From positions 62,001 through 126,000 of the forward strand of contig NZ_ML703269.1 in NCBI RefSeq assembly GCF_008520305.1: a stretch of 64,000 nt of DNA. The letters run 5' to 3'. Shown one piece after another: positions 1-64,000 of the stretch (the first letter of the stretch is position 1; each line of letters begins with the position of its first letter). Below the pieces are notes generated by a model. It was not told where the DNA came from, did not search any database, and worked only from the letters and a program-made list of their open reading frames with translations. This stretch comes from Mesorhizobium sp. SARCC-RB16n. GTDB lineage: Bacteria > Pseudomonadota > Alphaproteobacteria > Rhizobiales > Rhizobiaceae. A program made the position numbers and the translations under genes.

Positions 1-873
1 CGTATCGGCCACGACGTCGCCGAAGGACGACGGCGTCGGCACGATGATCACGCCTGCCTCTTTCAGGATCTCGACTTTTTCCTGCGCGGACTCGCCGAAG
101 GCCGAGATGATGGCGCCGGCATGGCCCATGCGGCGGCCTTTCGGGGCGGAAAGTCCGGCGATATAGGCGATCAGCGGCTTCCTCATATTGTCGCGCGCCC
201 AGATCGCGGCTTCGGCTTCCTGCGGTCCGCCGATCTCGCCGATCATCACCACGGCGTCGGTTTCGTCGTCCTGCTCGAACAGCTTCAGAACGTCCTTGAA
301 GGAGGAGCCGTTGATCGGATCCCCGCCGATGCCGACGCTGGTCGAGACGCCGATACCGAGCGCCTTCATCTGCGAAGCGGCCTCGTAGCCCAGCGTTCCC
401 GAGCGGCCGACGATGCCGACGCGGCCGGGAAGGTAGATCGAGCCGGGCATGATGCCCATCAGCGCCTGTCCCGGCGTGATGATGCCGGCGCAGTTCGGCC
501 CGACCAGCCGCATGCGGTCCTCGAATCGGTAGCGGCGCATGTAGCGCTTGACCTGCATCATATCCTGCGAGGGGATGCCGTCGGTGATGCAGACGCAGAG
601 CTTTATTCCCGCATCCGCCGCCTCCATGATCGAATCGGCGGCAAAGGGCGGCGGCACGAACACGATGCTGGCTTCGGCACGGGTTTCGCGCACCGCGCCC
701 TTGACTGTGTTGAAGATCGGCAGGCCGAGATGCGTCTGGCCGCCTTTCCCCGGAGTGACGCCGCCGACGAGCTTGGTGCCGTAGCGCTTCATGTCCTCGG
801 CATGGAAGCTGCCGATCTTGCCGGTGAAACCTTGCACGATGACGCGCGTGCTGCGATTGAGCAGGATTGCCAT
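1..873 (-). CDS. mtkB: Malate-CoA ligase (malate thiokinase) alpha subunit, 3' end off window
   Basis: The frame read leftward from the ATG at 871-873 gives 291 residues and has no stop before base 1, so the C-terminus is missing. It has the succinyl-CoA synthetase alpha fold: an N-terminal CoA-binding Rossmann part (VQGFTGKIGSFH), a GRSGTLGYEA segment, and the phospho-histidine motif GHAGAI near residue 249. A GGAGG ribosome site lies just upstream. It starts 14 bases after mtkA in the same direction. Sequence alone does not separate malate from succinate as substrate. The malate assignment rests on the adjacent malyl-CoA lyase and serine-glyoxylate aminotransferase genes. Malate thiokinase makes malyl-CoA from malate, CoA and ATP in the serine cycle. 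The alternative is a second sucD. Confidence 0.88.
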   Translation of the reverse strand, partial: MAILLNRSTRVIVQGFTGKIGSFHAEDMKRYGTKLVGGVTPGKGGQTHLGLPIFNTVKGAVRETRAEASIVFVPPPFAADSIMEAADAGIKLCVCITDGIPSQDMMQVKRYMRRYRFEDRMRLVGPNCAGIITPGQALMGIMPGSIYLPGRVGIVGRSGTLGYEAASQMKALGIGVSTSVGIGGDPINGSSFKDVLKLFEQDDETDAVVMIGEIGGPQEAEAAIWARDNMRKPLIAYIAGLSAPKGRRMGHAGAIISAFGESAQEKVEILKEAGVIIVPTPSSFGDVVADT

Positions 874-887
874 TTTTCTGTCCTCCC

Positions 888-2072
888 TCAGGCTGCTTTT
901 TTCTTGGTGGCCGTGCGCCATGCGGCGACGGCTTTTTCGGCGGCTTCGGCGAGTGTGTCGGCGACGATCACCGCCTCGCCGGAATCGGCTAGGATCTTGC
1001 GTCCTTCCTCGGCCCTGGTGCCGGAAAGCCGCACCACCAGCGGCACGTTGACACCGACCTCGCGGATCGCCTTGATGACACCTTCGGCAACCCAGTCGCA
1101 ACGGTTGATGCCGGCAAAGATGTTGACCAGGATCGTCTCGACATTCTTGTCGCCGAGCACGGCGCGGAAGGATTTCGCCACCCGCTCGGGCGAAGCGCCG
1201 CCGCCGATGTCGAGGAAGTTCGCCGGCTCGCCGCCGGCGATCTTGATCATGTCCATCGTCGCCATGGCGAGCCCGGCGCCATTGATGATGCAGCCGATAT
1301 TGCCGTCGAGGCCGACATAGGAGAGGCCCCGGTCGCTGGCGAAGGTTTCGCGCGGGTCTTCCTGGCTCTTGTCGCGCAATTCGGAGATTTCCGGCCGCCG
1401 GAACAGCGCGTTCTCGTCAAACGACATCTTGGCGTCAAGCGCCACCAGGCTGCCGTCGCGGGTCACCACCAGCGGATTGATCTCCAGCATCGAGGCGTCG
1501 TAGTCGCGGAACACCTGATAGCAGCTGAAGATGGTCTCGGTCGCCTTGCCGATCAGGCTGTCCTCAAGCCCGAGCCCGAAGGCGATCTCGCGCGCCTGGA
1601 AGCGCTGCATGCCGACGCCCGGATCGACGGTGGCGCGGATGATGGAATCCGGCGCTCTTTCGGCGATCTCCTCGATCTCCATGCCGCCGGCGGCCGAGGC
1701 GACGATCATGACGCGCTCTTCCTTGCGGTCCAGCACGAAGCCGAGATAGAGCTCCTGCGCGATGTCGACGGCTTCCTCCAGATAGAGGCGCGAGATCAGC
1801 TTGCCGCGCGGGCCGGTCTGGTGGGTCACCAGCTTGCGCCCGAGCATGGCTTCGGCGGCGCTGGAAATCTCCTCGTCATTGGAGCAGACCTTGATGCCGC
1901 CGGCCTTGCCGCGCGCACCGGAATGAACCTGCGCCTTCAGCACCCATTTGCCGCCGCCGATCTCGCGCGCCCGGTAGGTCGCCTGCTCCGGGCTGTAGGC
2001 CAGGCCGCCGCGCGGCACATGCACCCCATGCCGGGCGAGCAGTTCCTTGGCTTGATATTCGTGGATGTCCAT
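888..2072 (-). CDS. mtkA: Malate-CoA ligase (malate thiokinase) beta subunit
   Basis: The product is 394 residues, the usual size for the ATP-grasp beta subunit of the succinyl/malate-CoA ligase family. The N-terminus [16 protein letters not shown] and the segment [16 protein letters not shown] are family hallmarks. The C-terminal ligase domain contains DIGGGAS and [14 protein letters not shown]. The ATG at 2072 was chosen over one eight codons earlier because it has a good GGAG site and gives the conserved N-terminus. It pairs with mtkB downstream to form the heteromeric enzyme that activates malate. The first gene after it and the two before it are all serine-cycle genes, which favours malate over succinate. 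Confidence 0.88.
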
Positions 2073-2123
2073 TTTTTCTCCTCCCCAGATCGTCAAAATG
2101 CCGCGACGCGCGGCCCTCGTTGG

Positions 2124-3074
2124 CTAATTGAGCTGGCCGGCGCGTTCGATGGCGTCGTTGACCACCAGCACGTTGCGCGCCATGCGCTCCGATGCGGCGT
2201 CGATCATCTTGCCATCGAGCGCCGCAGCACCCTTGCCCTGCGCCTCGGCTTCCTTCAGCACTTCGAGGATGCGGCGGGCGCGCGTGACTTCCTTCTCCGG
2301 CGGCGAGAACACGTCGTTGGCCAAGGCAATCTGCGAGGGATGGATCGCCCATTTGCCTTCGATGCCGAGCGCGGCGGCGCGCCTGGCGGCCGCCTTGTAG
2401 CCTTCCGGATCGGAGAAATCACCGAACGGCCCGTCGATGGCGCGCAACCCATAGGCGCGGCAGGCGACGGTCATCCGCGACAGGGCGAAATGCCACTGGT
2501 CGCCGGGATAGTCGGGATTGAGGCCGCCGATGTTGACGGTGCGCGCCTTGTTGCTGGCGGCATAGTCGGCAACGCCGAAATGCATCGCCTCCAGCCGGCC
2601 TGGCGTCGCGGCAATGGCCTCGACATTGGCCATGCCAAGCGCGGTCTCGATCAGCGCTTCCAGGCCGACACGGGTCTTGAAGCCCTTGGCCATCTCGATC
2701 TGGTTGACCATGGCCTCGACCATATAGAGATCGGCCGGCACGCCGACCTTCGGCACCAATATGGTGTCCAGCCGGTCGCCGGCCTGTTCCATCACGTCGA
2801 CGACGTCGCGGTACATATAATGGGTGTCGAGGCCGTTGATGCGTACCGAAACGGTCTTGCCCTTGGCGCGCCAGTCGATGTCGTTGAGCGCCTGGATGAT
2901 GTTCTTGCGGGCGCGTTCCTTGTCGGGCGGGGCGACGGCGTCCTCTATGTCGAGGAAGACGAAGTCGGCGGCGCTGTTGGCCGCCTTGTCGATCATCTCC
3001 GGGCTCGAGCCGGGAACCGCCAGCTCGCTGCGCTGCAGCCTGAGTTTCTTGAGGTGGTTGATGGTGTGGCTCAT
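2124..3074 (-). CDS. mcl: L-malyl-CoA lyase / beta-methylmalyl-CoA lyase (HpcH/HpaI family)
   Basis: A 316-residue member of the CitE/HpcH/HpaI TIM-barrel family. It should cleave malyl-CoA to glyoxylate and acetyl-CoA, the exit step of the serine cycle, using Mg2+. Visible marks are FVFLDIEDAVAPPDKERARKN near residues 35-55, VRINGLDTHY, GLEALIETALGMANVEAIA and GVADYAASNKART. The start at 3074 was chosen for a GGGGAGAG site. The 35 extra upstream codons are low-complexity Arg-rich and overlap sga. It lies 11 bases after sga and about 50 bases before mtkA, in one operon. The ethylmalonyl-CoA pathway also uses this enzyme, but the neighbours point to the serine cycle. Confidence 0.92.
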   Translation of the reverse strand: MSHTINHLKKLRLQRSELAVPGSSPEMIDKAANSAADFVFLDIEDAVAPPDKERARKNIIQALNDIDWRAKGKTVSVRINGLDTHYMYRDVVDVMEQAGDRLDTILVPKVGVPADLYMVEAMVNQIEMAKGFKTRVGLEALIETALGMANVEAIAATPGRLEAMHFGVADYAASNKARTVNIGGLNPDYPGDQWHFALSRMTVACRAYGLRAIDGPFGDFSDPEGYKAAARRAAALGIEGKWAIHPSQIALANDVFSPPEKEVTRARRILEVLKEAEAQGKGAAALDGKMIDAASERMARNVLVVNDAIERAGQLN

Positions 3075-3085
3075 CTTCTCTCCCC

Positions 3086-4276
3086 TCAGGCGGCTTCGGC
3101 GACCGGCACCGCGGCCGAGGCGCGGAAATGCTGGATAGCGGCGCCGACGCCGGAGCCCGGCGCCAGTCGGACGCCGCAATCGAGCAGCGCCATTTCAGCC
3201 GATGACAGCGAGGCCAGCACCATCACCTCGTTCAGCCAGCCGAGATGGCCAATGCGGAAAACCTTGCCGAACACCTTGTTGAGGCCGCCGCCGAGCGACG
3301 TCTGGTAGGCCTCGTAGGCGCGCTTGACGACGTCGCCGCTGTCGATGCCTTCCGGCACGAGAATGGCGCTGACCGTGTCCGAATGCCATTTCGGCGCCTT
3401 GGCGCAGAGCTTCAGTCCCCAGGCGTCGACCGCCTTGCGCACGCCTTCGGCCAACCGATGGTGACGGGCGAAGATGGCGTCCAGCCCTTCTTCGGCGATC
3501 AGGTCGAGCGAGGCGCGCAGGCCGCGCAGCAATTGCGTCGCAGGCGTATAGGGGAAATAACCGGCGTCGTTGGCGCGGATCATGTCCTCGAAGGAGAAGA
3601 AGCAGCGCCGGTGGGTTGCGGTTCTGGAAGCGACGAGCGCCTTCTTGCTGACCGAGAGGAAGCCGAGGCCGGCCGGCAGCATGAAGCCCTTCTGCGAGCC
3701 GCTGACGGCGCAGTCGACGCCCCATTCCTCCTGGCGGAAGTCGATCGAGCCGATCGACGAGACGCCGTCGACGAAGAGGAGCGCTGGGTGGTTCGCATCG
3801 TCGAGCGCCGCGCGGCAGCCTGCGACATCGCTGGTGACGCCAGTCGCCGTCTCGTTCTGGGTGCAGAAGACCGCCTTGATGCGGTGTGTCTTGTCCGCCT
3901 TCAGCCGCTCCGCATAGAGGTCCAGCGGCACGCCGGTTCCCCATTCACAGTCGATCATGTCGACCTCGAAGCCGAGCCGCTCGGCCATGTCGACCCACAG
4001 ATGCGAGAACTGGCCGAAGCGCGACATCAGCACGCGGTCGCCGGGGCTGAGCACATTGGTCATCGCCGCTTCCCAGGCGCCGGTGCCGGAGGACGGATAG
4101 ATGAAGACGCGGCCAGTCTCGTTCTTGAAGACTTTTTTGATGTCCTCGAACAGCGGCAGGGTGAGGTCGGGGAAGGTGGCCGCGCGCATGTCCTCCATCG
4201 GCAGGTTCATCGCCTGCCGCACCTGTTCGGGAATGTTTGTGGGTCCGGGGATGAAGAGATGAGTGAACCCAGCCAT
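3086..4276 (-). CDS. sga: Serine-glyoxylate aminotransferase
   Basis: A 396-residue class V PLP aminotransferase that transfers the amino group of serine to glyoxylate, giving hydroxypyruvate and glycine. The N-terminus FTHLFIPGPTNIPEQV and the segment PSSGTGAWEAAMTN are typical. The PLP lysine is K196 in SGSQKGFMLP, preceded by LLFVDGVSSIGS. The start at 4276 has a GGAGGAG site. Twenty-three further upstream codons are open but lack family similarity. It is the first gene of the operon sga-mcl-mtkA-mtkB, about 120 bases downstream of the LuxR-type gene on the same strand. The family also contains alanine- and phosphonate-type transaminases, but the length, N-terminus and operon fit SGAT well. 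Confidence 0.92.
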   Translation of the reverse strand: MAGFTHLFIPGPTNIPEQVRQAMNLPMEDMRAATFPDLTLPLFEDIKKVFKNETGRVFIYPSSGTGAWEAAMTNVLSPGDRVLMSRFGQFSHLWVDMAERLGFEVDMIDCEWGTGVPLDLYAERLKADKTHRIKAVFCTQNETATGVTSDVAGCRAALDDANHPALLFVDGVSSIGSIDFRQEEWGVDCAVSGSQKGFMLPAGLGFLSVSKKALVASRTATHRRCFFSFEDMIRANDAGYFPYTPATQLLRGLRASLDLIAEEGLDAIFARHHRLAEGVRKAVDAWGLKLCAKAPKWHSDTVSAILVPEGIDSGDVVKRAYEAYQTSLGGGLNKVFGKVFRIGHLGWLNEVMVLASLSSAEMALLDCGVRLAPGSGVGAAIQHFRASAAVPVAEAA

Positions 4277-4398
4277 GCGCGAACTCCTCCGATCGTTTTG
4301 GATTATGGGAGGAAGTGTCGCGTCGGAAAGGCCGGCCAACAACACCTTGCCGGGTAAGTTCTTGGCCCGTGCGGGTGGCGTGCTCCTACCCGGTTGGC

Positions 4399-5130
4399 CT
4401 ACCCGATAGGCGACTTGGGGCTTCGACGCTTCTCGCTCGAATAGAGCGCGACCGCCATGGCGCGGTTGCGGACGTCCAGCTTGTCGTAGAGATTCTTGAG
4501 ATGGTATTTCACCGTATTCTCGGAGATGCCGGTCCGGGTCGCGATCTGCAAATTGGTCCAGCCGTCGGACAGCACCGCCAGCAGTTCACGCTCGCGCACG
4601 GTAAGCCGGGACAGAGGCGTGTCGTTGACCTTGTTGATGTCGATATAGGGGATGCAGATGCGGCCATGGGCGACTGCCAGGATCGTGTCGAAGATGATGG
4701 CGGGATCGTCGAACTGGAAGCAGTAGCCCTGAGCCCCCAGGCGCACGCATTGTTTCAGGATGCCGATGTCATGGTCGTTTGAAAAAACCGCGATGCGAAC
4801 GTTGAGCTTGCTGTCCTGGACCTCGGCCAGGACGTCCGCGCCGTCCATGTCGGAGAGCTTCCAGCCGATCACGGCGACATCGAACTCCCGCACCGTTGCC
4901 AGCTCCAGGAAATGCCTGCCGCTTTGTACCGAGGCCAGAAGTTCGAAGCGCCCGTCGCATTCCAGCATTTCGCGCAGAGCCGATATGACGAGCGGATTGC
5001 GTTCGGCCACGACCACGCGAACGCGCCGCTCCTCGATTGCCTTGTTTTCTGTCCGAGACCTGATCTTCAAGGGCTTCCGGCTTTTTTGTTGCGGCCTGGC
5101 GGGTCCAGCCGATGCCTGGACCTGCATCAT
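4399..5130 (-). CDS. LuxR/NarL-type regulator with degenerate receiver domain
   Basis: The product is 243 residues. An N-terminal CheY-like receiver covers about residues 36-150 and a C-terminal LuxR HTH about 175-235 (LTVRERELLAVLSDGWTNLQIA, ISENTVKYHLKNLYDKL). In DVAVIGWKLSDMDG the position that normally holds the phospho-accepting Asp is Gly (about residue 89), and the acidic pair near the N-terminus is also reduced. It probably does not work as a normal phospho-switch. No sensor kinase is adjacent. It sits just upstream of the serine-cycle operon on the same strand, so control of that operon is a reasonable guess. In the gap to sga, the sequence CCTACCCG occurs twice, 13 bases apart, at 4385 and 4398. 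The frame stays open far upstream, but the domain start and the ATG pair at 5125-5130 set the N-terminus; the ribosome site is weak. Confidence 0.8.
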   Translation of the reverse strand: MMQVQASAGPARPQQKSRKPLKIRSRTENKAIEERRVRVVVAERNPLVISALREMLECDGRFELLASVQSGRHFLELATVREFDVAVIGWKLSDMDGADVLAEVQDSKLNVRIAVFSNDHDIGILKQCVRLGAQGYCFQFDDPAIIFDTILAVAHGRICIPYIDINKVNDTPLSRLTVRERELLAVLSDGWTNLQIATRTGISENTVKYHLKNLYDKLDVRNRAMAVALYSSEKRRSPKSPIG

Positions 5131-5460
5131 GACAATTCTGCCGCAATGGTGCAGGGGTGCTCTTTCCCCAGCGACATCAGCTGTCGCGCCGCAGGAAGCC
5201 GAAGGGCGCCCTTCTTTCGATGAAATCGAGAGTCCGTGCGCCCATGATAGCACGCATCGGCGAAGCCCCGACGTGAGCGGGCAAGCATGCGTTTGACCTG
5301 AAATTCCCGTGCGTTGGAAGAAGATGTTGCGAAGTTGAGGCGTTCCGGATCGCCATCGCTTTGTATGGGCGCCGGATCCGAAAACCGGTTTCCACTTTGC
5401 GGAATCATGGTCTAGACCTGATTTGCACCTTTTCCGGGATTCTGATGGCGGGAGGCGCTG
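5131..5460. other. Divergent intergenic region with a rhizobial-type repeat
   Basis: About 330 bases between the LuxR-type gene and mgtE with no credible gene. Bases 5366-5412 hold an imperfect inverted element (ATCCGAAAACCGG, then TTTCCACTTTGCGGAATCATG) of a type scattered through rhizobial intergenic regions. A GGAGG site at 5451-5455 serves the GTG start of mgtE. Promoters for both flanking genes should lie here, but no convincing -35/-10 pair was seen. Confidence 0.5.
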
Positions 5461-6879
5461 GTGGAAGGCCAGGACGAACGGACGACCGGCGCCGGGGCCG
5501 CCGACGAGCACCACGCCGACATTTATGGCGAGGACGGTGCCGTCCTTTCGTCCTTCCTTGCCCAGATCGGCGCCGCGATCGCCGACCGCGACACGCTGAC
5601 CCTCAAGCGGGAAGTCGACGACCTGCATCAGTCGGAACTTGGCGATCTCATCGAGGCGCTGCACCCCGAACAGCGGCTTGCCCTGGTCGAGCTGCTGGGC
5701 GCCGACTTCGACTTCTCCGCGCTGACCGAGGTCGACGAGGCGATCCGCATGGATATCGTCGATCACCTGCCCAATGCGCAGATCGCGCAGGCGGTACAGG
5801 AACTCGATTCCGACGATGCCGTCTACATCCTCGAAGATCTCGAACCGGAAGACCAGGACGAGATCCTGTCGCAGCTGCCGTTCACCGAGCGGATCAGGCT
5901 GCGCCGTTCGCTCGACTACCCGGAAGAGACCGCCGGGCGGCGTATGCAGACCGAGTTCGTCGCGGTGCCGCCCTTCTGGACCATCGGCCAGACCATCGAC
6001 TACATGCGCGAGGACAAGAACCTTCCCGAGCGCTTCAGCCAGATCTTCGTCATCGATCCGACCTTCAAGTTGTTGGGAGCCATCGATCTCGACCAGATCC
6101 TGCGCACCAAGCGCGCGGTCAAGGTCGAGGAAGTCATGCATGAAACGCGGCACGCCATTCCCGCAACCATGGACCAGGAAGAGGCGGCGCGGGAATTCGA
6201 ACAATACGACCTTTTGTCGGCCGCCGTCGTCGACGAGAACGAGCGGCTGGTCGGCGTGCTGACCATCGACGACGTCGTCGACGTCATCCAGCAGGAAGCG
6301 GAGGAAGACCTGCTGCGCATGGGCGGCGTCGGCGACGAAGAACTCTCCGACAGCATCCTGTCGACCTCGCGCTCCCGCGTTCCCTGGCTGCTCGTCAATC
6401 TGCTGACGGCATTTCTGGCGGCATCGGTGATCGGCCTGTTCGACCACACGATCGAGCGGATCGTGGCGCTCGCCGTGCTGATGCCGATCGTGGCCGGCAT
6501 GGGCGGCAATGCCGGTTCGCAGACCATGACCGTCACCGTGCGGGCGCTGGCGACCAGGGATCTCGACATCTACAACGCCGCCCGCATCATCCGCCGCGAG
6601 GTGGGTGTGGGCTTCATCAACGGCATCGTCTTTGCCGTTTTGATCGGCATCGTCGCCGCCGCCTGGTTTCGCGATCCCAATCTCGGCGGGATCATAGGAG
6701 CCGCCATGATCATCAACATGTTCGCGGCAGCACTTGCCGGCATCCTCATTCCGCTGTTGCTCGACCGGTTCAAGATCGACCCAGCCGTGGCGTCGGCGGT
6801 TTTCGTCACCACCGTCACCGACTGCGTCGGCTTTTTCGCTTTCCTCGGCCTGGCAAGCTGGTGGTTCGGCGTCAGGTGA
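5461..6879 (+). CDS. mgtE: Magnesium transporter MgtE
   Basis: A 472-residue inner-membrane Mg2+ channel of the MgtE family. The soluble N-terminal domain (about 40-150) and paired CBS domains (about 150-285, including FSQIFVIDPTFKLLGAIDLDQIL and AAVVDENERLVGVLTIDDVVDVI) act as Mg2+ sensors. About five transmembrane helices follow (about 310-472), with the conserved GMGGNAGSQTMTV segment that lines the pore. The start is GTG at 5461 with GGAGG six bases upstream. The nearest upstream ATG (5445) is out of frame. It is monocistronic and divergent from the LuxR-type gene. Length and domain order are normal for the family. Confidence 0.95.
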   Translation: MEGQDERTTGAGAADEHHADIYGEDGAVLSSFLAQIGAAIADRDTLTLKREVDDLHQSELGDLIEALHPEQRLALVELLGADFDFSALTEVDEAIRMDIVDHLPNAQIAQAVQELDSDDAVYILEDLEPEDQDEILSQLPFTERIRLRRSLDYPEETAGRRMQTEFVAVPPFWTIGQTIDYMREDKNLPERFSQIFVIDPTFKLLGAIDLDQILRTKRAVKVEEVMHETRHAIPATMDQEEAAREFEQYDLLSAAVVDENERLVGVLTIDDVVDVIQQEAEEDLLRMGGVGDEELSDSILSTSRSRVPWLLVNLLTAFLAASVIGLFDHTIERIVALAVLMPIVAGMGGNAGSQTMTVTVRALATRDLDIYNAARIIRREVGVGFINGIVFAVLIGIVAAAWFRDPNLGGIIGAAMIINMFAAALAGILIPLLLDRFKIDPAVASAVFVTTVTDCVGFFAFLGLASWWFGVR

Positions 6880-6895
6880 GCGGTCTCAATTGACT

Positions 6896-6905
6896 TTTAC
6901 GTAAA
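6896..6905. promoter_or_regulatory. Palindrome TTTACGTAAA upstream of the MerR gene
   Basis: A perfect 10-base palindrome within TTGACTTTTACGTAAATG, about 110 bases before the MerR start. MerR-family repressors of the LiuR type bind TTTACGT-containing palindromes, so this may be an autoregulatory operator. That is inference from position and sequence only. Confidence 0.45.
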
Positions 6906-7016
6906 TGCCGTGCGAGGCTCGCGCTGGGTGCCGCGTCGATTCCGATGTGGCAAGGGTTTGGTTCGGGACGGAGGGCGCCGCATGGCGAATGCCCGGGCTT
7001 CCGGCGTGGAGTGACA

Positions 7017-7403
7017 ATGCGGGAATATTATTCGATCACCGAACTGACCCGCGAATTCGACGTGTCGACGCGGACGCTGCGTTTCTACGAAGACGAGGGA
7101 CTGGTGCAGCCGGTGCGGCGCGGCCGCACGCGGCTGTTTCGCCCATCCGATCGCCATCTCATCCGGCAGATCATGCGCGGAAAACGGCTCGGTTTCTCGA
7201 TCAACGAGATCCGCGAGATCATCCAGATGTACAAGGAGCCGCCAGGCGAGGTCGGGCAGCTCAAGCTGATGATCAAGCGCATCGAGGAAAAACGCGAGGA
7301 TCTCCGGCAAAAGCGCCGCGACCTCGAGGAGACGCTGGCCGAACTCGACCAGGCCGAAGAGTCTTGCGTCGAGCGGCTCGTCGAGCTCGGCGTCAACACG
7401 TAA
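7017..7403 (+). CDS. MerR-family transcriptional regulator (LiuR-like)
   Basis: A 128-residue protein. The winged HTH (about 5-75) begins YYSITELTREFDVSTRTLRFYEDEGL and is followed by a dimerisation coiled coil (about 85-120) rich in Lys, Glu and Arg. It has no Cys cluster for metal sensing. The pattern resembles LiuR/PsrA-type MerR regulators of branched-chain amino acid and acyl-CoA catabolism, but no such catabolic operon is next to it here. The start at 7017 has GGAG at 7007-7010; the longer open frame upstream is low-complexity. A TTTACGTAAA palindrome lies upstream. Its targets are probably elsewhere. Confidence 0.85.
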   Translation: MREYYSITELTREFDVSTRTLRFYEDEGLVQPVRRGRTRLFRPSDRHLIRQIMRGKRLGFSINEIREIIQMYKEPPGEVGQLKLMIKRIEEKREDLRQKRRDLEETLAELDQAEESCVERLVELGVNT

Positions 7404-7409
7404 CCCTGC

Positions 7410-7886
7410 TCAAATCCAGCGCCGCACCCGTTTGGAATAATCCCGGTATTTCTTGCCGAATTTCGCCGCCAGTATCTTTTCCTCGCCCTCGATCGCGACC
7501 TTCTGGGTGATGAAGGCGGCGACGAAGGCAAGCAGGAAGAACCAGGCGATGCCGGAGACGAAGGCAACGCCGATCAGCATCAGCGTCAACGCCAGGTAGA
7601 TCGGATTGCGGGTGACGCCGAATGGGCCCGAGGTGACCAGGTGGTCCGGCAGGGCGGTGGGGCTGAGCGTGGTCTTGGCGCGCATCATGATGCGGACCGC
7701 GGTGAACCAGAGCGCGGCGGCGGCGAACAGTGCCACCCAGCCTGCGGCAAACAGGATGTCGCCCAGCAGGTCGCCAATCCAAGGCAGGGGATAGAGCATG
7801 CCGAGGATGATGCTGACGGCGATTGCGGCGGCGTAGATCACTGGCGGCCACGGTACTACCCCAGGCTTCGGCTTCGGCTCGATCAT
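7410..7886 (-). CDS. Isoprenylcysteine carboxyl methyltransferase / phospholipid methyltransferase-like membrane protein
   Basis: A 158-residue protein with about four to five transmembrane segments. The C-terminal signature LVTSGPFGVTRNPIYLALTLMLIG, followed by EEKILAAKFGKKYRDYSKRVRRW, marks the ICMT/PEMT SAM-dependent methyltransferase superfamily. The bacterial substrate is unknown. The start at 7886 has a strong GGAGGGAGGG site. The ATG overlaps the stop of the upstream DUF1624 gene by four bases (7883-7886), so the two are translationally coupled. It converges on the MerR gene, with only six bases between the stops. Confidence 0.82.
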   Translation of the reverse strand: MIEPKPKPGVVPWPPVIYAAAIAVSIILGMLYPLPWIGDLLGDILFAAGWVALFAAAALWFTAVRIMMRAKTTLSPTALPDHLVTSGPFGVTRNPIYLALTLMLIGVAFVSGIAWFFLLAFVAAFITQKVAIEGEEKILAAKFGKKYRDYSKRVRRWI

Positions 7887-8881
7887 TGTGTCCCTCCCTC
7901 CGTCATCTTGTCGTCGGTCTTGGCGGTGCACGTTGCGGCAAGATCGGACAGATGCGCCCTGAAGTCCGCAGTCTGGTCGTTGTTGTAGAGCCTATCAAGA
8001 GAAGCTTCGCCTTCGAGCGTCTCGAGCATGCAGCCGCAATAGCTCGAACAGAAGGTTGCGTTGCGCATCTGCTCGCATGAGCGCTGGCAGGTTTTCAGGA
8101 AATTGACCCGCGGGGGGTCGATCTGGGCCGGCATCACTTGCGAGAACAGCCAGACGCAACCGATCAGCAGCGGCTGGTGGATCAGGTAGAAGGCCAGGCT
8201 GTGGCGGCCGATGAAGACCAGCGGATTGGCCCAGCGGCCGGGCACGAGGCTCGCCAGGCGGGCCCGTATGCCGGAAGCGGAAGCGAGTTTCGCCGCCCCG
8301 AGGCCGAGAAGCACGGCGCCGAACCATGGAAACAGCGGCACGTAGTCGTTGGAGCGCGGATTGATTGCCGACAGGCCTATCCACCACAGCCAGGGGTGAT
8401 CGAGGGCCTCGAAGCGCAGGTAGACGGGCGCCGCGATGACGAGCGCGGCGACGACAAGCGTCAGCAGCGCCGGCAGGCGCAGGAAGGCGAGGCCAAGCAG
8501 GCTGGCGAGCGCGATCTCGTGCAGGATGCCGAAGAAGATGAATCCGTCGGGCGTGGCGATGCGGGTGATGACCGAGATGGCGACCGCGGCACCTGCGATC
8601 ATGGCGAACCGCTTCCAGAAGCCGTTCCAGCGGATTTGTCGGCCATGGGCGAGATAGAGGCTGACCCCGACCAGGAACAGGAAGGTCGAGGCGATGCAGC
8701 GAGCGTAGATCTTCCACCAGCCGAAAGCGGTGAGACCGGGATCGGTGTAGCCGAAGAATTCCAGGTCCCAGGTGAAATGGTAGCTCGCCATCGCGATCAG
8801 CGCGAAGCCGCGCAAGATATCGATGGCGACGATGCGCTTCGATGGCTCCGGAACGGGTGCGGTCGGCGTTTGGATGCTCAT
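7883..8881 (-). CDS. DUF1624 / heparan-alpha-glucosaminide N-acetyltransferase-like membrane protein with Cys-rich tail
   Basis: A 332-residue polytopic membrane protein. The N-terminus RIVAIDILRGFALIAMASYHFTWDLEFFG is the DUF1624 signature, and FIGRHSLAFYLIHQPLL lies near the end of the membrane region, as in related acyltransferases. After the last helix is a soluble tail of about 75 residues with closely spaced cysteines (CQRSCEQM, then CSSYCGCM), resembling a small metal site or disulfide knot. The natural substrate is unknown. The start at 8881 gives the family N-terminus. It is co-transcribed with the downstream methyltransferase-like gene (four-base overlap). Confidence 0.8.
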   Translation of the reverse strand: MSIQTPTAPVPEPSKRIVAIDILRGFALIAMASYHFTWDLEFFGYTDPGLTAFGWWKIYARCIASTFLFLVGVSLYLAHGRQIRWNGFWKRFAMIAGAAVAISVITRIATPDGFIFFGILHEIALASLLGLAFLRLPALLTLVVAALVIAAPVYLRFEALDHPWLWWIGLSAINPRSNDYVPLFPWFGAVLLGLGAAKLASASGIRARLASLVPGRWANPLVFIGRHSLAFYLIHQPLLIGCVWLFSQVMPAQIDPPRVNFLKTCQRSCEQMRNATFCSSYCGCMLETLEGEASLDRLYNNDQTADFRAHLSDLAATCTAKTDDKMTEGGTQ

Positions 8882-9116
8882 GGTCTCGCGATCTGATTCA
8901 GCCCCTGCAAGACGACTATCACGGTTGCACCGGATAGAAGAAGACCGGTCGCCCGGGCCGGACCGCGCGGCGGAGGCCGCGCCAGCCACCGGGTTGGGCC
9001 AGCGCGGGAAAGCCTTTGACCGGCTTCGCTTTTTGCCGGATATGCGTCGGTTTCCTCTTAATGGGCCTGAAATGTCCACGGCAGATTTGACGCCGCGATT
9101 CTGCTTTGGGGAAGCA

Positions 9117-10316
9117 ATGTCCACCCATGTTCGCCATCCGATCTGGCTTCCGGCCCTCAAGGCCGCGGACGCGCGCACCTTCGCCTCGCTCTACGCGGTC
9201 GAATCCTTCGCCCGCGCCATGGTGTCGAGCGTCATCCCGATCCAGGCCTACGAGATTCTCCACAATGAGCAGATCGTCTCGATCCTCTACACCGTCGTGT
9301 CCATGATCGGCCTGTCGGTGACCTTGTTCATGCCGATGCTGATCCGCCGCTTTGCACGGCGCTGGGTCTACACGGCAGGCGCCTGCCTACTCGCCATCGG
9401 CTCGCTGTTCTTCGTCACCCATACGCTCGCCGGGCAACTGGCCGGCATGCTGTGCCGCGTCATGGGCGCCAGCGCGCTGTCGATCACGCTCAACCTCTAC
9501 ATCATGGACCACATCCGCAAGACCGACTTCATGCAGGCCGAGTCGCTGCGCATGGCGTGGTCGATGGTTGCGTGGACCTGCGGGCCGACGCTCGGCATCT
9601 TCCTCTATGCGCATTTCGGCATTTATGCCGCGCATGGCGCGGTGGCGGTTTTCGCCATGGCCTTGCTGGCGCTGTTCTGGTTCTATCGGCTCAGCGACAA
9701 CACCTCCATCCAGCCGGGCAGGACGCGGCCGGCCAATCCGCTCGCCAATATCGGGCGCTTCGTCGCTCAGCCGAGGCTCCGGCTCGCCTGGCTGATCGCC
9801 TTTGGCCGCTCCTGCTTCTGGACGACGTTCTTCGTCTATGGACCGCTCTTCATGGTCATCACCGGCGAGGGCGAACTGGCCGGCGGCCTGCTGGTCTCGG
9901 CCGGCAACGCGTTGCTGTTCATGGCGATCTTCTGGGGCAAGGCGGGGAAACGCTTCGGCGGCCGTAGGACCATGACTTTTGCCTATTTCGCCATGTCGGC
10001 GGCGCTGCTCGCCGCGGGCACGGTCGGAGCGGCAGCGCCCTTGCTGACCGGCGCCTTCCTATTGTGCGGCGCCTTCTTCACCATCGCGCTCGATGCACTG
10101 GGCTCAACCGCCTTCATGCGCTCAGTGCGCTCCTATGAGCGCGCGCAGATGGCGGCGGTCTACCGCACCTATCTCGACTTTTCCGAACTGACGCCACCGC
10201 TGGTCTATTCGGTGGTGCTGGCCTTCTTCGGGTTGGGATCGGTGTTCGTCACGCTCGGCCTGCTGGCCGCGTTTTGCGGTTTCATGACGTGGCGATATCT
10301 GCCGAAATCCCTCTAG
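9117..10316 (+). CDS. Major facilitator superfamily transporter
   Basis: A 399-residue protein with about twelve hydrophobic segments. It has a loop 2-3 region MLIRRFARRWVYTAG and a central cytosolic loop near residues 200-220 (TSIQPGRTRPANPLANIG), the usual two-domain MFS layout. The ATG at 9117 was preferred because GGGGAA lies five bases before it; an in-frame ATG 15 codons earlier has a poorer site. No substrate can be read from the sequence. It stands alone, divergent from the DUF1624 pair and converging on the Rieske gene, with two bases between the stops. Confidence 0.85.
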   Translation: MSTHVRHPIWLPALKAADARTFASLYAVESFARAMVSSVIPIQAYEILHNEQIVSILYTVVSMIGLSVTLFMPMLIRRFARRWVYTAGACLLAIGSLFFVTHTLAGQLAGMLCRVMGASALSITLNLYIMDHIRKTDFMQAESLRMAWSMVAWTCGPTLGIFLYAHFGIYAAHGAVAVFAMALLALFWFYRLSDNTSIQPGRTRPANPLANIGRFVAQPRLRLAWLIAFGRSCFWTTFFVYGPLFMVITGEGELAGGLLVSAGNALLFMAIFWGKAGKRFGGRRTMTFAYFAMSAALLAAGTVGAAAPLLTGAFLLCGAFFTIALDALGSTAFMRSVRSYERAQMAAVYRTYLDFSELTPPLVYSVVLAFFGLGSVFVTLGLLAAFCGFMTWRYLPKSL

Positions 10317-10318
10317 AA

Positions 10319-11488
10319 TCAGGGCAAAACCGCTGCGTGGCGCTCGCGCACCCAGTTGTGAAAGCGGTGCAAGTCATACTCCTCGGGCATCAGCACGCCG
10401 GCTGTATGGCGCATCGAGCGCAGGCCCCTCTGGTTGACCTCGCAAATCGCTGCATCCTCCTCCAGTACCTGTGTGCCGAAGGCGATGATGTTGTCGATAT
10501 CGGTCTCGGCGAGCGCCTCGGGCGCGAACAGCCACTCCGCGACAAGCTCCGTCTGTTCGGGACCGAGCGGCACCAGCCGGACAGTCCTGACATAGTCGAC
10601 ATGGCCGACGATGAACATCGAAGGCAAGCTGGTGGCGTAGGTCTGGCCGGCGATGCGTTCGGCTGGCGTCAGGTCCGGGAAGACCGGCCCATGCGTCTGG
10701 CCGTCGCGCGACCATGTCTCAGCCCCGGCGCGCAGGCCGCCGGAAAATTCCGGCGCGTCATTGTCGGCGTGGCGGAGCCATTCGGGATCGTCATGCCGGC
10801 TCATCAGGCCGCGGCCATAGATCGGCACCAGCCGCGACAGGTCCTTGTGGACGCCCGGGCAGTGCAGGCACTCGTTGAAGTTTTCCCAAAAGATTTTCCA
10901 GTTGCAGTTCATCACCTTGCGCAGCACATGGCCTGACACTAACGATTCGAGCGGCCAGTTGCCGAGGTTGCCGGAAGCGGGATCGAAGGAGGATTGCGCC
11001 GAGCCGGCAGCATCTTCGGCAAGATTGACGAAGACGAAGCCTCGCCACACCGAAAGGGCGACGCGATAAAGCGGGTGATCGGCCTTGTCGAAGCCGTCAG
11101 GCAGCGACTTCGATGGCACGCGCACAAGGTCGCCGCGCAGCGAATAGGACCAGGCGTGGTAGGGGCAGGTTATCAGCCGTGCTTTCAGCCGGCCCTCACT
11201 CTCCTGGCAAAGCTGCGAGCCGCGATGCCGGCACGTGTTGTGGAAGGCGCGCAACGCGCCGGTCTCGTCGCGCAGCACGATGATGTCCTGCGTGCCGATA
11301 CGGAATCGGCGGAAGGCCAGAGGCTGGGGAAGGTCGGCCTCGCGGCAGACGAGCAGCCAGCTTCTGTACCAGATGGCGTCGAGATCACGCTGATAGTTCT
11401 CATGGTCCCAATATGCCGATGAGGGCAGCGTCGGCTCGGTTCGGGTCAGGCCGTTATAGGGATCGCGCTCGCTGGCATTGGGCTGCAT
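10319..11488 (-). CDS. Rieske non-heme iron oxygenase, quaternary-amine (GbcA/CntA/Stc2-like) type
   Basis: A 389-residue oxygenase alpha subunit. The Rieske [2Fe-2S] ligands are C86 and H88 (CRHRG) and C108 and H111 (CPYH). The mononuclear iron site is in ENFNECLHCPGVH, with H209 and H214. The residue bridging the two centres is Glu (E206) rather than the Asp of aromatic dioxygenases. This is known for carnitine oxygenase CntA and relatives acting on quaternary amines. Glycine betaine, proline betaine or carnitine are therefore likelier substrates than aromatics. No ferredoxin/flavin reductase partner gene is nearby. The start at 11488 has AGGAAG; an alternative lies 11 codons upstream. It is monocistronic. 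Confidence 0.82.
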   Translation of the reverse strand: MQPNASERDPYNGLTRTEPTLPSSAYWDHENYQRDLDAIWYRSWLLVCREADLPQPLAFRRFRIGTQDIIVLRDETGALRAFHNTCRHRGSQLCQESEGRLKARLITCPYHAWSYSLRGDLVRVPSKSLPDGFDKADHPLYRVALSVWRGFVFVNLAEDAAGSAQSSFDPASGNLGNWPLESLVSGHVLRKVMNCNWKIFWENFNECLHCPGVHKDLSRLVPIYGRGLMSRHDDPEWLRHADNDAPEFSGGLRAGAETWSRDGQTHGPVFPDLTPAERIAGQTYATSLPSMFIVGHVDYVRTVRLVPLGPEQTELVAEWLFAPEALAETDIDNIIAFGTQVLEEDAAICEVNQRGLRSMRHTAGVLMPEEYDLHRFHNWVRERHAAVLP

Positions 11489-11639
11489 GGCTGGCTTCCT
11501 GTGAGGGTTGCCAGCCGACACCCGGCCAGGAAGTTTGTCAATCAGGACGGGATGGGAGCAGCCTTGCCGATGCGACGCTCCTGCGCTGCCGGCTGTCGGA
11601 ATTTGGTTTGCCGGGCGCGGCGAATTTCCCTATAGTCAC

Positions 11640-11853
11640 CAACGTCGTCGGTTCCTTTTTTGGGAGCCAAGAGGGAATGCGGTGCGGGCGAGGTTTCGCC
11701 CAATGCCGTGGCTGCCCCCGCAACTGTGTGCGGTAGTCCTCTCCATATGCCACTGAAGGTTTTCCTTCGGGAAGGTGGGGAAGGGCGCTTATCCGCGAGC
11801 CAGGAGACCTGCCGGCGACAGGAAACAGACTTCGATGCCCTCGGGTGGAGGGC
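11640..11853 (+). promoter_or_regulatory. Cobalamin (AdoCbl) riboswitch
   Basis: The leader of cbtB contains the B12 box GCCAGGAGACCTGCC at 11799-11813 and the conserved 5' block GAGGGAATGCGGTG at 11671-11684, with the expected intervening stems. After the aptamer, a GCCCTC/GAGGGC hairpin (11837-11853) ends two bases before the AAAGGA ribosome site (11855-11860). This suggests translational control of cbtB when cobalamin is bound. Boundaries are approximate. It should repress the cobalt transport and cobalamin genes downstream when the vitamin is plentiful. Confidence 0.93.
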
Positions 11854-11866
11854 GAAAGGACAAGAC

Positions 11867-12046
11867 ATGACTACCGCTTCCGTCTCCCTCGGCGCCTCGG
11901 TCTCCTCGCAGTCGCGCTTCATGCAACTCGCGCTCGCGGCGCTGCTCGGCATCTTCGTCGTCGGCTTTGTCGGCTTCTCGCATATCGATGCGGTCCACAA
12001 TGCTGCCCACGACTATCGCCACTCGATGGCGTTTCCCTGCCACTGA
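11867..12046 (+). CDS. cbtB: CbtB, small subunit of predicted cobalt transporter
   Basis: A 59-residue protein with one transmembrane helix (about 18-36). Its His-rich C-terminus HIDAVHNAAHDYRHSMAFPCH is the CbtB signature and a likely cobalt-binding site. It is the first gene after the cobalamin riboswitch and is followed 15 bases later by cbtA, the usual arrangement. The start at 11867 has AAAGGA. Transport activity of CbtAB is predicted from B12 riboswitch co-occurrence across bacteria rather than shown here. Confidence 0.92.
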   Translation: MTTASVSLGASVSSQSRFMQLALAALLGIFVVGFVGFSHIDAVHNAAHDYRHSMAFPCH

Positions 12047-12061
12047 CGAGGACCTGACATC

Positions 12062-12862
12062 ATGAATCTGTTTCGCAACGTCGTGTTCGTCGCGGCGATC
12101 GCAGGGCTCGTGGCCGGCGTCGTCCTCGCCTGCATGCAGGCCTACGCGACCGTGCCGCTGATCCTCAAGGCGGAAGTCTACGAAAAGGCCGGCGGCGGCC
12201 ATCACCATGACCACGCGGCCGCACCGGCGGCTAGCAACGACGCCATGAAAGCGGTGCCCCCCGCCGGAAATGCGATGAGTTCTGCCGCGCCAGCACCCGC
12301 CGATGCCATGGCGCCGGCGGAGGATGAAGGCTGGGCGCCGGCCGACGGTTTCGAGCGTTTCGCCTTCAGCGTGGTTGCCAATATCGTCACCGGCATAGGC
12401 TTCGCGCTGGTCCTGGTCGCGGTTTCCGAGTTTGCCGGCGGCGTCGGCAACTGGCGCCAGGGCGTGTTCTGGGGACTGGCCGGCTTTGCCGTGTTCACGC
12501 TGGCGCCAGGCCTCGGCCTGCAGCCGGAACTTCCGGCGATGCCGGCGGCCGATCTGCTTCCGCGCCAGATCTGGTGGACGGCAACGGCGGCGGCGACCGC
12601 TATGGGCCTCGGCCTGATCGTGTTTCGCAGATCGCTGCCGCTGACCATCCTCGCCGTCTTGCTGATCGTTGCCCCGCATATGGTCGGCGCGCCGCAGCCC
12701 GACAGTTTCGAGACACCGATCCCGGAAGGACTGCACCATCAGTTCGTGGTGGCGGTGACGCTGACCAATCTGGTGTTCTGGCTGGTGCTCGGCGCAGTCG
12801 TGGGTGTGGTGCGCGGGCGCTTCACCGGCACGGCGACCAGTCTGCGCGACAGTTTTGCCTGA
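12062..12862 (+). CDS. cbtA: CbtA, membrane subunit of predicted cobalt transporter
   Basis: A 266-residue membrane protein with about six helices. The first helix (about 7-30) is followed by a periplasmic His cluster (GGGHHHDHAA, about 40-50) and an Ala/Pro-rich linker (about 52-85). Later segments include PAMPAADLLPRQIWW and APHMVGAPQPDSFETPIPEGLHHQF, typical of CbtA. With CbtB it should import cobalt for cobalamin synthesis under riboswitch control. Its 3' end overlaps the likely cobU start by eight bases. Confidence 0.92.
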   Translation: MNLFRNVVFVAAIAGLVAGVVLACMQAYATVPLILKAEVYEKAGGGHHHDHAAAPAASNDAMKAVPPAGNAMSSAAPAPADAMAPAEDEGWAPADGFERFAFSVVANIVTGIGFALVLVAVSEFAGGVGNWRQGVFWGLAGFAVFTLAPGLGLQPELPAMPAADLLPRQIWWTATAAATAMGLGLIVFRRSLPLTILAVLLIVAPHMVGAPQPDSFETPIPEGLHHQFVVAVTLTNLVFWLVLGAVVGVVRGRFTGTATSLRDSFA

Positions 12863-13370
12863 TCGCGGCAAGCTGACCTTGATTATCGGTGGTGCGCGCT
12901 CTGGCAAGAGCGCGCACGCCGAAACCCTGGTGACGGCATTGCCCTCGCCATGGGCCTATATTGCCACGGCGCAAGCCTATGACGACGAGATGCGTGAGCG
13001 CATCGCGCTGCACCGCTCGCGGCGCGGCGAGGGCTGGTTGACCATCGATGCGCCTCTCGACCTTGCCGAAGCGCTGGAGGCGTTGCCGGATGATCAGCCG
13101 GTGCTTATCGACTGCCTGACGCTATGGTTGACCAATCATATGCTGGCCGATCACGACGTGGAGGCGGAGTGCCGACGGCTGGCCGACGTGCTGTCGCGGC
13201 CGCGCGGGCCGTGGTTCGTGGTGTCGAACGAGGTCGGGCAAGGCATCGTGCCCGACAACGCACTGGCGCGCAGGTTTCGCGACGATGCCGGCCGGCTCAA
13301 CCAGCGGGTCGCAGCGGTTGCCAACGCGGTGCTGCTGATGGTGGCGGGGCTACCGTTCAAGGTGAAGTGA
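12855..13370 (+). CDS. cobU: Adenosylcobinamide kinase / adenosylcobinamide-phosphate guanylyltransferase
   Basis: About 171 residues; called cobP in some alphaproteobacterial nomenclature. It phosphorylates adenosylcobinamide and transfers GMP to it in nucleotide-loop assembly. The P-loop GGARSGKS is at the N-terminus, HRSRRGEGW carries the guanylylated His, and VSNEVGQGIVPDNALARRFRDDAGRLNQ is the conserved C-terminal half. The start is uncertain. TTG at 12855 gives a family-length N-terminus and overlaps the end of cbtA, but it lacks a clear ribosome site, so coupling to cbtA is likely. An in-frame ATG at 12804 would add 17 unlikely residues. Confidence 0.9.
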   Translation: MPDRGKLTLIIGGARSGKSAHAETLVTALPSPWAYIATAQAYDDEMRERIALHRSRRGEGWLTIDAPLDLAEALEALPDDQPVLIDCLTLWLTNHMLADHDVEAECRRLADVLSRPRGPWFVVSNEVGQGIVPDNALARRFRDDAGRLNQRVAAVANAVLLMVAGLPFKVK

Positions 13371-13371
13371 A

Positions 13372-13986
13372 ATGACTGATATCGACGACAAGGATGAAGA
13401 ACGCCATCGCGCCAAGATGGCCAAGCGCAAGGCGGTGCAGGACGCCGAGGTTGCCGGCAAGACGATCGAGAAGGGGTTGCTGATCGTCAACACCGGTCCC
13501 GGCAAGGGCAAGACCACAGCCGCCTTCGGGCTGGCGCTGCGGATGCTCGGTTACGGCAAGCGCGTCGGCGTTGTCCAGTTCATCAAAGGCAAATGGCACA
13601 CCGGCGAGAAGGATGCCTTTGCCGCCTTTGGCGACCGCGTCGTCTGGCATGCGATGGGCGAGGGCTTCACCTGGGAGACGCAGGACCTGAAGCGCGACAT
13701 CGCCGCTGCCGAGGCTGCCTGGGCCAAGGCTGTCGAGTTGATCGCCGATCCGTCGATCAGCCTCGTCGTGCTCGACGAGCTCAACATCGCGTTGCGCTAC
13801 GAATATCTCGATCTCAACAAGGTGGTCGCCGCGCTGAAGGACCGGCGCGAAGGCCTGCATGTCGTCGTCACCGGCCGCAACGCCAAGCCAGCGCTGGTTG
13901 AGGCAGCGGATCTGGTCACCGAGATGGGCGTGACCAAGCATCATTTCTCGGCCGGCGTGAAAGCGCAGCAGGGGATAGAGTTTTAG
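13372..13986 (+). CDS. cobO: Cob(I)yrinic acid a,c-diamide adenosyltransferase
   Basis: A 204-residue CobA/CobO/BtuR-family enzyme that adenosylates Co(I) corrinoids using ATP. The P-loop NTGPGKGKTTAAFG is at about 40-53. The conserved segments VVQFIKGKWHTGE, LVVLDELNIALRYEYLD and HVVVTGRNA follow in order. The ATG at 13372 is one base after the cobU stop. It is the last gene of the riboswitch operon and overlaps the 3' end of the convergent cobD by four bases (13983-13986). Confidence 0.94.
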   Translation: MTDIDDKDEERHRAKMAKRKAVQDAEVAGKTIEKGLLIVNTGPGKGKTTAAFGLALRMLGYGKRVGVVQFIKGKWHTGEKDAFAAFGDRVVWHAMGEGFTWETQDLKRDIAAAEAAWAKAVELIADPSISLVVLDELNIALRYEYLDLNKVVAALKDRREGLHVVVTGRNAKPALVEAADLVTEMGVTKHHFSAGVKAQQGIEF

Positions 13987-14957
13987 AACACCAGAACAGC
14001 GGTCACCGCGACTAGGCCGAACAAGCCGATCAGCAGGAAATCGGCGACACGGTAGAGTTTCAGCGCGCGCCTTATATCGCCGCTGTCGACATCGCGGCGG
14101 CCGCCTTCGCCCATGAAGACGTCGTCGACCACGAGGCCGCCATAGCTGCGTGGCCCGGCGAGCGCCAGACCAAGCGCGCCGGCCATGGCCGCTTCCGGCC
14201 AGCCGGCATTGGGCGAGCGGTGTTTTTTCGCGTCGCGCCGTACCGCTTTCCAGGCGCCGTGAGGGTCGGCATCCTCGACCAGGAAGGAAGCGAGCACGAT
14301 CAGCAGCGCCGTCAGCCGCGACGCCGGCAGGTTGATCCAATCGTCGAAGCGCGCCGCTGCCCAGCCGAAGGCCTCGTGGCGCGGGGTGCGGTGGCCGATC
14401 ATCGAATCTGCAGTATTGGCCGCCTTGTATGCAGCGCCACCGGCCAGCCCGCCCACGCCGGTCCAGAAAGCGGGGGCGACGATGCCATCGGAAAAATTCT
14501 CAGCCAGGCTTTCGATCGCGGCACGGCAGACGCCGGCGCGGTCCAGCGTTTCGGGATCACGGCCGACGATCCGCGAGACGGCGGCTCGGCCCATGTCGAG
14601 GCCTCCACTGTCGAGCGCGTCGGCGACGGCTTCGACATGTTCATGCAGGCTCTTCTGCGACAGAAGCGATGTTGCCAGAAGGACGGCAATGATCCACCCC
14701 AAGGGGACGAACCAGAGCAGAACAAGCTGCACGCAAAGACCTGTTACCGCTGGCACCAGCACGATGACCAAAAGCGCCTGGACACCACGTTGACGACGCA
14801 GCGCGTCGGGATCAGTAGCGCGGTTGAGCCTCAGGTCGAGAAAGGATATCAGCCTGCCGAACCACGTCACCGGATGGCCGATGGCGCGAAACAGCCAGTC
14901 GGGATAACCCAGAGCGAATTCGACAACCAATGACAGGAAAGCGATCAGGACTGACAT
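13983..14957 (-). CDS. cobD: Cobalamin biosynthesis protein CobD (CbiB), adenosylcobinamide-phosphate synthase
   Basis: A 324-residue integral membrane protein that joins adenosylcobyric acid to the aminopropanol(-phosphate) arm. Marks are FALGYPDWLFRAIGHPVTWFGRLI at the N-terminus, ESLAENFSDGIVAPAFW, AYKAANTADSMIGHRTPRHEAFGWAAARFDDW and a hydrophobic C-terminus, all typical of CbiB/CobD. The start at 14957 gives the family N-terminus. Its ATG and that of the divergent cobC share two bases (14956-14957), so the two reading frames begin on top of each other. Confidence 0.94.
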   Translation of the reverse strand: MSVLIAFLSLVVEFALGYPDWLFRAIGHPVTWFGRLISFLDLRLNRATDPDALRRQRGVQALLVIVLVPAVTGLCVQLVLLWFVPLGWIIAVLLATSLLSQKSLHEHVEAVADALDSGGLDMGRAAVSRIVGRDPETLDRAGVCRAAIESLAENFSDGIVAPAFWTGVGGLAGGAAYKAANTADSMIGHRTPRHEAFGWAAARFDDWINLPASRLTALLIVLASFLVEDADPHGAWKAVRRDAKKHRSPNAGWPEAAMAGALGLALAGPRSYGGLVVDDVFMGEGGRRDVDSGDIRRALKLYRVADFLLIGLFGLVAVTAVLVF

Positions 14958-16002
14958 GAAGCTTCTTGAAGGAGCGGTGGACCATGGTGGAAGTCTTGGC
15001 CGGGCCAGGGCGCTTTTCCCCAATGCCGTGCTGCCTTTCGTCGACCTCTCGACCGGTATCAATCCGCACTCCTACCCGCTTTTCGACCTGCCCGCCACCT
15101 CCCTGTGGCGATTGCCGGAGGCCGCGCGCGGGCGCGAACTGACAGCGATTGCAGCCAACACCTATGGGGCGCCTTCCGCAGGAAACGTCGTGTCGGCGCC
15201 GGGTACGCAAATTCTGTTGCCGCGCGTCGCGTCGCTGGTGAAGCCCGGCAAGGCATTGGTGCTGGGGCCGACCTATGCCGAACACGCCCGGGCGGCAGCG
15301 ATTGCCGGGCATGAGGTGGTCGAGGCCCGTGATTTCGCGGCGCTGGCCGACGCTGACCTCGCCATCATCGTCAATCCGAACAATCCGGATGGGCGCGTCA
15401 TCGAACGCGACCGGCTGCTGATGCTGGCTGCAGGACTTCGCGCCAAGGGGGCGCTGCTGGTCGTCGACGAGGCGTTCATGGATGTCGGCCCACGCCAACA
15501 CAGCCTCGCCGGCGATGTCGCCCAGGGCGGTATCGTCGTGCTGCGTTCCTTCGGCAAGTTCTTTGGTCTGGCCGGCCTGCGGCTTGGGTTCGCGCTTGCC
15601 GACGCGCCGACGGCTGAACGGCTGGAGACGCAATTCGGGCCGTGGGCCGTCGCCGGACCGGCACTGGAATACGGCATCCGCGCGCTCGCCGATCTCGACT
15701 GGCAGGACGCGATGCGGGCGTCGCTGGCGGATGCGGCCGCACGGCTTGATGCGCTGTTCGGCCGTTTCGGCGTTCCCGTCGCGGGGGGCACCACATTGTT
15801 CCGCTATCTCAGCCTGCCCGATGCCGGCGGCTTGTTTTCCGCGCTTGGCGAGAGCGGCATCCTGCTCCGGCATTTCTCCAACCGGCCGCATGTCCTGCGC
15901 GCCGGCCTGCCGGGAAGCGAGGAGGAATGGCGCAGGCTCGAATCGGCTCTTGCCGATTGGGAGTCGCGGCGCGAGGATCGGCCGAAAGGTCCGAAACAAT
16001 GA
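14956..16002 (+). CDS. cobC: CobC, threonine-phosphate decarboxylase-like aminotransferase-fold protein
   Basis: A 348-residue PLP-dependent fold-type I enzyme supplying the aminopropanol arm of cobalamin, working with CobD. The N-terminal VDLSTGINPHSYP is diagnostic of CobC/CobD decarboxylases. IIVNPNNPDGRVI and VVDEAFMDVGP bind the cofactor, and the PLP lysine is K201 in LRSFGKFFGLAGLRLGF. The ATG at 14956 lies inside the divergent cobD start codon. Its stop overlaps the next gene by four bases. Confidence 0.92.
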   Translation: MKLLEGAVDHGGSLGRARALFPNAVLPFVDLSTGINPHSYPLFDLPATSLWRLPEAARGRELTAIAANTYGAPSAGNVVSAPGTQILLPRVASLVKPGKALVLGPTYAEHARAAAIAGHEVVEARDFAALADADLAIIVNPNNPDGRVIERDRLLMLAAGLRAKGALLVVDEAFMDVGPRQHSLAGDVAQGGIVVLRSFGKFFGLAGLRLGFALADAPTAERLETQFGPWAVAGPALEYGIRALADLDWQDAMRASLADAAARLDALFGRFGVPVAGGTTLFRYLSLPDAGGLFSALGESGILLRHFSNRPHVLRAGLPGSEEEWRRLESALADWESRREDRPKGPKQ

Positions 16003-16508
16003 TCCATGTCTGTTCGCTGGCGAAGATCGAGGAAACGGTGGCCAGGACCGGCGCCGACCGCATGCTGTCGCTGCTCGCCGCCGGCACCGAGGTGGTGTGT
16101 CCGGCCTCGATCCGTAGGGAGAACCACCTGCATCTGGTCATGCACGACATCGCGGTGGCGCAGGAGGGCATGACCATGCCGGGCGAGGAGCATGTGCGCA
16201 ACCTGCTCGATTTCGCGCGCCGCTGGGACCGTGCGAAGCCGATGCTGGTGCACTGCTATGCCGGCATCAGCCGCTCGACCGCCTCGGCCTATATAATCAC
16301 CGCGGCACTGGCGCCTACACGCAATGAGCTGGAACTGGCGCAGACGTTGCGCGCGCTGTCGCCTTCCGCGACGCCCAATCCGCGGCTGATCGCGGTGGCC
16401 GATACGCTGCTCGGGCGCAATGGCCGCATGATCGAGGCGATCGAGTCGATCGGGCGCGGCGCCGACGCCTTCGAAGGCACGCCCTTCGCCCTCAAGATCG
16501 ACGGTTAG
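15999..16508 (+). CDS. Tyrosine/dual-specificity phosphatase-like protein
   Basis: A 169-residue protein with the cysteine-phosphatase signature HCYAGISRS (C86, R92, CX5R) and a preceding candidate general-acid segment around HDIAVAQEG (about 49-57). It starts inside the cobC stop codon (ATGA at 15999-16002), so it is translationally coupled to cobC. A CobC-coupled phosphatase might act on a phosphorylated cobalamin intermediate or simply be co-transcribed. The sequence does not say which. The stop abuts that of the convergent creatininase-like gene with no spacer. Confidence 0.82.
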   Translation: MIHVCSLAKIEETVARTGADRMLSLLAAGTEVVCPASIRRENHLHLVMHDIAVAQEGMTMPGEEHVRNLLDFARRWDRAKPMLVHCYAGISRSTASAYIITAALAPTRNELELAQTLRALSPSATPNPRLIAVADTLLGRNGRMIEAIESIGRGADAFEGTPFALKIDG

Positions 16509-17312
16509 CTATTTCAGCCACTCGGCGAGCTTTGCCTTGCGCACATCCCGGACCAGGCTGATGAAGCCGTCGGCCTGATATTCCGCGGTCAATCGGCCTT
16601 TCTCGGCTGTGGCGATGCTGGCGTCACCGACGACGCCGTTCGGGTTGAGATCCCCAGCGATCCAGGCAAAGGCATGCGTGCCGGTCTGGCGCAGCAGCGC
16701 GAATTCCTTCTCGGCCTCGGCGACGTTGGAAACGAAATTGTCGGCCTTGCCCATGTCGACGAGATCTGGCCGGAAATGCAGCATCAGCGACGTCTCGACA
16801 TCGCCGCCATGGATGCCGTGGCGGTCCTCGAGCTCGGTGTACATGCCGGCCGGGCGGCCAAAGCGCTGCCAGCTGGTCTTCACCGCCAGCAACTTTTCGC
16901 GCACGCGCAGTTCGCGCGTGACGATGCCCATGATCTCTTCATTGCCGCCATGCGAATTGACGACGATGAGCTTGCGCACGCCGGCTCGTGCGATCGACAG
17001 GCCAAGCTCGGTCCACGCCTCGATCAGCGTCGTTGCCGGCAAGGTCAGTGTGCCCGGCGCTTGCAGATGCTCGTTGGACTTGCCCACCGCCTGGACCGGC
17101 AGGATGCGGATGTCGAGGTCCCCGGGCAGGCGCGAAATCACCGTGTCGAGCATGCCGTTCATGATCGAGGTGTCGGTCGAGACGGGCAGATGCGGCCCAT
17201 GCTGCTCGATCGCAGCCACCGGCAGCACAGCTATCGTCGACTCGGGATCGATCGAGGCATATTCGGTTGTCCGGTAATCGCCCCACCAGACGCGTCTTTT
17301 TGCTACGGTCAT
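16509..17312 (-). CDS. Creatininase-family amidohydrolase
   Basis: A 267-residue protein of the creatininase / FAPy-deformylase-like superfamily. Likely metal ligands are E36 and H38 (EQHGPH) and D47 (STDTS). VVNSHGGNEE and HGIHGGDVETSLMLHF carry further conserved residues. The family opens cyclic amides and imides such as creatinine and pyrimidine- or hydantoin-like rings. The start at 17312 has AGAGG six bases upstream, better than the TTG five codons earlier. It lies 56 bases after the RidA gene on the same strand, opposite a nitrogen-heterocycle-like operon, so a shared pathway is plausible. The true substrate is unknown. Confidence 0.83.
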   Translation of the reverse strand: MTVAKRRVWWGDYRTTEYASIDPESTIAVLPVAAIEQHGPHLPVSTDTSIMNGMLDTVISRLPGDLDIRILPVQAVGKSNEHLQAPGTLTLPATTLIEAWTELGLSIARAGVRKLIVVNSHGGNEEIMGIVTRELRVREKLLAVKTSWQRFGRPAGMYTELEDRHGIHGGDVETSLMLHFRPDLVDMGKADNFVSNVAEAEKEFALLRQTGTHAFAWIAGDLNPNGVVGDASIATAEKGRLTAEYQADGFISLVRDVRKAKLAEWLK

Positions 17313-17368
17313 GTCATGCCTCTTCAAATGATCGGGGCAGACCTAGCGCGGTGTGGCCGGCCTGTCGA

Positions 17369-17752
17369 TCACCCGGCCGCGATTGCTTCGACCTCGACCT
17401 TGAATTCGGGCCGGGCAAAGCCGGAAACGATCATCAGCGTCGAGGCCGGCGCTGGGCTCGAAAACAGGCGGTCGCGGACCTCCATATAGGGCGGCAGATG
17501 CGCGCGGTCGGTGACGTAAGCGTTGATGCGAACGATGTCCGGCAATCCCAGCCCGGCCTCGCCCAGGACCGCGGCGATGTTCCTGAAGCAGAGTTCGGCC
17601 TGCGCGCCGGCGTCTTCCGGTATCTCGTCCTCCGCCGTGATGGCGACCTGGCCCGAACACAGCACCAGCCGCTTGCCGGCCGGCACCTCGACGCCGTGGC
17701 TGTACCGGGCAAAGGGCGGCTTGATCGACTTCGGGGTGAGGAACTTGAACAT
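17369..17752 (-). CDS. RidA/YjgF/Rid-family protein
   Basis: A 127-residue protein with a single Rid domain. It has the region ARYSHGVEVPAGKRLVLCSGQVAI and the later conserved segments QAELCFRNIAAVLGEAGLGLPDIVRINAYVTD and RPEFKVEVEAIAA. Canonical RidA has an Arg in a CVR-type motif near residue 105. Here the matching stretch is LMIVSGFARPEFKVEVEA, so it may be a RidA paralogue with a different hydrolytic role, as seen in pyrimidine (RutC-like) pathways. It precedes the creatininase-like gene and faces the sigma-54 promoter region of the opposite operon. Confidence 0.85.
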   Translation of the reverse strand: MFKFLTPKSIKPPFARYSHGVEVPAGKRLVLCSGQVAITAEDEIPEDAGAQAELCFRNIAAVLGEAGLGLPDIVRINAYVTDRAHLPPYMEVRDRLFSSPAPASTLMIVSGFARPEFKVEVEAIAAG

Positions 17753-17792
17753 GGCATTCTCCTGGGTATCGCCAGCCTAGGGCCGGATGCAT

Positions 17793-17815
17793 TGCACCAT
17801 CAAGATGGCGGTGCA
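17793..17815. promoter_or_regulatory. Candidate NtrC-like half-site pair upstream of the sigma-54 promoter
   Basis: TGCACC (17793-17798) and GGTGCA (17810-17815) are exact NtrC half-sites in inverted orientation. They are 11 bases apart instead of the usual 4 to 5. They lie about 140 bases upstream of the sigma-54 -24 element, a normal enhancer distance. Further GGTGCA copies occur near 17869, 17904 and 17995. Assignment to NtrC is tentative because of the spacing. Confidence 0.4.
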
Positions 17816-17940
17816 TGTCGCCGGCACGATTGTGGACAGGCGTTCAAAAAATAGGCACGATGCCCTCGGTGCAGCACGACCTTTCCGGCTTTCGCAGACG
17901 GCTGTGGTGCAGGCGGGCGGGTCCCGGCGCGCGACGCCGG

Positions 17941-17956
17941 TGGCATGTGTCTTGCT
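17941..17956 (+). promoter_or_regulatory. Sigma-54 (RpoN) promoter
   Basis: TGGCATGTGTCTTGCT matches the -24/-12 consensus TGGCACGNNNNTTGCW at every specified position but one (C to T after TGGCA), with correct spacing. It lies 63 bases before the ATG of the ABC substrate-binding gene, so transcription would begin near 17968. It implies nitrogen-limited or another enhancer-dependent expression of the 18019-24577 operon. Confidence 0.75.
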
Positions 17957-18018
17957 TCTCGAATCTTTGGTGTCAAGCATGGCGCGCAGCGCGCCGGTGC
18001 AAATAAAGGGTGGTGTCA

Positions 18019-19023
18019 ATGTATGTGAGACAGAAGATTTCGGTCGCGGTGGTGGCCCTGCTTGCGGCCAGCACACTGGGTGCGGCAGCGAATGAAAAAG
18101 TCACTTTCGGCACCAACTGGCTCGCCGAGCCGGAACATGGCGGCTATTACCAGGCCGTGGCGGATGGCACCTATGCCGCCTGCGGTCTCGACGTCACCAT
18201 CATGCAGGGCGGCCCTCAGGTCAGCGGCCGGCCGATGCTCCTGGCCGGCAAGATCGATTTTTACATGGGCGGCAATTTGCTGTCGGCCTTCGATGCCGTC
18301 CAGCAAGGCATTCCGATGCGCGTGGTGGCGGCGGACTTCCAGAAGGATCCGCAGGTCATCATGTCCCACCCCGGCGAGGGGTTGGACAAATGGGAAGACC
18401 TGAAGAACGCCGACCAGTACATTCTGGGCGACGAAGGCGCGCAGACCTTCTTCCAGTGGATGGTGATCGAACTCGGTTTCGACGCTTCAAAGCGCGTGCC
18501 CTACACCTACAATACCGCTCCTTTCATCGCCAACAAGAAGTCGATCCAGCAGGGCTACGTCACCTCGGAGCCGTTCGCGGTCAAGAAGGAAGGCGGCTTC
18601 GTGCCGAACCAGTTCCTGCTCGCCGACTATGGCTGGGACACCTATTCGACCACGATCGAGGTAATGCAGAACACGATCGACAAGAAGCCCGAGGTGGTCC
18701 AGTGCTTCGTCGATGGCTCGGCCAAGGGCTGGTACAAGTACCTCTACGGCGACAACAAGGCCGCCAACGACATGATCAAGAAAGACAATCCTGACATGAG
18801 CGACGAGCAGATCGCCTTCTCGATCGAGCAGATGAAGAAGTTCGGCCTTGCCGATTCCGGCGACACCGAGAAGCTCGGCATCGGCGCCATGACCGATGCG
18901 CGGATCAAGAGTTTCTACGACAAGATGGTCAAGGCCAAGGTCACGCCCGCAGGCATCGACATCACGAAAGCCTACACGCTGGCCTTCATCAACAAGGGTG
19001 TCGGGCTCGAGCTGAAGAAATAG
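18019..19023 (+). CDS. ABC transporter substrate-binding protein, NMT1/THI5-like
   Basis: A 334-residue periplasmic protein with a Sec signal peptide (about 1-26, KISVAVVALLAASTLGAAANE). The mature part has the NMT1/THI5 and NitT/TauT fold: TFGTNWLAEPEHGGYYQAVADGTY, a glycine-rich QGGPQVSGRPMLLAGKIDFYMGG, and DEGAQTFFQWMVIELG. This class binds pyrimidine precursors, sulfonates and other small heterocycles. The ATG at 18019 has AAAGGG (18005-18010). It is the first gene of a seven-gene operon with the ATPase, permease, an amidohydrolase, an FAD oxidase and two quinone-reductase-like proteins. Confidence 0.88.
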   Translation: MYVRQKISVAVVALLAASTLGAAANEKVTFGTNWLAEPEHGGYYQAVADGTYAACGLDVTIMQGGPQVSGRPMLLAGKIDFYMGGNLLSAFDAVQQGIPMRVVAADFQKDPQVIMSHPGEGLDKWEDLKNADQYILGDEGAQTFFQWMVIELGFDASKRVPYTYNTAPFIANKKSIQQGYVTSEPFAVKKEGGFVPNQFLLADYGWDTYSTTIEVMQNTIDKKPEVVQCFVDGSAKGWYKYLYGDNKAANDMIKKDNPDMSDEQIAFSIEQMKKFGLADSGDTEKLGIGAMTDARIKSFYDKMVKAKVTPAGIDITKAYTLAFINKGVGLELKK

Positions 19024-19034
19024 GCCGGTCCGGC

Positions 19035-19865
19035 ATGATTCGGGAACAGGTGGCGCAAGCGACGGCAGGCATATCGAACGCCGCGCCGGCCTTGCTGGCG
19101 CTGCGTGGCGTCGGCAAGGTTTTCTCCAACGGCGTGACGGCGCTCAGCGATGTCGACCTGACGATCCGGGAAGGCGATTTCCTCAGCCTGCTTGGGCCGT
19201 CGGGCTGCGGCAAATCGACGGCGCTGCGGCTGATTGCAGGCCTGTCGACGCCGACATCGGGCGTGCTCGATTGGCGCGGCGGCGGCTCGCTCGACCGCTC
19301 CAATATCGGTTTTGTTTTCCAAGAGCCGACGCTGCTGCCCTGGGCCAGCGTCTTCGACAATGTCTGGCTGCCGCTCAGGCTGAAAGGCATTTCCCGCGCC
19401 AAGGCCGCACCGGCGATAACGGAGATGCTGGCGCGAGTTCACCTCACCGGTTTCGAGAACGCGGTGCCGCGCGAACTGTCGGGCGGCATGAAGATGCGCG
19501 TTTCGATCGCGCGCGCCATGGTGACCAAGCCGCGCGTGCTGTTGATGGACGAACCATTTGCCGCGCTCGACGAGATCACCCGCTTCAAGCTCAACAACGA
19601 CCTGCTGGAACTGTGGCAGGAGGAGCGTTTCACCGTTGTCTTCGTCACCCACAGCGTGTTCGAAAGTGTCTTTCTGTCCAACCGCGTCGTCGTCATGGCG
19701 GCGCGGCCGGGCAGGGTGTTCGACGAACTCGCGATCGAGGCCTCCTATCCGCGCGACGAGGCGTTTCGCACCTCGCCGGATTATGCAGCCCTTTGCCGGC
19801 AAGCCTCGGACGTGCTGGTCAACGCCATCAATTCAACGGCGGGTTCGCACCATGACGGTCATTGA
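19035..19865 (+). CDS. ABC transporter ATP-binding protein (NitT/TauT family)
   Basis: A 276-residue cytosolic ATPase. Walker A is GPSGCGKST (about 56-64), the Q-loop is FVFQEPTLLPWA, the signature is LSGGMKMR, Walker B is VLLMDEPFAAL, and the H-loop is VVFVTHSVFE. It powers uptake by the permease encoded next. It starts 11 bases after the binding-protein gene and overlaps the permease by 14 bases. Confidence 0.92.
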   Translation: MIREQVAQATAGISNAAPALLALRGVGKVFSNGVTALSDVDLTIREGDFLSLLGPSGCGKSTALRLIAGLSTPTSGVLDWRGGGSLDRSNIGFVFQEPTLLPWASVFDNVWLPLRLKGISRAKAAPAITEMLARVHLTGFENAVPRELSGGMKMRVSIARAMVTKPRVLLMDEPFAALDEITRFKLNNDLLELWQEERFTVVFVTHSVFESVFLSNRVVVMAARPGRVFDELAIEASYPRDEAFRTSPDYAALCRQASDVLVNAINSTAGSHHDGH

Positions 19866-20700
19866 CGGCACGTTGAAACTCGACCCCGAGGAAGCGCGCC
19901 GCGTGCGCCAGGAGCGGCTCGAGCGGATCGGCCGCTGGGTGCTGCCGCTGGCGATCATGATCCTGGCCATCTGGCTGTGGGATCGTATCTGCGTCTGGAA
20001 CGAGATTCCGCAGTATATCCTGCCGCGGCCCGGCGTGGTGCTGTCGACGCTTGATAACGATGCCGGCCTGCTGTTCTCTTCACTGCTGGTCACCTTGCGC
20101 ATCACCTTCCTCAGTCTGCTCCTCGCGGTTGTCGGCGGCGTCGGCCTAGCGGTCTTGTTCGCGCAGTCGAAGTGGGTGGAGATGTCGTTCTTCCCCTTCG
20201 CCATTGTGTTGCAGGTGACGCCGATCGTGGCGATCTTTCCGCTGATCAACATCTATGTCGACAATCAGACGACCAAGCTTCTGCTCTGCGCCTGGATCGT
20301 CGCCTTCTTTCCGATCCTGTCCAACACCACGCTCGGCCTCAACTCCGTCGACCGCAATCTGCGCGACCTGTTCAAGCTCAACGGCGCGACGCGCTGGCAG
20401 CAGCTGCGCTATCTCAGGCTGCCGGCGGCGATGCCGTATTTCCTCGGCGGGCTGAAGATCGCCGGCGGCCTGTCGCTGATCGGCGCCGTGGTGGCCGAGT
20501 TCGTCGCCGGCGCCACCGGCCAGTCGTCCGGGCTCGCCTCGCGCATCATCGAGGCCGGCTACCGGCTGAATGCGCCTAGGCTTTTCGCGGCGCTGTTTTT
20601 GATTTCGCTCACCGGCATCCTGATCTTCCTCGTGCTGTCGCTGATTTCGCATCTCATTCTGCGGCGCTGGCACGAGAGCGCGCTGAAGCAGGAGCGGTAG
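19852..20700 (+). CDS. ABC transporter permease (NitT/TauT family)
   Basis: A 282-residue inner-membrane protein with about six helices. The coupling EAA loop is NLRDLFKLNGATRWQQLRYLRLPAAMPYFLGGL. The N-terminal 30 residues are charged and cytosolic. The ATG at 19852 lies within the end of the ATPase gene (14-base overlap), which indicates coupled translation. It forms the membrane channel of the putative heterocycle importer. Confidence 0.9.
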   Translation: MTVIDGTLKLDPEEARRVRQERLERIGRWVLPLAIMILAIWLWDRICVWNEIPQYILPRPGVVLSTLDNDAGLLFSSLLVTLRITFLSLLLAVVGGVGLAVLFAQSKWVEMSFFPFAIVLQVTPIVAIFPLINIYVDNQTTKLLLCAWIVAFFPILSNTTLGLNSVDRNLRDLFKLNGATRWQQLRYLRLPAAMPYFLGGLKIAGGLSLIGAVVAEFVAGATGQSSGLASRIIEAGYRLNAPRLFAALFLISLTGILIFLVLSLISHLILRRWHESALKQER

Positions 20701-20704
20701 TGCC

Positions 20705-22006
20705 TTGATACCAACCACCGGTTCCTACCACCTAATCAATGTCCGGCTTCATGCGTCGCTGTCGCCGGGTCTTGCCGCGACCTTCAACAGGGATGGATTC
20801 GCCCTTGCCGACATCACCGTCGACGACGGCAAGATTTCCAGCATCGCCGCGCATGCCGCATCGAGGGTTCCGGCCGGCGCCATCGACCTTGGCGGCCGTA
20901 TCGTGCTGCCGTGTTTCGTCGATTGCCACACGCATATCGACAAGGGCCATATCTGGCCGCGAAAGCCCAATCCCGACGGTACGTTCATCGGCGCGTTGAA
21001 TGCCACGGGCGCCGACCGCGTCGCGCGCTGGAGCGCTGACGACGTCGCCCGCCGCATGGATTTCTCGCTGCGCTCGGCCTACGCGCATGGCACCAGGGCG
21101 CTCAGAACTCATATCGACAGCGTTGCGCCGCAGGAGGAAATCTCCTGGCCGGTGTTCGAGACGATGCGCGAGGCATGGCGCGGACGCATCGAACTGCAGG
21201 GCGCCTGCCTGCTCGGTATCGAGGGCGTGCGCGACAAAAAATGGTTCGACAGGTTGGCGAAGAGGGTGGCCGCCGCCAAGGGCGTGCTGGGTGTCGTCAC
21301 CTATATGGTGCCGGACCTGGAAGAGTTGCTAGACCACGTCTTCGCCCAGGCGATCAAGCACGGGCTCGACCTCGATTTTCACGCCGACGAGACGGACGAC
21401 GTCGCGGCGATCTCGCTGAAGAAGATCGCCGAGGCGGCGCTGTGGAACGGCTTCGAAGGCAAGATCCTCGTCGGCCATTGTTGCTCCCTGGCGCGTCAGC
21501 CCGATCTCGAGGTGCTGGACACGCTGGACAAGGTGGCGAAGGCTGGATTGGCAATCGTGTCGCTGCCGATGTGCAATCTCTATCTGCAGGACCGGCGGAG
21601 CGACAGCACCACGCCGCGCTGGCGTGGCGTGACGTTGCTGCACGAGATGAGGGCGAGGGGCATTCCTGTGGCCGTCGCTTCCGACAACACGCGCGACCCC
21701 TTCTACGCCTATGGCGATCTCGACATGCTGGAGGTCTACCGCATGGCGACGCGCATCCTGCATTTCGACCATCCGGTCGCGGACTGGCCGCAGGCGGTCA
21801 CCGCGACGCCGGCCAAGGTGATGCGGCTCGACGGCTTCGGCGCGCTTGCCGCCGGCGGCGCTGCCGACTTCGTCCTGTTCAAAGGTCGGAGCTGGACGGA
21901 ATTGCTGTCGCGGCCCGAATCGGATCGCATCGTCGTGCGCGCAGGGCGGGCGATAGACCGGCAATTGCCCGACTATGCCGAACTCGACGGGTTGATGGTG
22001 GAATGA
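20705..22006 (+). CDS. Cytosine deaminase-like amidohydrolase
   Basis: A 433-residue metal-dependent hydrolase of the CodA/AtzF-like amidohydrolase family. HTHIDKGH (about 77-84) supplies the first metal ligands, DFHADET the next His, LVGHCCSL another, and VASDNTRDPF the catalytic Asp. The overall layout matches cytosine or isoguanine deaminases, but active-site variation and context (ABC importer, FAD oxidase) suggest a different ring. The start is a TTG at 20705 with GGAG ten bases upstream; no in-frame ATG precedes the conserved N-terminus. The stop overlaps the next start (ATGA). Confidence 0.82.
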   Translation: MIPTTGSYHLINVRLHASLSPGLAATFNRDGFALADITVDDGKISSIAAHAASRVPAGAIDLGGRIVLPCFVDCHTHIDKGHIWPRKPNPDGTFIGALNATGADRVARWSADDVARRMDFSLRSAYAHGTRALRTHIDSVAPQEEISWPVFETMREAWRGRIELQGACLLGIEGVRDKKWFDRLAKRVAAAKGVLGVVTYMVPDLEELLDHVFAQAIKHGLDLDFHADETDDVAAISLKKIAEAALWNGFEGKILVGHCCSLARQPDLEVLDTLDKVAKAGLAIVSLPMCNLYLQDRRSDSTTPRWRGVTLLHEMRARGIPVAVASDNTRDPFYAYGDLDMLEVYRMATRILHFDHPVADWPQAVTATPAKVMRLDGFGALAAGGAADFVLFKGRSWTELLSRPESDRIVVRAGRAIDRQLPDYAELDGLMVE

Positions 22007-23409
22007 TGGATGTTTCGGCGCTCAAACGCGATCTCGACGGGATAAAACTCGACGACAATCCGGCGATCGTCCAGCAGAAGAGCCGCGATTTCTACTGGTA
22101 CAGTCCGGTGCTGAAAAAGCAGCTCGATCATGTTACCGGCGACCTGATCGTGACGCCGAAGACCGAGGCTGAACTGATCCGCGTGCTAGCCGCCTGTCAC
22201 CGCCATGGCGTGCCAGTGACGCCGCGCGGCAGCGGCACCGGCAATTACGGCCAGGCGATGCCGCTTTCGGGCGGGGTGGTGCTGAACCTCGCCGAAATGA
22301 ATGAGATCAAGTCCATCGGTCCCGGACGCGTGGTGACCGGACCCGGCGCGGTGCTGGCCGATATCGACAAGGCGACGCGGGCACATTCCGGGCAGGAACT
22401 GCGACTGTCGCCCTCGACCTACAACACCGCCTCGATTGGCGGCTTCATCGCCGGTGGTTCTGGCGGAGTCGGCTCGATCAATTTCGGCGGGTTGCGGGAT
22501 TTCGGCAATGTGCTGCGGCTGCACGTGGTGACGATGGAGGCAGAGCCGAGGGTGCTCGAACTCACCGGCGAAGACCTGCACAAGGTGACCCATGCCTATG
22601 GTACCAATGGCATCATATCAGAGGTCGAGATGCCGCTGACGGCAACTTATGAGTGGATCGACGTCATCGTCGGCTTCGACGCCTTCATGGATGCGGCCCG
22701 CTACGGCAATGCGCTGGCCTGCCAGGATGGCATCCTGACCAAGCTGATCACGCCGATCGCAGCACCCGTGCCGCAGCTTTATTTCAAACGCCATCAGAAA
22801 TTTTTCAGGGAGGGGCAAAGCATCTGCGTCGTCATGGTGGCGCAGCATGGGCTCGACGCCTTTCTTGCCTTTACGCGCCGCACCGGTGGCGAAGTGATCT
22901 TCAACGCCGCCCTTGCCGCGCCGGAGGAGAAAAAGGGCCTGCCGCCGGCCTACGAATTGGCGTGGAACCACACCACGCTCAGGGCGCTGCGCGTCGACCC
23001 CGCCATCACCTACCTGCAGTCGCTCTATCCCTTTCCCAAGCAGCTGGCGCTGGTCGAGAAAATGGGCGCGATGTTTCCCGGCGAAGTGTTTTCGCATCTC
23101 GAATTCGTGCGGCTGGACGGCAACATCACCTGCTTCGGCCTGCCACTGGTCAAGTTCACCACGGAGGCGCGGCTAGACGAGATCATTCGCCTGCATGAGG
23201 AAAACGGCTGCCCGATCTTCAACCCGCACCGCTACACGCTGGAAGAGGGCGGCATGAAGCAGACCGACGCAGTGCAACTCGCCTTCAAGCGCGAGACGGA
23301 TCCGCAAGGCCTGCTCAACCCCGGCAAGATGATCGCCTGGGAAAACCCGGACTACGATTATCGTTCCGGCCGGACCTTCCTGTTCAAGGGGCTGCAAAAG
23401 GCAGGCTGA
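22003..23409 (+). CDS. FAD-binding oxidoreductase (PCMH/VAO family)
   Basis: A 468-residue flavoprotein. An FAD-binding PCMH domain occupies about 45-225. It includes GVPVTPRGSGTGNYGQAMPLSGGVVLNL (pyrophosphate binding) and STYNTASIGGFIAGGSGGVGSINFGGLRDFGNV. A substrate-binding domain ending in LNPGKMIAW follows. The family oxidises hydroxy acids, alcohols and amines. The reaction here is unknown, but the operon suggests oxidation of the imported compound or its deamination product. It starts in the amidohydrolase stop (four-base overlap) and shares one base with the next gene. Confidence 0.85.
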   Translation: MMDVSALKRDLDGIKLDDNPAIVQQKSRDFYWYSPVLKKQLDHVTGDLIVTPKTEAELIRVLAACHRHGVPVTPRGSGTGNYGQAMPLSGGVVLNLAEMNEIKSIGPGRVVTGPGAVLADIDKATRAHSGQELRLSPSTYNTASIGGFIAGGSGGVGSINFGGLRDFGNVLRLHVVTMEAEPRVLELTGEDLHKVTHAYGTNGIISEVEMPLTATYEWIDVIVGFDAFMDAARYGNALACQDGILTKLITPIAAPVPQLYFKRHQKFFREGQSICVVMVAQHGLDAFLAFTRRTGGEVIFNAALAAPEEKKGLPPAYELAWNHTTLRALRVDPAITYLQSLYPFPKQLALVEKMGAMFPGEVFSHLEFVRLDGNITCFGLPLVKFTTEARLDEIIRLHEENGCPIFNPHRYTLEEGGMKQTDAVQLAFKRETDPQGLLNPGKMIAWENPDYDYRSGRTFLFKGLQKAG

Positions 23410-23990
23410 TGAACATCCTCGTCCTCTATGCCCATCCGGTCGAGACCAGCTTCAACGCCGGCCTGCACCGGATGATCGTCGAGCGGCTGGCGGCGGCGGG
23501 CCATACAGTGGACGACTGCGATCTCTACGCCGAGGATTTCGACCCGCGGATGACGCGCCGGGAGAGGCTGGATTATCACAACCTCCGCGGCCCCGGAGAC
23601 CCTGCCGCGTCCTATGTCGAGCGCCTGCTGCGGGCCGATGCGCTGGTGCTTTCCTATCCCGTCTGGAATTACGGTTTCCCGGCGGTCCTGAAAGGGTTTT
23701 TCGATCGCGTCTTCCTGCCGGGCGTGTCGTTCAAGCTGGTCGACGGCAAGGTGCAGCCGTCACTGTACAACATCAGGAAGGTTGCGGCGGTCACCACCTA
23801 TGGCGGCAGCCGATTCCGCGCCATTCTGATGGGCGATCCGCCGCGAAAACTGATCAAGCGCATGCTGCGCGCCACGGTAAGGCCAGGCGCACCGGTGAGC
23901 TACCTCGCGCATTACGCGATGAACCTGTCGACCGACGAAACGCGGAAGTCCTTCATGACGAAGGTCGCGGTCAGCATGGATGCGTTCTGA
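23409..23990 (+). CDS. NAD(P)H dehydrogenase (quinone)-like flavodoxin-fold protein 1
   Basis: A 193-residue Flavodoxin_2/NQO1-family protein: MNILVLYAHPVETSFNAGLH, then LVLSYPVWNYGFPAVLKGFFDRVFLPG and a C-terminal region with TYGGSRFRA. It binds FMN or FAD and would reduce a quinone or ring substrate with NAD(P)H. Its ATG shares a base with the preceding TGA (TGATG), as does the next gene with this one. It is about 40 percent identical by eye to the next protein, suggesting duplication and possibly a heterodimer. Confidence 0.85.
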   Translation: MNILVLYAHPVETSFNAGLHRMIVERLAAAGHTVDDCDLYAEDFDPRMTRRERLDYHNLRGPGDPAASYVERLLRADALVLSYPVWNYGFPAVLKGFFDRVFLPGVSFKLVDGKVQPSLYNIRKVAAVTTYGGSRFRAILMGDPPRKLIKRMLRATVRPGAPVSYLAHYAMNLSTDETRKSFMTKVAVSMDAF

Positions 23991-24577
23991 TGCGTGTTCT
24001 CGTCGTCTACTGCCATCCGGTGCCGGAGAGCTTTTGCGCCGCTGTCCGCGACACAGCCGTGGCTGTGCTGACGCGACGAGGCTGGGACGTGCGGCTGCTC
24101 GATCTCTACGCCGAAAAATTCAACCCGGTGATGGGCTGCGAGGAGCGGCGCAGTTATAACAATCAGGCGCCGCAGGATCCGGCGCTGAAACCGCATTTCG
24201 AACTGCTCAACTGGGCCGAGGCGATCCTGTTCGTGTATCCGACATGGTGGTACGGGCTGCCAGCGATGCTGAAGGGCTGGCTCGATCGGGTATGGGCGAC
24301 CGACATTGCTTTCAAGCTGCCTGCGGGCAAGGGAGGGATCAGGTCGCTGATGCGGCATGTCACCAAGGTCGGCGTCATCACCACCTGCGGTGCGCCGACC
24401 TGGTGGAGCGTCGTTGTCGGCCAACCCGGACGCAAGACCTTGCTGCGCGGCATGCGGGCGCTGTGCGCCACGCGCTGCAAGACGTTCTTCCTGGCGCATT
24501 ATTTGATGGATTCTTCGACACCGCGGTCGCGGGCGGCGTTTCTGGTCAAGGTGCGGGCGAAGCTGGAGCGGTTTTGA
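23990..24577 (+). CDS. NAD(P)H dehydrogenase (quinone)-like flavodoxin-fold protein 2
   Basis: A 195-residue paralogue of the preceding protein. It begins MRVLVVYCHPVPESFCAAVRD and has ILFVYPTWWYGLPAMLKGWLDRVWATDIAF and ITTCGAPTWWSVVVG, which fit the flavin and NAD(P)H sites. It is the last gene of the sigma-54 operon. It starts inside the previous stop (TGATG) and is followed by a strong hairpin at 24589-24617. Two tandem copies differing in the active-site loop may have separate substrates or form one complex; the sequence does not decide. Confidence 0.85.
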   Translation: MRVLVVYCHPVPESFCAAVRDTAVAVLTRRGWDVRLLDLYAEKFNPVMGCEERRSYNNQAPQDPALKPHFELLNWAEAILFVYPTWWYGLPAMLKGWLDRVWATDIAFKLPAGKGGIRSLMRHVTKVGVITTCGAPTWWSVVVGQPGRKTLLRGMRALCATRCKTFFLAHYLMDSSTPRSRAAFLVKVRAKLERF

Positions 24578-24588
24578 GCGATTATCGC

Positions 24589-24617
24589 CCCTTCTCCCCG
24601 TAGAATGGGGAGAAGGG
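24589..24617. terminator. Hairpin between convergent operons, also a rhizobial repeat
   Basis: CCCTTCTCCCC and GGGGAGAAGGG form a perfect 11-base stem around a 7-base loop, between two stop codons (24577 and 24627). The same stem sequence is a common interspersed element in rhizobia. There is no T-run, so a bidirectional terminator or RNA-end role is likely but not certain. Confidence 0.6.
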
Positions 24618-24626
24618 TAAGAAGCG

Positions 24627-27077
24627 CTACATCCTCGTCCGTTCCGCCTTCGGATCATACATCGGCTTCAGCGACGCCTCAGCCGCAAACCGCTCGCCGG
24701 CGATTTCGATCTCGTAGGTCGAGGCCAGCACATCTGCCTCGCTCTGTCCCTGGCAAGGCACATAGCCCAGCCCGATCGCGCCGCCGAGATGGTGCCCATA
24801 GTTGCCCGAAGTGATCGGACCAACGATCTTGCCGTCGCGCAGGATTGCCTCGTTGTGGAAGAGCAATGGCTGCGGATCCTTCAAGCGGAATTGGACCAGA
24901 CGGCGGTTCAATCCGGCTTCCTTCTTCTTCAGTACGGCATCGCGGCCGATGAAATCCCCCTTGCCCGTCTTCACTGCGAAGCCGAGGCCAGCTTCCAGCA
25001 CGTTGTCCTCATCTGTGATGTCATGGCCGAAATGGCGGAAGGCCTTTTCGATGCGGCAGGAATCCAGTGTGTGCAGACCGCAAAGTTTCAGGCCGACATC
25101 GGCGCCGGCCTCTGCGATGGCCTCGAAGACGTGCGCCGCCTGGTCGGTCGAGACATAAAGCTCCCAGCCGAGTTCGCCGACATAGGTGACGCGGTGGGCC
25201 CGGGCGAGGCCCATGCCGATCTCGATTTCCTGGAATGTGCCGAACGGATTGTTCTCGTTGGAGAAGTCGTTGGGGCTGACCTTCTGGATCAGTTTTCGTG
25301 CATCCGGGCCCATCAGGCAAAGCACGCTTTCAGCTGCGGTTACGTCCGTGATGACGACGAACTGCTCGCCGACATGCCGGCGCAGCCAGGCCAGGTCGCG
25401 CTGCAGCGTGGCGCCCGGCACGACGAGAAAGTAGGCGGTCTCCGAAAGCCGGGAGACGGTTAGGTCGCTTTCGATGCCGCCGCGCTGGTTGAGCATTTGC
25501 GTGTAGACGATCTTGCCCGGCGCCACGTCCATATCGTTGGCGCAGAGCCTTTGCAGGAAGGCGCAGGCGTCGCGGCCCTCGACACGGATCTTGCCGAACG
25601 AGGTCATGTCGAACAGGCCGACCTTGTTGCGGACGGCCAGATGCTCGTCCCGCTGGTTGTCGAACCAGTTCTGCCGCTTCCAGGAATAGCGGTATTCACG
25701 CTCCTGGCCTTCGCGCGCGAACCAGTTGGCGCGCTCCCAGCCGGCGACTTCGCCGAACACGGCGCCACGCGCCTTCAGATGTTCGTGCAGGGGCGAGCGG
25801 CGAACGCCCCGCGAGGTTGCCATCTGGCGATAGGGGAAGTGGTCGGCATAGAGCAGGCCGAGCGTTTCGGAAACGCGCTCCTTGAGATAGCGGCGGTTCT
25901 TCTGGAACGGCTGGGTGCGGCGGATGTCGACTTCCCAGAGGTCGAACGGCGCTTCGCCATCGTTGATCCACTGCGCCAGCGCCATGCCGGCGCCGCCGGA
26001 CGAGACGATACCGATCGAATTGTAGCCCGTCGCCATCCAATAACCGCGCAGCTCCGGGGCCTCGCCAAGATAGTAGCGGTCGTCGGGGGTGAAACTTTCG
26101 GGTCCGTTGAAGAAAGTGTGGATGCCGGCGGTGGCCAGCATCGGCATGCGGTTGACGCCCATTTCGAGGATTGGCTCGAAATGGTCCATGTCCTCCGGCA
26201 ACTGGTCGAAGCAGAAATCCTCGCGGATGCCGTCCATGCCCCATGGTTTGGCCACCGGTTCGAAGGCACCGAGCATCATCTTGCCGGCGTCTTCCTTGTA
26301 GTAGGCGCATTCGTCCGGCACGCGCAGCACAGGCAGGCGGCCGAGGCCGGGGATCGGCTCGGTGACGAGATAGAAATGCTCGCAAGCGTGCAGCGGGATG
26401 TTCACGCCGGTCTGTGCGCCGAGGTCGCGCGCCCACATGCCGGCGCAGTTGATGACGATGTCGGCCTCGATCGTGCCTTGGCCTTCTCCTTGCGCCCAGG
26501 ACACGCCGGAGACGCGGCCATTTTTCGTATGGACCTTTGTGACCTTCACATTCTCGACGATGGTGGCACCACGCTGGCGCGCACCCTTGGCCAATGCCAT
26601 GGCGATGTTGGCGGGATCACACTGGCCGTCGAGCGGCAGGTGCACGGCGCCGACCACATCCGAAACGTTCAGATGCGGATACATCTCTTTGACTTCGTTG
26701 GGCGAAATCTCGCGCACATCGACGTCGAAGGCGCGGGCGAGCGAGGCCTGCCTGTAGATCTCGTGCTTGCGCTCTTCGGTCAGCGCGACGGTGATCGAGC
26801 CGACCTGGCGCACGCCAGTGCCGACTTCGGTCTCGGCTTCCAGCTTGACGTACAGGTCGGCCGAATATTTCGCCAGCCGTGTCATGTTCTGCGAACCGCG
26901 CAGCTGGCCGATCAGCCCGGCGGCATGCCATGTTGTGCCCGAGGTCAGCTGCTTGCGCTCCAAAAGCACGATGTCGGTCCAGCCGAGTTTGGCCAGGTGA
27001 TAAGCGACCGAGCAGCCGGAGACGCCGCCGCCGATGATGACGGCCCGCGCTTTGGTGGGAATGGTCCTGGCGGTCAT
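24627..27077 (-). CDS. Dimethylglycine dehydrogenase-like flavoprotein with GcvT domain (copy 1)
   Basis: An 816-residue fusion. An N-terminal FAD-binding DAO domain ([23 protein letters not shown]) has GTTWHAAGL with H51, equivalent to the His that binds FAD covalently in mammalian DMGDH. A middle FAO_M-type domain follows, then GcvT and GcvT_C domains from about 440 that bind tetrahydrofolate ([32 protein letters not shown]). The family demethylates dimethylglycine or sarcosine and passes the C1 unit to THF. It is the last gene of the overlapping minus-strand operon, with a four-base overlap to the aminotransferase gene. The exact N-methyl substrate is not determined. Confidence 0.85.
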
Positions 27078-28255
27078 GCGGCCTCGCGGCGATAGCTGGA
27101 AACAAAACGGCGCAGCCGGGCGGCTGCTTCCCTAAGCACGGGTTCGGGCTGGCAAAGGCTGATGCGGATATGGCCGGCCGCGGCCTCGCCGAAGCTGGAG
27201 CCGGGCATGACGCCGACCTTCTCCTTGTCGAGGAAGGCGAAGGCGAATTTCTCGTCGTCGGGTTCGATATCCGATATGTCGAGCATGACATACATGCCGC
27301 CTTCGGAGCCGCGCACGGTGACATCGTTCATGCCGCGCACCGCATCCAGCAGGACGGTGCGGCGCGCCGCGTAGCGTTCGGCGATGTCCTTGACGCCATA
27401 GTGCTGCTCCAGCGCTTCGGCGCAAGCGATCGAGATGAAGGCCGGCAGGCCGTAGGTTGTTACCAGGTTGAGGTTGATCAGCAGCGTGATCATCTCCTCG
27501 GGACCGGTCAGCCAACCCATGCGCCAGCCGGTCATGCCGTGGCTCTTGGACATGGAATTGATGACCAGCGTACGCTCGGCCATGCCGGGCAGCGAACGTG
27601 GCGAGATGTGCTCGCCGCCGCCCAGTGTCCAATAGACCTCGTCCGAAAGCAGCCAGAGATCGTGCTCGCGGCAGATTTCGGCCAGCTGTTCCAGCCGCTC
27701 GCGCGAATAGACAGCACCGGTCGGGTTGTTCGGGGTGTTGATCAAGATGGCGCGAGTGTTGGGCTTGAGTGCCGCAAGGATCATGTCGGCGCGGGGTTGG
27801 AAGCCATCCTCGGCTGGTGTCTCGACGACGGTGAAACTGGCACCCGCCGCACTGAAGGTGTTTGGGTAGGTGGCATAGTAGGGGGCGACGACGATGGCGT
27901 GGTCGCCCGGGTCGAGAACAGCTTGCACGGCCGCGTAAAGCGCGGCCTGGCCGCCTGGCGTGGCGATGACCTCTTCCGGCATGGTCTCGACCCCGGTGCA
28001 GGCGCTTGAGGCCGCCGCCATCGCCTTGCGCAGACGCGGCAGGCCGGGCAGCGGCGTGTAATGATGGTTGCTGCCGCGAACTGCCGCGACGCAGGCTTCG
28101 ATCGTTTCCGACGGCGTGTCGAAATCATGGTCGCCGACCGAAAGCATGATGATGTCCTCGCCGGCTTCCTTGCGGTTCCAGGCGGCGAAATGAACCTCCC
28201 AGCCATCCTTGCCCGAAGGCACGATGCCGGTGATGCGCGATGATGGTTTAGGCAT
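27074..28255 (-). CDS. Class I/II pyridoxal-phosphate aminotransferase
   Basis: A 393-residue fold-type I aminotransferase of the aspartate-aminotransferase-like class. [13 protein letters not shown] and [10 protein letters not shown] contact PLP, and the Schiff-base lysine is K237 in [18 protein letters not shown]. The C-terminal Arg in GHIRISLCQ binds the substrate carboxylate. It overlaps both neighbours (four bases with the downstream flavoprotein gene, eight with the upstream methyltransferase gene). In this operon it may transaminate the demethylated amino acid product. The amino acid cannot be named from sequence. Confidence 0.85.
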
Positions 28256-29153
28256 GCAAGACTCCCGAGATCGTGTAGCCGTCCTGTTGCAGCCGGTCGC
28301 GCAAGGCGGCGATATGGGCCGGACCGACCTCGCAGCAACCGCCGACTATGTCCGCACCCGCTTCCACCCAGCCGACAGCCTGTTCGGCATAAGCATCTGG
28401 ACCGAGGTCGTGGCGGGCATGCAGTACATCCACCGTGCCGCCATGCTTGAGCGCTTGGGTGGAGGTGAAGCCGTTGGCATAGGCGCCGACCGGGCCACCG
28501 AGCTCGATCAGCTCCGGCAAGGCCGCCGCGATCGCTTCCGGGCGGCAGCAGTTGAGCAGCCGCGCCGCCACCGGCATATCCCCGAGCGCCTCCGCTGCCG
28601 CCGCAATCTTCTCCCCACTGCGCAAGCGCGGCGTGCCGTGATCGGCCAGCGTCCATGACACCCAGACGGGCTTGCCGCTTTCCGATGCGGCGGTGACCGC
28701 CGCGCGCGCTTCCTCCGCCGACGCCATGGTCTCGCACAGGAACAGGTCGACGCCGTCGGCCTGCTCGGCGACGATGCGGCGGTAGATGTCGAGCGCGTCC
28801 TGGTAGGAGATGGTCAGCGCTGGCGCGTAGCTGCCGAAAAGCGGCGACAGGCAGCCGGCGATCGCCGCGTCGCCGGCCTCACCGCGCGCTTGCCTGGCGA
28901 GGTCGATGCCGCGCTTCTGCAACGGCTTGAACAGATCTTCCGCGCCCTCGCGCGCCAGGCGTTCCGGCGTCGCCGAATAGGTGTTTATGGTGATGACGCG
29001 GGCGCCGGCGCGGATGAATTCGGCATGCAGGCCGCGCACGAGGTCCGGCTCGTCGATCAGCACCCTGGCCGACCACAGCGGCGTCGGCTCGGAGTTGCCG
29101 CGCCGGACCAGCTCCTGGCCCATGCCCCCATCGGTGAGGATAACCGGCTTCAT
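28248..29153 (-). CDS. Homocysteine S-methyltransferase-family protein
   Basis: A 301-residue zinc enzyme of the Pfam S-methyl_trans family. The N-terminus ILTDGGMGQELVRRG and the zinc cysteines (C202/C203 in LLNCCRPEA and C273/C274 in GGCCEVGP) are all present. The family moves a methyl group from betaine, S-methylmethionine or a similar donor to homocysteine. Between two DMGDH-like genes, a betaine-type donor yielding dimethylglycine would make a linear pathway. This is inference. The start at 29153 overlaps the stop of the upstream flavoprotein gene by four bases; ten extra upstream codons are open but lie inside that gene. Confidence 0.83.
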   Translation of the reverse strand: MKPVILTDGGMGQELVRRGNSEPTPLWSARVLIDEPDLVRGLHAEFIRAGARVITINTYSATPERLAREGAEDLFKPLQKRGIDLARQARGEAGDAAIAGCLSPLFGSYAPALTISYQDALDIYRRIVAEQADGVDLFLCETMASAEEARAAVTAASESGKPVWVSWTLADHGTPRLRSGEKIAAAAEALGDMPVAARLLNCCRPEAIAAALPELIELGGPVGAYANGFTSTQALKHGGTVDVLHARHDLGPDAYAEQAVGWVEAGADIVGGCCEVGPAHIAALRDRLQQDGYTISGVLHA

Positions 29154-31603
29154 GCTCGCAGCCTTTCGTTCCTGGGATCCCATAAGGGCTCGTCCTGCTG
29201 CACGACCGCCTTGAAGCGGTCGCCGAAGATCTCGACCTCGATGGCGGTGCCGGGCTCGGTCAGGTCGGCGCGCAGCATGCCGAGCGCGATCGATTTGTCG
29301 ATGCGATGGCCCCAGCCTCCCGATGTCGTCTCACCGACGATCTGGCCGTCATGCCACAGCGTCGACATGTAAGGTGCGTCGCAGTCGCCGGGATTTTCGA
29401 CCACCAGCGTGACGAAACGCTTCTTCACGCCTTGCTGTTTCTCGTTCTGGAGCGCCGTCTTGCCACGAAAGTCGGGCTTTTCCCATTTGACGAAGCGCTC
29501 GAGCCCGCCCTGCAGGATCGAGTAGTCCGTCGACAGGTCGCCCTTCCAGGTGCGGTAGCCTTTTTCCAGGCGCAGCGAATCCAGCGCGTACATGCCGAAC
29601 GGCCTCAGCCCGTGATTCTGCCCGGCGGCGCAGATCGCATCGAAGATCGCGGCGGTGTCGTCGACCCTGGTGTGGATCTCCCAGCCGAGCTCGCCGGCGA
29701 AGGACACGCGGACCAGCTTGGCCCAACGGCCCGCAATCCGGGTCTCCTGATGCGTCAGCCACGGCAAGGCCAGGTCGGCCTCACAGACATCGGCAAGAAT
29801 CTTTCGCGAATTGGGACCAGCGAGGATCTGCGTGGAGAATTCCTCTGTCCGGTCGATCAGCTTGAACTCTGCATTCCCGGGCATGTGCGACTTCAGCCAT
29901 TCGAAGTCATGCCATTGCGCCACCGCCGCGGTAATCAGCGTCATGGACTCCTCGCCATGCCGCACCACCGACATTTCGGTGACGATGCGGCCCTTGTCGT
30001 CGGAGAAATAGACGAGGCCGATGCGGCCGGGCTTCGGCACCAGGCCGGTCACCTGCCGGCTCAACCATTCGGCGGCCCCAGGGCCCTCGAGGTTGAAGCG
30101 CGAGAAGCCGGGCAGGTCGAGGATGCCGGCGGCGTCGCGCACGGCCAGGCACTCTTCGCGGACGCGCTGCTGCCAGGGCCCGTCGCGGCGGAAGGTCAGC
30201 GTGGCTTCCTCGGAGATGTCGTCGCCGTCCTGCGCGTACCAGGTGGCGCGTTCCCAGCCATTATAGGCATCGAAGCGGGCGCCGAAGGCCTTGATGCGAT
30301 CGTGGATCGGCGACAGTTTCCTGTCACGCCCTTCCGGCCAGGCGTGACGCGGGAACTGGATGGCGTATTCATTGCCATAGATTTCCATGCCCTTGGCGAC
30401 GCAATAGTCCGGCGCGGAAGCAAAGGAGGTGAAGCGGCGCGGGTCGCAGGACCACATGTCCCATTCGGTCTGGCCTTGTGTCACCCATTCGGCCAGCACC
30501 TTGCCGGCGCCGCCGCCCTGGGCGATGCCGAAGGTGAAGACGCAAGCCTCGAAGGCATTGGGAACGCCGGGCATCGGCCCGATCAGCGGATTGCCGTCCG
30601 GCGCATAGGGGATTGGGCCGTTGATGACCTTGGACAGGCCGGCAGTGCCGAGGATCGGGACGCGGGCGACCGCATCGGCCAGATAGTGCTCCAACCGGTC
30701 GAGATCGTCGGGGAAGAGCTGGAAGGAAAAGTCGTCCGGCATGGGATCGTTGTGGGTTGCCCAATGCGCGCGGCAATTGCGCTCATAGGGGCCAAGATTC
30801 ATGCCGGCCTTTTCCTGGCGCAAATAATATGAAGTGTCGACGTCGCGCAGCAGCGGCAGCTTCTTGCCCTGTTCCTTCGACCATGCGGCGAGTTCGGGGA
30901 TTTCCTCGAACAATATGTATTGGTGGCTCATCACCATCATCGGCACTTCGCGGCCGAACATCTTGCCGACTTCGGCGGCACGGTAGCCGGCTGCATTGAC
31001 GACGATCTCGCAGCGGATCTCGCCTTGCGCTGTTACGACCACCCACTCGTCGTTCTCGCGGCGCACGCCGGTAACGGGGCAGAAGCGGATAATCCTGGCA
31101 CCCATGTCGCGCGCGCCCTTGGCCAGCGCCTGCGTCAGCTGCGCAGGATCGATGTCGCCGTCGCTCGGATCGTAGAGCGCGCCCTTCAACTCATGCGTTT
31201 CGAGGAAGGGGTAACGGCTCTTGATCTCGTCGAGACCGACCACGTCTATGTCCATGCCTTGGTAGCGGCCCATGCCCTTGGCACGCTGGAATTCCTGCAT
31301 GCGCTCCTTTGTGTGGGCGAGCCTGAGCGAGCCGGTGACATGGTAGTTCATGGGATAGTCGACTGCGTCGGCGAGCCCACGATAGAGCTCGGTCGAATAG
31401 CGCTGCATGTTCATCAGCGACCAGGAGGAGGAGAAGGTCGGCACATTGCCGGCCGCATGCCAGGTCGAGCCCGAGGTCAGCTCGTTCTTTTCCAGGAGCA
31501 CGCAGTCGGTCCAGCCGGCCTTGGCCAGATGATAAAGCGAAGAGGTGCCGACCACGCCACCTCCGATGATCACCACGCGCGCCGTGCTCGGCAAACCCGC
31601 CAT
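29150..31603 (-). CDS. Dimethylglycine dehydrogenase-like flavoprotein with GcvT domain (copy 2)
   Basis: An 817-residue protein with the same architecture as the product of 24627-27077: FAD Rossmann segment RVVIIGGGVVGTSSLYHLAKAG, the covalent-flavin site GSTWHAAG (H49), a middle domain, and GcvT/GcvT_C domains from about 430 (SFAGELGWEIHTRV, YALDSLRLEKGYRTWKGDL). Copies 1 and 2 differ through most of the substrate domain, so they probably act on different N-methyl compounds or successive intermediates. It is the first structural gene of the operon. An XRE-cupin regulator gene is immediately upstream on the same strand. Confidence 0.85.
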   Translation of the reverse strand: MAGLPSTARVVIIGGGVVGTSSLYHLAKAGWTDCVLLEKNELTSGSTWHAAGNVPTFSSSWSLMNMQRYSTELYRGLADAVDYPMNYHVTGSLRLAHTKERMQEFQRAKGMGRYQGMDIDVVGLDEIKSRYPFLETHELKGALYDPSDGDIDPAQLTQALAKGARDMGARIIRFCPVTGVRRENDEWVVVTAQGEIRCEIVVNAAGYRAAEVGKMFGREVPMMVMSHQYILFEEIPELAAWSKEQGKKLPLLRDVDTSYYLRQEKAGMNLGPYERNCRAHWATHNDPMPDDFSFQLFPDDLDRLEHYLADAVARVPILGTAGLSKVINGPIPYAPDGNPLIGPMPGVPNAFEACVFTFGIAQGGGAGKVLAEWVTQGQTEWDMWSCDPRRFTSFASAPDYCVAKGMEIYGNEYAIQFPRHAWPEGRDRKLSPIHDRIKAFGARFDAYNGWERATWYAQDGDDISEEATLTFRRDGPWQQRVREECLAVRDAAGILDLPGFSRFNLEGPGAAEWLSRQVTGLVPKPGRIGLVYFSDDKGRIVTEMSVVRHGEESMTLITAAVAQWHDFEWLKSHMPGNAEFKLIDRTEEFSTQILAGPNSRKILADVCEADLALPWLTHQETRIAGRWAKLVRVSFAGELGWEIHTRVDDTAAIFDAICAAGQNHGLRPFGMYALDSLRLEKGYRTWKGDLSTDYSILQGGLERFVKWEKPDFRGKTALQNEKQQGVKKRFVTLVVENPGDCDAPYMSTLWHDGQIVGETTSGGWGHRIDKSIALGMLRADLTEPGTAIEVEIFGDRFKAVVQQDEPLWDPRNERLRA

Positions 31604-31640
31604 GTTCTTCTCCCAACCTTCACGCGCGTTGCGCTTCTAT

Positions 31641-31690
31641 TTTTGTTTTGTCGTTATCCCAAAACCGCCGCAGGGTTTTGGCCAACATGC
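31641..31690. repeat. Rhizobial intergenic palindromic repeat between regulator and operon
   Basis: CCAAAACC (31659-31666) and GGTTTTGG (31674-31681) form a stem in the 89-base gap between the XRE-cupin gene and the flavoprotein operon. The flanking TTTTGTTTTGTCGTT and AACATGCG match the element at 55455-55512, so this is a dispersed repeat family. It could act as an RNA stem separating the regulator transcript from the operon. Confidence 0.6.
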
Positions 31691-31692
31691 GT

Positions 31693-32289
31693 TCAATAGA
31701 CCGGTGGCGAAACCACCCAAATGACAACCGCCGGCTCGGTGCCGGGATTGCGCCAGCGGTACGGCTTGCCTTCGAAGCGGAAGGAGTCGCCTTCGCTAAG
31801 GTGGTGCCAGACCCCGGCTATTTCGATGTCGAACTGCCCGGATACGATGTATCCGGCCTCCTCGGTCGGCCGGCGGGCCTCGTTCCTCAACTCCGCGCCC
31901 GGCGCGAAGACCGACCGCACCATCTCGAAGCTACCACCGAGGTCCGGTGAGAGAAGCTCCTCCACGAGGCCGGATTCGCTGGTGCCAAGCGTGCGGCGCT
32001 TGCCGGCGCGCACCACCACGCCGCGCTCGCTTTCCACGGGCACCTCATGGCTGAAAAACAGGCTGATCGGCACGCCGAACAATTCGGCGAAGGCCCGTAG
32101 ATCACTAAGTGATGGCGTCGACAAGCCGCGCTCGACCTGGCTGACCCAGCCGACCGAACGGCCGAGTTTCAGCGCGATCTCGGCCAACGTCAGCCCGCGC
32201 ACCCGGCGCAGGGCCCTGATATCGCCGGCCAGCACGCGTTCGTCAGGTCCCTGTAATGTTCGTGCGGTAGGGGAGGCCAAAGCGCTCAC
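31693..32289 (-). CDS. XRE-family regulator with C-terminal cupin domain
   Basis: A 198-residue repressor-type protein. An HTH_XRE domain (about 20-80) contains IRALRRVRGLTLAEIALKLGRSVGWVSQVERGLSTPSLSDLRAF. A cupin sensor domain (about 120-190) includes EEAGYIVSGQFDIEIAGVWHHLSEGDSFRFEGKPYRWRNPGTEPA. This class (PuuR/HipB-cupin-like) senses small polar ligands such as amines. It starts at GTG 32289; no in-frame ATG or clear ribosome site was seen. It lies just upstream of the flavoprotein operon, and TTCATGA-type repeats lie in its promoter. It most likely controls the operon and itself. Confidence 0.87.
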   Translation of the reverse strand: MSALASPTARTLQGPDERVLAGDIRALRRVRGLTLAEIALKLGRSVGWVSQVERGLSTPSLSDLRAFAELFGVPISLFFSHEVPVESERGVVVRAGKRRTLGTSESGLVEELLSPDLGGSFEMVRSVFAPGAELRNEARRPTEEAGYIVSGQFDIEIAGVWHHLSEGDSFRFEGKPYRWRNPGTEPAVVIWVVSPPVY

Positions 32290-32340
32290 TTCATGAAAAA
32301 TTGCAGTCGAATTTCATGAGAAATGAAGCTCATGAAAAAA
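32290..32340. promoter_or_regulatory. TTCATGA repeats, probable XRE-cupin operator region
   Basis: In the gap between the XRE-cupin gene and the divergent nitroreductase gene, TCATGA-type elements occur at about 32290-32297, 32313-32320 and 32330-32336. The middle one lies in TTCATGAGAAATGAA, an inverted repeat. The AT-rich, symmetric arrangement right at the regulator start suggests autoregulation and a shared operator for the divergent gene. Confidence 0.5.
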
Positions 32341-32460
32341 TCAAGTAGATTTTCACCGATGCTCAAGATTTGCTTGCAGGATTTTGAAGGTTCATGCAAA
32401 GGCTCCGCCGCGAGCGGCGAGTGGGGACGTCCGATCGAGAACATGGCTAAGGGACGGCCC

Positions 32461-33165
32461 ATGCTGGAAAAGAAGGCTCGAATCGCGGTTGATGCCGAGA
32501 TCGTCGACGACGCGATCATGTCGCGCCGTTCAGTGCGCGCATTTCTGCCCGACATGATCGACGACGAGACGATCCGTGACATACTGACTGTTGCGGCACG
32601 CGCTCCCTCCGGCACCAATATGCAGCCGTGGCGGGTCTACGTCACCAAGGGCGGGACCAAGCAACGGATCACGGATGCCATCATGAATTCCGGCATCCGC
32701 GCGGAGAAAGCCGACTGGGACGAATATCGCTATTATCCGACCCAGTTCTTCGAGCCTTATCTCACCCGCCGCCGTGCCAACGGGTTCGGCCTCTACGGCG
32801 CACTCGGCATAGGCCGCCGGGAAGTCGACAAGATGCGTGCCCAGCATGACCGCAACTTCGTCTTCTTCGACGCACCGGTCGGCATGATCTTCACCATCGA
32901 CCGCCGGCTCAACCAGGGTTCGTGGATCGACTACGGCATGTTCCTGCAAAACATCATGGTCGCGGCGCGGGGCAGGGGTTTGCATACCTGTCCGCAAGCG
33001 GCCTTTGCGCCCTATCACCGGCAGATCCGACCGGTGCTCGGCATTCCCGACGAGGAGATCGTCGTTTGCGGCATGGCGCTCGGCTATGAAGACACTTCCA
33101 AGCCCGAGAACGCCTTCCGCACCGATCGTGAGCCGCTCGAGGAATGGGTGACGTTCAGCGAATAG
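32461..33165 (+). CDS. Nitroreductase-family FMN oxidoreductase
   Basis: A 234-residue nitroreductase-fold protein. MSRRSVRAFLPDMIDDETIRDIL and AARAPSGTNMQPWRVYVT carry the FMN phosphate-binding residues, and a C-terminal VVCGMALGYEDTSKPENAFRTDREPLEEWV closes the domain. It would use NAD(P)H and FMN to reduce a nitro or quinone-like compound, or perform an iodotyrosine-deiodinase-like or flavin-cleaving reaction. The start at 32461 has AAGGGA six bases upstream; in-frame ATGs at 32323 and 32443 have weaker sites. It is divergent from the XRE-cupin gene, so coregulation is possible. Confidence 0.83.
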   Translation: MLEKKARIAVDAEIVDDAIMSRRSVRAFLPDMIDDETIRDILTVAARAPSGTNMQPWRVYVTKGGTKQRITDAIMNSGIRAEKADWDEYRYYPTQFFEPYLTRRRANGFGLYGALGIGRREVDKMRAQHDRNFVFFDAPVGMIFTIDRRLNQGSWIDYGMFLQNIMVAARGRGLHTCPQAAFAPYHRQIRPVLGIPDEEIVVCGMALGYEDTSKPENAFRTDREPLEEWVTFSE

Positions 33166-33186
33166 GTTTCGTCCGGCGCAGGTCCG

Positions 33187-34629
33187 CTATTCCGTGTTCA
33201 TGTGTGCGCCGTGGCCGCTGACATGGGCGCCGTCCTGCGGCGTCAGCTTGAGATAGGCGAACAGCGCGCAAAGCGTGATGACGCCTTCGATCACGAACAG
33301 GATCCGGAAGTTGCTGGCGACGGCCGGCCCGCCGCCGGCGAGAAACGACAGCATCGCCGCCGCCAGGCCGACGCTTATCGCGACCGCCAGCTGCCAGAGG
33401 ATGTAGTAGAGCGCGCTGAAGCGGGCGAGCTGTTCGGGCGCGATATCGGAATAGGCGAGGTTGCCGGTCGAAGCCCATTGCACCGAGCGAAAGACGCCAA
33501 AGACGAAGATGTAGGTGAGCGTGATCCAGACCGGGGTCGTTGCTTGCGTCAAGGCGAAGCCCGCGACCATGGCGGCGACCACGGGCGTGTTGAAGACCAG
33601 CACGCGGCGAAACCCGAAACGGTTGAGAATGCGTGGCATGAAGACACGCATACCGACCGACCCGACCGCCGCCACGAAGGTCAGCGATCCCGCCTGCACC
33701 GCGCTCATGCCGAAGCCGAGCTGAAACATCAGCGGCAGCAGGAAGACGACGGAGCTGAGACCGATCGTGTCGAGGCCGCCGCCGGTAAGGAAAGAGATGC
33801 GGAAGGTGCGGATACGCAGGAGCTTGAGATCGAGCAGGGGATTGGGCACGCGCAGGCAATAGAAGGAGGCGGCCGTCAGGACGGTGAGCGCCAGCGCAAG
33901 CTCGGCCGCGATCATGCTGCCGGCGGCGTCTTTCGCCGCAAGGGAGTCCATACCGAAGACCAGCAGAACCATGCCGCCGCCGACCAGCACAAAGCCTGGA
34001 AAATCGAACCGCGTGCGCACGGGCTTGGTCATTGTCGGGAACAGCGAGGCGGCAAGGACTGCCGCCGCGAGCGCGAACGGCACGTTGATGAAGAAGATCC
34101 AGCGCCAGGAGATATAGGTGGTCAGCGCGCCGCCGACGAGCGGACCGACCAGCGGCCCGGACTGCCCGGCCAGAGAGATATACATGTTGATCTTCAAGGT
34201 CCGGCTGCGCGGGAAGGTCGACAGGATGACGACTTGGCCCAGCGTGCCCATCAGCGCGCCGCCGAAGCCCTGCAGCGCGCGGGCGCCGACCAGCATCCAG
34301 ATGTTATCAGACAGCCCGCACAGGGCCGATGAGGCGGCAAACACCAGCAAGGCAAAGCAATAGACGTTGCGCAGGCCGAAACGGTCGGCCGCCCAGCCGC
34401 CGAGCGGCATCGAGATGATCAGGCTGGCGACGTAGACGGTGATCAGCAGGCCGAGCTGGCTTGGCGGCCGGCCAAGGCTTTCGCTGATGCCTGGCAGCGC
34501 CGTCACCACGACATTTTGGTCGAGGCTGGTCATGAACACGCCGCAGGCGACCGTCAGCGGCAGCAGGAGCATGGCTCTGGCCGGCACATCGGCGCGATCG
34601 GCGGCGCCGGCGGATAGTTCAGCAGTCAT
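33187..34629 (-). CDS. MFS drug:H+ antiporter, DHA2 (EmrB/QacA-like)
   Basis: A 480-residue protein with about 13 to 14 transmembrane segments. Motif D1-like TSLDQNVVVTALPGISESLG in helix 1, motif A GGWAADRFGLRNVY, and motif C GQSGPLVGPLVGG (antiporter signature) are present. It probably exports a toxic compound. The short C-terminal cytosolic tail is His/Gly rich (GAHVSGHGAHMNTE). The start at 34629 gives the normal N-terminus. It lies between the nitroreductase gene (convergent) and soxG (same strand, 163 bases upstream), with no clear functional link to either. Confidence 0.88.
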   Translation of the reverse strand: MTAELSAGAADRADVPARAMLLLPLTVACGVFMTSLDQNVVVTALPGISESLGRPPSQLGLLITVYVASLIISMPLGGWAADRFGLRNVYCFALLVFAASSALCGLSDNIWMLVGARALQGFGGALMGTLGQVVILSTFPRSRTLKINMYISLAGQSGPLVGPLVGGALTTYISWRWIFFINVPFALAAAVLAASLFPTMTKPVRTRFDFPGFVLVGGGMVLLVFGMDSLAAKDAAGSMIAAELALALTVLTAASFYCLRVPNPLLDLKLLRIRTFRISFLTGGGLDTIGLSSVVFLLPLMFQLGFGMSAVQAGSLTFVAAVGSVGMRVFMPRILNRFGFRRVLVFNTPVVAAMVAGFALTQATTPVWITLTYIFVFGVFRSVQWASTGNLAYSDIAPEQLARFSALYYILWQLAVAISVGLAAAMLSFLAGGGPAVASNFRILFVIEGVITLCALFAYLKLTPQDGAHVSGHGAHMNTE

Positions 34630-34792
34630 GGGGATGTTCGAACCAAATATGCCGACTCTGAGACGGGGTTTTCATACCCCTTGGACCGCTTGGGCGGCCA
34701 CGTTTTCCATCATGGGCGCCCGCGGCAGGATTCTCTAGCGGCAGAACCGGCCGGCATTGAGGCCAGAGGCAGCGCCTCCATGACCACGCCGC

Positions 34793-35380
34793 CTACTGCA
34801 CCTCGTAGCCGACTTCCTCACTGGCATGGCAGAGCGCCTTCCAGAACGAACGCGCGAAGGAGCGGAAGACATAGATGTCGAACTGGTCGGTGCCGGTGCG
34901 CTGGATCTGGGCGAAGACATCGTGATGCGTTGTCGAGCGGCCGGCGCCGACCGGAAAGGCGGGCAGGGCGAAGTCGATGGCGAAGAATTTCGACAGCACC
35001 CATTCTGCTTTCGGCCCGGCAATGCGGATGGCGGTGCGGCCATGCGACAGGTCCGTCACCGTGCCCATGGCCGGCGCCACCACCTTGGCGAAGGCCGAGG
35101 CCAGTCCTTCGGCCTCATCGGTCACGGTGAACTTTCCCGGTGCGAAGCCGAACACGGATTTCACGCCGTCGCTCGAGCCGCCGCCGGCGCCGTCGGGCAA
35201 AGCGAGCCCGGTGACAGCGCGGATGGCTGCCATCAGCGTCTTCTCTTCGCCCGGCCATGCCGCAAGTTGCACGATCGAGCCCGGCCTGGTTTCGGTGAGC
35301 AGGATCTCGACGCCATGTTCGAAATTGCCGTGCGATCCGACATGGAACTCCGGCTCGAGGGGCGATTGACGCTCAGCCAT
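34793..35380 (-). CDS. soxG: Sarcosine oxidase gamma subunit
   Basis: A 195-residue protein of the SoxG family, the smallest folate-related subunit of heterotetrameric sarcosine oxidase. The recognisable core runs from SIVQLAAWPGEEKTLMAAI to WVLSKFFAIDFALPAFPVGAGRSTTHHDVFAQIQRTG and DQFDIYVFRSFARSFWKAL. It starts inside the end of soxA (eight-base overlap), the usual last gene of soxBDAG. The frame stays open upstream inside soxA, but family similarity begins at MAERQSPLEPEF. Confidence 0.92.
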   Translation of the reverse strand: MAERQSPLEPEFHVGSHGNFEHGVEILLTETRPGSIVQLAAWPGEEKTLMAAIRAVTGLALPDGAGGGSSDGVKSVFGFAPGKFTVTDEAEGLASAFAKVVAPAMGTVTDLSHGRTAIRIAGPKAEWVLSKFFAIDFALPAFPVGAGRSTTHHDVFAQIQRTGTDQFDIYVFRSFARSFWKALCHASEEVGYEVQ

Positions 35381-38366
35381 GCATGCGAGTCCCTTCCGGA
35401 TCGTAGAAGTGGTTCGAGACGATCTCCACGGGCCCGAAGCGGTTGCGCAAGGGATCGGAGACATGGGCACGCGTGCCGTGCCTGGCCTTGCCGCCCTTGA
35501 CCAGCGCGAGCGCGATATGCTTGCCGAGCGCCGGCGAATAGCAGCAGGCGGTGATGTGCCCGATCGAGCCGTGCGGATTGGCCTCGTCGACTTCCTCGAC
35601 AATGTGGGCGCCGCCATTGAGCGGCCGGTTGTCGAGCGCGATCAGGCCGACCAGTTCCAGCCGCTCGGACGCGACGAGACCTTCCCGGTCCATCATCGCT
35701 GAGCCGATGAACGGCTTCTTCTTCGACAGCATCCAGTCGAGATGCAGGTCGCGCGCCGTGGTGCGGCCGTCGATCTCGGCGCCGGTGACATGGCCCTTCT
35801 CGATGCGCATCGTGCCCAACGCCTCGAGGCCGTAAGTGACCAGCCCGAACGGCCTGCCGGCCTCGACCAACGCTTCCCAGACATGGGTGCCGTGGCCGGC
35901 GCCGGAATAGACCTCGAAGGCCATTTCACCGGAGAAAGACAGCCGGCAAATCATTACCGGCACGCCTGATATCTCGCCGTGCACGATGCCCATGAAGGGT
36001 AGCGTCGCATTGTCGACATCCGTGCCGGTGACGCAGGCGGCCAGAATCTGCCTCGCTTTCGGCCCGCCGATCGCGGCGCCCGCCCATTCGTCGGTCACCG
36101 AGGTGACGTGGGCCTTGAGTTCCGGCCAGATCACGTCGAGGAAATATTCCAGATGCTGCATCACCTTGCCGGCATTGGCCGTGGTGGTGGTCATCAGGAA
36201 ATCCTGGTCGCCGAGCCGCCAGGTGGTGCCGTCGTCGAAGGCAAAGCCGTCCTCGCGCAGCATCAGCCCGTAGCGCGCCTTGCCGACGGCGAGCGTCGAG
36301 AACATGTTGGTGTAGACACGATCGAGGAACGCGGCGGCGTCGGGGCCTTGCACGGCGATCTTGCCCAGCGTCGAGACATCGACGATGCCCGCATTTTCGC
36401 GCGTCGCCTTGGCTTCGCGCACATAGGCCTGTTCGACCGTCTCGCCTGAAAGCCCGTAAATCATCGGCCGGTACCACAGACCGGCGGAGTACATGGTCGC
36501 ACCATTGTCGACATGCCAGTCATGCATCGGCGTCAGCCGTTCGGGCTTGAGGTCGCCGAAACGCTCGGCTGCCAGCGAGCCGATCGACACCGGCGCGAAG
36601 GGTGGCCGGAAGCGGGTCGTGCCGACTTCCGGGATCGGTTTGCCCAGTGCCTCGGCCATGATGGCGAGGCCGGGAACGTTGGAACTCTTGCCCTGATCGG
36701 TCGCCATGCCGAGCGTGGTGTAGCGTTTCAGGTGCTCGACGGAGACGAAGCCTTCGCGATGCGCCAGGCGGACATCCTCCGCGGTCACGTCGTGCTGGAA
36801 GTCGACAAAGCTCTTGCCCTTGGCCTTGATCTCGAACACGGGCGCAGGACGGGGGTCGCAAGGCAAGGATTCGATATGCGGGTACGCCATCGGCGCAACT
36901 GTTGCCCCGACCGCGGTGAGACCTGCGTTGCGGCCGTCCAATATTGCTTCAAGGGTCATGAAATGGCCGTTGAAGGCGCCGGCGCCAACCCATTTCTGCG
37001 TCCGCTTCGGCGGTAGGAAAGCTTGCAGCGCCTCGTTCCATTCCGCTTTGGCACCGGCCTGGCTGGCCAAATGGATGGTCGGCGACCAGCCGCCCGACAT
37101 CAGCAGGCAATCGGCATGGACGCTGCGTGCATCGCCGCTCAGCGCACCCGCGACCATGTCGAACCGCTGGACCTTGAGGCCGGACAAGGCCTTGCCACCT
37201 TCGGTGGCGACCACCGCATGGCCGGAAAGCAGTTCCGCCTCGGCTTCGCCGGCCAGGGCGCTCATCTCGGCGGATGGTTGCGGGCGCACGTCGACGATGG
37301 CGACGATCGCCGCACCTGCCTGCTTCAGCGCCAGCGCCGACCGGTAGGCGCTGTCATTGTTGGTAAACACCACGACGCGCTGCCCCGGCAGCACGCCGAA
37401 TTCGTTGGCGTAGCGCTCCGCCGCATGCGCCAGCATCACGCCGGGCCTGTCATTGCCGGGGAACACCAGCGGCCTTTCGAAGGCGCCGGTGGCCAGCACG
37501 ACGGATCCGGCGCGGATCGCCCAGTAGCGATGGCGCGGCTCACCCTTGGCGGGCTGCGCCTTGTGGTCGCTGACCCGCTCGAGCGCGGCAAGCGTGTTGT
37601 TGTCGTAGTAACCCCAGACCGTGGTGCGCGGCAGAAGCCGGACATTGTCTCGCGCCTCAAGCTGGGCGACGGTGCGCCGCACCCAATCAGCGGCGGACGC
37701 GTCATCGATGGTTTCGCCGGACCAGTTGGCGGAGCCGCCGAAACGCGGCTCGAGATCGGCCAGGATGACGCGGGCGCCTTGATCTGCAGCGGTCTTGGCG
37801 GCCATCAGGCCGGCCGGGCCGGAGCCGACCACCAGCACGTCGCAAAAGGCGTTCATGCGCTCATAGCGGGCCGGGTCCTTTGCCGATCCGGCGCTGCCGA
37901 GGCCGGCGGCGCGGCGGATGAAGTGTTCGCAGAACATCCAGAAGCGCGTGCCTTTCAGCGGGCCGACAACCGGCCCCATGAAGGTCTTGTAGTAGAAGCC
38001 GGCCGACAGCAGCTTGCCGCCGAGCTGGTTGACGGCATGGATGTCCCAGGTGAGCGAGGGGAAACGGTTCTGGCTGACGGCGATCAGCCCGTCATGGATC
38101 TCGACCATCGTCGCCGGAATGTTGGGCTCGCGCACCTCGCCTTTCAGCACCGTTACCAGCGCGTTGGGCTCCTCGACGCCTGCGCTCAGCAGGCCGCGCG
38201 GGCGGTGGTATTTGAAAGAACGCCCGAACAGCGTGACGCCGTTGGCCAGAAGGGCGGACGCCAGCGTGTCGCCGCCATGCCCGGTATAGGCAACGCCGTC
38301 GAACGTGAAACGGATCGTCTTCAGCCGGTCTACGTGGCCGCCGGTGTCGGTGCGGCGCGGGCTCAT
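35373..38366 (-). CDS. soxA: Sarcosine oxidase alpha subunit
   Basis: A 997-residue subunit of normal length. In order: a ferredoxin-like N-terminal domain without iron-sulfur cysteines (IRFTFDGVAYTGHGGDTLASALLANG, FGRSFKYHRPRG), an NAD-binding Rossmann domain (FCDVLVVGSGPAGLMAAKTAADQG), a SoxA-specific domain, and C-terminal GcvT and GcvT_C domains from about residue 600 that bind THF (SGEMAFEVYSGAG, LGTMRIEKGHVTGAEI). Heterotetrameric sarcosine oxidase oxidises sarcosine with O2 and passes the methylene to THF, giving glycine and H2O2. It overlaps soxD by four bases and soxG by eight. Confidence 0.95.
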   Translation of the reverse strand: MSPRRTDTGGHVDRLKTIRFTFDGVAYTGHGGDTLASALLANGVTLFGRSFKYHRPRGLLSAGVEEPNALVTVLKGEVREPNIPATMVEIHDGLIAVSQNRFPSLTWDIHAVNQLGGKLLSAGFYYKTFMGPVVGPLKGTRFWMFCEHFIRRAAGLGSAGSAKDPARYERMNAFCDVLVVGSGPAGLMAAKTAADQGARVILADLEPRFGGSANWSGETIDDASAADWVRRTVAQLEARDNVRLLPRTTVWGYYDNNTLAALERVSDHKAQPAKGEPRHRYWAIRAGSVVLATGAFERPLVFPGNDRPGVMLAHAAERYANEFGVLPGQRVVVFTNNDSAYRSALALKQAGAAIVAIVDVRPQPSAEMSALAGEAEAELLSGHAVVATEGGKALSGLKVQRFDMVAGALSGDARSVHADCLLMSGGWSPTIHLASQAGAKAEWNEALQAFLPPKRTQKWVGAGAFNGHFMTLEAILDGRNAGLTAVGATVAPMAYPHIESLPCDPRPAPVFEIKAKGKSFVDFQHDVTAEDVRLAHREGFVSVEHLKRYTTLGMATDQGKSSNVPGLAIMAEALGKPIPEVGTTRFRPPFAPVSIGSLAAERFGDLKPERLTPMHDWHVDNGATMYSAGLWYRPMIYGLSGETVEQAYVREAKATRENAGIVDVSTLGKIAVQGPDAAAFLDRVYTNMFSTLAVGKARYGLMLREDGFAFDDGTTWRLGDQDFLMTTTTANAGKVMQHLEYFLDVIWPELKAHVTSVTDEWAGAAIGGPKARQILAACVTGTDVDNATLPFMGIVHGEISGVPVMICRLSFSGEMAFEVYSGAGHGTHVWEALVEAGRPFGLVTYGLEALGTMRIEKGHVTGAEIDGRTTARDLHLDWMLSKKKPFIGSAMMDREGLVASERLELVGLIALDNRPLNGGAHIVEEVDEANPHGSIGHITACCYSPALGKHIALALVKGGKARHGTRAHVSDPLRNRFGPVEIVSNHFYDPEGTRMHG

Positions 38367-38659
38367 GGCTTGTCCTCCGCCTTGCGGCGCGCGGCCGAGC
38401 TGTGATCGCCGCGCACGAAGGCGACATTGGAAATCTCATGCGTCAGCGTGTTGCGCACAACCCTCAGGTGAACCCGGCAACCGCCGGAATGCTGCCAGAT
38501 CTCGTTGTGGTCGCCGGCCGGGTTCAGCCTGTCGTAGACATAGGCGTTCCAGGCCTCGAAATTTTGCGAAGCAGGGTCGGGACGTTCGCGGTTGCCATCA
38601 CCCTGGTAGGTGAACTCGATGACGTCGCGCGGGCCGCAATAGGGGCAAGTGATCAGCAC
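38363..38659 (-). CDS. soxD: Sarcosine oxidase delta subunit
   Basis: A 98-residue zinc subunit. The metal ligands C5, C8 (CPYCGPR), H57 and C61 (HSGGCR) match the published Cys3His set of SoxD. Its start overlaps nothing upstream; the stop overlaps the soxA start by four bases (38363-38366). It lies 24 bases after soxB. Length and all four ligands are as expected. Confidence 0.95.
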   Translation of the reverse strand: MLITCPYCGPRDVIEFTYQGDGNRERPDPASQNFEAWNAYVYDRLNPAGDHNEIWQHSGGCRVHLRVVRNTLTHEISNVAFVRGDHSSAARRKAEDKP

Positions 38660-38683
38660 GGAATGTTCCTAATGAAGGCTTGT

Positions 38684-39943
38684 TTAGTGAAGCCTCGGGT
38701 TCGCGCCCTGGCCCTTGTCGTCGATCACCAGGCCGCGATGAAAGCGGTCCAGCGTGAAGGGGGCGTTGAAATCGTGCGGCTGATCCTTGGCGATGGTCCA
38801 GGCAAAGCACCAGCCGGACGCGGGCGTCGCCTTGAAGCCGCCATAGCACCAGCCGCAATTGAGATACATGCCGGGCAGGGGCCCCATGGTGATGATCGGC
38901 GAGCCGTCCATCGACATGTCGCAGACGCCGCCCCAGGAGCGCAGCATGCGCACACGCGCAAGGCCGGGGAAAAGCGCCAGCATCTCGCTCATCACCTCGT
39001 CGACGATCGGCAGATTGCCGCGCTGGGCGTAGCTGTTGTAGCCGTCGATGTCGCCGCCATAGACAAGGCCGCCCTTATCGGACTGCGACATGTAGAAGTG
39101 GCCCATGCCAAAGGTCACGACGGTGTCGATGAAGGGTTTCAGCGATTCGGTGACGAAGGCCTGCAGCACATGGCTCTCGATCGGCATCGTCTCGATGCCG
39201 GCCAGTTGCATGACACGTCCGGTGCTGCCGGCCACCGCAACCGCCACTTTCTTGGCCCTGATATCGCCGCGCGAGGTGGTAACGCCGGTGACGCGGTCGC
39301 CGTCGCGCAGGAAGCCGGTGACCTCGCAGTTCTCGATGATGTCGACGCCGCGCCGGTCGGCGCCGCGTGCATAGCCCCAAGCGACCGCATCGTGCCGGGC
39401 GGTTCCGGCGCGCCGCTGCATCAGGCCGCCAACCACGGGAAAGCGTGCATCATTGGAGATATCGAGCGCCGGGATCAGGCGCTTGATCTCGACTGGCGTC
39501 ATCAATTCCGCATCGACGCCGAGATGGCGCATGGCGTTGCCGCGTCTTGCGTAGTCGTCGAACTGGGCCGGCGTGTGCGCCAGGTTCAGGCAGCCGCGCT
39601 GCGAGAACATGACGTTGTAATTGAGTTCGTGCGACAGGTTCTCCCACAGCTTCATCGAATGTTCGTAGAAGCGGGTGTTGGCCGGCAGGAGATAGTTCGA
39701 GCGAACGGCCGTCGTGTTGCGGCCGACATTGCCGGAGCCCAGCCAGCCTTTCTCCAGCACCGCGACATTGGTGATGCCGTGGTCCTTGGCGAGGTAGTAG
39801 GCGGTCGCCAGTCCATGCCCGCCGCCGCCGATGATGACGACGTCGTAGGACGCCTTCGGATCCGGCTTGCGCCATGCCGGCTTCCAGTCCTTGTTTCCCT
39901 TGAGCGCGTTCGCGAGCAGCGAAAGGGCCGAATACTCTGCCAT
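38684..39943 (-). CDS. soxB: Sarcosine oxidase beta subunit
   Basis: A 419-residue flavoprotein carrying the oxidase active site. The FAD-binding fold begins YDVVIIGGGGHGLATAYYLAKDHG. RHDAVAWGYAR contains H184, equivalent to the His that binds FMN covalently in Corynebacterium SoxB. RMLRSWGGVCDMSMDGSPIIG-like and CGWCYGGFKATPASG segments complete the DAO domain. It is the first gene of soxBDAG. The usual neighbours glyA and purU are not in the operon here. Confidence 0.96.
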   Translation of the reverse strand: MAEYSALSLLANALKGNKDWKPAWRKPDPKASYDVVIIGGGGHGLATAYYLAKDHGITNVAVLEKGWLGSGNVGRNTTAVRSNYLLPANTRFYEHSMKLWENLSHELNYNVMFSQRGCLNLAHTPAQFDDYARRGNAMRHLGVDAELMTPVEIKRLIPALDISNDARFPVVGGLMQRRAGTARHDAVAWGYARGADRRGVDIIENCEVTGFLRDGDRVTGVTTSRGDIRAKKVAVAVAGSTGRVMQLAGIETMPIESHVLQAFVTESLKPFIDTVVTFGMGHFYMSQSDKGGLVYGGDIDGYNSYAQRGNLPIVDEVMSEMLALFPGLARVRMLRSWGGVCDMSMDGSPIITMGPLPGMYLNCGWCYGGFKATPASGWCFAWTIAKDQPHDFNAPFTLDRFHRGLVIDDKGQGANPRLH

Positions 39944-40107
39944 GTGTAAGGTGTCCGTTGCGGGCGATGCGGCAGACTATAGAGCAGGGGGCTGATGCAA
40001 AGCCAATATTGCGCCATCGCCTTTCGACTGGCCGACGCCTGATGTGCGATCGGTCGCGGTGACTTGCCCCATGATATGGCCGTCTTTATCAAGGACAGGC
40101 TTTTTGA

Positions 40108-42630
40108 ATGCCTTTGCCACCCATGAGTCGCCGACACATCATGTTTTTTCGATTGCTTCGCCTCATACTGGTCCTGGCGCTTGTCGTTTCGGCGCCGTTG
40201 TCGTTCGAGGCGGCGGCGCAAGGCGTTGGCCAGGCGCCCGCGGGACTGGTTGCCGACCAGCAGAAGATCATTCAGGGCCTGACGACCAAGGCCGACAATT
40301 TCGAGAAGCAGATCCAGCAGGATGGCGAGGACGACAGCAACCTCGTCGATATCCGCCTGCAGCTCGAGGAATTGTCACGGCAATCGCTGACCAGCGCCTT
40401 GGCGTTCCGCACACGCCTAGGTGAAATCAACAGCCGGCTCGAACAGCTCGGGCCGCCGCCTGCCGCCGGCCAACCGGCGGAGCCCGACATCGTCAGCGGC
40501 GAACGCCAGGCCCTGACGTCCGAAAAGGCGGAGATCAACGCGGTCATCTCGCAGGCTCAGGCCTTGTCGATCCGCATCAGCGGACTGATCGACAAGATCG
40601 GCAACATGCGCAGCGCGCTGTTCCGCAACCTGTTGACCAAGCGTTACGTGCTCTCGGACGCCTTGAGCCCGCAGGTGTTTTCCGATGCGCGCGACGAGTT
40701 CGGCAATTTCTACAAGGCGGTGTCGTCCTGGCTGAGCTTCGCCATCAAGTTCAAGTTCCAGGCCATTCTGGCGGCAACCTTCGTGGCGCTCGGCCTGGCG
40801 CTGGTGCTGCTGGTCGGCGGCAGGCGTCTGTTCGGGCGTGTGTTCGAAGCCGACCCCACCAACGAAGACCCATCCTATCTCAGCCGCCTGTCGGTGGCTT
40901 TCTGGTCGACCTTGCTGCCGACGCTGGCGGTTGGCGCCTTTCTCGGGTCGACTATCTTCTTCTTCAATTATTACAATGTATTACGCGGCGATATTGGCCT
41001 CTTTCTCAATGCGTTGGCGACGGTCATCGGCGTGGTGTTCTGCGTCAACCGGCTGACCAATGCGGCGCTGTCGCCGCGGCTGCCGAACTGGCGCCTTATC
41101 CCGGTCGAAACGGGACCGGCGCGCTGGCTTGTGCGCCTCACCACCGCCATGGCCGTGGTCATCAGCATCAACACCTTCCTGTCGGTGATCAACGACAAGA
41201 TGGGTTCGCCACTGTCACTGACCATCGCCCGCAGTTTCGTCGCTACCATCATCGTCGGCATCATCCTGATCCTGATGGCGATGCTGAGACCGTTCAAGGC
41301 GCGGGACGGAAGCTGGCGGCCGTGGCCGGCATGGCTGCGTTACCTGTCGCTGGCTCTTGGTCTTTTCACCATCGTCGCGGCGCTGCTCGGCTATATAGGC
41401 CTTGCCCTTTTTGTCTCACTGCAGGTCGTCGTTACCGGCACTGCCCTGGTCACCGCCTATATCGGCTTCCTGTCGGCGCAGGCGATCGGCGAGGAGGGCG
41501 CTTTCGCTGACACCTCGGTCGGGCGCTGGCTGTCAGCCAATTCGAGCTACGAGGACACGGCACTCGACCAGCTCGGCCTCGTCGTCAGTATCGCCATCAA
41601 CGTAATGATCGTGCTGGTGTTCCTGCCGCTGATCCTTTTGATGTGGGGCTTCCAGCCCGGCGACATCGAAGCCTGGGCCTACAAGCTGGCGACTGGGATC
41701 ACCATCGGTTCAGTGACGATCTCGGTCACCGGCATCCTTTCGGGCATCGTCGTCTTCATCATCGGCTATTTCCTGACGCGCTGGTTCCAGGGCTGGCTCG
41801 ATGGTTCGGTGATGGCGCGCGGCAAGGTCGATACCGGGGTGCGCAACTCGATCCGGCTGGCAGTCGGCTATGCCGGCGTCGCCTTGGCGTCGCTCGTCGG
41901 TATCTCGGCCGCCGGCATCGACCTCTCCAGTCTGGCGCTGGTCGCCGGTGCTCTTTCACTCGGTATCGGCTTTGGCCTGCAGAATGTGGTGTCCAATTTC
42001 GTCTCTGGCCTGATTCTGCTGGCAGAGCGGCCGTTCAAGGTCGGCGACTGGATTGTGGCCGGCGACGTCAGCGGCACGGTCAAGAAGATCAGCGTGCGCG
42101 CCACCGAGATCGAGACTTTCCAGCGGCAGTCGGTGATCCTGCCCAATTCCAACCTGATCAACAACGCCGTCGGCAACTGGACGCATCGCAACAAGCTCGG
42201 CCGCATCGACATCAAGGTCGGCGTCGCCTATGGCAGCGACGTCAAGCAGGTTCACGCCGTCCTGCTGGAGATCGCGCGCAGCCATCCGCTGGTGCTGAAG
42301 AACCCCGAGCCGTTCGTGCTGTTTTCCAATTTCGGACCTGCCGCGCTCGAATTCGAGATGCGTGTGTTCCTGGCCGATGTGATGAACGGCAACATCGTGC
42401 AGAACGACGTCCGCTTCGCCGTGCTGGAAAAGTTCGACGACCAGCACATCGAAATCCCTTCCACGCCGCGCGCGGTCGTCGAGGTCAAGAAGCACGTGGC
42501 ATGGCCGACCGACGACGACAAGATCGAGGCCGATTTCGCCGAACAGGAACAGGCAAAGGTGGAAGCCGCAGCCGAGGCGAAGCGTCAGGCCAAATCAGGC
42601 CGTAAGACACGCAAGCCCGATCCGGATTAG
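40108..42630 (+). CDS. MscS-family mechanosensitive channel with DUF3772 domain
   Basis: An 840-residue inner-membrane protein. A signal-like N-terminus (about 10-40) is followed by a periplasmic coiled-coil DUF3772 region (about 45-190), then about ten to eleven transmembrane helices (about 210-620). The MscS core with the pore helix SSLALVAGALSLGIGFGLQNVVSNFVSGLILLAERPFKVGD is near 620-660, and a beta domain and charged C-tail (EADFAEQEQAKVEAAAEAKRQAKSGRK) follow. It should release solutes on osmotic down-shock. The ATG at 40108 is one of three possible starts (also 40123, 40141). It is divergent from soxBDAG. Confidence 0.88.
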   Translation: MPLPPMSRRHIMFFRLLRLILVLALVVSAPLSFEAAAQGVGQAPAGLVADQQKIIQGLTTKADNFEKQIQQDGEDDSNLVDIRLQLEELSRQSLTSALAFRTRLGEINSRLEQLGPPPAAGQPAEPDIVSGERQALTSEKAEINAVISQAQALSIRISGLIDKIGNMRSALFRNLLTKRYVLSDALSPQVFSDARDEFGNFYKAVSSWLSFAIKFKFQAILAATFVALGLALVLLVGGRRLFGRVFEADPTNEDPSYLSRLSVAFWSTLLPTLAVGAFLGSTIFFFNYYNVLRGDIGLFLNALATVIGVVFCVNRLTNAALSPRLPNWRLIPVETGPARWLVRLTTAMAVVISINTFLSVINDKMGSPLSLTIARSFVATIIVGIILILMAMLRPFKARDGSWRPWPAWLRYLSLALGLFTIVAALLGYIGLALFVSLQVVVTGTALVTAYIGFLSAQAIGEEGAFADTSVGRWLSANSSYEDTALDQLGLVVSIAINVMIVLVFLPLILLMWGFQPGDIEAWAYKLATGITIGSVTISVTGILSGIVVFIIGYFLTRWFQGWLDGSVMARGKVDTGVRNSIRLAVGYAGVALASLVGISAAGIDLSSLALVAGALSLGIGFGLQNVVSNFVSGLILLAERPFKVGDWIVAGDVSGTVKKISVRATEIETFQRQSVILPNSNLINNAVGNWTHRNKLGRIDIKVGVAYGSDVKQVHAVLLEIARSHPLVLKNPEPFVLFSNFGPAALEFEMRVFLADVMNGNIVQNDVRFAVLEKFDDQHIEIPSTPRAVVEVKKHVAWPTDDDKIEADFAEQEQAKVEAAAEAKRQAKSGRKTRKPDPD

Positions 42631-42785
42631 ATCGGAGATTGCAGGGTTGCATGTCGCCCAAGCCAATTGCGGCATGAATGCGGCATTCAGTTGCGGTTCA
42701 GCTTCCATCTCATATAAGCTCCCATGCAAAGGCGAAAATGCCTTGTGAAATGCAACAGAGGCGGTGGGAACACCGATATTGCGAT

Positions 42786-43049
42786 ATGTGGAAGTCTCTC
42801 GTCGCTGCCGTGGCCATGCTCGCCGTGAGCGGCTCGGCCCATGCCGCCAGCGCGGTCAACAAGGACGCCGAGACCCGCACGCTGGTCGTGACCGAGGGCG
42901 GCAGCAAGACCGAGCTTGCGCTGGCCGGCGGTGAAACCGTCGAGTTCTGCCAGAACGGCTGCTTCGTCACCTTGCCCAACGGTGACCTCGAAGCCCTGAC
43001 CGGTTCGGAAACCGTCGAGATTTCCGGCGGCGTCGCTCGCATCAAGTAA
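42786..43049 (+). CDS. Small secreted protein, hypothetical
   Basis: An 87-residue product with a signal peptide (MWKSLVAAVAMLAVSGSAHAASA, cleavage near 22). The mature region carries a compact repeated pattern of beta-prone segments (TLVVTEGGSKTELALAGGETVEFCQNGCFVTLPNG, then a similar LTGSETVEISGG). Two cysteines (CQNGC) could form a disulfide. No family is recognised. It is followed by a good terminator, so it is a separate transcript. The ribosome site is weak and an ATG at 42738 could extend it. Confidence 0.7.
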   Translation: MWKSLVAAVAMLAVSGSAHAASAVNKDAETRTLVVTEGGSKTELALAGGETVEFCQNGCFVTLPNGDLEALTGSETVEISGGVARIK

Positions 43050-43067
43050 TCTCTGCGGCATGATTGG

Positions 43068-43094
43068 AAAGGCCGGGCATTTGTCCGGCCTTTT
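43068..43094 (+). terminator. Rho-independent terminator
   Basis: AAAGGCCGG (43068-43076) pairs with CCGGCCTTT (43085-43093), followed by T-rich sequence, 19 bases after the stop of the small secreted protein. Confidence 0.85.
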
Positions 43095-43266
43095 ATCGTT
43101 TCGTCGAGCCGGTCGCGGTGACCAGGATCAAAGGGGTGGCGCCCTGTCGGCAGCCGAAATTGGCAAGTTGGTGGTCAAGCTGAAGACATCAGGCTACCGG
43201 TCGGTTTTCAAGCCGAGGATGTCTGCGGCCTTCGCCTGACGAACAGCAATTCTCCTGATCCCTATG

Positions 43267-43296
43267 GGTCGCGCCGCATCCGCGGCGTGTCGCAAA
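43267..43296 (+). promoter_or_regulatory. GGGTCGC and TGTCGCAAA half-sites upstream of a GcvT-flavoprotein gene
   Basis: ATGGGTCGC (about 43265-43273) and GTCGCAAA (43289-43296) match parts of the 17-base element shared by 51675-51691 and 60895-60911. They lie 95 to 125 bases upstream of the ATG at 43389. They could be weaker sites for the same regulator. Evidence is short sequence matches only. Confidence 0.35.
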
Positions 43297-43388
43297 CAGG
43301 CGGTAGCGCCGTGCCCGCCGCCTGCATATTGTGCGCCGATCAAACGGGCGCCGACGCCGCCCGCAACAGCATTCTGGAGTCGCGGGCA

Positions 43389-45950
43389 ATGGCAGAGTTT
43401 CCGAAAAAGGCGAAGGTCGTCATTATTGGCCTCGGCGGTATTGTCGGCGCATCGATCGCCCATCATCTGATCGAACGCGGCTGGGACGATATTGTCGGCA
43501 TCGACAAGTCGGGCATCCCGACTGATATCGGCTCGACCGCGCACGCGTCGGACTTCTGCTACACCACCAGCCACGATTTCCTGTCCTGCTGGACGACGCT
43601 CTATTCCATCGATTTCTATGAGAAGATGGGCCATTACGCGCGCGTTGGCGGCCTCGAGGTCGCCCGTGTCGGCGACGACGGCCGCATGGACGAGATCAAG
43701 CGCAAGATCGCCTCGGCCAAGGCCTTCGGCACGCGCGCCCGGCTGATCGAACCCGCCGAGATCAAGGAAAAATTCCCGCTGATCGAACAGGATCTGGTGC
43801 AGGGCGGCCTGTGGGATCCGGACGCTGGCCTCGTCATCCCGCGCTCGCAGACAGTCGCCGGCAAGCTGGTCGATCAGGCTGAAGCCTCTGGCAAGCTTAA
43901 TTCCTTCGCCAACACGCCGGCGAAGTCGCTCGTCGTCAAGGACGGCCGCATCAGTGCCGTGGTGACAGACCGCGGCACGATCGAGGCCGACTATGTGATC
44001 GTCTGTGCCGGCATCTGGGGCCGGCTGATCGCCGAAATGGTCGGCGAGGACCTGCCGGTCATGCCGATTGACCATCCGCTTACCTTCTTCGGCCCGTACA
44101 CCGAGTTTTCCGGCACCGGCAAGGAGATCGGCTGGCCGCTGCTGCGCGACCAGGGCAACTCGGCCTATATGCGCGACACAGGCGATCCCAAGACCGCCGA
44201 AGGCGGGCAGATCGAGTGGGGCTATTACGAAGAGACCAATCCGCGCCTCTGCCATCCGCGCGATCTGCTTGAGAAGGACCAGGCGCGGCTGTCGCCGTCG
44301 CAGCGCGATCTCGATATGGAGCAGATCCTGGCGCCGCTCGAGCGGGCCATGGAACTGACGCCGATCCTGGGCGAACTCGGCTATAACGAGAGCCATTCCT
44401 TCAACGGCCTGCTCCAGGTGACCGCCGACGGCGGCCCGTCGATGGGCGAAAGCCAGAAGGTGAGGGGCCTGTGGTACGCCGTTGCCATCTGGGTGAAGGA
44501 CGGCCCCGGCATGGGCAAGCTGATTGCCGACTGGATGACGGACGGCCGCACCGCGATCGACCACCACGCGATCGACTATGCGCGCTTCTATCCGCATCAG
44601 ACCAAGGAACAGTTCATCTGGGATCGTTGCACCGAGACGGCGATGAAGGTCTACAATCCGGCGGTGCACCCGCGCGAACCCTTCTCCAAGGGCCGCAACA
44701 TCAGGCGCTCGCCGTTCTGGGAACGCGAGAAAGAACTCGGCGGCTACTTCATGGAGTTGGGCGGCTGGGAGCGAGCGCATGGCTATGCCGCCAACGAGCA
44801 TCTGCTTGAGAAGTATGGCAACCGGGTTCCGGTGCGCGAGAACGAATGGGACAACCGTCACTTCTGGCGCGTCTCCAACGCAGAGCACCTGGCGATGAGC
44901 GAAGATTGCGGCATCGTCAACCTCTCGCATTTTTCGATGTATGACATTGAAGGGCCTGACCATGTCGCGCTGCTGGAATGGCTGTGCGCGGCCAAGATCG
45001 GCGGCGACAACAACATTGGCAAGGGCATCTATACCCACTTCCTCGATGAGGAAGGCATGGTGCGCGCCGACTTCACCGTGATCCGCATGGCCGACCGCTG
45101 CCGGCTGATCGATGGCGCCGACGCCGGCCCGCGCGACTTCCGTTACATGCAGCGCACGGCGCAGGATAAAGGGTTCGACGTCACCATCACCGACGTGACC
45201 GAGAAGTACGTCACCATCGGCATATGGGGGCCGAACGCCCGGACGACCTTGCAAAAGGTGGTCGAGAACCCGGATGGGCTTTCACCGGAGAATTTTCCGT
45301 TCGCGGCAATCAAGCCGGTCCGGATCGGCGGCAGGGATGTCACCGCCTTCCGCATCTCTTATGTCGGCGAGCAGGGCTGGGAGCTGCATATGCGCTACGA
45401 GGATGGTCTCGCCGTCTGGGACGCGCTGCGCTCGACCGGCGTCATGCCGTTCGGCGTCGAGACCTATGCCAACACCCGCCGCATGGAAAAGAGCCTGCGG
45501 CTGCAGAACGCCGATCTTTTGACCGAGTATAATCTGCTGGAAGCCGATCTCGCCCGTCCGAAGGTCAAGGACAACGATTTCTGCGGCAAGGCCAAGCATG
45601 TGGAGTATCGCGAACGCGCGCACCAGCCCGCCATGCTGTGCACGCTGGTGATGACCGAGAATACCGATTCCAAGGGTGTTGCCCGTTATCCGGTCGGCAT
45701 CATGCCGGTGATGGACCCCGTGAGCGGGGAAACGCTGGTCGACGAACTCGGCCGTCGCTCCTTCACCACATCGGTCGCCTATGGCCCGACGATCGGCAAG
45801 AACATCGCGCTCGCCTATTTGCCGTGGGCCTATGCCCAGGAGGGCCGCAAGCTCAAGGTCGAGTATTTCGGCGAGACCTATCCGGTTGAAGTCGCCAGCG
45901 TCGGCTACAAGCCGCTTTATGACCCGGAGAATCTCAAGCCGCGGAGCTGA
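43389..45950 (+). CDS. Divergent GcvT-fused FAD oxidoreductase (DMGDH-like, copy 3)
   Basis: An 853-residue protein with an N-terminal DAO domain, middle domain and C-terminal GcvT/GcvT_C domains (SYVGEQGWELHMRY, ETYANTRRMEKSLRLQNADLLTEYNLLEADL). The nucleotide-binding loop is GLGGIVGAS rather than the usual GGGVVG, and TDIGSTAHASDF carries H52 at the likely covalent-flavin position. It is clearly separate from the two operonic copies. Its relatives include demethylases of unknown N- or S-methyl substrates. The start at 43389 has GGAG eleven bases upstream. It is monocistronic, with a terminator at 45979-46007. Confidence 0.83.
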   Translation: MAEFPKKAKVVIIGLGGIVGASIAHHLIERGWDDIVGIDKSGIPTDIGSTAHASDFCYTTSHDFLSCWTTLYSIDFYEKMGHYARVGGLEVARVGDDGRMDEIKRKIASAKAFGTRARLIEPAEIKEKFPLIEQDLVQGGLWDPDAGLVIPRSQTVAGKLVDQAEASGKLNSFANTPAKSLVVKDGRISAVVTDRGTIEADYVIVCAGIWGRLIAEMVGEDLPVMPIDHPLTFFGPYTEFSGTGKEIGWPLLRDQGNSAYMRDTGDPKTAEGGQIEWGYYEETNPRLCHPRDLLEKDQARLSPSQRDLDMEQILAPLERAMELTPILGELGYNESHSFNGLLQVTADGGPSMGESQKVRGLWYAVAIWVKDGPGMGKLIADWMTDGRTAIDHHAIDYARFYPHQTKEQFIWDRCTETAMKVYNPAVHPREPFSKGRNIRRSPFWEREKELGGYFMELGGWERAHGYAANEHLLEKYGNRVPVRENEWDNRHFWRVSNAEHLAMSEDCGIVNLSHFSMYDIEGPDHVALLEWLCAAKIGGDNNIGKGIYTHFLDEEGMVRADFTVIRMADRCRLIDGADAGPRDFRYMQRTAQDKGFDVTITDVTEKYVTIGIWGPNARTTLQKVVENPDGLSPENFPFAAIKPVRIGGRDVTAFRISYVGEQGWELHMRYEDGLAVWDALRSTGVMPFGVETYANTRRMEKSLRLQNADLLTEYNLLEADLARPKVKDNDFCGKAKHVEYRERAHQPAMLCTLVMTENTDSKGVARYPVGIMPVMDPVSGETLVDELGRRSFTTSVAYGPTIGKNIALAYLPWAYAQEGRKLKVEYFGETYPVEVASVGYKPLYDPENLKPRS

Positions 45951-45978
45951 ATCCACGGAGAGCGGCATAACCTCTTAG

Positions 45979-46007
45979 AAAGGCCTAATTGAAAATTGGG
46001 CCTTTTT
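45979..46007 (+). terminator. Rho-independent terminator after GcvT-flavoprotein gene
   Basis: AAAGGCCTAATT (45979-45990) and AATTGGGCCTTT (45994-46005) form a 12-base stem with one G-T wobble, a 3-base loop and a T-run. It is 28 bases after the stop at 45950. Confidence 0.88.
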
Positions 46008-46061
46008 GCTTTGTTCAGTAGCGGTTATCACCTACCTTCGCGCATCGGGGAGGACGGCTAC

Positions 46062-46901
46062 TTGCGTGTCTTGGGCTGGGATAAGAAAAACAACACGCTG
46101 ATGTTCTGGCTGCGTGGGGATATTCCCGTTCGCATCTCCTGGACCTTTGCAATCCCCGCTGTCCTGCCCTTTGTCTATGAATGGCGGATAAGCCCTTCGG
46201 AGGCGATCGCCCATACGTTCATTTTTGCAGTGCTGCTGTTTCTATCGATATTCCTGCATGAGCTCGCCCATATGAGGGCCGCACGCCGGCTAGGCGTCGG
46301 AACCGACCGTATCGACCTCTACCTCTTCGGCGGCCTGACATATTTCAAACCCGCGCCAGCGCTGAAGCCGTGTCCCTACATGTGGGCTCGGATTGCCTTT
46401 GCGGGTCCTTCGACAAACATCGTTCTGGCAGTGCTATTTGCCGCGTGCAGCTATCTGGTCTTCGGCTCTTTCATCCCTCGCGATCCGTATGGGGATTGGT
46501 TGTCCGTGCCTTCGACTGGCCTGCTGGCCTTGGCACTTTGGCTTGGCCTGCTGCTGAACCTTGTCCTTTTTGGGCTCAACATGCTGCCGGCCTATCCATT
46601 GGACGGCGGCACGATCGCCAGGGATTTGCTTTCTCCGCGCCTCGGGGCACATCGCGCGGCGCTGGTTGTAGGCATCTGCGGTCTCGCTCTCTCGGTGCTT
46701 CGCTTCGCCATCATCTTGCCGGCGGCGGCTGCCGGCGTTTTGCTGTGGTTTCCCCCATCGTTCAGACCGAATTGGCGAGTTGTTCGCGGTCAGACCGGGA
46801 AGAAGCGCAAAGAACTCGCCAAAACGGGCGAAGTCAAACCGGTCGAGACCGAACCTGTCGAGTGGAGAGGCAGGGGCGGATGGCCGACTAACAAGCAGTG
46901 A
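46062..46901 (+). CDS. Site-2 protease (M50)-like zinc metalloprotease
   Basis: A 279-residue intramembrane protease homologue. HELAH (H66, E67, H70) is the zinc motif, and NMLPAYPLDGG carries the third ligand Asp. About six transmembrane segments surround them. The C-tail (about 245-279) is basic and disordered. There is no PDZ domain. The start is set by TTG at 46062, preceded by an excellent GGGGAGG site eight bases away. An in-frame ATG at 46101 lacks a site and would cut the N-terminus. It follows a terminator, so it is a separate transcript. Substrate proteins are unknown. Confidence 0.8.
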   Translation: MRVLGWDKKNNTLMFWLRGDIPVRISWTFAIPAVLPFVYEWRISPSEAIAHTFIFAVLLFLSIFLHELAHMRAARRLGVGTDRIDLYLFGGLTYFKPAPALKPCPYMWARIAFAGPSTNIVLAVLFAACSYLVFGSFIPRDPYGDWLSVPSTGLLALALWLGLLLNLVLFGLNMLPAYPLDGGTIARDLLSPRLGAHRAALVVGICGLALSVLRFAIILPAAAAGVLLWFPPSFRPNWRVVRGQTGKKRKELAKTGEVKPVETEPVEWRGRGGWPTNKQ

Positions 46902-46989
46902 CGGTGGCGGAATCCGTGCTCTCAAGAGCCCCGGTCCGTTACCGGCCTTTTTACTTTTTATGTCGGCGATTTTCGCTTAGCGTTGCGTC

Positions 46990-47838
46990 ATGTCCGCTTC
47001 CGTCCGTGCAGGTCTTCGGCTTTCGGGCGCCGCCGTCCTGGCGTTGCTTTGCGGCCTGACCACAGGATCGACCGCCGCCGAGCCGGTCGATGTCGAGTTG
47101 GTGCTGGCGGTGGACGTGTCGCTGTCCATCTCGCCGGCCGAACTCGAGATCCAGCGCCATGGCTACGCGGCGGCGCTGACAAATGACAATGTTCTGCAGG
47201 CGATCGCCGATGGCACATATGGCAAGATCGCCGTCACCTATGTCGAATGGGCCGGCACCAGCTGGCAACGCGTCATCGTGCCGTGGACAGTGATCGCAAC
47301 CCGGGCCGACGCGGAGCGGGTGGTGGCGCAATTGTCGGCCCAGCCGCCCAACAGCGCGCGGCGCACCTCGATCTCCGGTGCGCTGGAGTTCGGCAGCGAC
47401 CTTTTCGCCGAAAGCGGCTACCAGGGAACCAAGCGCGTCATCGACATTTCCGGCGACGGGCCGAACAACCAGGGCGCGCCGGTCAATCTTGTCCGCGACG
47501 GGGTGGTCAGGCAAGGCATCGTCATCAACGGTCTGCCGCTGATGACCCGAGGCGGCTTTTCCGGCGTCTACGACGTCAACGATCTCGACCGCTACTACAG
47601 CGACTGCGTCATCGGCGGCCCCGGCGCCTTCATGATCCCGGTGAACGACTGGACACAATTTCCCGAAGCCATCCGCCGCAAGCTTGTGCTTGAGCTTGCC
47701 GGTCCGGCGTCGCGCCAATGGGCGGCGGAGGAGGCGGACCATCCGCCAGTGGTGCTGGCACAGGACAAGCCCGTCACCGACTGCCAGGTCGGCGAGAAAA
47801 TGTGGCGCAACCGCAACTGGATGCCCGACAACAGATAG
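46990..47838 (+). CDS. DUF1194 secreted vWA-like protein
   Basis: A 282-residue protein with a signal peptide (about 1-29). The DUF1194 fold resembles a von Willebrand A domain. The metal site DVSLS (about 42-46, DxSxS) and RTSISGALEFGSDLF and VIDISGDGPNNQG supply MIDAS-type residues. The family is common in alphaproteobacteria, periplasmic and uncharacterised. It stands alone between the protease and a second ABC operon. Confidence 0.87.
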   Translation: MSASVRAGLRLSGAAVLALLCGLTTGSTAAEPVDVELVLAVDVSLSISPAELEIQRHGYAAALTNDNVLQAIADGTYGKIAVTYVEWAGTSWQRVIVPWTVIATRADAERVVAQLSAQPPNSARRTSISGALEFGSDLFAESGYQGTKRVIDISGDGPNNQGAPVNLVRDGVVRQGIVINGLPLMTRGGFSGVYDVNDLDRYYSDCVIGGPGAFMIPVNDWTQFPEAIRRKLVLELAGPASRQWAAEEADHPPVVLAQDKPVTDCQVGEKMWRNRNWMPDNR

Positions 47839-47952
47839 AGCAATCCCAAACGGTCTGCCCCTGTTTTCCAAGCCGCCAACACGTTCCTGTTGATTGACAA
47901 GCCCATCGGCCTCTGTGAACAATTTCGCCCAGAGAAAACAAGGGGAACTGAC

Positions 47953-48903
47953 ATGAACAGGATAACCGTATTTGCCGCGACATTGACACTTGCCGCGGGC
48001 ATGTCCGCGCCGGCGATGGCCGCCACCTCACTCACCATCGGCATCAGCGGCTGGACCGGATTCGCGCCGCTGACGCTCGCCAAGCAGGCAGGGCTGTTCG
48101 AGAAGCATGGCCTCGACGTGACCTTGAAGAAGGTGCCGCAGGCCAGCCGTCCGCTCGCCATCGCCAGCGGCGACCTGCAATGCGCCGCCACCACGGTCGA
48201 GACCTGGCTGGTCTGGAACGCCAGCGGGGTGACCACCAAGCAGATTTTTCAGCTCGACAAATCCTATGGCGCCGACGGTATCGTCGTGCGCAACGACATC
48301 AAAACCGTCGCCGATCTCAAGGGCAAGACCGTCGCCTCCTCGGCGCCAGGCACGTCGCCCTATTTCCTGCTCGCCTGGGTGCTGAACAAGAACGGCATGT
48401 CGACCAAGGACGTGACGGTCGTCAATCTCGAGCCTGATGCGGCGGCGCAAGCCTTTCTGGCTGGCCAGAACGATGCGGCGGTCACTTATGAGCCGTTCCT
48501 TTCGGCCGTGCGCGACAAGGCCGACCAGGGACATATTCTGGCGACCACGCTCGACTATCCGATGGTTCTCGACACGGTCGGCTGCACGCCCGAATTCCTC
48601 AAGGCCAATCCCGACGCCGCCAAGGCGCTTGCCGACAGCTATTTCGACGCGCTCGACCTGATCAAGAAGGATCCGCAGAGATCCTACGAGATCATGGGCG
48701 CCGACGTGAAACAGTCGGCCAAGGAATTCGAGGATTCGGCGAAGTACCTGAAATGGGCCGACAAGGCTGAGAACAAGCAGTTCTTCACCAAGGAATTCCA
48801 GGATTTTTCCAAGACCGCGGGTGCACTGCTGCTGCAGATGGGGCTGATCAAGGAGGCGCCCGACGTCGCCACGCTGGCCGACACCAGCGCCGTGGCGAAT
48901 TGA
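47953..48903 (+). CDS. ABC transporter substrate-binding protein, NitT/TauT (SsuA-like)
   Basis: A 316-residue periplasmic protein. A Sec signal (about 1-24, ending AMAAT) is followed by TIGISGWTGFAPLTLAKQAGLFEKHGLDVTL, the NitT/TauT binding-protein signature. IASGDLQCAATTVETWLVWNASG and FLAGQNDAAVTYEPFLSAVRDK continue the fold. The class binds nitrate, taurine, sulfonates or small amines; the ligand is unknown. The start at 47953 has AAGGGGA. It leads a three-gene operon with the permease and ATPase. Confidence 0.88.
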   Translation: MNRITVFAATLTLAAGMSAPAMAATSLTIGISGWTGFAPLTLAKQAGLFEKHGLDVTLKKVPQASRPLAIASGDLQCAATTVETWLVWNASGVTTKQIFQLDKSYGADGIVVRNDIKTVADLKGKTVASSAPGTSPYFLLAWVLNKNGMSTKDVTVVNLEPDAAAQAFLAGQNDAAVTYEPFLSAVRDKADQGHILATTLDYPMVLDTVGCTPEFLKANPDAAKALADSYFDALDLIKKDPQRSYEIMGADVKQSAKEFEDSAKYLKWADKAENKQFFTKEFQDFSKTAGALLLQMGLIKEAPDVATLADTSAVAN

Positions 48904-48971
48904 CGGTTCAACCCTTGAGCATCGTGCGGTGGCGCAGAGCGCCGCCGCCTTCCCGCTGACAAAGGACGAAG

Positions 48972-49745
48972 ATGCGCCCCTTGCATCCTGTCTCACCGAG
49001 CCTGCGAACGGTGCTCGGCATTTCCTTCTTCGTGCTGTTCGTGGCCTTCTGGGCCTGGATCACGCTTGGCGGCCACGTCAATCGCATCTTCCTCGCCGAT
49101 CCGCTGTCGATGCTGCGGGATGGCTGGCGGCTGCTGGTCGAGGACCGTTTCTGGCTCGACATACTGATCACCATCTGGCGTGTCTTCGGCGGCTTTGTGC
49201 TAGCCTCGGTCGTCGCCGTGCCGCTCGGCATCGCCATGGGCGCCTGGAAGCCGGTGGAAGCGTTTCTGGAGCCCTTCGTCTCCTTCGCCCGATACCTGCC
49301 GGCCTCGGCTTTCATTCCGCTGCTGATCCTGTGGGCGGGCATTGGCGAGCTGGAAAAACTGCTCGTCATTTTCGTTGGCTCGGTGTTCCAGATCATCCTG
49401 ATCATTGCCGTCAAGGTCGGGTCCACGCGGCGCGATCTGGTAGAGGCCGCCTATACGCTGGGCTCGACCAACAATGGCATTGTCAGGCGGGTCATCATGC
49501 CGGCCAATGCGCCTGAAATCGCCGAGACGCTGCGGCTGGTGCTTGGCTGGGCCTGGACCTATGTCATCGTTGCCGAGCTGATCGGCTCGTCCTCCGGCAT
49601 CGGCTATATGATCATCAACAGCCAATCGCGGCTGGCGACCGGTCAGATCATCTTCGGCATCATCGTCATCGGTCTGATCGGGCTGTTGTCCGATTTCGCC
49701 TTCAAGGCGTTCAACCGCTGGCTCTTTCCATGGAGCCTGGCATGA
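48972..49745 (+). CDS. ABC transporter permease, NitT/TauT family
   Basis: A 257-residue membrane protein with about six helices. The EAA coupling loop is RDLVEAAYTLGSTNNGIVRRVIMPANAPEIAETLRLVLGWAW. The start at 48972 has a weak upstream GGACGAAG. It lies 68 bases after the binding-protein gene. The stop overlaps the ATPase start by four bases (49742-49745). Confidence 0.9.
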   Translation: MRPLHPVSPSLRTVLGISFFVLFVAFWAWITLGGHVNRIFLADPLSMLRDGWRLLVEDRFWLDILITIWRVFGGFVLASVVAVPLGIAMGAWKPVEAFLEPFVSFARYLPASAFIPLLILWAGIGELEKLLVIFVGSVFQIILIIAVKVGSTRRDLVEAAYTLGSTNNGIVRRVIMPANAPEIAETLRLVLGWAWTYVIVAELIGSSSGIGYMIINSQSRLATGQIIFGIIVIGLIGLLSDFAFKAFNRWLFPWSLA

Positions 49746-50527
49746 GCAAGCTTCTTATCGAGGGCGTTTCGCGCACCTTTGCCGGCGTGCGGGGCGGAGA
49801 GCCGGTCAGGGCGCTGATGCCGGTGGATCTTGCCGTTGCGGCCAATGATTTTATCACCATCCTGGGGCCCTCGGGTTGCGGAAAGTCGACACTGTTGAGG
49901 ATCGTCGCCGGTCTGGAGGCGCCAAGCGAAGGCCGCGTTCTGCTCGACGGCAAGCCGGTGACGAGACCCGGGCCGGACCGCGGCATGGTCTTTCAGTCCT
50001 ACACGCTGTTTCCCTGGCTGACGGTCGCCGAAAACATCGCCTTCGGCCTGCGCGAACGCGGCATGGCCGAAGAGGAGAGGGACGGGATCGTTGCCTCCTA
50101 TGTCGATCTCGTTGGGCTGAAGGGATTCGAGAACCATTGGCCGAAGCAGCTTTCCGGCGGCATGCAGCAGCGTACGGCGATCGCCCGCGCGCTGGCCAAC
50201 GATCCGGACATCCTGTTGCTGGATGAACCGTTCGGAGCCCTCGACAACCAGACGCGCGGGCTGATGCAGGAATTGCTGCTCGGCATATGGGAACGGCGCA
50301 AGAAGACGGTGCTGTTCGTCACCCATGACATCGAGGAGGCGATCTTCATGGCCTCGCGGGTCATCGTGATGACGGCGCGGCCCGGCCACATCAAGTCGGA
50401 TGTCGCCATCGACCTGCCGCATCCCCGCCATTACACGCTGAAGACCAGTCCGGAATTCTCTGCGTTGAAGGCTAGGCTGACCGAGGACATCCGCGTCGAG
50501 GCGATGCGGACCGCGGACGTGCACTAG
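49742..50527 (+). CDS. ABC transporter ATP-binding protein, NitT/TauT family
   Basis: A 261-residue ATPase: Walker A GPSGCGKST, Q-loop VFQSYTLFPWL, signature LSGGMQQRTAIARALA, Walker B ILLLDEPFGALD, switch FVTHDIEEA. It completes the importer encoded from 47953. Its gene ends 36 bases from the stop of the convergent AraC-family gene. With a GbdR-like regulator beside it, a quaternary-amine or related ligand is possible, but this is only neighbourhood evidence. Confidence 0.92.
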   Translation: MSKLLIEGVSRTFAGVRGGEPVRALMPVDLAVAANDFITILGPSGCGKSTLLRIVAGLEAPSEGRVLLDGKPVTRPGPDRGMVFQSYTLFPWLTVAENIAFGLRERGMAEEERDGIVASYVDLVGLKGFENHWPKQLSGGMQQRTAIARALANDPDILLLDEPFGALDNQTRGLMQELLLGIWERRKKTVLFVTHDIEEAIFMASRVIVMTARPGHIKSDVAIDLPHPRHYTLKTSPEFSALKARLTEDIRVEAMRTADVH

Positions 50528-50563
50528 CCGCTCAGGGCTCGATCATCAGCGCGTATGGTTGGA

Positions 50564-51577
50564 TCAGGCGGCCAGCAATTGCTTGCGGTCGACGCGCTCC
50601 TGCTGCGGCGAGCGGGCATAGAGCTCGCGGTAGCATTTGGAGAAATGCGAGGCGGAGACGAAGCCGCAGGCGACCGCGACCTCGACCACCGGCATCGACG
50701 ACTGGATCAAGAGATGGCGGGCGCGATCGAGGCGGATTTCGAGATAGTATCGGGCAGGAGAGCGTCCCATCTCGGTCCGGAACAGGCGCTCGATCTGGCG
50801 GCGCGACAGGTCGACATGGTCGGCGATCTCGATCAGCGATAGCGGCTCGGACAGGTTGGCCTCCATCAGCTCGATGATGGTCAGCACCTTCGAATTCTGC
50901 ACGCCGAGGCGAGCGCGCAGCGGCAGGCGCTGGCGGTCGGTCGGGCTGCGCACGCGGTCGGTCAGCACCTGCTCGCACACGCGGTTGACGAGATTCTCGT
51001 CGAAATCGTCGCCGATCAGCTTCAGCATCATGTCGAGCGCGGCGGTGCCGCCGGCGCAGGTATAGGTGTTCTGGTCGATCTCGAACAGGTCGGCAAAGAC
51101 ATTGGCCTTCGGGAAGGCCTCGGAAAAGCCCGGCAGGTTTTCCCAATGGATGGCGCAGCGCTTGTTCGACAATAGGCCAGCAGCGGCCAGGATATGCGCA
51201 CCGGTACACAGGCCACCCACCGCGACGCCGCGATTGTATTCCTCGCGCAGCCAGGCAAAGGCCGACTTGTTCTGGTAGCGCTCGACATTGATGCCGCTGC
51301 AGACGATGGCCATGTTAGGGCGATCCGGCCCAGCCATCTTCTTGCGTTCCTCTTCCAGCGAGGTGTTGACGGCACATTCGACGCCGTTGGAGGCGCGCAC
51401 CGGTTTCCCGTCGATGCTGGCAAGGCGCCAGCGATAGGCCTCATAGCCGAGCATCCGATTGGCGGAGCGCAGCGGGTCCAGCGCGGTCGCAAAAGCGATC
51501 ATGGTGAAATCGGGAACTAGGAAGAACACAAACGATCGCTTGATCGGATGCTTGACGGCGTTCACGGGGAACCTCAT
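50564..51577 (-). CDS. GlxA/GbdR/CdhR-type AraC-family regulator
   Basis: A 337-residue protein. An N-terminal DJ-1/PfpI-like ligand domain (about 14-195) has GVAVGGLCTGAHILAAAGLL with the conserved Cys (C124) and CAIHWENLPGFSEAFP. A C-terminal AraC HTH domain (about 230-330) contains LIEIADHVDLSRRQIERLFRTEMGRSPARYYLEIRLDRARHLL. This is the architecture of GbdR and CdhR, which activate glycine betaine and carnitine catabolism in Pseudomonas. Similarity runs through the whole length, but which ligand is sensed here is not shown. The start at 51577 has a weak ribosome site. A perfect palindrome TTTGCGAC-ATGG-GTCGCAAA lies about 100 bases upstream. Confidence 0.87.
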   Translation of the reverse strand: MRFPVNAVKHPIKRSFVFFLVPDFTMIAFATALDPLRSANRMLGYEAYRWRLASIDGKPVRASNGVECAVNTSLEEERKKMAGPDRPNMAIVCSGINVERYQNKSAFAWLREEYNRGVAVGGLCTGAHILAAAGLLSNKRCAIHWENLPGFSEAFPKANVFADLFEIDQNTYTCAGGTAALDMMLKLIGDDFDENLVNRVCEQVLTDRVRSPTDRQRLPLRARLGVQNSKVLTIIELMEANLSEPLSLIEIADHVDLSRRQIERLFRTEMGRSPARYYLEIRLDRARHLLIQSSMPVVEVAVACGFVSASHFSKCYRELYARSPQQERVDRKQLLAA

Positions 51578-51671
51578 CTGGCCATGACGCGAACAGGATG
51601 TCGCGAATAGCATAGCGTCATCAGGAAAAATCATTCCTGTCAATCGGCTAGGCGGCTTTAGCAAGATTAAA

Positions 51672-51691
51672 TTTGCGACATGGGTCGCAAA
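51672..51691. promoter_or_regulatory. Perfect palindrome TTTGCGAC-N4-GTCGCAAA, candidate operator
   Basis: Eight-base arms around ATGG, about 100 bases upstream of the GbdR-like gene. Seventeen of its bases (51675-51691, GCGACATGGGTCGCAAA) recur exactly, on the other strand, at 60895-60911 upstream of the corrinoid/THF operon. A shared transcription factor site is likely; autoregulation by the adjacent AraC-family protein is the simplest explanation. Confidence 0.7.
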
Positions 51692-51862
51692 TGGGCAATC
51701 GCCGCGCGGGGCTGCTCAAACCAGGCCACCGTCAGGTTGTGAAAAGGTGGTGGAAGCGCAACAAGACAAACGCCGCCTCGGCGGAACCGAAGCGGCGGCA
51801 GTCAACTCTGAAGCCGTGGCAGGGAGCACGGCTCTGGAGGTATCTTGTATTTTCTATTTCAC

Positions 51863-51904
51863 GCAGTTCCGGACGGAAAACCGTTACACACTTCCTGGAA
51901 CTGC
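51863..51904. repeat. Mesorhizobium-type palindromic repeat
   Basis: GCAGTTCC (51863-51870) and GGAACTGC (51897-51904) flank GGACGGAAAACCG. The whole is a recognisable dispersed rhizobial intergenic element. It lies just past the stop of a 44-residue minus-strand reading frame and could serve as its terminator. Confidence 0.6.
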
Positions 51905-51910
51905 TTTCAT

Positions 51911-52045
51911 TCAGGCGACGAAGCCTAGGCGCGCCGCAGCCATGGCGCCGGTCTGGCCAGGCATGGTGTTGGCAAGACGCTGGCGCTCGAGAGCGGTGGT
52001 CAGGTTCATTTCGCGGCGGGCGAAGAGGCGGGCAAAAAGCTTCAT
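51911..52045 (-). CDS. Possible small basic protein, 44 residues
   Basis: This frame begins ATG at 52045 with GGAG seven bases upstream and ends at 51911. The product begins MKLFARLFARREMNLTTALE and is rich in Arg and Ala, with no signal peptide or known domain. A good ribosome site, an AT-rich upstream region and a palindromic repeat right after the stop make it a credible gene. It is in the same neighbourhood as two DUF1127 genes, which encode similarly small basic proteins, but it lacks that domain. Confidence 0.5.
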   Translation of the reverse strand: MKLFARLFARREMNLTTALERQRLANTMPGQTGAMAAARLGFVA

Positions 52046-52341
52046 GATCATCTCCAATCGGTTGCTCAGACGGGTCGCCTTCGCTTGATGGAGTGGGGCA
52101 GCTCGTTTGCTGACGGGGATATAGGCTTGTGTAAGCAGAAACTAAATCGCAAAAGCGAAGCGCTTGATATGAAAAGCGACACCGAATGCGACAGATTTGG
52201 GCAGGCTATAGCCAATATGCCCAATATTTACGAATATTTACAGCTGGTTAGCTTCAAAAACGAGCTGCTATGCGGCTTGCTCATATGCGCCATGCAGCGG
52301 CGGCATGGCTCCTGAGTTCGTTTGAATACAAATAAAATAGA
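52046..52341. other. AT-rich intergenic region, no clear gene
   Basis: About 300 bases of lower GC than the surroundings. It contains repeated AATATTTACGAATATTTAC (about 52224-52243). It probably carries the promoter of the 44-residue frame. A 76-codon plus-strand frame at 52085-52315 lacks a convincing start and composition and is not called. Confidence 0.4.
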
Positions 52342-52376
52342 GAAGGCCTGCCGGGCGGGTTGCGCGGCAGGCCTTC
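52342..52376 (-). terminator. Rho-independent terminator after DUF1127 gene
   Basis: GAAGGCCTGCCG and CGGCAGGCCTTC (12-base perfect arms) end 20 bases after the stop of the minus-strand DUF1127 gene. On that strand the stem is followed by CTCTATTTTATTT. Confidence 0.88.
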
Positions 52377-52395
52377 AGCACGGGGTACACACGAT

Positions 52396-52581
52396 CTACT
52401 TCGCTCCAGCCCAGGTTCCGATGCCGTAGCGAGTGCCGGTCTTGGCGTCGGAAGCTTCCGGCCAGCCGATATCCTTCTGCAATTCGATCGGCAGGGAACG
52501 GATGGCGCGTTCGGTCTGGTAGCGGGCGCGGGCCGCGTTGAATTCGGTCGCGATGCGGCCGAGGGACGACAGGATAGACAT
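52396..52581 (-). CDS. DUF1127 small protein
   Basis: A 61-residue basic protein with the DUF1127 core IRSLPIELQKDIGWPEA near its middle. Start at 52581 with AAAGGAG, terminator downstream, so a well-defined small transcript. DUF1127 proteins in Brucella and Agrobacterium are regulated by VtlR, a LysR protein. A VtlR/LsrB-like LysR gene is divergent from this one, 219 bases away. In other alphaproteobacteria DUF1127 proteins affect RNA turnover, phosphate and carbon responses. Confidence 0.9.
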   Translation of the reverse strand: MSILSSLGRIATEFNAARARYQTERAIRSLPIELQKDIGWPEASDAKTGTRYGIGTWAGAK

Positions 52582-52800
52582 TTCGATCTCCTTTGCAGCG
52601 GCGCGGGAGGCGCCGGCAATGCGTTACGTCAGGTCTGTTTCAGCTTCATTACATGTCGAATGCAGGTCTGCGTGGTGGTCGTTTGGTGACCGCTTCTGGC
52701 AGCACGCTGCTTCGATGGAGTTGACTATGCTCCCGATCTGCTGTTCAATCAAACGAAATGGAATGATGCTTTGTATCAGAAAAATTGAAGGCTGATCGCC

Positions 52801-53700
52801 ATGAACGCCCCACTCAATCATCCGCTGCCGCTGCTCGACCTCGATGTTTTGCGCACGTTCGTGGCGATTGCCGAGACCGGCAGCTTCACCACCGCGGCCA
52901 ATGCCGTGTTCCGCACGCCGTCGGCCGTCTCCATGCAGATCAAGAAGCTGGAGGATATCCTCGGCCGCTCGGTGTTCGCGCGCGACGCGCGTTCGGTGAC
53001 GCTGACCACCGATGGCGAGATGCTGCTCGGCTATGCCCGCCGGCTTTTGTCGATCAACCGCGAGGTGGTGTCGAAGTTCATCATTCCCGATATTGTCGGC
53101 GTGGTTCGGCTGGGCTCGCCGGACGATTATGGCGAGCGCGTGCTGCCGCATGTGCTGAAGCGTTTCGCGCAGTCGCATCCCTCGATCGCCGTCGACGTCA
53201 CCATCGACCAGAGCAGCAATCTGCGCCGCCGCATGGACGACCGCGCGCTCGACATCACGCTTCTGACCAACTCCTACAAGACCAGCGCGCTCGGCGCGGA
53301 GGTGCTCTTGACCGAGCCGATCGTGTGGGCGGGCGCCAAGGGCGGCTGCGCGCATCTGCGCGAACCCTTGCCGGTGTCGCTGTGGGAAGAGGGCTGCGCC
53401 TGGCGGGCCGGTGCGCTCGAGGCGTTGGGCCGCGAGGGTCGCAACTATCGCGTCGCTTATATGAGCGCCCATACCGCGGGCCAGCGCGCTGCCATCATGG
53501 CAGACCTCGCGGTCGCGCCGCTGCCGCGCTCGTTCCTCGGCAACGACATGGTCGAACTCTGCCCGAAGGACGGAATGCCCGATATCGGCACTTACAATCT
53601 TGCCATGGTGGTGGCGCCGGACGCCAGCGCGCCGGTCAAGGCCGTCGCCGACCACATCCGCGCGACCTTCGAAGTGTTTCGGGAAACCGGCAAGTTCTGA
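52801..53700 (+). CDS. LysR-family regulator, VtlR/LsrB-like
   Basis: A 299-residue LysR protein. The HTH spans about 15-75 (LDLDVLRTFVAIAETGSFTTAANAVFRTPSAVSMQIKKLEDILG). The effector domain includes VVRLGSPDDYGERVLPHVLKRFAQSHPSIAVDVTIDQSSNLRRRMDD. The N-terminal half resembles S. meliloti LsrB and Brucella VtlR as recalled. Those regulate oxidative stress, envelope and DUF1127 small genes. The divergent DUF1127 gene fits. The start at 52801 has no strong ribosome site. Confidence 0.85.
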   Translation: MNAPLNHPLPLLDLDVLRTFVAIAETGSFTTAANAVFRTPSAVSMQIKKLEDILGRSVFARDARSVTLTTDGEMLLGYARRLLSINREVVSKFIIPDIVGVVRLGSPDDYGERVLPHVLKRFAQSHPSIAVDVTIDQSSNLRRRMDDRALDITLLTNSYKTSALGAEVLLTEPIVWAGAKGGCAHLREPLPVSLWEEGCAWRAGALEALGREGRNYRVAYMSAHTAGQRAAIMADLAVAPLPRSFLGNDMVELCPKDGMPDIGTYNLAMVVAPDASAPVKAVADHIRATFEVFRETGKF

Positions 53701-53703
53701 TCG

Positions 53704-54054
53704 ATGTCGTGGAGCCGAGTTTCAGTGCTCGGCGATCTCGTCACGTTCGCCAGGCCAATTGATCGTCTGGCCGAAATGGTTGGTGTGCTGGGATGGTCCG
53801 AGACGCCGTCAGTAGTGCTGACTGCCGATCATATCGTCAGCGTGCTGCAACGGTTCCGTGCAGGAGAACTCGCCGCCGCCGATGTCGAGAGATGGGCTGA
53901 TCTGGTCGAATGCAGGGAAGACATTGACTATCAGCCAGATCGCAATGAAGAGATATTGCAGGCGATTTACGTGCTCGCCAACCCGGTCCTGAACGGATTG
54001 CTCGACGAAGCTTTGGTCGACGACTTGGCCATTTCCCTTTCAGGTCGAATGTAG
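53704..54054 (+). CDS. Hypothetical protein, 116 residues
   Basis: This acidic, helical product has the pattern VVLTADHIVSVLQRFRAGELAAADVERWADLVECREDIDYQPDRNEEILQAIYVLANP. Proteins of this kind (DVERWA...ECREDI...ILQAIYVLANP) are recurrent small bacterial proteins, often near toxins or in isolation. Its last 88 bases overlap the 3' end of the convergent hydrolase gene. The start is uncertain (ATG 53704 or 53776). No toxin gene was seen beside it. Confidence 0.65.
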   Translation: MSWSRVSVLGDLVTFARPIDRLAEMVGVLGWSETPSVVLTADHIVSVLQRFRAGELAAADVERWADLVECREDIDYQPDRNEEILQAIYVLANPVLNGLLDEALVDDLAISLSGRM

Positions 54055-54944
54055 GCGTCGTCCGTGAGAAACGCGACGATGTGTTGGCGCGCGCGCCGCG
54101 CTTCCGGCATGTCAATCAGCGGCCAAACGTGGAACATGCCTTCCTCGTACACCAGTTCCACCTCGACACCGGCGGCGCGGGCTTTTTGCGCAAAGATCAG
54201 ATTGTCGGGTGTGAGAAGATCGCGGGAGCCCGTCATAAGCAATGTCTTCGGTAACACCGACAGATCGCCATAGACCGGACTGATGCGCCAGTCCGTCGGA
54301 TCCATACCGGCACTATAGAGCCGGATTGCCTCCCGCCCACCGGCAATCCCCAACCATGGATCGTTCCGCTCGGCCTCGAACACTTCCGGGTTTGCGAGCG
54401 AGACGTCGAGCCCGGGTGAAATCAGCACATGGCGCGAGGGCAGGGGCAGGCCCTCTTCCGCCGCCATCATGGTCAGCACCACTGCCATGTTGCCGCCGGC
54501 GGAATCGCCCATGAAGACGATGTCTTCCGCCTCTGTCTCCTCGATCATCTGGCGATAGACAGCGCCGACCATGCCGAACATGGCGTGGAAATCGTGTTCC
54601 GGGGCGATCGGATAGATCGGCACGGTGATGCCGTAGCCCAACCGGTCGGCCATGTCGGTGATCAGATGCCAGTGATAGGGCGTGATCTCAAAGACATAGG
54701 CGCCGCCATGCAGGTAGAGAATCCGCTTGTGCTCTCCGGCTCTGGGGGCGATTTCGTAGACCGGGAAACCGTCCACGGTGCGCGTCTGGATATCGAAACG
54801 CTGCTGGAGCAAGGCCGGCGGATGGTGATCCTCGGTTTTGCGCGCGGCCGCGATCCAGCGCTGCAGGTTTTCCGGGCTGGAAAAGGCCCGCTTGCGGCTG
54901 TGCCTGAGTACGAAGGACACGAAGTGGCTTTTCAAACTTGGCAT
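53967..54944 (-). CDS. Alpha/beta hydrolase, hormone-sensitive lipase family
   Basis: A 325-residue esterase/lipase-like enzyme. HGGAY (about 79-83) is the oxyanion-hole motif, GDSAGGN has the nucleophile S148, DLLTPDN the acid, and EGMFHVW the catalytic His. It probably hydrolyses a small ester or lipid. The start at 54944 begins MPSLKSHFVSFVLRH. About 80 upstream codons are open but lie in unlike sequence. Its 3' end overlaps the preceding plus-strand gene by 88 bases. Confidence 0.87.
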   Translation of the reverse strand: MPSLKSHFVSFVLRHSRKRAFSSPENLQRWIAAARKTEDHHPPALLQQRFDIQTRTVDGFPVYEIAPRAGEHKRILYLHGGAYVFEITPYHWHLITDMADRLGYGITVPIYPIAPEHDFHAMFGMVGAVYRQMIEETEAEDIVFMGDSAGGNMAVVLTMMAAEEGLPLPSRHVLISPGLDVSLANPEVFEAERNDPWLGIAGGREAIRLYSAGMDPTDWRISPVYGDLSVLPKTLLMTGSRDLLTPDNLIFAQKARAAGVEVELVYEEGMFHVWPLIDMPEARRARQHIVAFLTDDAYIRPEREMAKSSTKASSSNPFRTGLAST

Positions 54945-55187
54945 GCGGATACACGAACTTCGGCTGCAGCCGACTAAGAGAATTCCCCTGTCGTTCGAAG
55001 ATCGTGCGTTGGCCAGAAATGTCAAGATTGCGAATATCCGCATGGCGGCGTGATCTTCGAATATGGCGCTCGCGTAGTGATCAGCGACGCGGCAGAAGCG
55101 CAGCGCGGAGCCGGTTGGTGGCAGGCGCCGGGGACGTGCGCGGTCCCCGGCGCCTGGCGAGTAGTTTGCATTTGTCGGCAAAGGTCA

Positions 55188-55373
55188 TCAGCGCGTGGTG
55201 CCCAGTAGCAGCGAAGCAAGCGTTGCCTGCGGGTCGGCCGGTGGTGAAGCCGGCCAGCCAATATCTTTCTGGACATGCATCGGCAGGCTGTTGAGCGCGC
55301 GGATCGCCTTGTTCCTGGCGTGGGCCTGCCTGATGGTGGCACCAAAGCGGCCGAGATTTTCGAACATCGACAT
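55188..55373 (-). CDS. DUF1127 small protein (second copy)
   Basis: A 61-residue protein with LNSLPMHVQKDIGWPASPP, the DUF1127 core. The ATG at 55373 was preferred because GGGAG lies six bases before it; the ATG at 55379 touches the ribosome site. It is probably in the same regulon as 52396-52581. Confidence 0.88.
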   Translation of the reverse strand: MSMFENLGRFGATIRQAHARNKAIRALNSLPMHVQKDIGWPASPPADPQATLASLLLGTTR

Positions 55374-55410
55374 TTTCATCTCCCTTGAAGAACGGCGATG
55401 GCCAAGGACT

Positions 55411-55512
55411 AAAGCGCGTCGCGTCGAAACGGATTCATGCGACGCGCTTTAGGTCTTTGTTTTGATGCATGTCGTTCCCCCAAAACCGAGGTCACTTTTG
55501 GGCGACATGCAT
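55411..55512. repeat. Compound rhizobial palindromic repeat
   Basis: The first palindrome is AAAGCGCGTCGC (55411-55422) / GCGACGCGCTTT (55439-55450). The second is a looser one, GCATGTCG (55467-55474) / CGACATGC (55503-55510) with CCCCAAAA/TTTTGGG inside. Both are characteristic dispersed Mesorhizobium elements. The region 55374-55653 has no gene; it also holds CATACAAATAAAATC near 55619, similar to that near 52325. Confidence 0.8.
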
Positions 55513-55653
55513 TATCTTTGGCCGCCGTTCGATGCGGGGTAAATGCGCCTGCCATGTATCGGATGGATTTCGCGAAAACAGCATTTCGGTTTCCGGATCG
55601 GCCGATCCGGAAACATTTGCATACAAATAAAATCGAGGGAGAGGCCGACGGGT

Positions 55654-57723
55654 CTATTCGCGCCCGCGCCTTGCCGCGTGGCCTTCGCGCGAGCGCCGGC
55701 GGGGTGCAGCGTCGCCGGCGATGCCATCCTCGCTCACCGTCTTGCGTGGCGGCAGTTTTACCGCCGCCGACAGTTTCGGGAACGGATCGACTTTGTTGGG
55801 CAGCGCCATGGCATAGACGAAATGCTCCTGGAATTTCGGTTCCAGCGCCGTTTCGATCTTCTCGATCTGGCTCACCGTCTCCTCGATCTCGCGGCGATAG
55901 CCACGGTTGAGCAGCGCCATGCGAGCGCCGGCGCCGGCGGCGTTGCCGACGGCCGAGACCTTGTCGAGATCGCAATCGGGGATAAGGCCGAGCACCATGG
56001 CGTATTTCGGATCGATGAAGGAGCCGAAGGCACCCGCGAAATGGATGCGGTCGACATGTTCGGTGTTCTGCTTTTCCATCAACAGCTTGGTGCCGGCATA
56101 TAGCGCCGCCTTGGCGAGCTGGATAGCACGCACATCGGTCTGGGTGATTGTAATCTTGGGTTCGCCTTCCTTCAGCACGTAGGAGAAGGTGCGGCCGTTG
56201 GCGACGACGCGCGGCGAGCGCGCGGCAAGCGATCCGTCGACGACGCCATCTTCCGAGATGATGCCGGCGAGATACATTTCGGCGACGATTTCGATAATGC
56301 CGGAGCCGCAGATGCCGGTGACGCCGGTCGCCTGTACGCTGTCGAGGAAGCCGGGTTCGTCGGACCACAGTTCCGAGCCGATGACGCGGTATTTCGGCTC
56401 CAGCGTGTCGGGATCGATGCGCACGCGCTCGATGGCGCCGGGCGCGGCGCGTTGGCCACCGGAGATTTCGGCGCCTTCGAAGGCAGGACCAGTGGGCGAG
56501 GAGGCGGCGACAACACGCGCCCGATTGCCGAGCACGATCTCGGCATTGGTGCCGACATCGACGATCAACATCATCTCGTCCTGGCGATGCGGGCCTTCCG
56601 ACAGCGTCACCGCCGCCGCGTCGGCGCCGACATGGCCGGCAATGCAAGGCAGCATATAGAGCCGTGCGCCCTGGTTGAGCTTGAGCCCGATGTCGGATGC
56701 CTTGATGCGAACGGCGCCCGAGACGGCAAGCGCGAAGGGGGCTCCGCCGAGCTCGGTCGGATCGATGCCGAGGAACAGGTGGTGCATGATCGGATTGCCG
56801 ACGAAGACCGAATCCAGGATGTCGTTGCGCTGGACATTGCCTTCCGCGCAGACCTTGTCGACGAGGCCGGAGATCGCCTCGCGGACAGCGACCGTCATTC
56901 CCTCGCGGCCATCCGGGTTCATCATCACATAGGAGACGCGGCTCATCAGATCCTCGCCGAAGCGGATCTGCGGGTTCGACGTTCCGGAAGAGGCGGCGAC
57001 CCGGCCCGACAGCAGCGACACCAGGTGCATGGCGATGGTGGTCGAGCCGATGTCGCAGGCGAGGCCATAGGCCTCGTTCTTGAGGCCCGGCCACAGCGCG
57101 ATGACGCGCGCGATGTCGCTGTCGGCGTCCTTGTGGATGGCGGCTGTCGCGGTCCAGTTGCCTTTGCGCAATATGCCTTGCACCTGCGGCAGCAGGTAGA
57201 AGTCGAATTCGAGGTTTTTAAAGCTCCAGTCCTTCATCAGCGCGATCTTGAGCCGGTCGAGATCGCCTGATGGATTGTGCATGTCGGGCTCTTCGATCTC
57301 GACATAGCACATACGAATCGCCGTATCGCGGGCGATCACCCTTGTGTCGGCATCCTTGCGGATGGTCTGTGCATTGATGACGGTATCCTGCGGCACGTCG
57401 ATGACGAGATCGCCGAGGATCTGCGCCGAGCAGGAGAGGCGGCGCCGTTCGGGCAGGCCGCGGACGCGTTCGTAGCGCTCTTCCTTGGGGCCTTTGGGCG
57501 AGATGTGGTCGTTGGAGGAGGTGATCTTGTGCTTGGCGAAATTGCCTTCCTGCACCTCGATCTGGCAGCGCCCGCAAGTGGCACGTCCGCCGCACACGCT
57601 TTCGACATAGACGCCGAGTTGGCGCGCGGCGTCGAGCACTGGCGTGCCGACAGGGAACCGCCCGCGCTTGCCCGACGGCATGAACAGCACGAGCGGATCG
57701 GTAATGTTGGCAGGTGAATTCAC
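55654..57723 (-). CDS. RACo-type reductive activator of corrinoid proteins (2Fe-2S / ASKHA)
   Basis: A protein of about 689 residues. An N-terminal [2Fe-2S] domain has C44, C50, C53 and C98 (CGGRATCGRC ... LSCSA). A linker is followed by an ASKHA ATPase domain with GLACDIGSTTIAMHLVSLLSG, GNPIMHHLFLGIDP, IVDVGTNAEIVLG and a C-terminal HFAGAFGSFIDPKYAMVLG. These proteins use ATP to reduce Co(II) corrinoids back to Co(I). The last 20 residues are basic. The start is set at GTG 57723, ten bases after the methyltransferase stop. The frame continues upstream inside that gene, where no family homology is seen. It is last in the C1 operon. Confidence 0.87.
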   Translation of the reverse strand: MNSPANITDPLVLFMPSGKRGRFPVGTPVLDAARQLGVYVESVCGGRATCGRCQIEVQEGNFAKHKITSSNDHISPKGPKEERYERVRGLPERRRLSCSAQILGDLVIDVPQDTVINAQTIRKDADTRVIARDTAIRMCYVEIEEPDMHNPSGDLDRLKIALMKDWSFKNLEFDFYLLPQVQGILRKGNWTATAAIHKDADSDIARVIALWPGLKNEAYGLACDIGSTTIAMHLVSLLSGRVAASSGTSNPQIRFGEDLMSRVSYVMMNPDGREGMTVAVREAISGLVDKVCAEGNVQRNDILDSVFVGNPIMHHLFLGIDPTELGGAPFALAVSGAVRIKASDIGLKLNQGARLYMLPCIAGHVGADAAAVTLSEGPHRQDEMMLIVDVGTNAEIVLGNRARVVAASSPTGPAFEGAEISGGQRAAPGAIERVRIDPDTLEPKYRVIGSELWSDEPGFLDSVQATGVTGICGSGIIEIVAEMYLAGIISEDGVVDGSLAARSPRVVANGRTFSYVLKEGEPKITITQTDVRAIQLAKAALYAGTKLLMEKQNTEHVDRIHFAGAFGSFIDPKYAMVLGLIPDCDLDKVSAVGNAAGAGARMALLNRGYRREIEETVSQIEKIETALEPKFQEHFVYAMALPNKVDPFPKLSAAVKLPPRKTVSEDGIAGDAAPRRRSREGHAARRGRE

Positions 57724-57733
57724 GATTGCGCGC

Positions 57734-58708
57734 TTATCCCCGGCCCATGCGGGCTTCACGGCCGCCGCGCCGACGGCCGCCATTGCCGCCGCCTTCGCCC
57801 GGTGCATTGACCGCTGTCGGCGCCGCCACCGCGTGGCCGCCTTCGGCCGGCTTGTAATCCTTGTAGGTCTTGATCCATTTGGTGCAGTTCTCGTCGGTGC
57901 CGTTCAGCACGTTGGCGCCGCGCACGGCTTCCATCTCCTGCGGCCGCACCGGGTTCATGATCGCGGAGGTCATGCCAGCGCCGATCACCATCGGGATGAA
58001 GGCGGCGTTGATGCCATGGCGGTGTGGCAGGCCGAACGAGATATTAGACAGGCCGCAAGTGGTGTTGACCTTGAGTTCCTCACGCAGGCGCCGCAGCAGC
58101 GCGAACACCTGGCGGCCGGCATCGCCCAGCGCGCCGATCGGCATGACCAGCGGGTCGACGACGACGTCGTGCGCCGGAATGCCGAAATCGGCGCAGCGCT
58201 CGACGATCTTCTTGGCGACGGCAAAGCGCACGTCCGGATCCATCGAAATGCCGGTCTCGTCGTTGGAGATGGCGACGACCGGAACATTGTATTTCTTGAC
58301 CAGTGGCAGGATGGCCTCGAGTTTTTCTTCCTCGCCGGTGACGGAGTTGACCAGCGGGCGCCCCTTGGCGACCTTCAGCGCGGCCTCGATCGCGGCGGTG
58401 ACGGAACTATCGATCGACAGCGGCAAGTCGACCAGGCCCTGGACGATTTCCAGCGTCTGCACCAGCAGACCGGGTTCGGTCTCGTTCGGGTTGACCGAGG
58501 TGACGCCGGCATTGACGTCGAGCATTGTGGCGCCGCAGGCGGCCTGCTCCAGCGCGTCCTTGATGACGGTCTCGAAATTGCCAACCACCATCTCGGCAGC
58601 GAGCTTCTTGCGGCCGGTCGGGTTAATGCGTTCGCCAATCACGCAGAAGGGCTGGTCGAAGCCGATAATGATTTCTCGTGTCGCCGAGGCGACGATGGTC
58701 CGGGTCAT
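57734..58708 (-). CDS. Methyltetrahydrofolate:corrinoid methyltransferase (MtgA/AcsE/MetH-pterin-like)
   Basis: A 324-residue pterin-binding TIM barrel. The core reads CVIGERINPTGRKKLAAEM, GATMLDVNAGV, LPLSIDSSVTAAIEAAL, VNSVTGEEEKLEAIL, VVAISNDETGISMDPDVRF and TTCGLSNISFGLPHR. These are family hallmarks of the Pterin_bind enzymes that move a methyl group between a corrinoid protein and THF. A Gly/Arg-rich tail (about 295-324) is unusual. It starts with ATG 58708, preceded by GGAGAG. An inverted repeat GATATAAAG/CTTTATATC lies 17 to 38 bases upstream. It has no MetH activation or B12-binding domains, so it is not methionine synthase. Confidence 0.9.
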   Translation of the reverse strand: MTRTIVASATREIIIGFDQPFCVIGERINPTGRKKLAAEMVVGNFETVIKDALEQAACGATMLDVNAGVTSVNPNETEPGLLVQTLEIVQGLVDLPLSIDSSVTAAIEAALKVAKGRPLVNSVTGEEEKLEAILPLVKKYNVPVVAISNDETGISMDPDVRFAVAKKIVERCADFGIPAHDVVVDPLVMPIGALGDAGRQVFALLRRLREELKVNTTCGLSNISFGLPHRHGINAAFIPMVIGAGMTSAIMNPVRPQEMEAVRGANVLNGTDENCTKWIKTYKDYKPAEGGHAVAAPTAVNAPGEGGGNGGRRRGGREARMGRG

Positions 58709-58724
58709 GAAATCTCTCCGTCGT

Positions 58725-58746
58725 GATATAAAGAGTTCTTTATATC
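58725..58746. promoter_or_regulatory. Perfect inverted repeat GATATAAAG-N4-CTTTATATC
   Basis: Nine-base arms around AGTT in the 81-base gap between the MetF-like gene and the methyltransferase gene. The symmetry and AT content resemble operators of ArsR-type regulators of methionine/SAH metabolism (SahR-like), but this is inferred from shape only. It implies a second control point within the operon. Confidence 0.6.
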
Positions 58747-58789
58747 GTTATCTCTTGTCGATCAAGCGAATGGTGGTCGTTCCACGCTC

Positions 58790-59881
58790 TCAATGCGCGG
58801 TCTTCACCATATCCACCTGGGTTTCGGTAATCTCGTCGTGCAGGATGTGGTCCAGCCGATCGGCGACCATCTGGTCGTCGCGGCGGATCTCACGCTTCCA
58901 TGGCTGGCGGCCCTTCAGCACGCCCGATTCATCGACGATCTCGGCAACATATTCCTCCTGGCGGTAGGCCATCACGTGGATGCCAGAGACGCCGGGAATT
59001 TCCTTCACCTCGTTGATGATGTCGGTGCAGAGCTGCTTGCCTTCCTTCTTCTGGTCCTGGGCGCCTTCCAGCCGCTTGATGACGGCATCAGGAATATGGA
59101 TGCCCGGCACGTTGGAGCGGATCCATTTTGCCGTCTTGGCGGAAGCGAGCGGGCCGACGCCGCACAGGATGAACACCTTTTCGGTGTGGCCGAGATCGCG
59201 GGCCTTTTGCATGAAGGTTTTGAACATCGGCACGTCGAAGCAATACTGCGTCTGTATGAATTGCGCGCCGGCGGCGATCTTCTTGCCGAGGTGGATCGGG
59301 CGAAAGTCGAAGGGCGGCGCGAACGGATTGACGGCAGCGCCCAGGAACAGCTGCGGCGGCGTGGTCAGCTTCCGGCCGGACAGAAACTTGCCGTTGTCAC
59401 GCATGATGCGACAGGTCTCGAGCAGCGACATGGAATCGAGATCGAACACCGGCTTGGCGCCAGGCTGGTCGCCGGCCTGCACGCCGTCGCCGGTCAGGCA
59501 CAGCATGTTGGCGACGCCCATCGCGGCACCTCCCAGAACATCGCCCTGGATCGCGATGCGGTTCTTGTCGCGGCAGGCGATCTGCATGATCGGGGCGTAG
59601 CCCATGCGGGTCAGCAATGCGCAGATGCCAACCGACGACATGTGGCAATTGGCGCCGGACGCATCGACGGCGTTGATGGCGTCGACCCATCCGTCGAAGA
59701 TCTTCGCCCTGTTGTAGACGTCCTCGGGATCGGCGCTGTCGGGCGGATTGAGCTCGGTCGTCACCGCGAACTCGCCGCGCCTGAGCACCCGCTCCAGCCG
59801 GCCGCGTGAGGTGTGGCCGGGCAGGGGATCGAGCGGCAAATGGATGCCGGCCGGATTTTCGTCGAGCTGGCGGCCGATCAT
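58790..59881 (-). CDS. Methylenetetrahydrofolate reductase (MetF-like)
   Basis: A 363-residue MTHFR TIM-barrel protein. Marks are FAVTTELNPPDSADPEDVYNRA, AINAVDASGANCHMSSVGICALL, MQIACRDKNRIAIQGDVLGG, NMLCLTGDGVQAGD, FLGAAVNPFAPPFDFRPIHLGKKIAAGAQFIQTQYCFD. The length is larger than E. coli MetF and the N- and C-terminal ends are specific. It is coupled by a four-base overlap to the MetV-like gene, as in acetogens. In this operon it more plausibly oxidises 5-methyl-THF to methylene-THF than makes methionine, but direction is inference. The start is ATG 59881. Confidence 0.9.
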   Translation of the reverse strand: MIGRQLDENPAGIHLPLDPLPGHTSRGRLERVLRRGEFAVTTELNPPDSADPEDVYNRAKIFDGWVDAINAVDASGANCHMSSVGICALLTRMGYAPIMQIACRDKNRIAIQGDVLGGAAMGVANMLCLTGDGVQAGDQPGAKPVFDLDSMSLLETCRIMRDNGKFLSGRKLTTPPQLFLGAAVNPFAPPFDFRPIHLGKKIAAGAQFIQTQYCFDVPMFKTFMQKARDLGHTEKVFILCGVGPLASAKTAKWIRSNVPGIHIPDAVIKRLEGAQDQKKEGKQLCTDIINEVKEIPGVSGIHVMAYRQEEYVAEIVDESGVLKGRQPWKREIRRDDQMVADRLDHILHDEITETQVDMVKTAH

Positions 59882-60474
59882 GCAGAGGCTCCGGTCTTCG
59901 CTGCGGCGGCAGCTTCACGGGCTGCCGCGGCCTGCGCGGTCACCCGCAACCAGGCCGAGGTTTCGCGCAACGACTGATCGACCGGCTTCTGCACGGTGAG
60001 GATCCTGTCGGAGTTGACCATGTTCTGCGAACCTTCCCAGGCCTTGACCCAGACGCAGGGCATATTGGGCTCGACCTCGCAATTGCCGTTGGCGCGCACG
60101 CCGCCGCAAGGGCCGTTGCGCAACTGCTTGGGGCAGTTCATCGGGCACGACATGCCGGTCGAGGACAGGATGCACTGACCGCACATGCGGCAGTCGAACA
60201 TGAAGCCCTTGACGCGCTTTTCGACGAATTTGACCGGCGCCTCGACACGACCATAGCCGATGCCCTTCCACAAGGGATGCAGCAGCAGGAACGTGTCGGC
60301 AAAACGGGCATAAAACCATTCGAGCAGGCGCGAATGCCGGACAGACCATAACCTCACCGCAAACGAGCGCTGCACGCGGCGCTGCGGCGACACGTCGGCC
60401 GGCTTGTAGTCGGATTTCGGCGCTGCCTTCTTGACCAGCGTGGCCTGGGTAACCGCCGGGTTCTCGTCAGACAT
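59878..60474 (-). CDS. MetV-like methylenetetrahydrofolate reductase C-terminal/zinc-finger protein
   Basis: A 198-residue protein with cysteine cluster CRMCGQCILSSTGMSCPMNC (C95, C98, C101, C110, C114), then GPCGG (C123), C132 and C140. This is the MTHFR_C / MetV family, the partner subunit of MetF in bacteria that run methyl-branch C1 chemistry. The C-terminus is Ala-rich and probably helical. It overlaps MetF by four bases and the VF-family gene by eight, indicating one complex or coupled synthesis. The start at 60474 is the first ATG compatible with the family. Confidence 0.88.
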   Translation of the reverse strand: MSDENPAVTQATLVKKAAPKSDYKPADVSPQRRVQRSFAVRLWSVRHSRLLEWFYARFADTFLLLHPLWKGIGYGRVEAPVKFVEKRVKGFMFDCRMCGQCILSSTGMSCPMNCPKQLRNGPCGGVRANGNCEVEPNMPCVWVKAWEGSQNMVNSDRILTVQKPVDQSLRETSAWLRVTAQAAAAREAAAAAKTGASA

Positions 60475-60769
60475 TTTCTTTTCCGCCCGCCTTGACCAGA
60501 GCGACCAGCCGCTCGCGGTCGTATTTCGCGTCGAGTTCGTGGAACGCCTTTTCGACCTCGGATTCGAGATCGTCACCAACCGGAACGGGATCGGCCTTGC
60601 GCCATTCGGCGAGATAGTCGTCCGTGCCACCGGCGCCGGTGCGCATGGCGCACATGTCGATCGCCTCGGTGAAGCGCAACGGCAGTTCGCGCTTGGCGTT
60701 CTGCCGGCCTTTCCTGACGATGACCTGGGCAGGGATGTCGCGCCAGTAGACGACGATAAGATCGGCCAT
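60467..60769 (-). CDS. Small virulence-factor-family protein (PF13769-like)
   Basis: A 100-residue protein: DLIVVYWRDIPAQVIVRKGRQNAKRELPLRFTEAIDMCAMRTGAGGTDDYLAEWRKADP, then a helical Lys/Glu-rich end. It belongs to the conserved alphaproteobacterial virulence_fact family whose role is unknown. It is first in the MetV-MetF-methyltransferase-RACo operon, and the association looks functional. The start at 60769 has a weak ribosome site. A candidate operator lies about 126 bases upstream. Confidence 0.82.
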   Translation of the reverse strand: MADLIVVYWRDIPAQVIVRKGRQNAKRELPLRFTEAIDMCAMRTGAGGTDDYLAEWRKADPVPVGDDLESEVEKAFHELDAKYDRERLVALVKAGGKENV

Positions 60770-60894
60770 GAATTCTCGCTCCTCGATCCCCGAGCATTGC
60801 CGCAAGCGCAGTTGGCCCGCTTGTTATGGGACGACGCGCGCGCATTCAAAAGCGACGCATTTCGATGTCGTAAAATGAAAGGTGCGTTTATTCG

Positions 60895-60911
60895 TTTGCG
60901 ACCCATGTCGC
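60895..60911. promoter_or_regulatory. TTTGCGACCCATGTCGC, shared 17-base candidate operator
   Basis: The reverse complement, GCGACATGGGTCGCAAA, is identical to 51675-51691 upstream of the GbdR-like regulator. It lies 126 bases before the start of the VF-MetV-MetF-methyltransferase-RACo operon and in the gap after a formyltransferase-like gene. A second, weaker GCGAC...GTCGT pair is at about 60852-60871. Confidence 0.7.
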
Positions 60912-60971
60912 GACAGGGTGAATGCAGCAATAATGGCGGCGGAATTTGCGCTGTTGTGGACGCCGGATGCG

Positions 60972-61754
60972 TTACCAGATGCCGGTTCTCAGCCCTGTCC
61001 AGACATAGGACCAGATCGTCGGGTGGTACCACTGTTTCGATGGCAGGCCTGGATCGAACGTTGCGAGTTTTCCGGCTAGCGCGTCGCTGACCGCCTCGAC
61101 GCAGATGTCGCGCGAAAACGCCACCTGGCGCAGCGCGTAGCTGGAGATGCTGTCGCCTTGTTTCGGCTTGCCGCGCGCCTGCTTCAGCACGCCGCCGGTG
61201 TCGACGCCCGCATCGACCAGATGGACGGTGGTGCCGAAATTCTGCGGATCGCCTGACGTCAACGCCCAATAGCCGCCATTCATGCCGCGATATTTCGGGG
61301 TGATGCCGGCATGATAGTTGAGCACCGGACAAGGTATTTTGCCGAGCATCTCCCTGGAAATCAGCCGGCAACCGTTGAGCAGCACGACGCCAGGTTTCAT
61401 CTTCTGGATCGCTTGCAGACATTCCTCGCTGTTGGCGGATGCCACATGGACGATGACCTGGCCTTGCCGCGGTTCCGTTTCAAGCTTCTCCTCGGCAATC
61501 AACCGGGCGGCATGTTTGACATAAAGCCGTTTTCCGAGCCTGCTCAGCACCATCGTGCCGAGCTGGCCCATGGCAGAGACCCAGCCCTGGCGTCGGGCGC
61601 GGCCGCGCAGCAATTGTTTTTTAGATTCAGGGATTTCGAGGATGACGCTGACAGGGCCGACGCGGTCGGTGAGGTCGTTGATCATGGCCCAGACGTGCGC
61701 GCCGCCACCGGTGACGACTACAATCGGTCGCGGATTGGATTTCGACGCTGCCAT
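60972..61754 (-). CDS. Formyltransferase-fold protein
   Basis: A 260-residue protein with the N10-formyl-THF-dependent transferase fold. PVLNYHAGITPKYRGMNGGYWALTSGD has the catalytic Asn and His, and TTVHLVDAGVDTGGVL contains the third catalytic residue Asp. It is unlike PurN or Fmt in length and ends. It could formylate a sugar or amine, or act in THF-linked C1 chemistry. Start ATG 61754; a GTG four codons earlier is also open. It is next to, but transcriptionally separate from, the C1 operon. Confidence 0.8.
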   Translation of the reverse strand: MAASKSNPRPIVVVTGGGAHVWAMINDLTDRVGPVSVILEIPESKKQLLRGRARRQGWVSAMGQLGTMVLSRLGKRLYVKHAARLIAEEKLETEPRQGQVIVHVASANSEECLQAIQKMKPGVVLLNGCRLISREMLGKIPCPVLNYHAGITPKYRGMNGGYWALTSGDPQNFGTTVHLVDAGVDTGGVLKQARGKPKQGDSISSYALRQVAFSRDICVEAVSDALAGKLATFDPGLPSKQWYHPTIWSYVWTGLRTGIW

Positions 61755-61843
61755 TGATCTTGCCACGCTCCAAGGACCGGCTGATGCGGCCGGACCTTAG
61801 GGCAGGCGGGTTAATCCTTGGTATGCCGGCATGATAGATCCGG

Positions 61844-62419
61844 TCAGCGCTTGAACTCCATGATGTCGAGCTTCGATTCGTAGTAGGGCGCGGGGAATTC
61901 GATGCGCCATTCCTTGGCGCTGTTGCGGAAGGCGTAACCGACCTGATCGGTTTGCGAGCCGCTGCCATAGGGCTTCGCCCGGTCGTCGTTGACGGAGCCG
62001 GAGCCAAGATAGATCGAGCGCTTGTCGCCGTCGTCGAAGAAACGGCCCTGGGTGCGCTGCGAACCGCTGATCTTTTGCAGCCGCCAGCCGGAGCCATCAT
62101 CGGTTACCCTGCATTTGAACCAGCCATAGATGACGAGCGGGCTCAGTCCGCCGACTTTGATCGTGCGGCACCGCCAATTGCCAGTGAGATCCTTGTCGGA
62201 GAAGGCGACCAGCGGCTTGGCCAGCAGCGCGTCGAGCTGCTTGACCTCGGCGGGGTTGCCCGCCTTTGCCTCGGCGAGCGCCGCCTTGCGCGTGTCGCCA
62301 TATCTGTCGAGCCGCGCCTTGTCGGCGGCGGTGATCAGTTTCTGCACTTGGCCGTCGGCAAGGGCGGGCAAAACGCAGCAGAACAGGCCGACAGTGGCAA
62401 GTAAGGGGCGGAGGTTCAT
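61844..62419 (-). CDS. DUF4893 secreted protein
   Basis: A 191-residue protein with a signal peptide (MNLRPLLATVGLFCCVLPALADG). VQKLITAADKARLDRYGDTRKAALAEA and LTGNWRCRTIKVGGLSPLVIYGWFKCRVTDDGSGWRLQKISGSQRTQG match DUF4893. The function is unknown. The start at 62419 gives a clean signal peptide; 26 extra codons upstream are open but unlike one. Confidence 0.82.
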   Translation of the reverse strand: MNLRPLLATVGLFCCVLPALADGQVQKLITAADKARLDRYGDTRKAALAEAKAGNPAEVKQLDALLAKPLVAFSDKDLTGNWRCRTIKVGGLSPLVIYGWFKCRVTDDGSGWRLQKISGSQRTQGRFFDDGDKRSIYLGSGSVNDDRAKPYGSGSQTDQVGYAFRNSAKEWRIEFPAPYYESKLDIMEFKR

Positions 62420-62539
62420 CAGAGGAATCCCTGTTTTGTCTGGAACGGCGCCGCTGCCGTCTGGCGCATAACTTACCGGGTCGCTGGCGCCTGTCATCCG
62501 TGCTTAACAGCGTCACGGTCGAAATTCATGGTGTGACGA

Positions 62540-63460
62540 ATGCGAATCTTGCTTACGGGGTCATCAGGTTGGCTAGGAAGCGCGTTGGCGCCAATCCTGC
62601 GCGGGCTTGGACATGACGTCACCGGCCTCGATCCCATTCCATCGGCCGAAACGCGGATCGTCGGCTCGATTGCCGACCGCGATCTGGTCATGCGAGCAGT
62701 CAGGGACAATCGAACTGAAGCCATCATTCACAGCGGCGCGCTGCACAAGCCCAACATAGAAAGCCACGCCAACAGTGATTTCATCGCGGCCAACGTGCAG
62801 GGCACGCTAAACCTGCTCGATGCGGCGGTAGCGGCCAATGTGCAACGCTTCGTCTTCACGTCAACGACTTCGCTGATGATCTCGCAGGCGATACGCGACG
62901 GCTTCGAGGGTGGCGCGCGCAAGGCGGCGTGGCTGACGGAATCGATGTCGCCCGAGCCGCGCAACATCTATGGGGTGACCAAGCTCTCCGCCGAGCATCT
63001 CTGCCGTCTCTACCACCTCCGGCACGGGCTGCCTGTGGTGGTGCTGCGCACGGCCCGTTTCTTCCCCGAGGCCGACGACATGGCGCATGCGATCGAGCAG
63101 TCGGACGCCAATACCAAGGCGAACGAGTTGCTGTTTCGGCGGCTGACGGTGGACGACGCGGCGCAGGCGCATGTCGCGGCACTGGAGAAGGCACCGGAGC
63201 TCGGCTTCGGCATCTTCATCGTCTGTGCGCCTACGCCGTTCCAGCCCGATGATTGCGCGGACTTGATCGCAGACGCCCCATCGGTCGTGGCGCGTTATTT
63301 TCCCGAATTTCCCGCACTTTATGCACGCAAAGGCTGGACGATGTTTTCCTCGATCGACCGGGTCTATGACTCGTCGCGGGCGAGAGAGAGGCTGGGTTTT
63401 GCCTGCAGGACGAGCTTTGCCGACGTGCTGGCGGCGCTGGCGGCCGAAGACGAGAGCTGA
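62540..63460 (+). CDS. NAD-dependent epimerase/dehydratase (extended SDR)
   Basis: A 306-residue SDR: nucleotide motif TGSSGWLG (about 6-13), catalytic YGVTK (YxxxK), and a substrate-loop region. The family modifies nucleotide sugars or similar compounds. No sugar cluster surrounds it. It faces the DUF1638 gene tail-to-tail, with five bases between the stops. Confidence 0.87.
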   Translation: MRILLTGSSGWLGSALAPILRGLGHDVTGLDPIPSAETRIVGSIADRDLVMRAVRDNRTEAIIHSGALHKPNIESHANSDFIAANVQGTLNLLDAAVAANVQRFVFTSTTSLMISQAIRDGFEGGARKAAWLTESMSPEPRNIYGVTKLSAEHLCRLYHLRHGLPVVVLRTARFFPEADDMAHAIEQSDANTKANELLFRRLTVDDAAQAHVAALEKAPELGFGIFIVCAPTPFQPDDCADLIADAPSVVARYFPEFPALYARKGWTMFSSIDRVYDSSRARERLGFACRTSFADVLAALAAEDES

Positions 63461-63465
63461 AGCCC

Positions 63466-64000
63466 TCAGGCGCTCGCGGCCGCACGCGCCAGGCCTGGCG
63501 TCAGGTCGCCAAACCCGGTCGAGCGACGCTCGTAGGTCAAGCCGAGCAGGGCGGCCGCCTTTTCCGCGACCTTGTCGAGCTCCGGATCATCGGTCTGCGC
63601 CAGATAGATCAGCTTCTCGTAATTGCCGAAATAGTCCTTGATCAGTTCCGGGTGCCTGTCCAGCCCGAGCGGCTTCATGAAGAAGGCATCGAACTGGCGG
63701 CACAGGAAGTCCGTCATGTAGAACGACATCATGTCGTCGTCGGCGACCTTCGCATAGGCGTCCATGCCTTGATAGAAGGCGAAGCAATGCGGGCCGGCCA
63801 TGCGCTCGACGCCATGCTTCTCCAGTACGCGGTCAAGCAAGCCGCCGGTACCGCAATCGGCATAGCCGACGAAGATATTGATGTAACCCTCCGCCTTGGC
63901 CTTCTCGATCGCCTTGTCCATGGCCGGTGCGATGCGGTCAGGATAGAAATGAAATTCCGCCGGCAAACACGTCAATTCGAGGTGATCCAGCCCGAGCCGT
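63466..64000 (-). CDS. DUF1638 protein, 5' end off window
   Basis: At least 178 codons read leftward from the right edge (RLGLDHLELTCLPAEFHFYPDRI at the edge side). KAEGYINIFVGYADCGTGGLLDRVLEKHGVERMAGPHCFAFYQG, with the conserved Cys in DCGTGG, and FGNYEKLIYLAQTDDPELDKVAEKAA are DUF1638 hallmarks. In other genomes DUF1638 genes sit with MttB-type methyltransferases and corrinoid proteins. It therefore probably belongs with the C1 operon even though an epimerase, a DUF4893 protein and a formyltransferase gene intervene. The apparent TTG start at 63975 is internal to the conserved region, so the gene continues past base 64000. Confidence 0.87.
   Translation of the reverse strand, partial: RLGLDHLELTCLPAEFHFYPDRIAPAMDKAIEKAKAEGYINIFVGYADCGTGGLLDRVLEKHGVERMAGPHCFAFYQGMDAYAKVADDDMMSFYMTDFLCRQFDAFFMKPLGLDRHPELIKDYFGNYEKLIYLAQTDDPELDKVAEKAAALLGLTYERRSTGFGDLTPGLARAAASA

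Follow-up and report, generated by a model that had tools for sequence, protein, structure and literature searches.

A minus-strand operon of the soil bacterium Mesorhizobium sp. SARCC-RB16n very probably supplies the folate side of an MtgBCD-type module, known from aerobes, for cobalamin-dependent demethylation. In the same explanation its PF13769 product VF would be a small protein that regularly accompanies the corrinoid/folate core and does not belong to a MetVF-type reductase alone. The operon lies in the window, by which we mean the whole analysed stretch of 64,000 nucleotides, where the ORFs for VF, MetV, MetF, MTR and RACo occupy positions 55654-60769 on the minus strand, with a DUF1638 gene upstream in the same orientation. 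An earlier note, made from the sequence alone, had proposed such a five-gene operon, and all five ORFs are indeed present, each scoring above its Pfam cut-off. The original surprise of the finding is reduced because the route was published in 2025; what is new relative to the published main text is the association of VF with the module, the exchangeable reductase slot and the presence of MetVF in an aerobic-type host.

Our observations concern gene content, linkage, co-occurrence and the exchange of the reductase. Related loci were gathered by similarity to MTR, 80 of 566 confirmed matches being kept, and the counts for close loci refer to the 71 with full flanks; co-occurrence was surveyed in 240 alphaproteobacterial genomes, and a further 14 control genomes formed a separate set. 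The nearest relative among the genomes compared is Mesorhizobium sp. WSM3626 (locus L001), whose operon is 95% identical. In Sinorhizobium meliloti, named as an organism with colocalised module genes (PMC12478193), the gene order is the same except for small additional genes, bmt lies upstream, and the proteins share 49-90% identity with their counterparts in the window or L001 (90% for MTR).

The corrinoid methyltransferase and its activator

MTR (MtgD; 57734-58708, minus strand) is, as in the MtgBCD modules, a stand-alone pterin-domain methyl-THF:corrinoid methyltransferase, scoring 394.8 bits against NCBIfam PRK07535 (methyl-THF:corrinoid/iron-sulfur protein methyltransferase; cut-off 259) and 97.5 bits against Pfam Pterin_bind. 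It is not a classical MetH, as it matches the metH model at positions 326-592 only (121.8 versus 1010.85 bits). The RACo-type corrinoid reductive activator (55654-57807, minus strand), for which the ATG at 57807, 57783 or 57681 is a candidate start, contains the C-terminal, middle and linker domains (302.4, 162.8 and 92.5 bits), preceded by an N-terminal [2Fe-2S]-type domain with Cys 72, 78, 81 and 126 (longest-ORF numbering) and a modest Pfam Fer2 score (27.6 bits; cut-off 21). It matches PDB 3zyy, which we take to be the RACo of Carboxydothermus, with 316.5 bits over residues 39-672, the N-terminal iron-sulfur domain included; it differs in its likely partner, which from linkage would be an MtgC-type corrinoid protein. 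The two proteins are not of the Wood-Ljungdahl AcsE/AcsV type by model score: MTR falls below the cut-off of the AcsE model NF040758 (125.6 versus 370 bits) and RACo below that of the AcsV model NF040756 (387.1 versus 800 bits).

Linked genes

The DUF1638 gene (63466-64000, minus strand; PF07796, 81.3 bits) is cut off at its 5' end by the window edge; its full copy lies at 5320-5961 of L001. The AlphaFold model of that copy (pLDDT 90.9) predicts a Rossmann-like alpha/beta protein, for which a fold search gave no confident match. Near it, L001 encodes a protein with two B12-binding domains (4305-5042; 93.6 and 60.2 bits) and an MttB-family protein (2481-4118; PF06253, 768.9 bits) that is open over 545 amino acids. 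The expectation of the earlier note that genes of these two kinds would follow beyond base 64000 holds in most of the relatives read, and synteny suggests that both are linked to the operon in the window strain. MttB is present in 68 of the 71 full-flank loci and a corrinoid-protein match in 70. Across the 240 genomes, 51 are MttB-positive, with MTR in 46 and RACo in 49 of them, and every one of the 46 MTR-positive genomes possesses MttB. The reactivation partners typical of MtgBCD modules, namely a RACo/RamA protein and DUF1638, are both encoded here.

The corrinoid match of one locus, L070, resembles part of canonical MetH; in this locus and in L047 the VF-MetV-MetF-MTR-RACo block is present, and a linked MttB or DUF1638 was not found, which counts against the preferred explanation. 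The pyrrolysine-type trimethylamine methyltransferase MttB is encoded with an in-frame amber codon, and this type was rejected, as all 23 PF06253 matches listed in four relatives lack an internal stop.

A formyltransferase-family gene (60972-61766, minus strand; PF00551, 70 bits) lies between DUF1638 and VF. Its position and the residues Asn150, His152 and Asp185, presumably the N/H/D catalytic set, suggested a step from 10-formyl-THF to formate. We consider it accessory rather than core because about 680 bp of the gene are missing in L001, leaving a remnant, because it is found in 41 of the 71 close loci, and because at E<=1e-15 it is recovered in only two of the 240 genomes, of which one has the L001 remnant and the second a match that is partial and 34% identical.

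A probable demethylation route to tetrahydrofolate

The MtgBCD(E) systems of Ruegeria pomeroyi and other aerobes share with the Mesorhizobium loci an MttB-family demethylase, a stand-alone corrinoid protein, a pterin-domain methyltransferase, a second MetF, a RamA/RACo-like activator and DUF1638, whereas the MetV+MetF pair and the constant VF set Mesorhizobium apart; neither "metV" nor "virulence" occurs in the main text of PMC12478193. In Ruegeria such a module is reported to demethylate glycine betaine, with MTR and the corrinoid protein common to methionine synthesis (Mausz et al. PNAS 2025, PMC12478193).

For the Mesorhizobium strain we infer a similar substrate and direction. The MttB-family enzyme encoded just outside the window would demethylate a quaternary amine, for which glycine betaine is the likeliest candidate, and load the methyl group onto Co(I) of the small corrinoid protein MtgC, from which MTR would pass it to tetrahydrofolate; MetV-MetF would then oxidise methyl-THF to methylene-THF, which would enter folate-linked C1 oxidation. 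The resulting dimethylglycine might be finished by oxidases like those in the same window. RACo, using ATP and its [2Fe-2S] domain, would re-reduce Co(II) cobalamin after accidental oxidation, with DUF1638 assisting. Together with an MtgE homocysteine-binding protein, MTR and the corrinoid protein are probably also run in reverse to make methionine. The suggestion of a second, oxygen-independent route is supported as regards methyl transfer from B12 to THF with subsequent oxidation; "oxygen-independent" fits the chemistry and does not in itself point to anaerobic growth.

In favour of this route, one mttB paralogue of Mesorhizobium alhagi (log2 3.77) is reported to be upregulated under salt together with fhs (log2 3.76) and the betaine transporter gene proX (log2 5.17); against it, knockouts of mttB and fhs are reported to show no salt phenotype (PMC4302635).

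Window context and the choice of substrate

As the earlier note recognised, the window also encodes oxygen-dependent demethylation, with two DAO-GCV_T proteins (dimethylglycine/sarcosine dehydrogenase-like), sarcosine-oxidase-like genes and a Rieske oxygenase. A GbdR-like AraC-family regulator of the choline/betaine type (50564-51664, minus strand; 370.6 bits against the GbdR model, cut-off 480) possibly regulates the operon, the link being one of proximity. Cobalt/cobalamin genes with a cobalamin riboswitch lie at 11632-16002; the riboswitch itself (11632-11830) is the single Rfam match at gathering level in the whole window and is separated from the operon by about 44 kb, and a tRNA was the sole match in six related loci. 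No sigma-70-type promoter was found in 53500-64000, where shuffled sequence averages 2.0.

The alternative that survives best leaves the mechanism intact and gives the linked MttB another substrate, such as proline betaine, carnitine, gamma-butyrobetaine or trimethylamine, so that the demethylation of glycine betaine would fall to a paralogue or an oxygenase. We consider this unlikely but worth keeping in view; being a variant of the preferred explanation, its probability overlaps with that of the latter. The linked MttB need not be the betaine enzyme, because the four relatives examined have 4-7 MttB paralogues each; its best match in PDB, 4yyc (962.6 bits), is labelled just "putative trimethylamine methyltransferase", and the Rieske gene in the same window has GbcA as its best model. 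Against this, 2qne (418.1 bits) and 9yce ("glycine betaine methyltransferase", 417.0 bits) rank far above 7xcl ("trimethylamine methyltransferase", 132.9 bits), the Rieske protein is by the model test not GbcA because it reaches 166 bits with a cut-off of 670, and the GbdR-like regulator and dimethylglycine/sarcosine-type oxidases lie in the window.

The reductase slot

The MetV-like subunit (59878-60474, minus strand; PF12225, DUF5981/MetV-like, 95.7 bits) most likely starts at 60474, which gives its gene an overlap of 8 bp with VF; the overlap with metF is 4 bp. The MetF-like methylene-THF reductase (58790-59881, minus strand; PF02219, MTHFR, 106 bits) is proposed to be a second MTHFR paralogue acting as a methyl-THF oxidase; a canonical MetF (293-303 bits) is encoded elsewhere in the genome of all four relatives examined. 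The oxidative direction put forward in the earlier note agrees, by analogy, with published proteomics of Ruegeria, where MetF2 is reported as the most induced protein (PMC12478193).

With metV directly upstream of metF, an NGPCGG motif in MetV, and eight cysteines, judged from sequence sufficient for two [4Fe-4S] clusters, the pair has the features given for MetVF-type enzymes (PMC8515935) and resembles the acetogen MetVF of Clostridium ljungdahlii (PMC8515935, PMC8760232). It differs from the latter in its aerobic-type alphaproteobacterial host, in the canonical MetF that relatives also carry, and in its probably oxidative direction. A MetVF-type reductase, a kind described as mainly anaerobic, adjoins the module in an aerobic-type host.

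What lies between VF and MTR varies from locus to locus: this exchangeable slot holds MetV+MetF, a single-subunit MetF, or nothing. MetV and MetF are missing beside VF in 10 of the 71 close loci (four with a single-subunit MetF, six with nothing). In 50 wider stretches the VF-MTR interval holds a single-subunit MetF in 16, MetV+MetF in 11, nothing in six and other arrangements in four, 13 being not judgeable.

VF, a probable small partner of the module

VF (60467-60769, minus strand; 100 amino acids; PF13769, Virulence_fact, 93.3 bits) belongs to a family whose name "virulence factor" presumably derives from a staphylococcal gene. It has the conserved core WRDIP.Q ... RF..AID..AM ... YL..W, and its AlphaFold model (pLDDT 92.0) found no match in a PDB fold search at E<=0.001. 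Of the 46 genomes with MttB, MTR and RACo, 42 have VF, versus 3 of the 194 others. VF is not universal in corrinoid systems, since two of the 14 control genomes show opposing patterns: Bacillus subtilis has a PF13769 match without PF06253, PF14574 and PF07796, and Methanosarcina acetivorans has these three without PF13769. Among the matches listed from the open-licence literature, which leaves subscription journals mostly outside, no link between VF and corrinoid methyl transfer was recognised.

The 8 bp overlap with metV and the position of VF directly before metV in many loci would suit a small third subunit of MetVF, VF-MetV-MetF being an acetogen-like reductase gained as a block. This appears improbable, as VF persists without adjacent MetV and MetF in the 10 close loci noted above and in the wider stretches with a single-subunit MetF or an empty interval, and as MetV is found in only 17 of the 46 module genomes versus 42 for VF. 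For VF as a partner of the corrinoid/folate core, we tentatively suggest that in Pseudomonadota it might be an overlooked component of the B12-to-folate methyl-transfer machinery. As a small adaptor it would bring MTR, or MtgC in its methylated form, to the methyl-THF oxidase present in a given genome, be it MetVF or a single-subunit MetF, thereby steering methyl groups to oxidation over methionine.

Methionine synthesis

That the module serves methionine synthesis only, with MTR, MtgC and an MtgE-like protein as a split synthase maintained by RACo and DUF1638 and with MetVF working reductively, is the least probable reading. The split methionine synthase of Phaeobacter inhibens has DUF1638, a RamA-like protein, a pterin methyltransferase and a corrinoid protein in common with our loci, its homologues being reported as needed for methionine synthesis (Price et al. 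2018, PMC5764234), but it is assigned to methionine, whereas our loci add a linked MttB and a second reductase. In favour of this reading, 11 of the 71 loci have a linked bmt/mtgE homologue, and one relative (G003) shows neither a full-length MetH nor a Meth_synt_2 (MetE-type) match, so that the split parts are what is left to it; its roughly chromosome-sized sequence could, however, miss plasmid genes. This reading, named in the earlier note as one that would overturn its proposal, is disfavoured: three of the four relatives retain the operon although they have another methionine synthase, a full MetH in G002 and G004 and a MetE-type match in G001, the ordinary MetF of all four could supply methyl-THF, and MttB accompanies MTR as described above. 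Ruegeria MtgC and MtgD mutants, although methionine auxotrophs, are reported not to grow on betaine even with methionine (PMC12478193). The same MTR probably also operates in reverse for methionine in the demethylation module. A homocysteine S-methyltransferase-family gene in the window (28248-29183) was not counted as MtgE, its product being 31% identical to S. meliloti Bmt and scoring 105 bits on the betaine-homocysteine methyltransferase model (cut-off 338).

Implications

The B12-dependent betaine demethylation of aerobes thus appears in legume symbionts as a compact cassette with an exchangeable reductase. If a MetVF works alongside an ordinary MetF in an aerobic-type host, this would probe the tie of that enzyme type to anaerobic life. 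For the mis-named family PF13769 the association offers a testable role and, if the adaptor reading is true, its relatives in Firmicutes may also serve folate C1 metabolism.

Gene organization of the operon and its flanks

The operon codes in one direction, in the positions and with the identities that the earlier note had assigned, for the PF13769 'virulence factor' protein VF (60467-60769), the MetV (59878-60474) and MetF (58790-59881) components of a methylene-THF reductase (MetVF), the methyl-THF:corrinoid methyltransferase MTR (57734-58708) and the corrinoid reductive activator RACo (55654-57807, start uncertain). VF and MetV overlap by 8 bp, and MetV and MetF by 4 bp; a formyltransferase-family gene lies upstream of VF after a gap of about 200 bp, and a DUF1638 gene is truncated at the window edge. 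The closest relative compared, Mesorhizobium sp. WSM3626 (L001), is 95.0% identical across 5.4 kb, with an MTR 99% identical to that of the window; about 680 bp of its formyltransferase gene (around 7641) are gone relative to the window.

Gene order in relatives suggests that genes for MttB (PF06253 methyltransferase family) and a B12-binding protein lie right of the window edge, as had been anticipated. In WSM3626 MttB (2481-4118, minus strand) is followed by the corrinoid protein (4305-5042), DUF1638 and then the genes of the window, and S. meliloti CP090106 (named pSymB) keeps this order apart from small extra genes, with bmt, an mtgE-type gene, and a 234-aa cysteine-rich 'ferredoxin' additionally adjoining mttB. 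From 566 confirmed matches 80 related loci were kept, 71 of them with full flanks; as they were picked by MTR similarity, they represent close relatives only, with MTR present by construction. By blastp (absence meaning not found at 60% query coverage), VF, MTR and RACo are each present in 71/71 full-flank loci, the corrinoid protein in 70 (the match in L070 resembles part of canonical MetH), DUF1638 and MttB in 68 each, MetV and MetF in 61 each, the formyltransferase in 41 and Bmt in 11; tblastn recovered DUF1638 in L042 and a partial MttB in L061.

The 'ferredoxin' adjoining mttB (L081, 9052-9756; L001, 1705-2454) occurs in 62 of these 71 loci; the L081 copy has no Pfam match, and the protein is a candidate electron donor for RACo. 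In Mesorhizobium ephedrae (L070) the VF-MetV-MetF-MTR-RACo block (3665-8110) is near an apparent canonical metH, and no linked mttB or DUF1638 was found.

Phyletic distribution and the exchangeable reductase

Six families were searched in one set of 240 alphaproteobacterial genomes (MTR threshold E<=1e-40), recovering VF in 45, DUF1638 in 43, MetV in 21, RACo in 55, MTR in 46 and MTTB in 51. MTTB, MTR and RACo are jointly present in 46 genomes, which include 42 with VF, 39 with DUF1638 and 17 with MetV. VF occurs in 3 of the remaining 194 (G011, a fragment; G060 and G232), which show parts of the aerobic MtgBCD-type demethylation module, comprised of MttB, corrinoid protein, MTR and RACo. Fisher tests across the 240 genomes give extreme values (p=1.5e-38 for VF with MTR), but they overstate independence, given the relatedness of the genomes and the large number of drafts. 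For 41/46 VF genes, one or more of DUF1638, MetV, RACo and MTR can be found on the same strand no more than 5 kb away; 28/46 have a same-strand DUF1638 at a distance of up to 500 bp. In a panel of 14 control genomes, VF is present in Bacillus subtilis, where MTTB, RACo and DUF1638 give no match, and Methanosarcina acetivorans carries all three of those but lacks a VF match; hence, the association is claimed for Pseudomonadota only.

The 50 stretches read comprise 40 from the alphaproteobacterial draw, covering 40 of its 45 VF genomes, and 10 loci from a draw of 299 Pseudomonadota genomes, 28 of them with VF. The slot between VF and MTR holds a single-subunit MetF-like gene in 16, MetV+MetF in 11, nothing in 6 and other arrangements in 4, with 13 unassignable because the stretch showed no VF or no MTR. 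In the 10 Pseudomonadota loci a single-subunit MetF-like gene always adjoins VF, and nine of them also have MTR; the ten close loci lacking MetVF have such a gene (four) or nothing (six). L128, a representative of the single-subunit type, matches the 5,10-methylenetetrahydrofolate reductase of PDB entry 7xg9 (185 bits). Of four such proteins compared with Pfam, two exceed the MTHFR cut-off, a third scores under it and the fourth is without a match. As the contents of the slot vary around VF, it is the corrinoid/folate core that VF accompanies, while the reductase is exchanged.

The window MetV has an NGPCGG motif and eight cysteines and belongs to an aerobic-type host, whereas Yi et al. (PMC8515935) describe MetFV-type reductases as mainly from anaerobic bacteria. 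The VF core WRDIP.Q is strongly conserved across 41 distinct sequences, all outside the close set. The predicted structure of VF is a confident model for which no known fold match was found, and no published tie of VF to corrinoid/folate chemistry was recognised among the literature matches listed.

Functional implications

The earlier interpretation of the operon as transferring methyl groups from corrinoid to THF is supported, and published work supplies the function of homologues; for this operon it is probably betaine demethylation. PMC12478193 reports that Ruegeria mutants in mtgC (corrinoid protein) and mtgD (MTR counterpart) do not use glycine betaine even with methionine supplied and are methionine auxotrophs, that MetF2 is the most induced protein, with RamA and DUF1638 also up, and names S. 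meliloti among organisms with these genes together. For Phaeobacter, PMC5764234 assigns methionine synthesis to this set of parts. All four relatives examined have a second, canonical MetF, so that the operon's MetF would be free to work in oxidation, with the canonical enzyme encoded elsewhere in the genome. Two of the four have a full MetH, one a MetE-type gene and G003 neither; in G003 the split enzyme would therefore be needed for methionine, unless these genes are outside the DNA searched. No stop interrupts the linked MttB, which resembles 2qne and 9yce, a glycine betaine methyltransferase, more than it does 7xcl, a trimethylamine methyltransferase. PMC4302635 reports that under salt an mttB and fhs of M. 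alhagi rise about 13-fold together, alongside the betaine transporter, although mttB and fhs knockouts show no salt phenotype.

The window also contains two dimethylglycine/sarcosine-dehydrogenase-like genes, sarcosine-oxidase-like genes, a GbdR-like regulator and riboswitch-headed cobalt/cobalamin genes, which fit a betaine-to-glycine route using B12. Behind the cobalamin riboswitch (11632-11830, plus strand, 118.6 bits) are a CbtA cobalt-transporter gene and then cobO-like, cbiB-like and cobC/cobD-like genes, to 16002. A Rieske oxygenase (10319-11521, minus strand) has GbcA as its best NCBIfam model, yet scores 166 of 670 bits. On the minus strand at 24627-31603, an aminotransferase and a homocysteine S-methyltransferase-family gene (28248-29183) lie between two FAD-GcvT demethylase-like genes, possibly a separate demethylation cluster.

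The route itself was already published in 2025; what remains new concerns VF and the exchangeable MetVF reductase.
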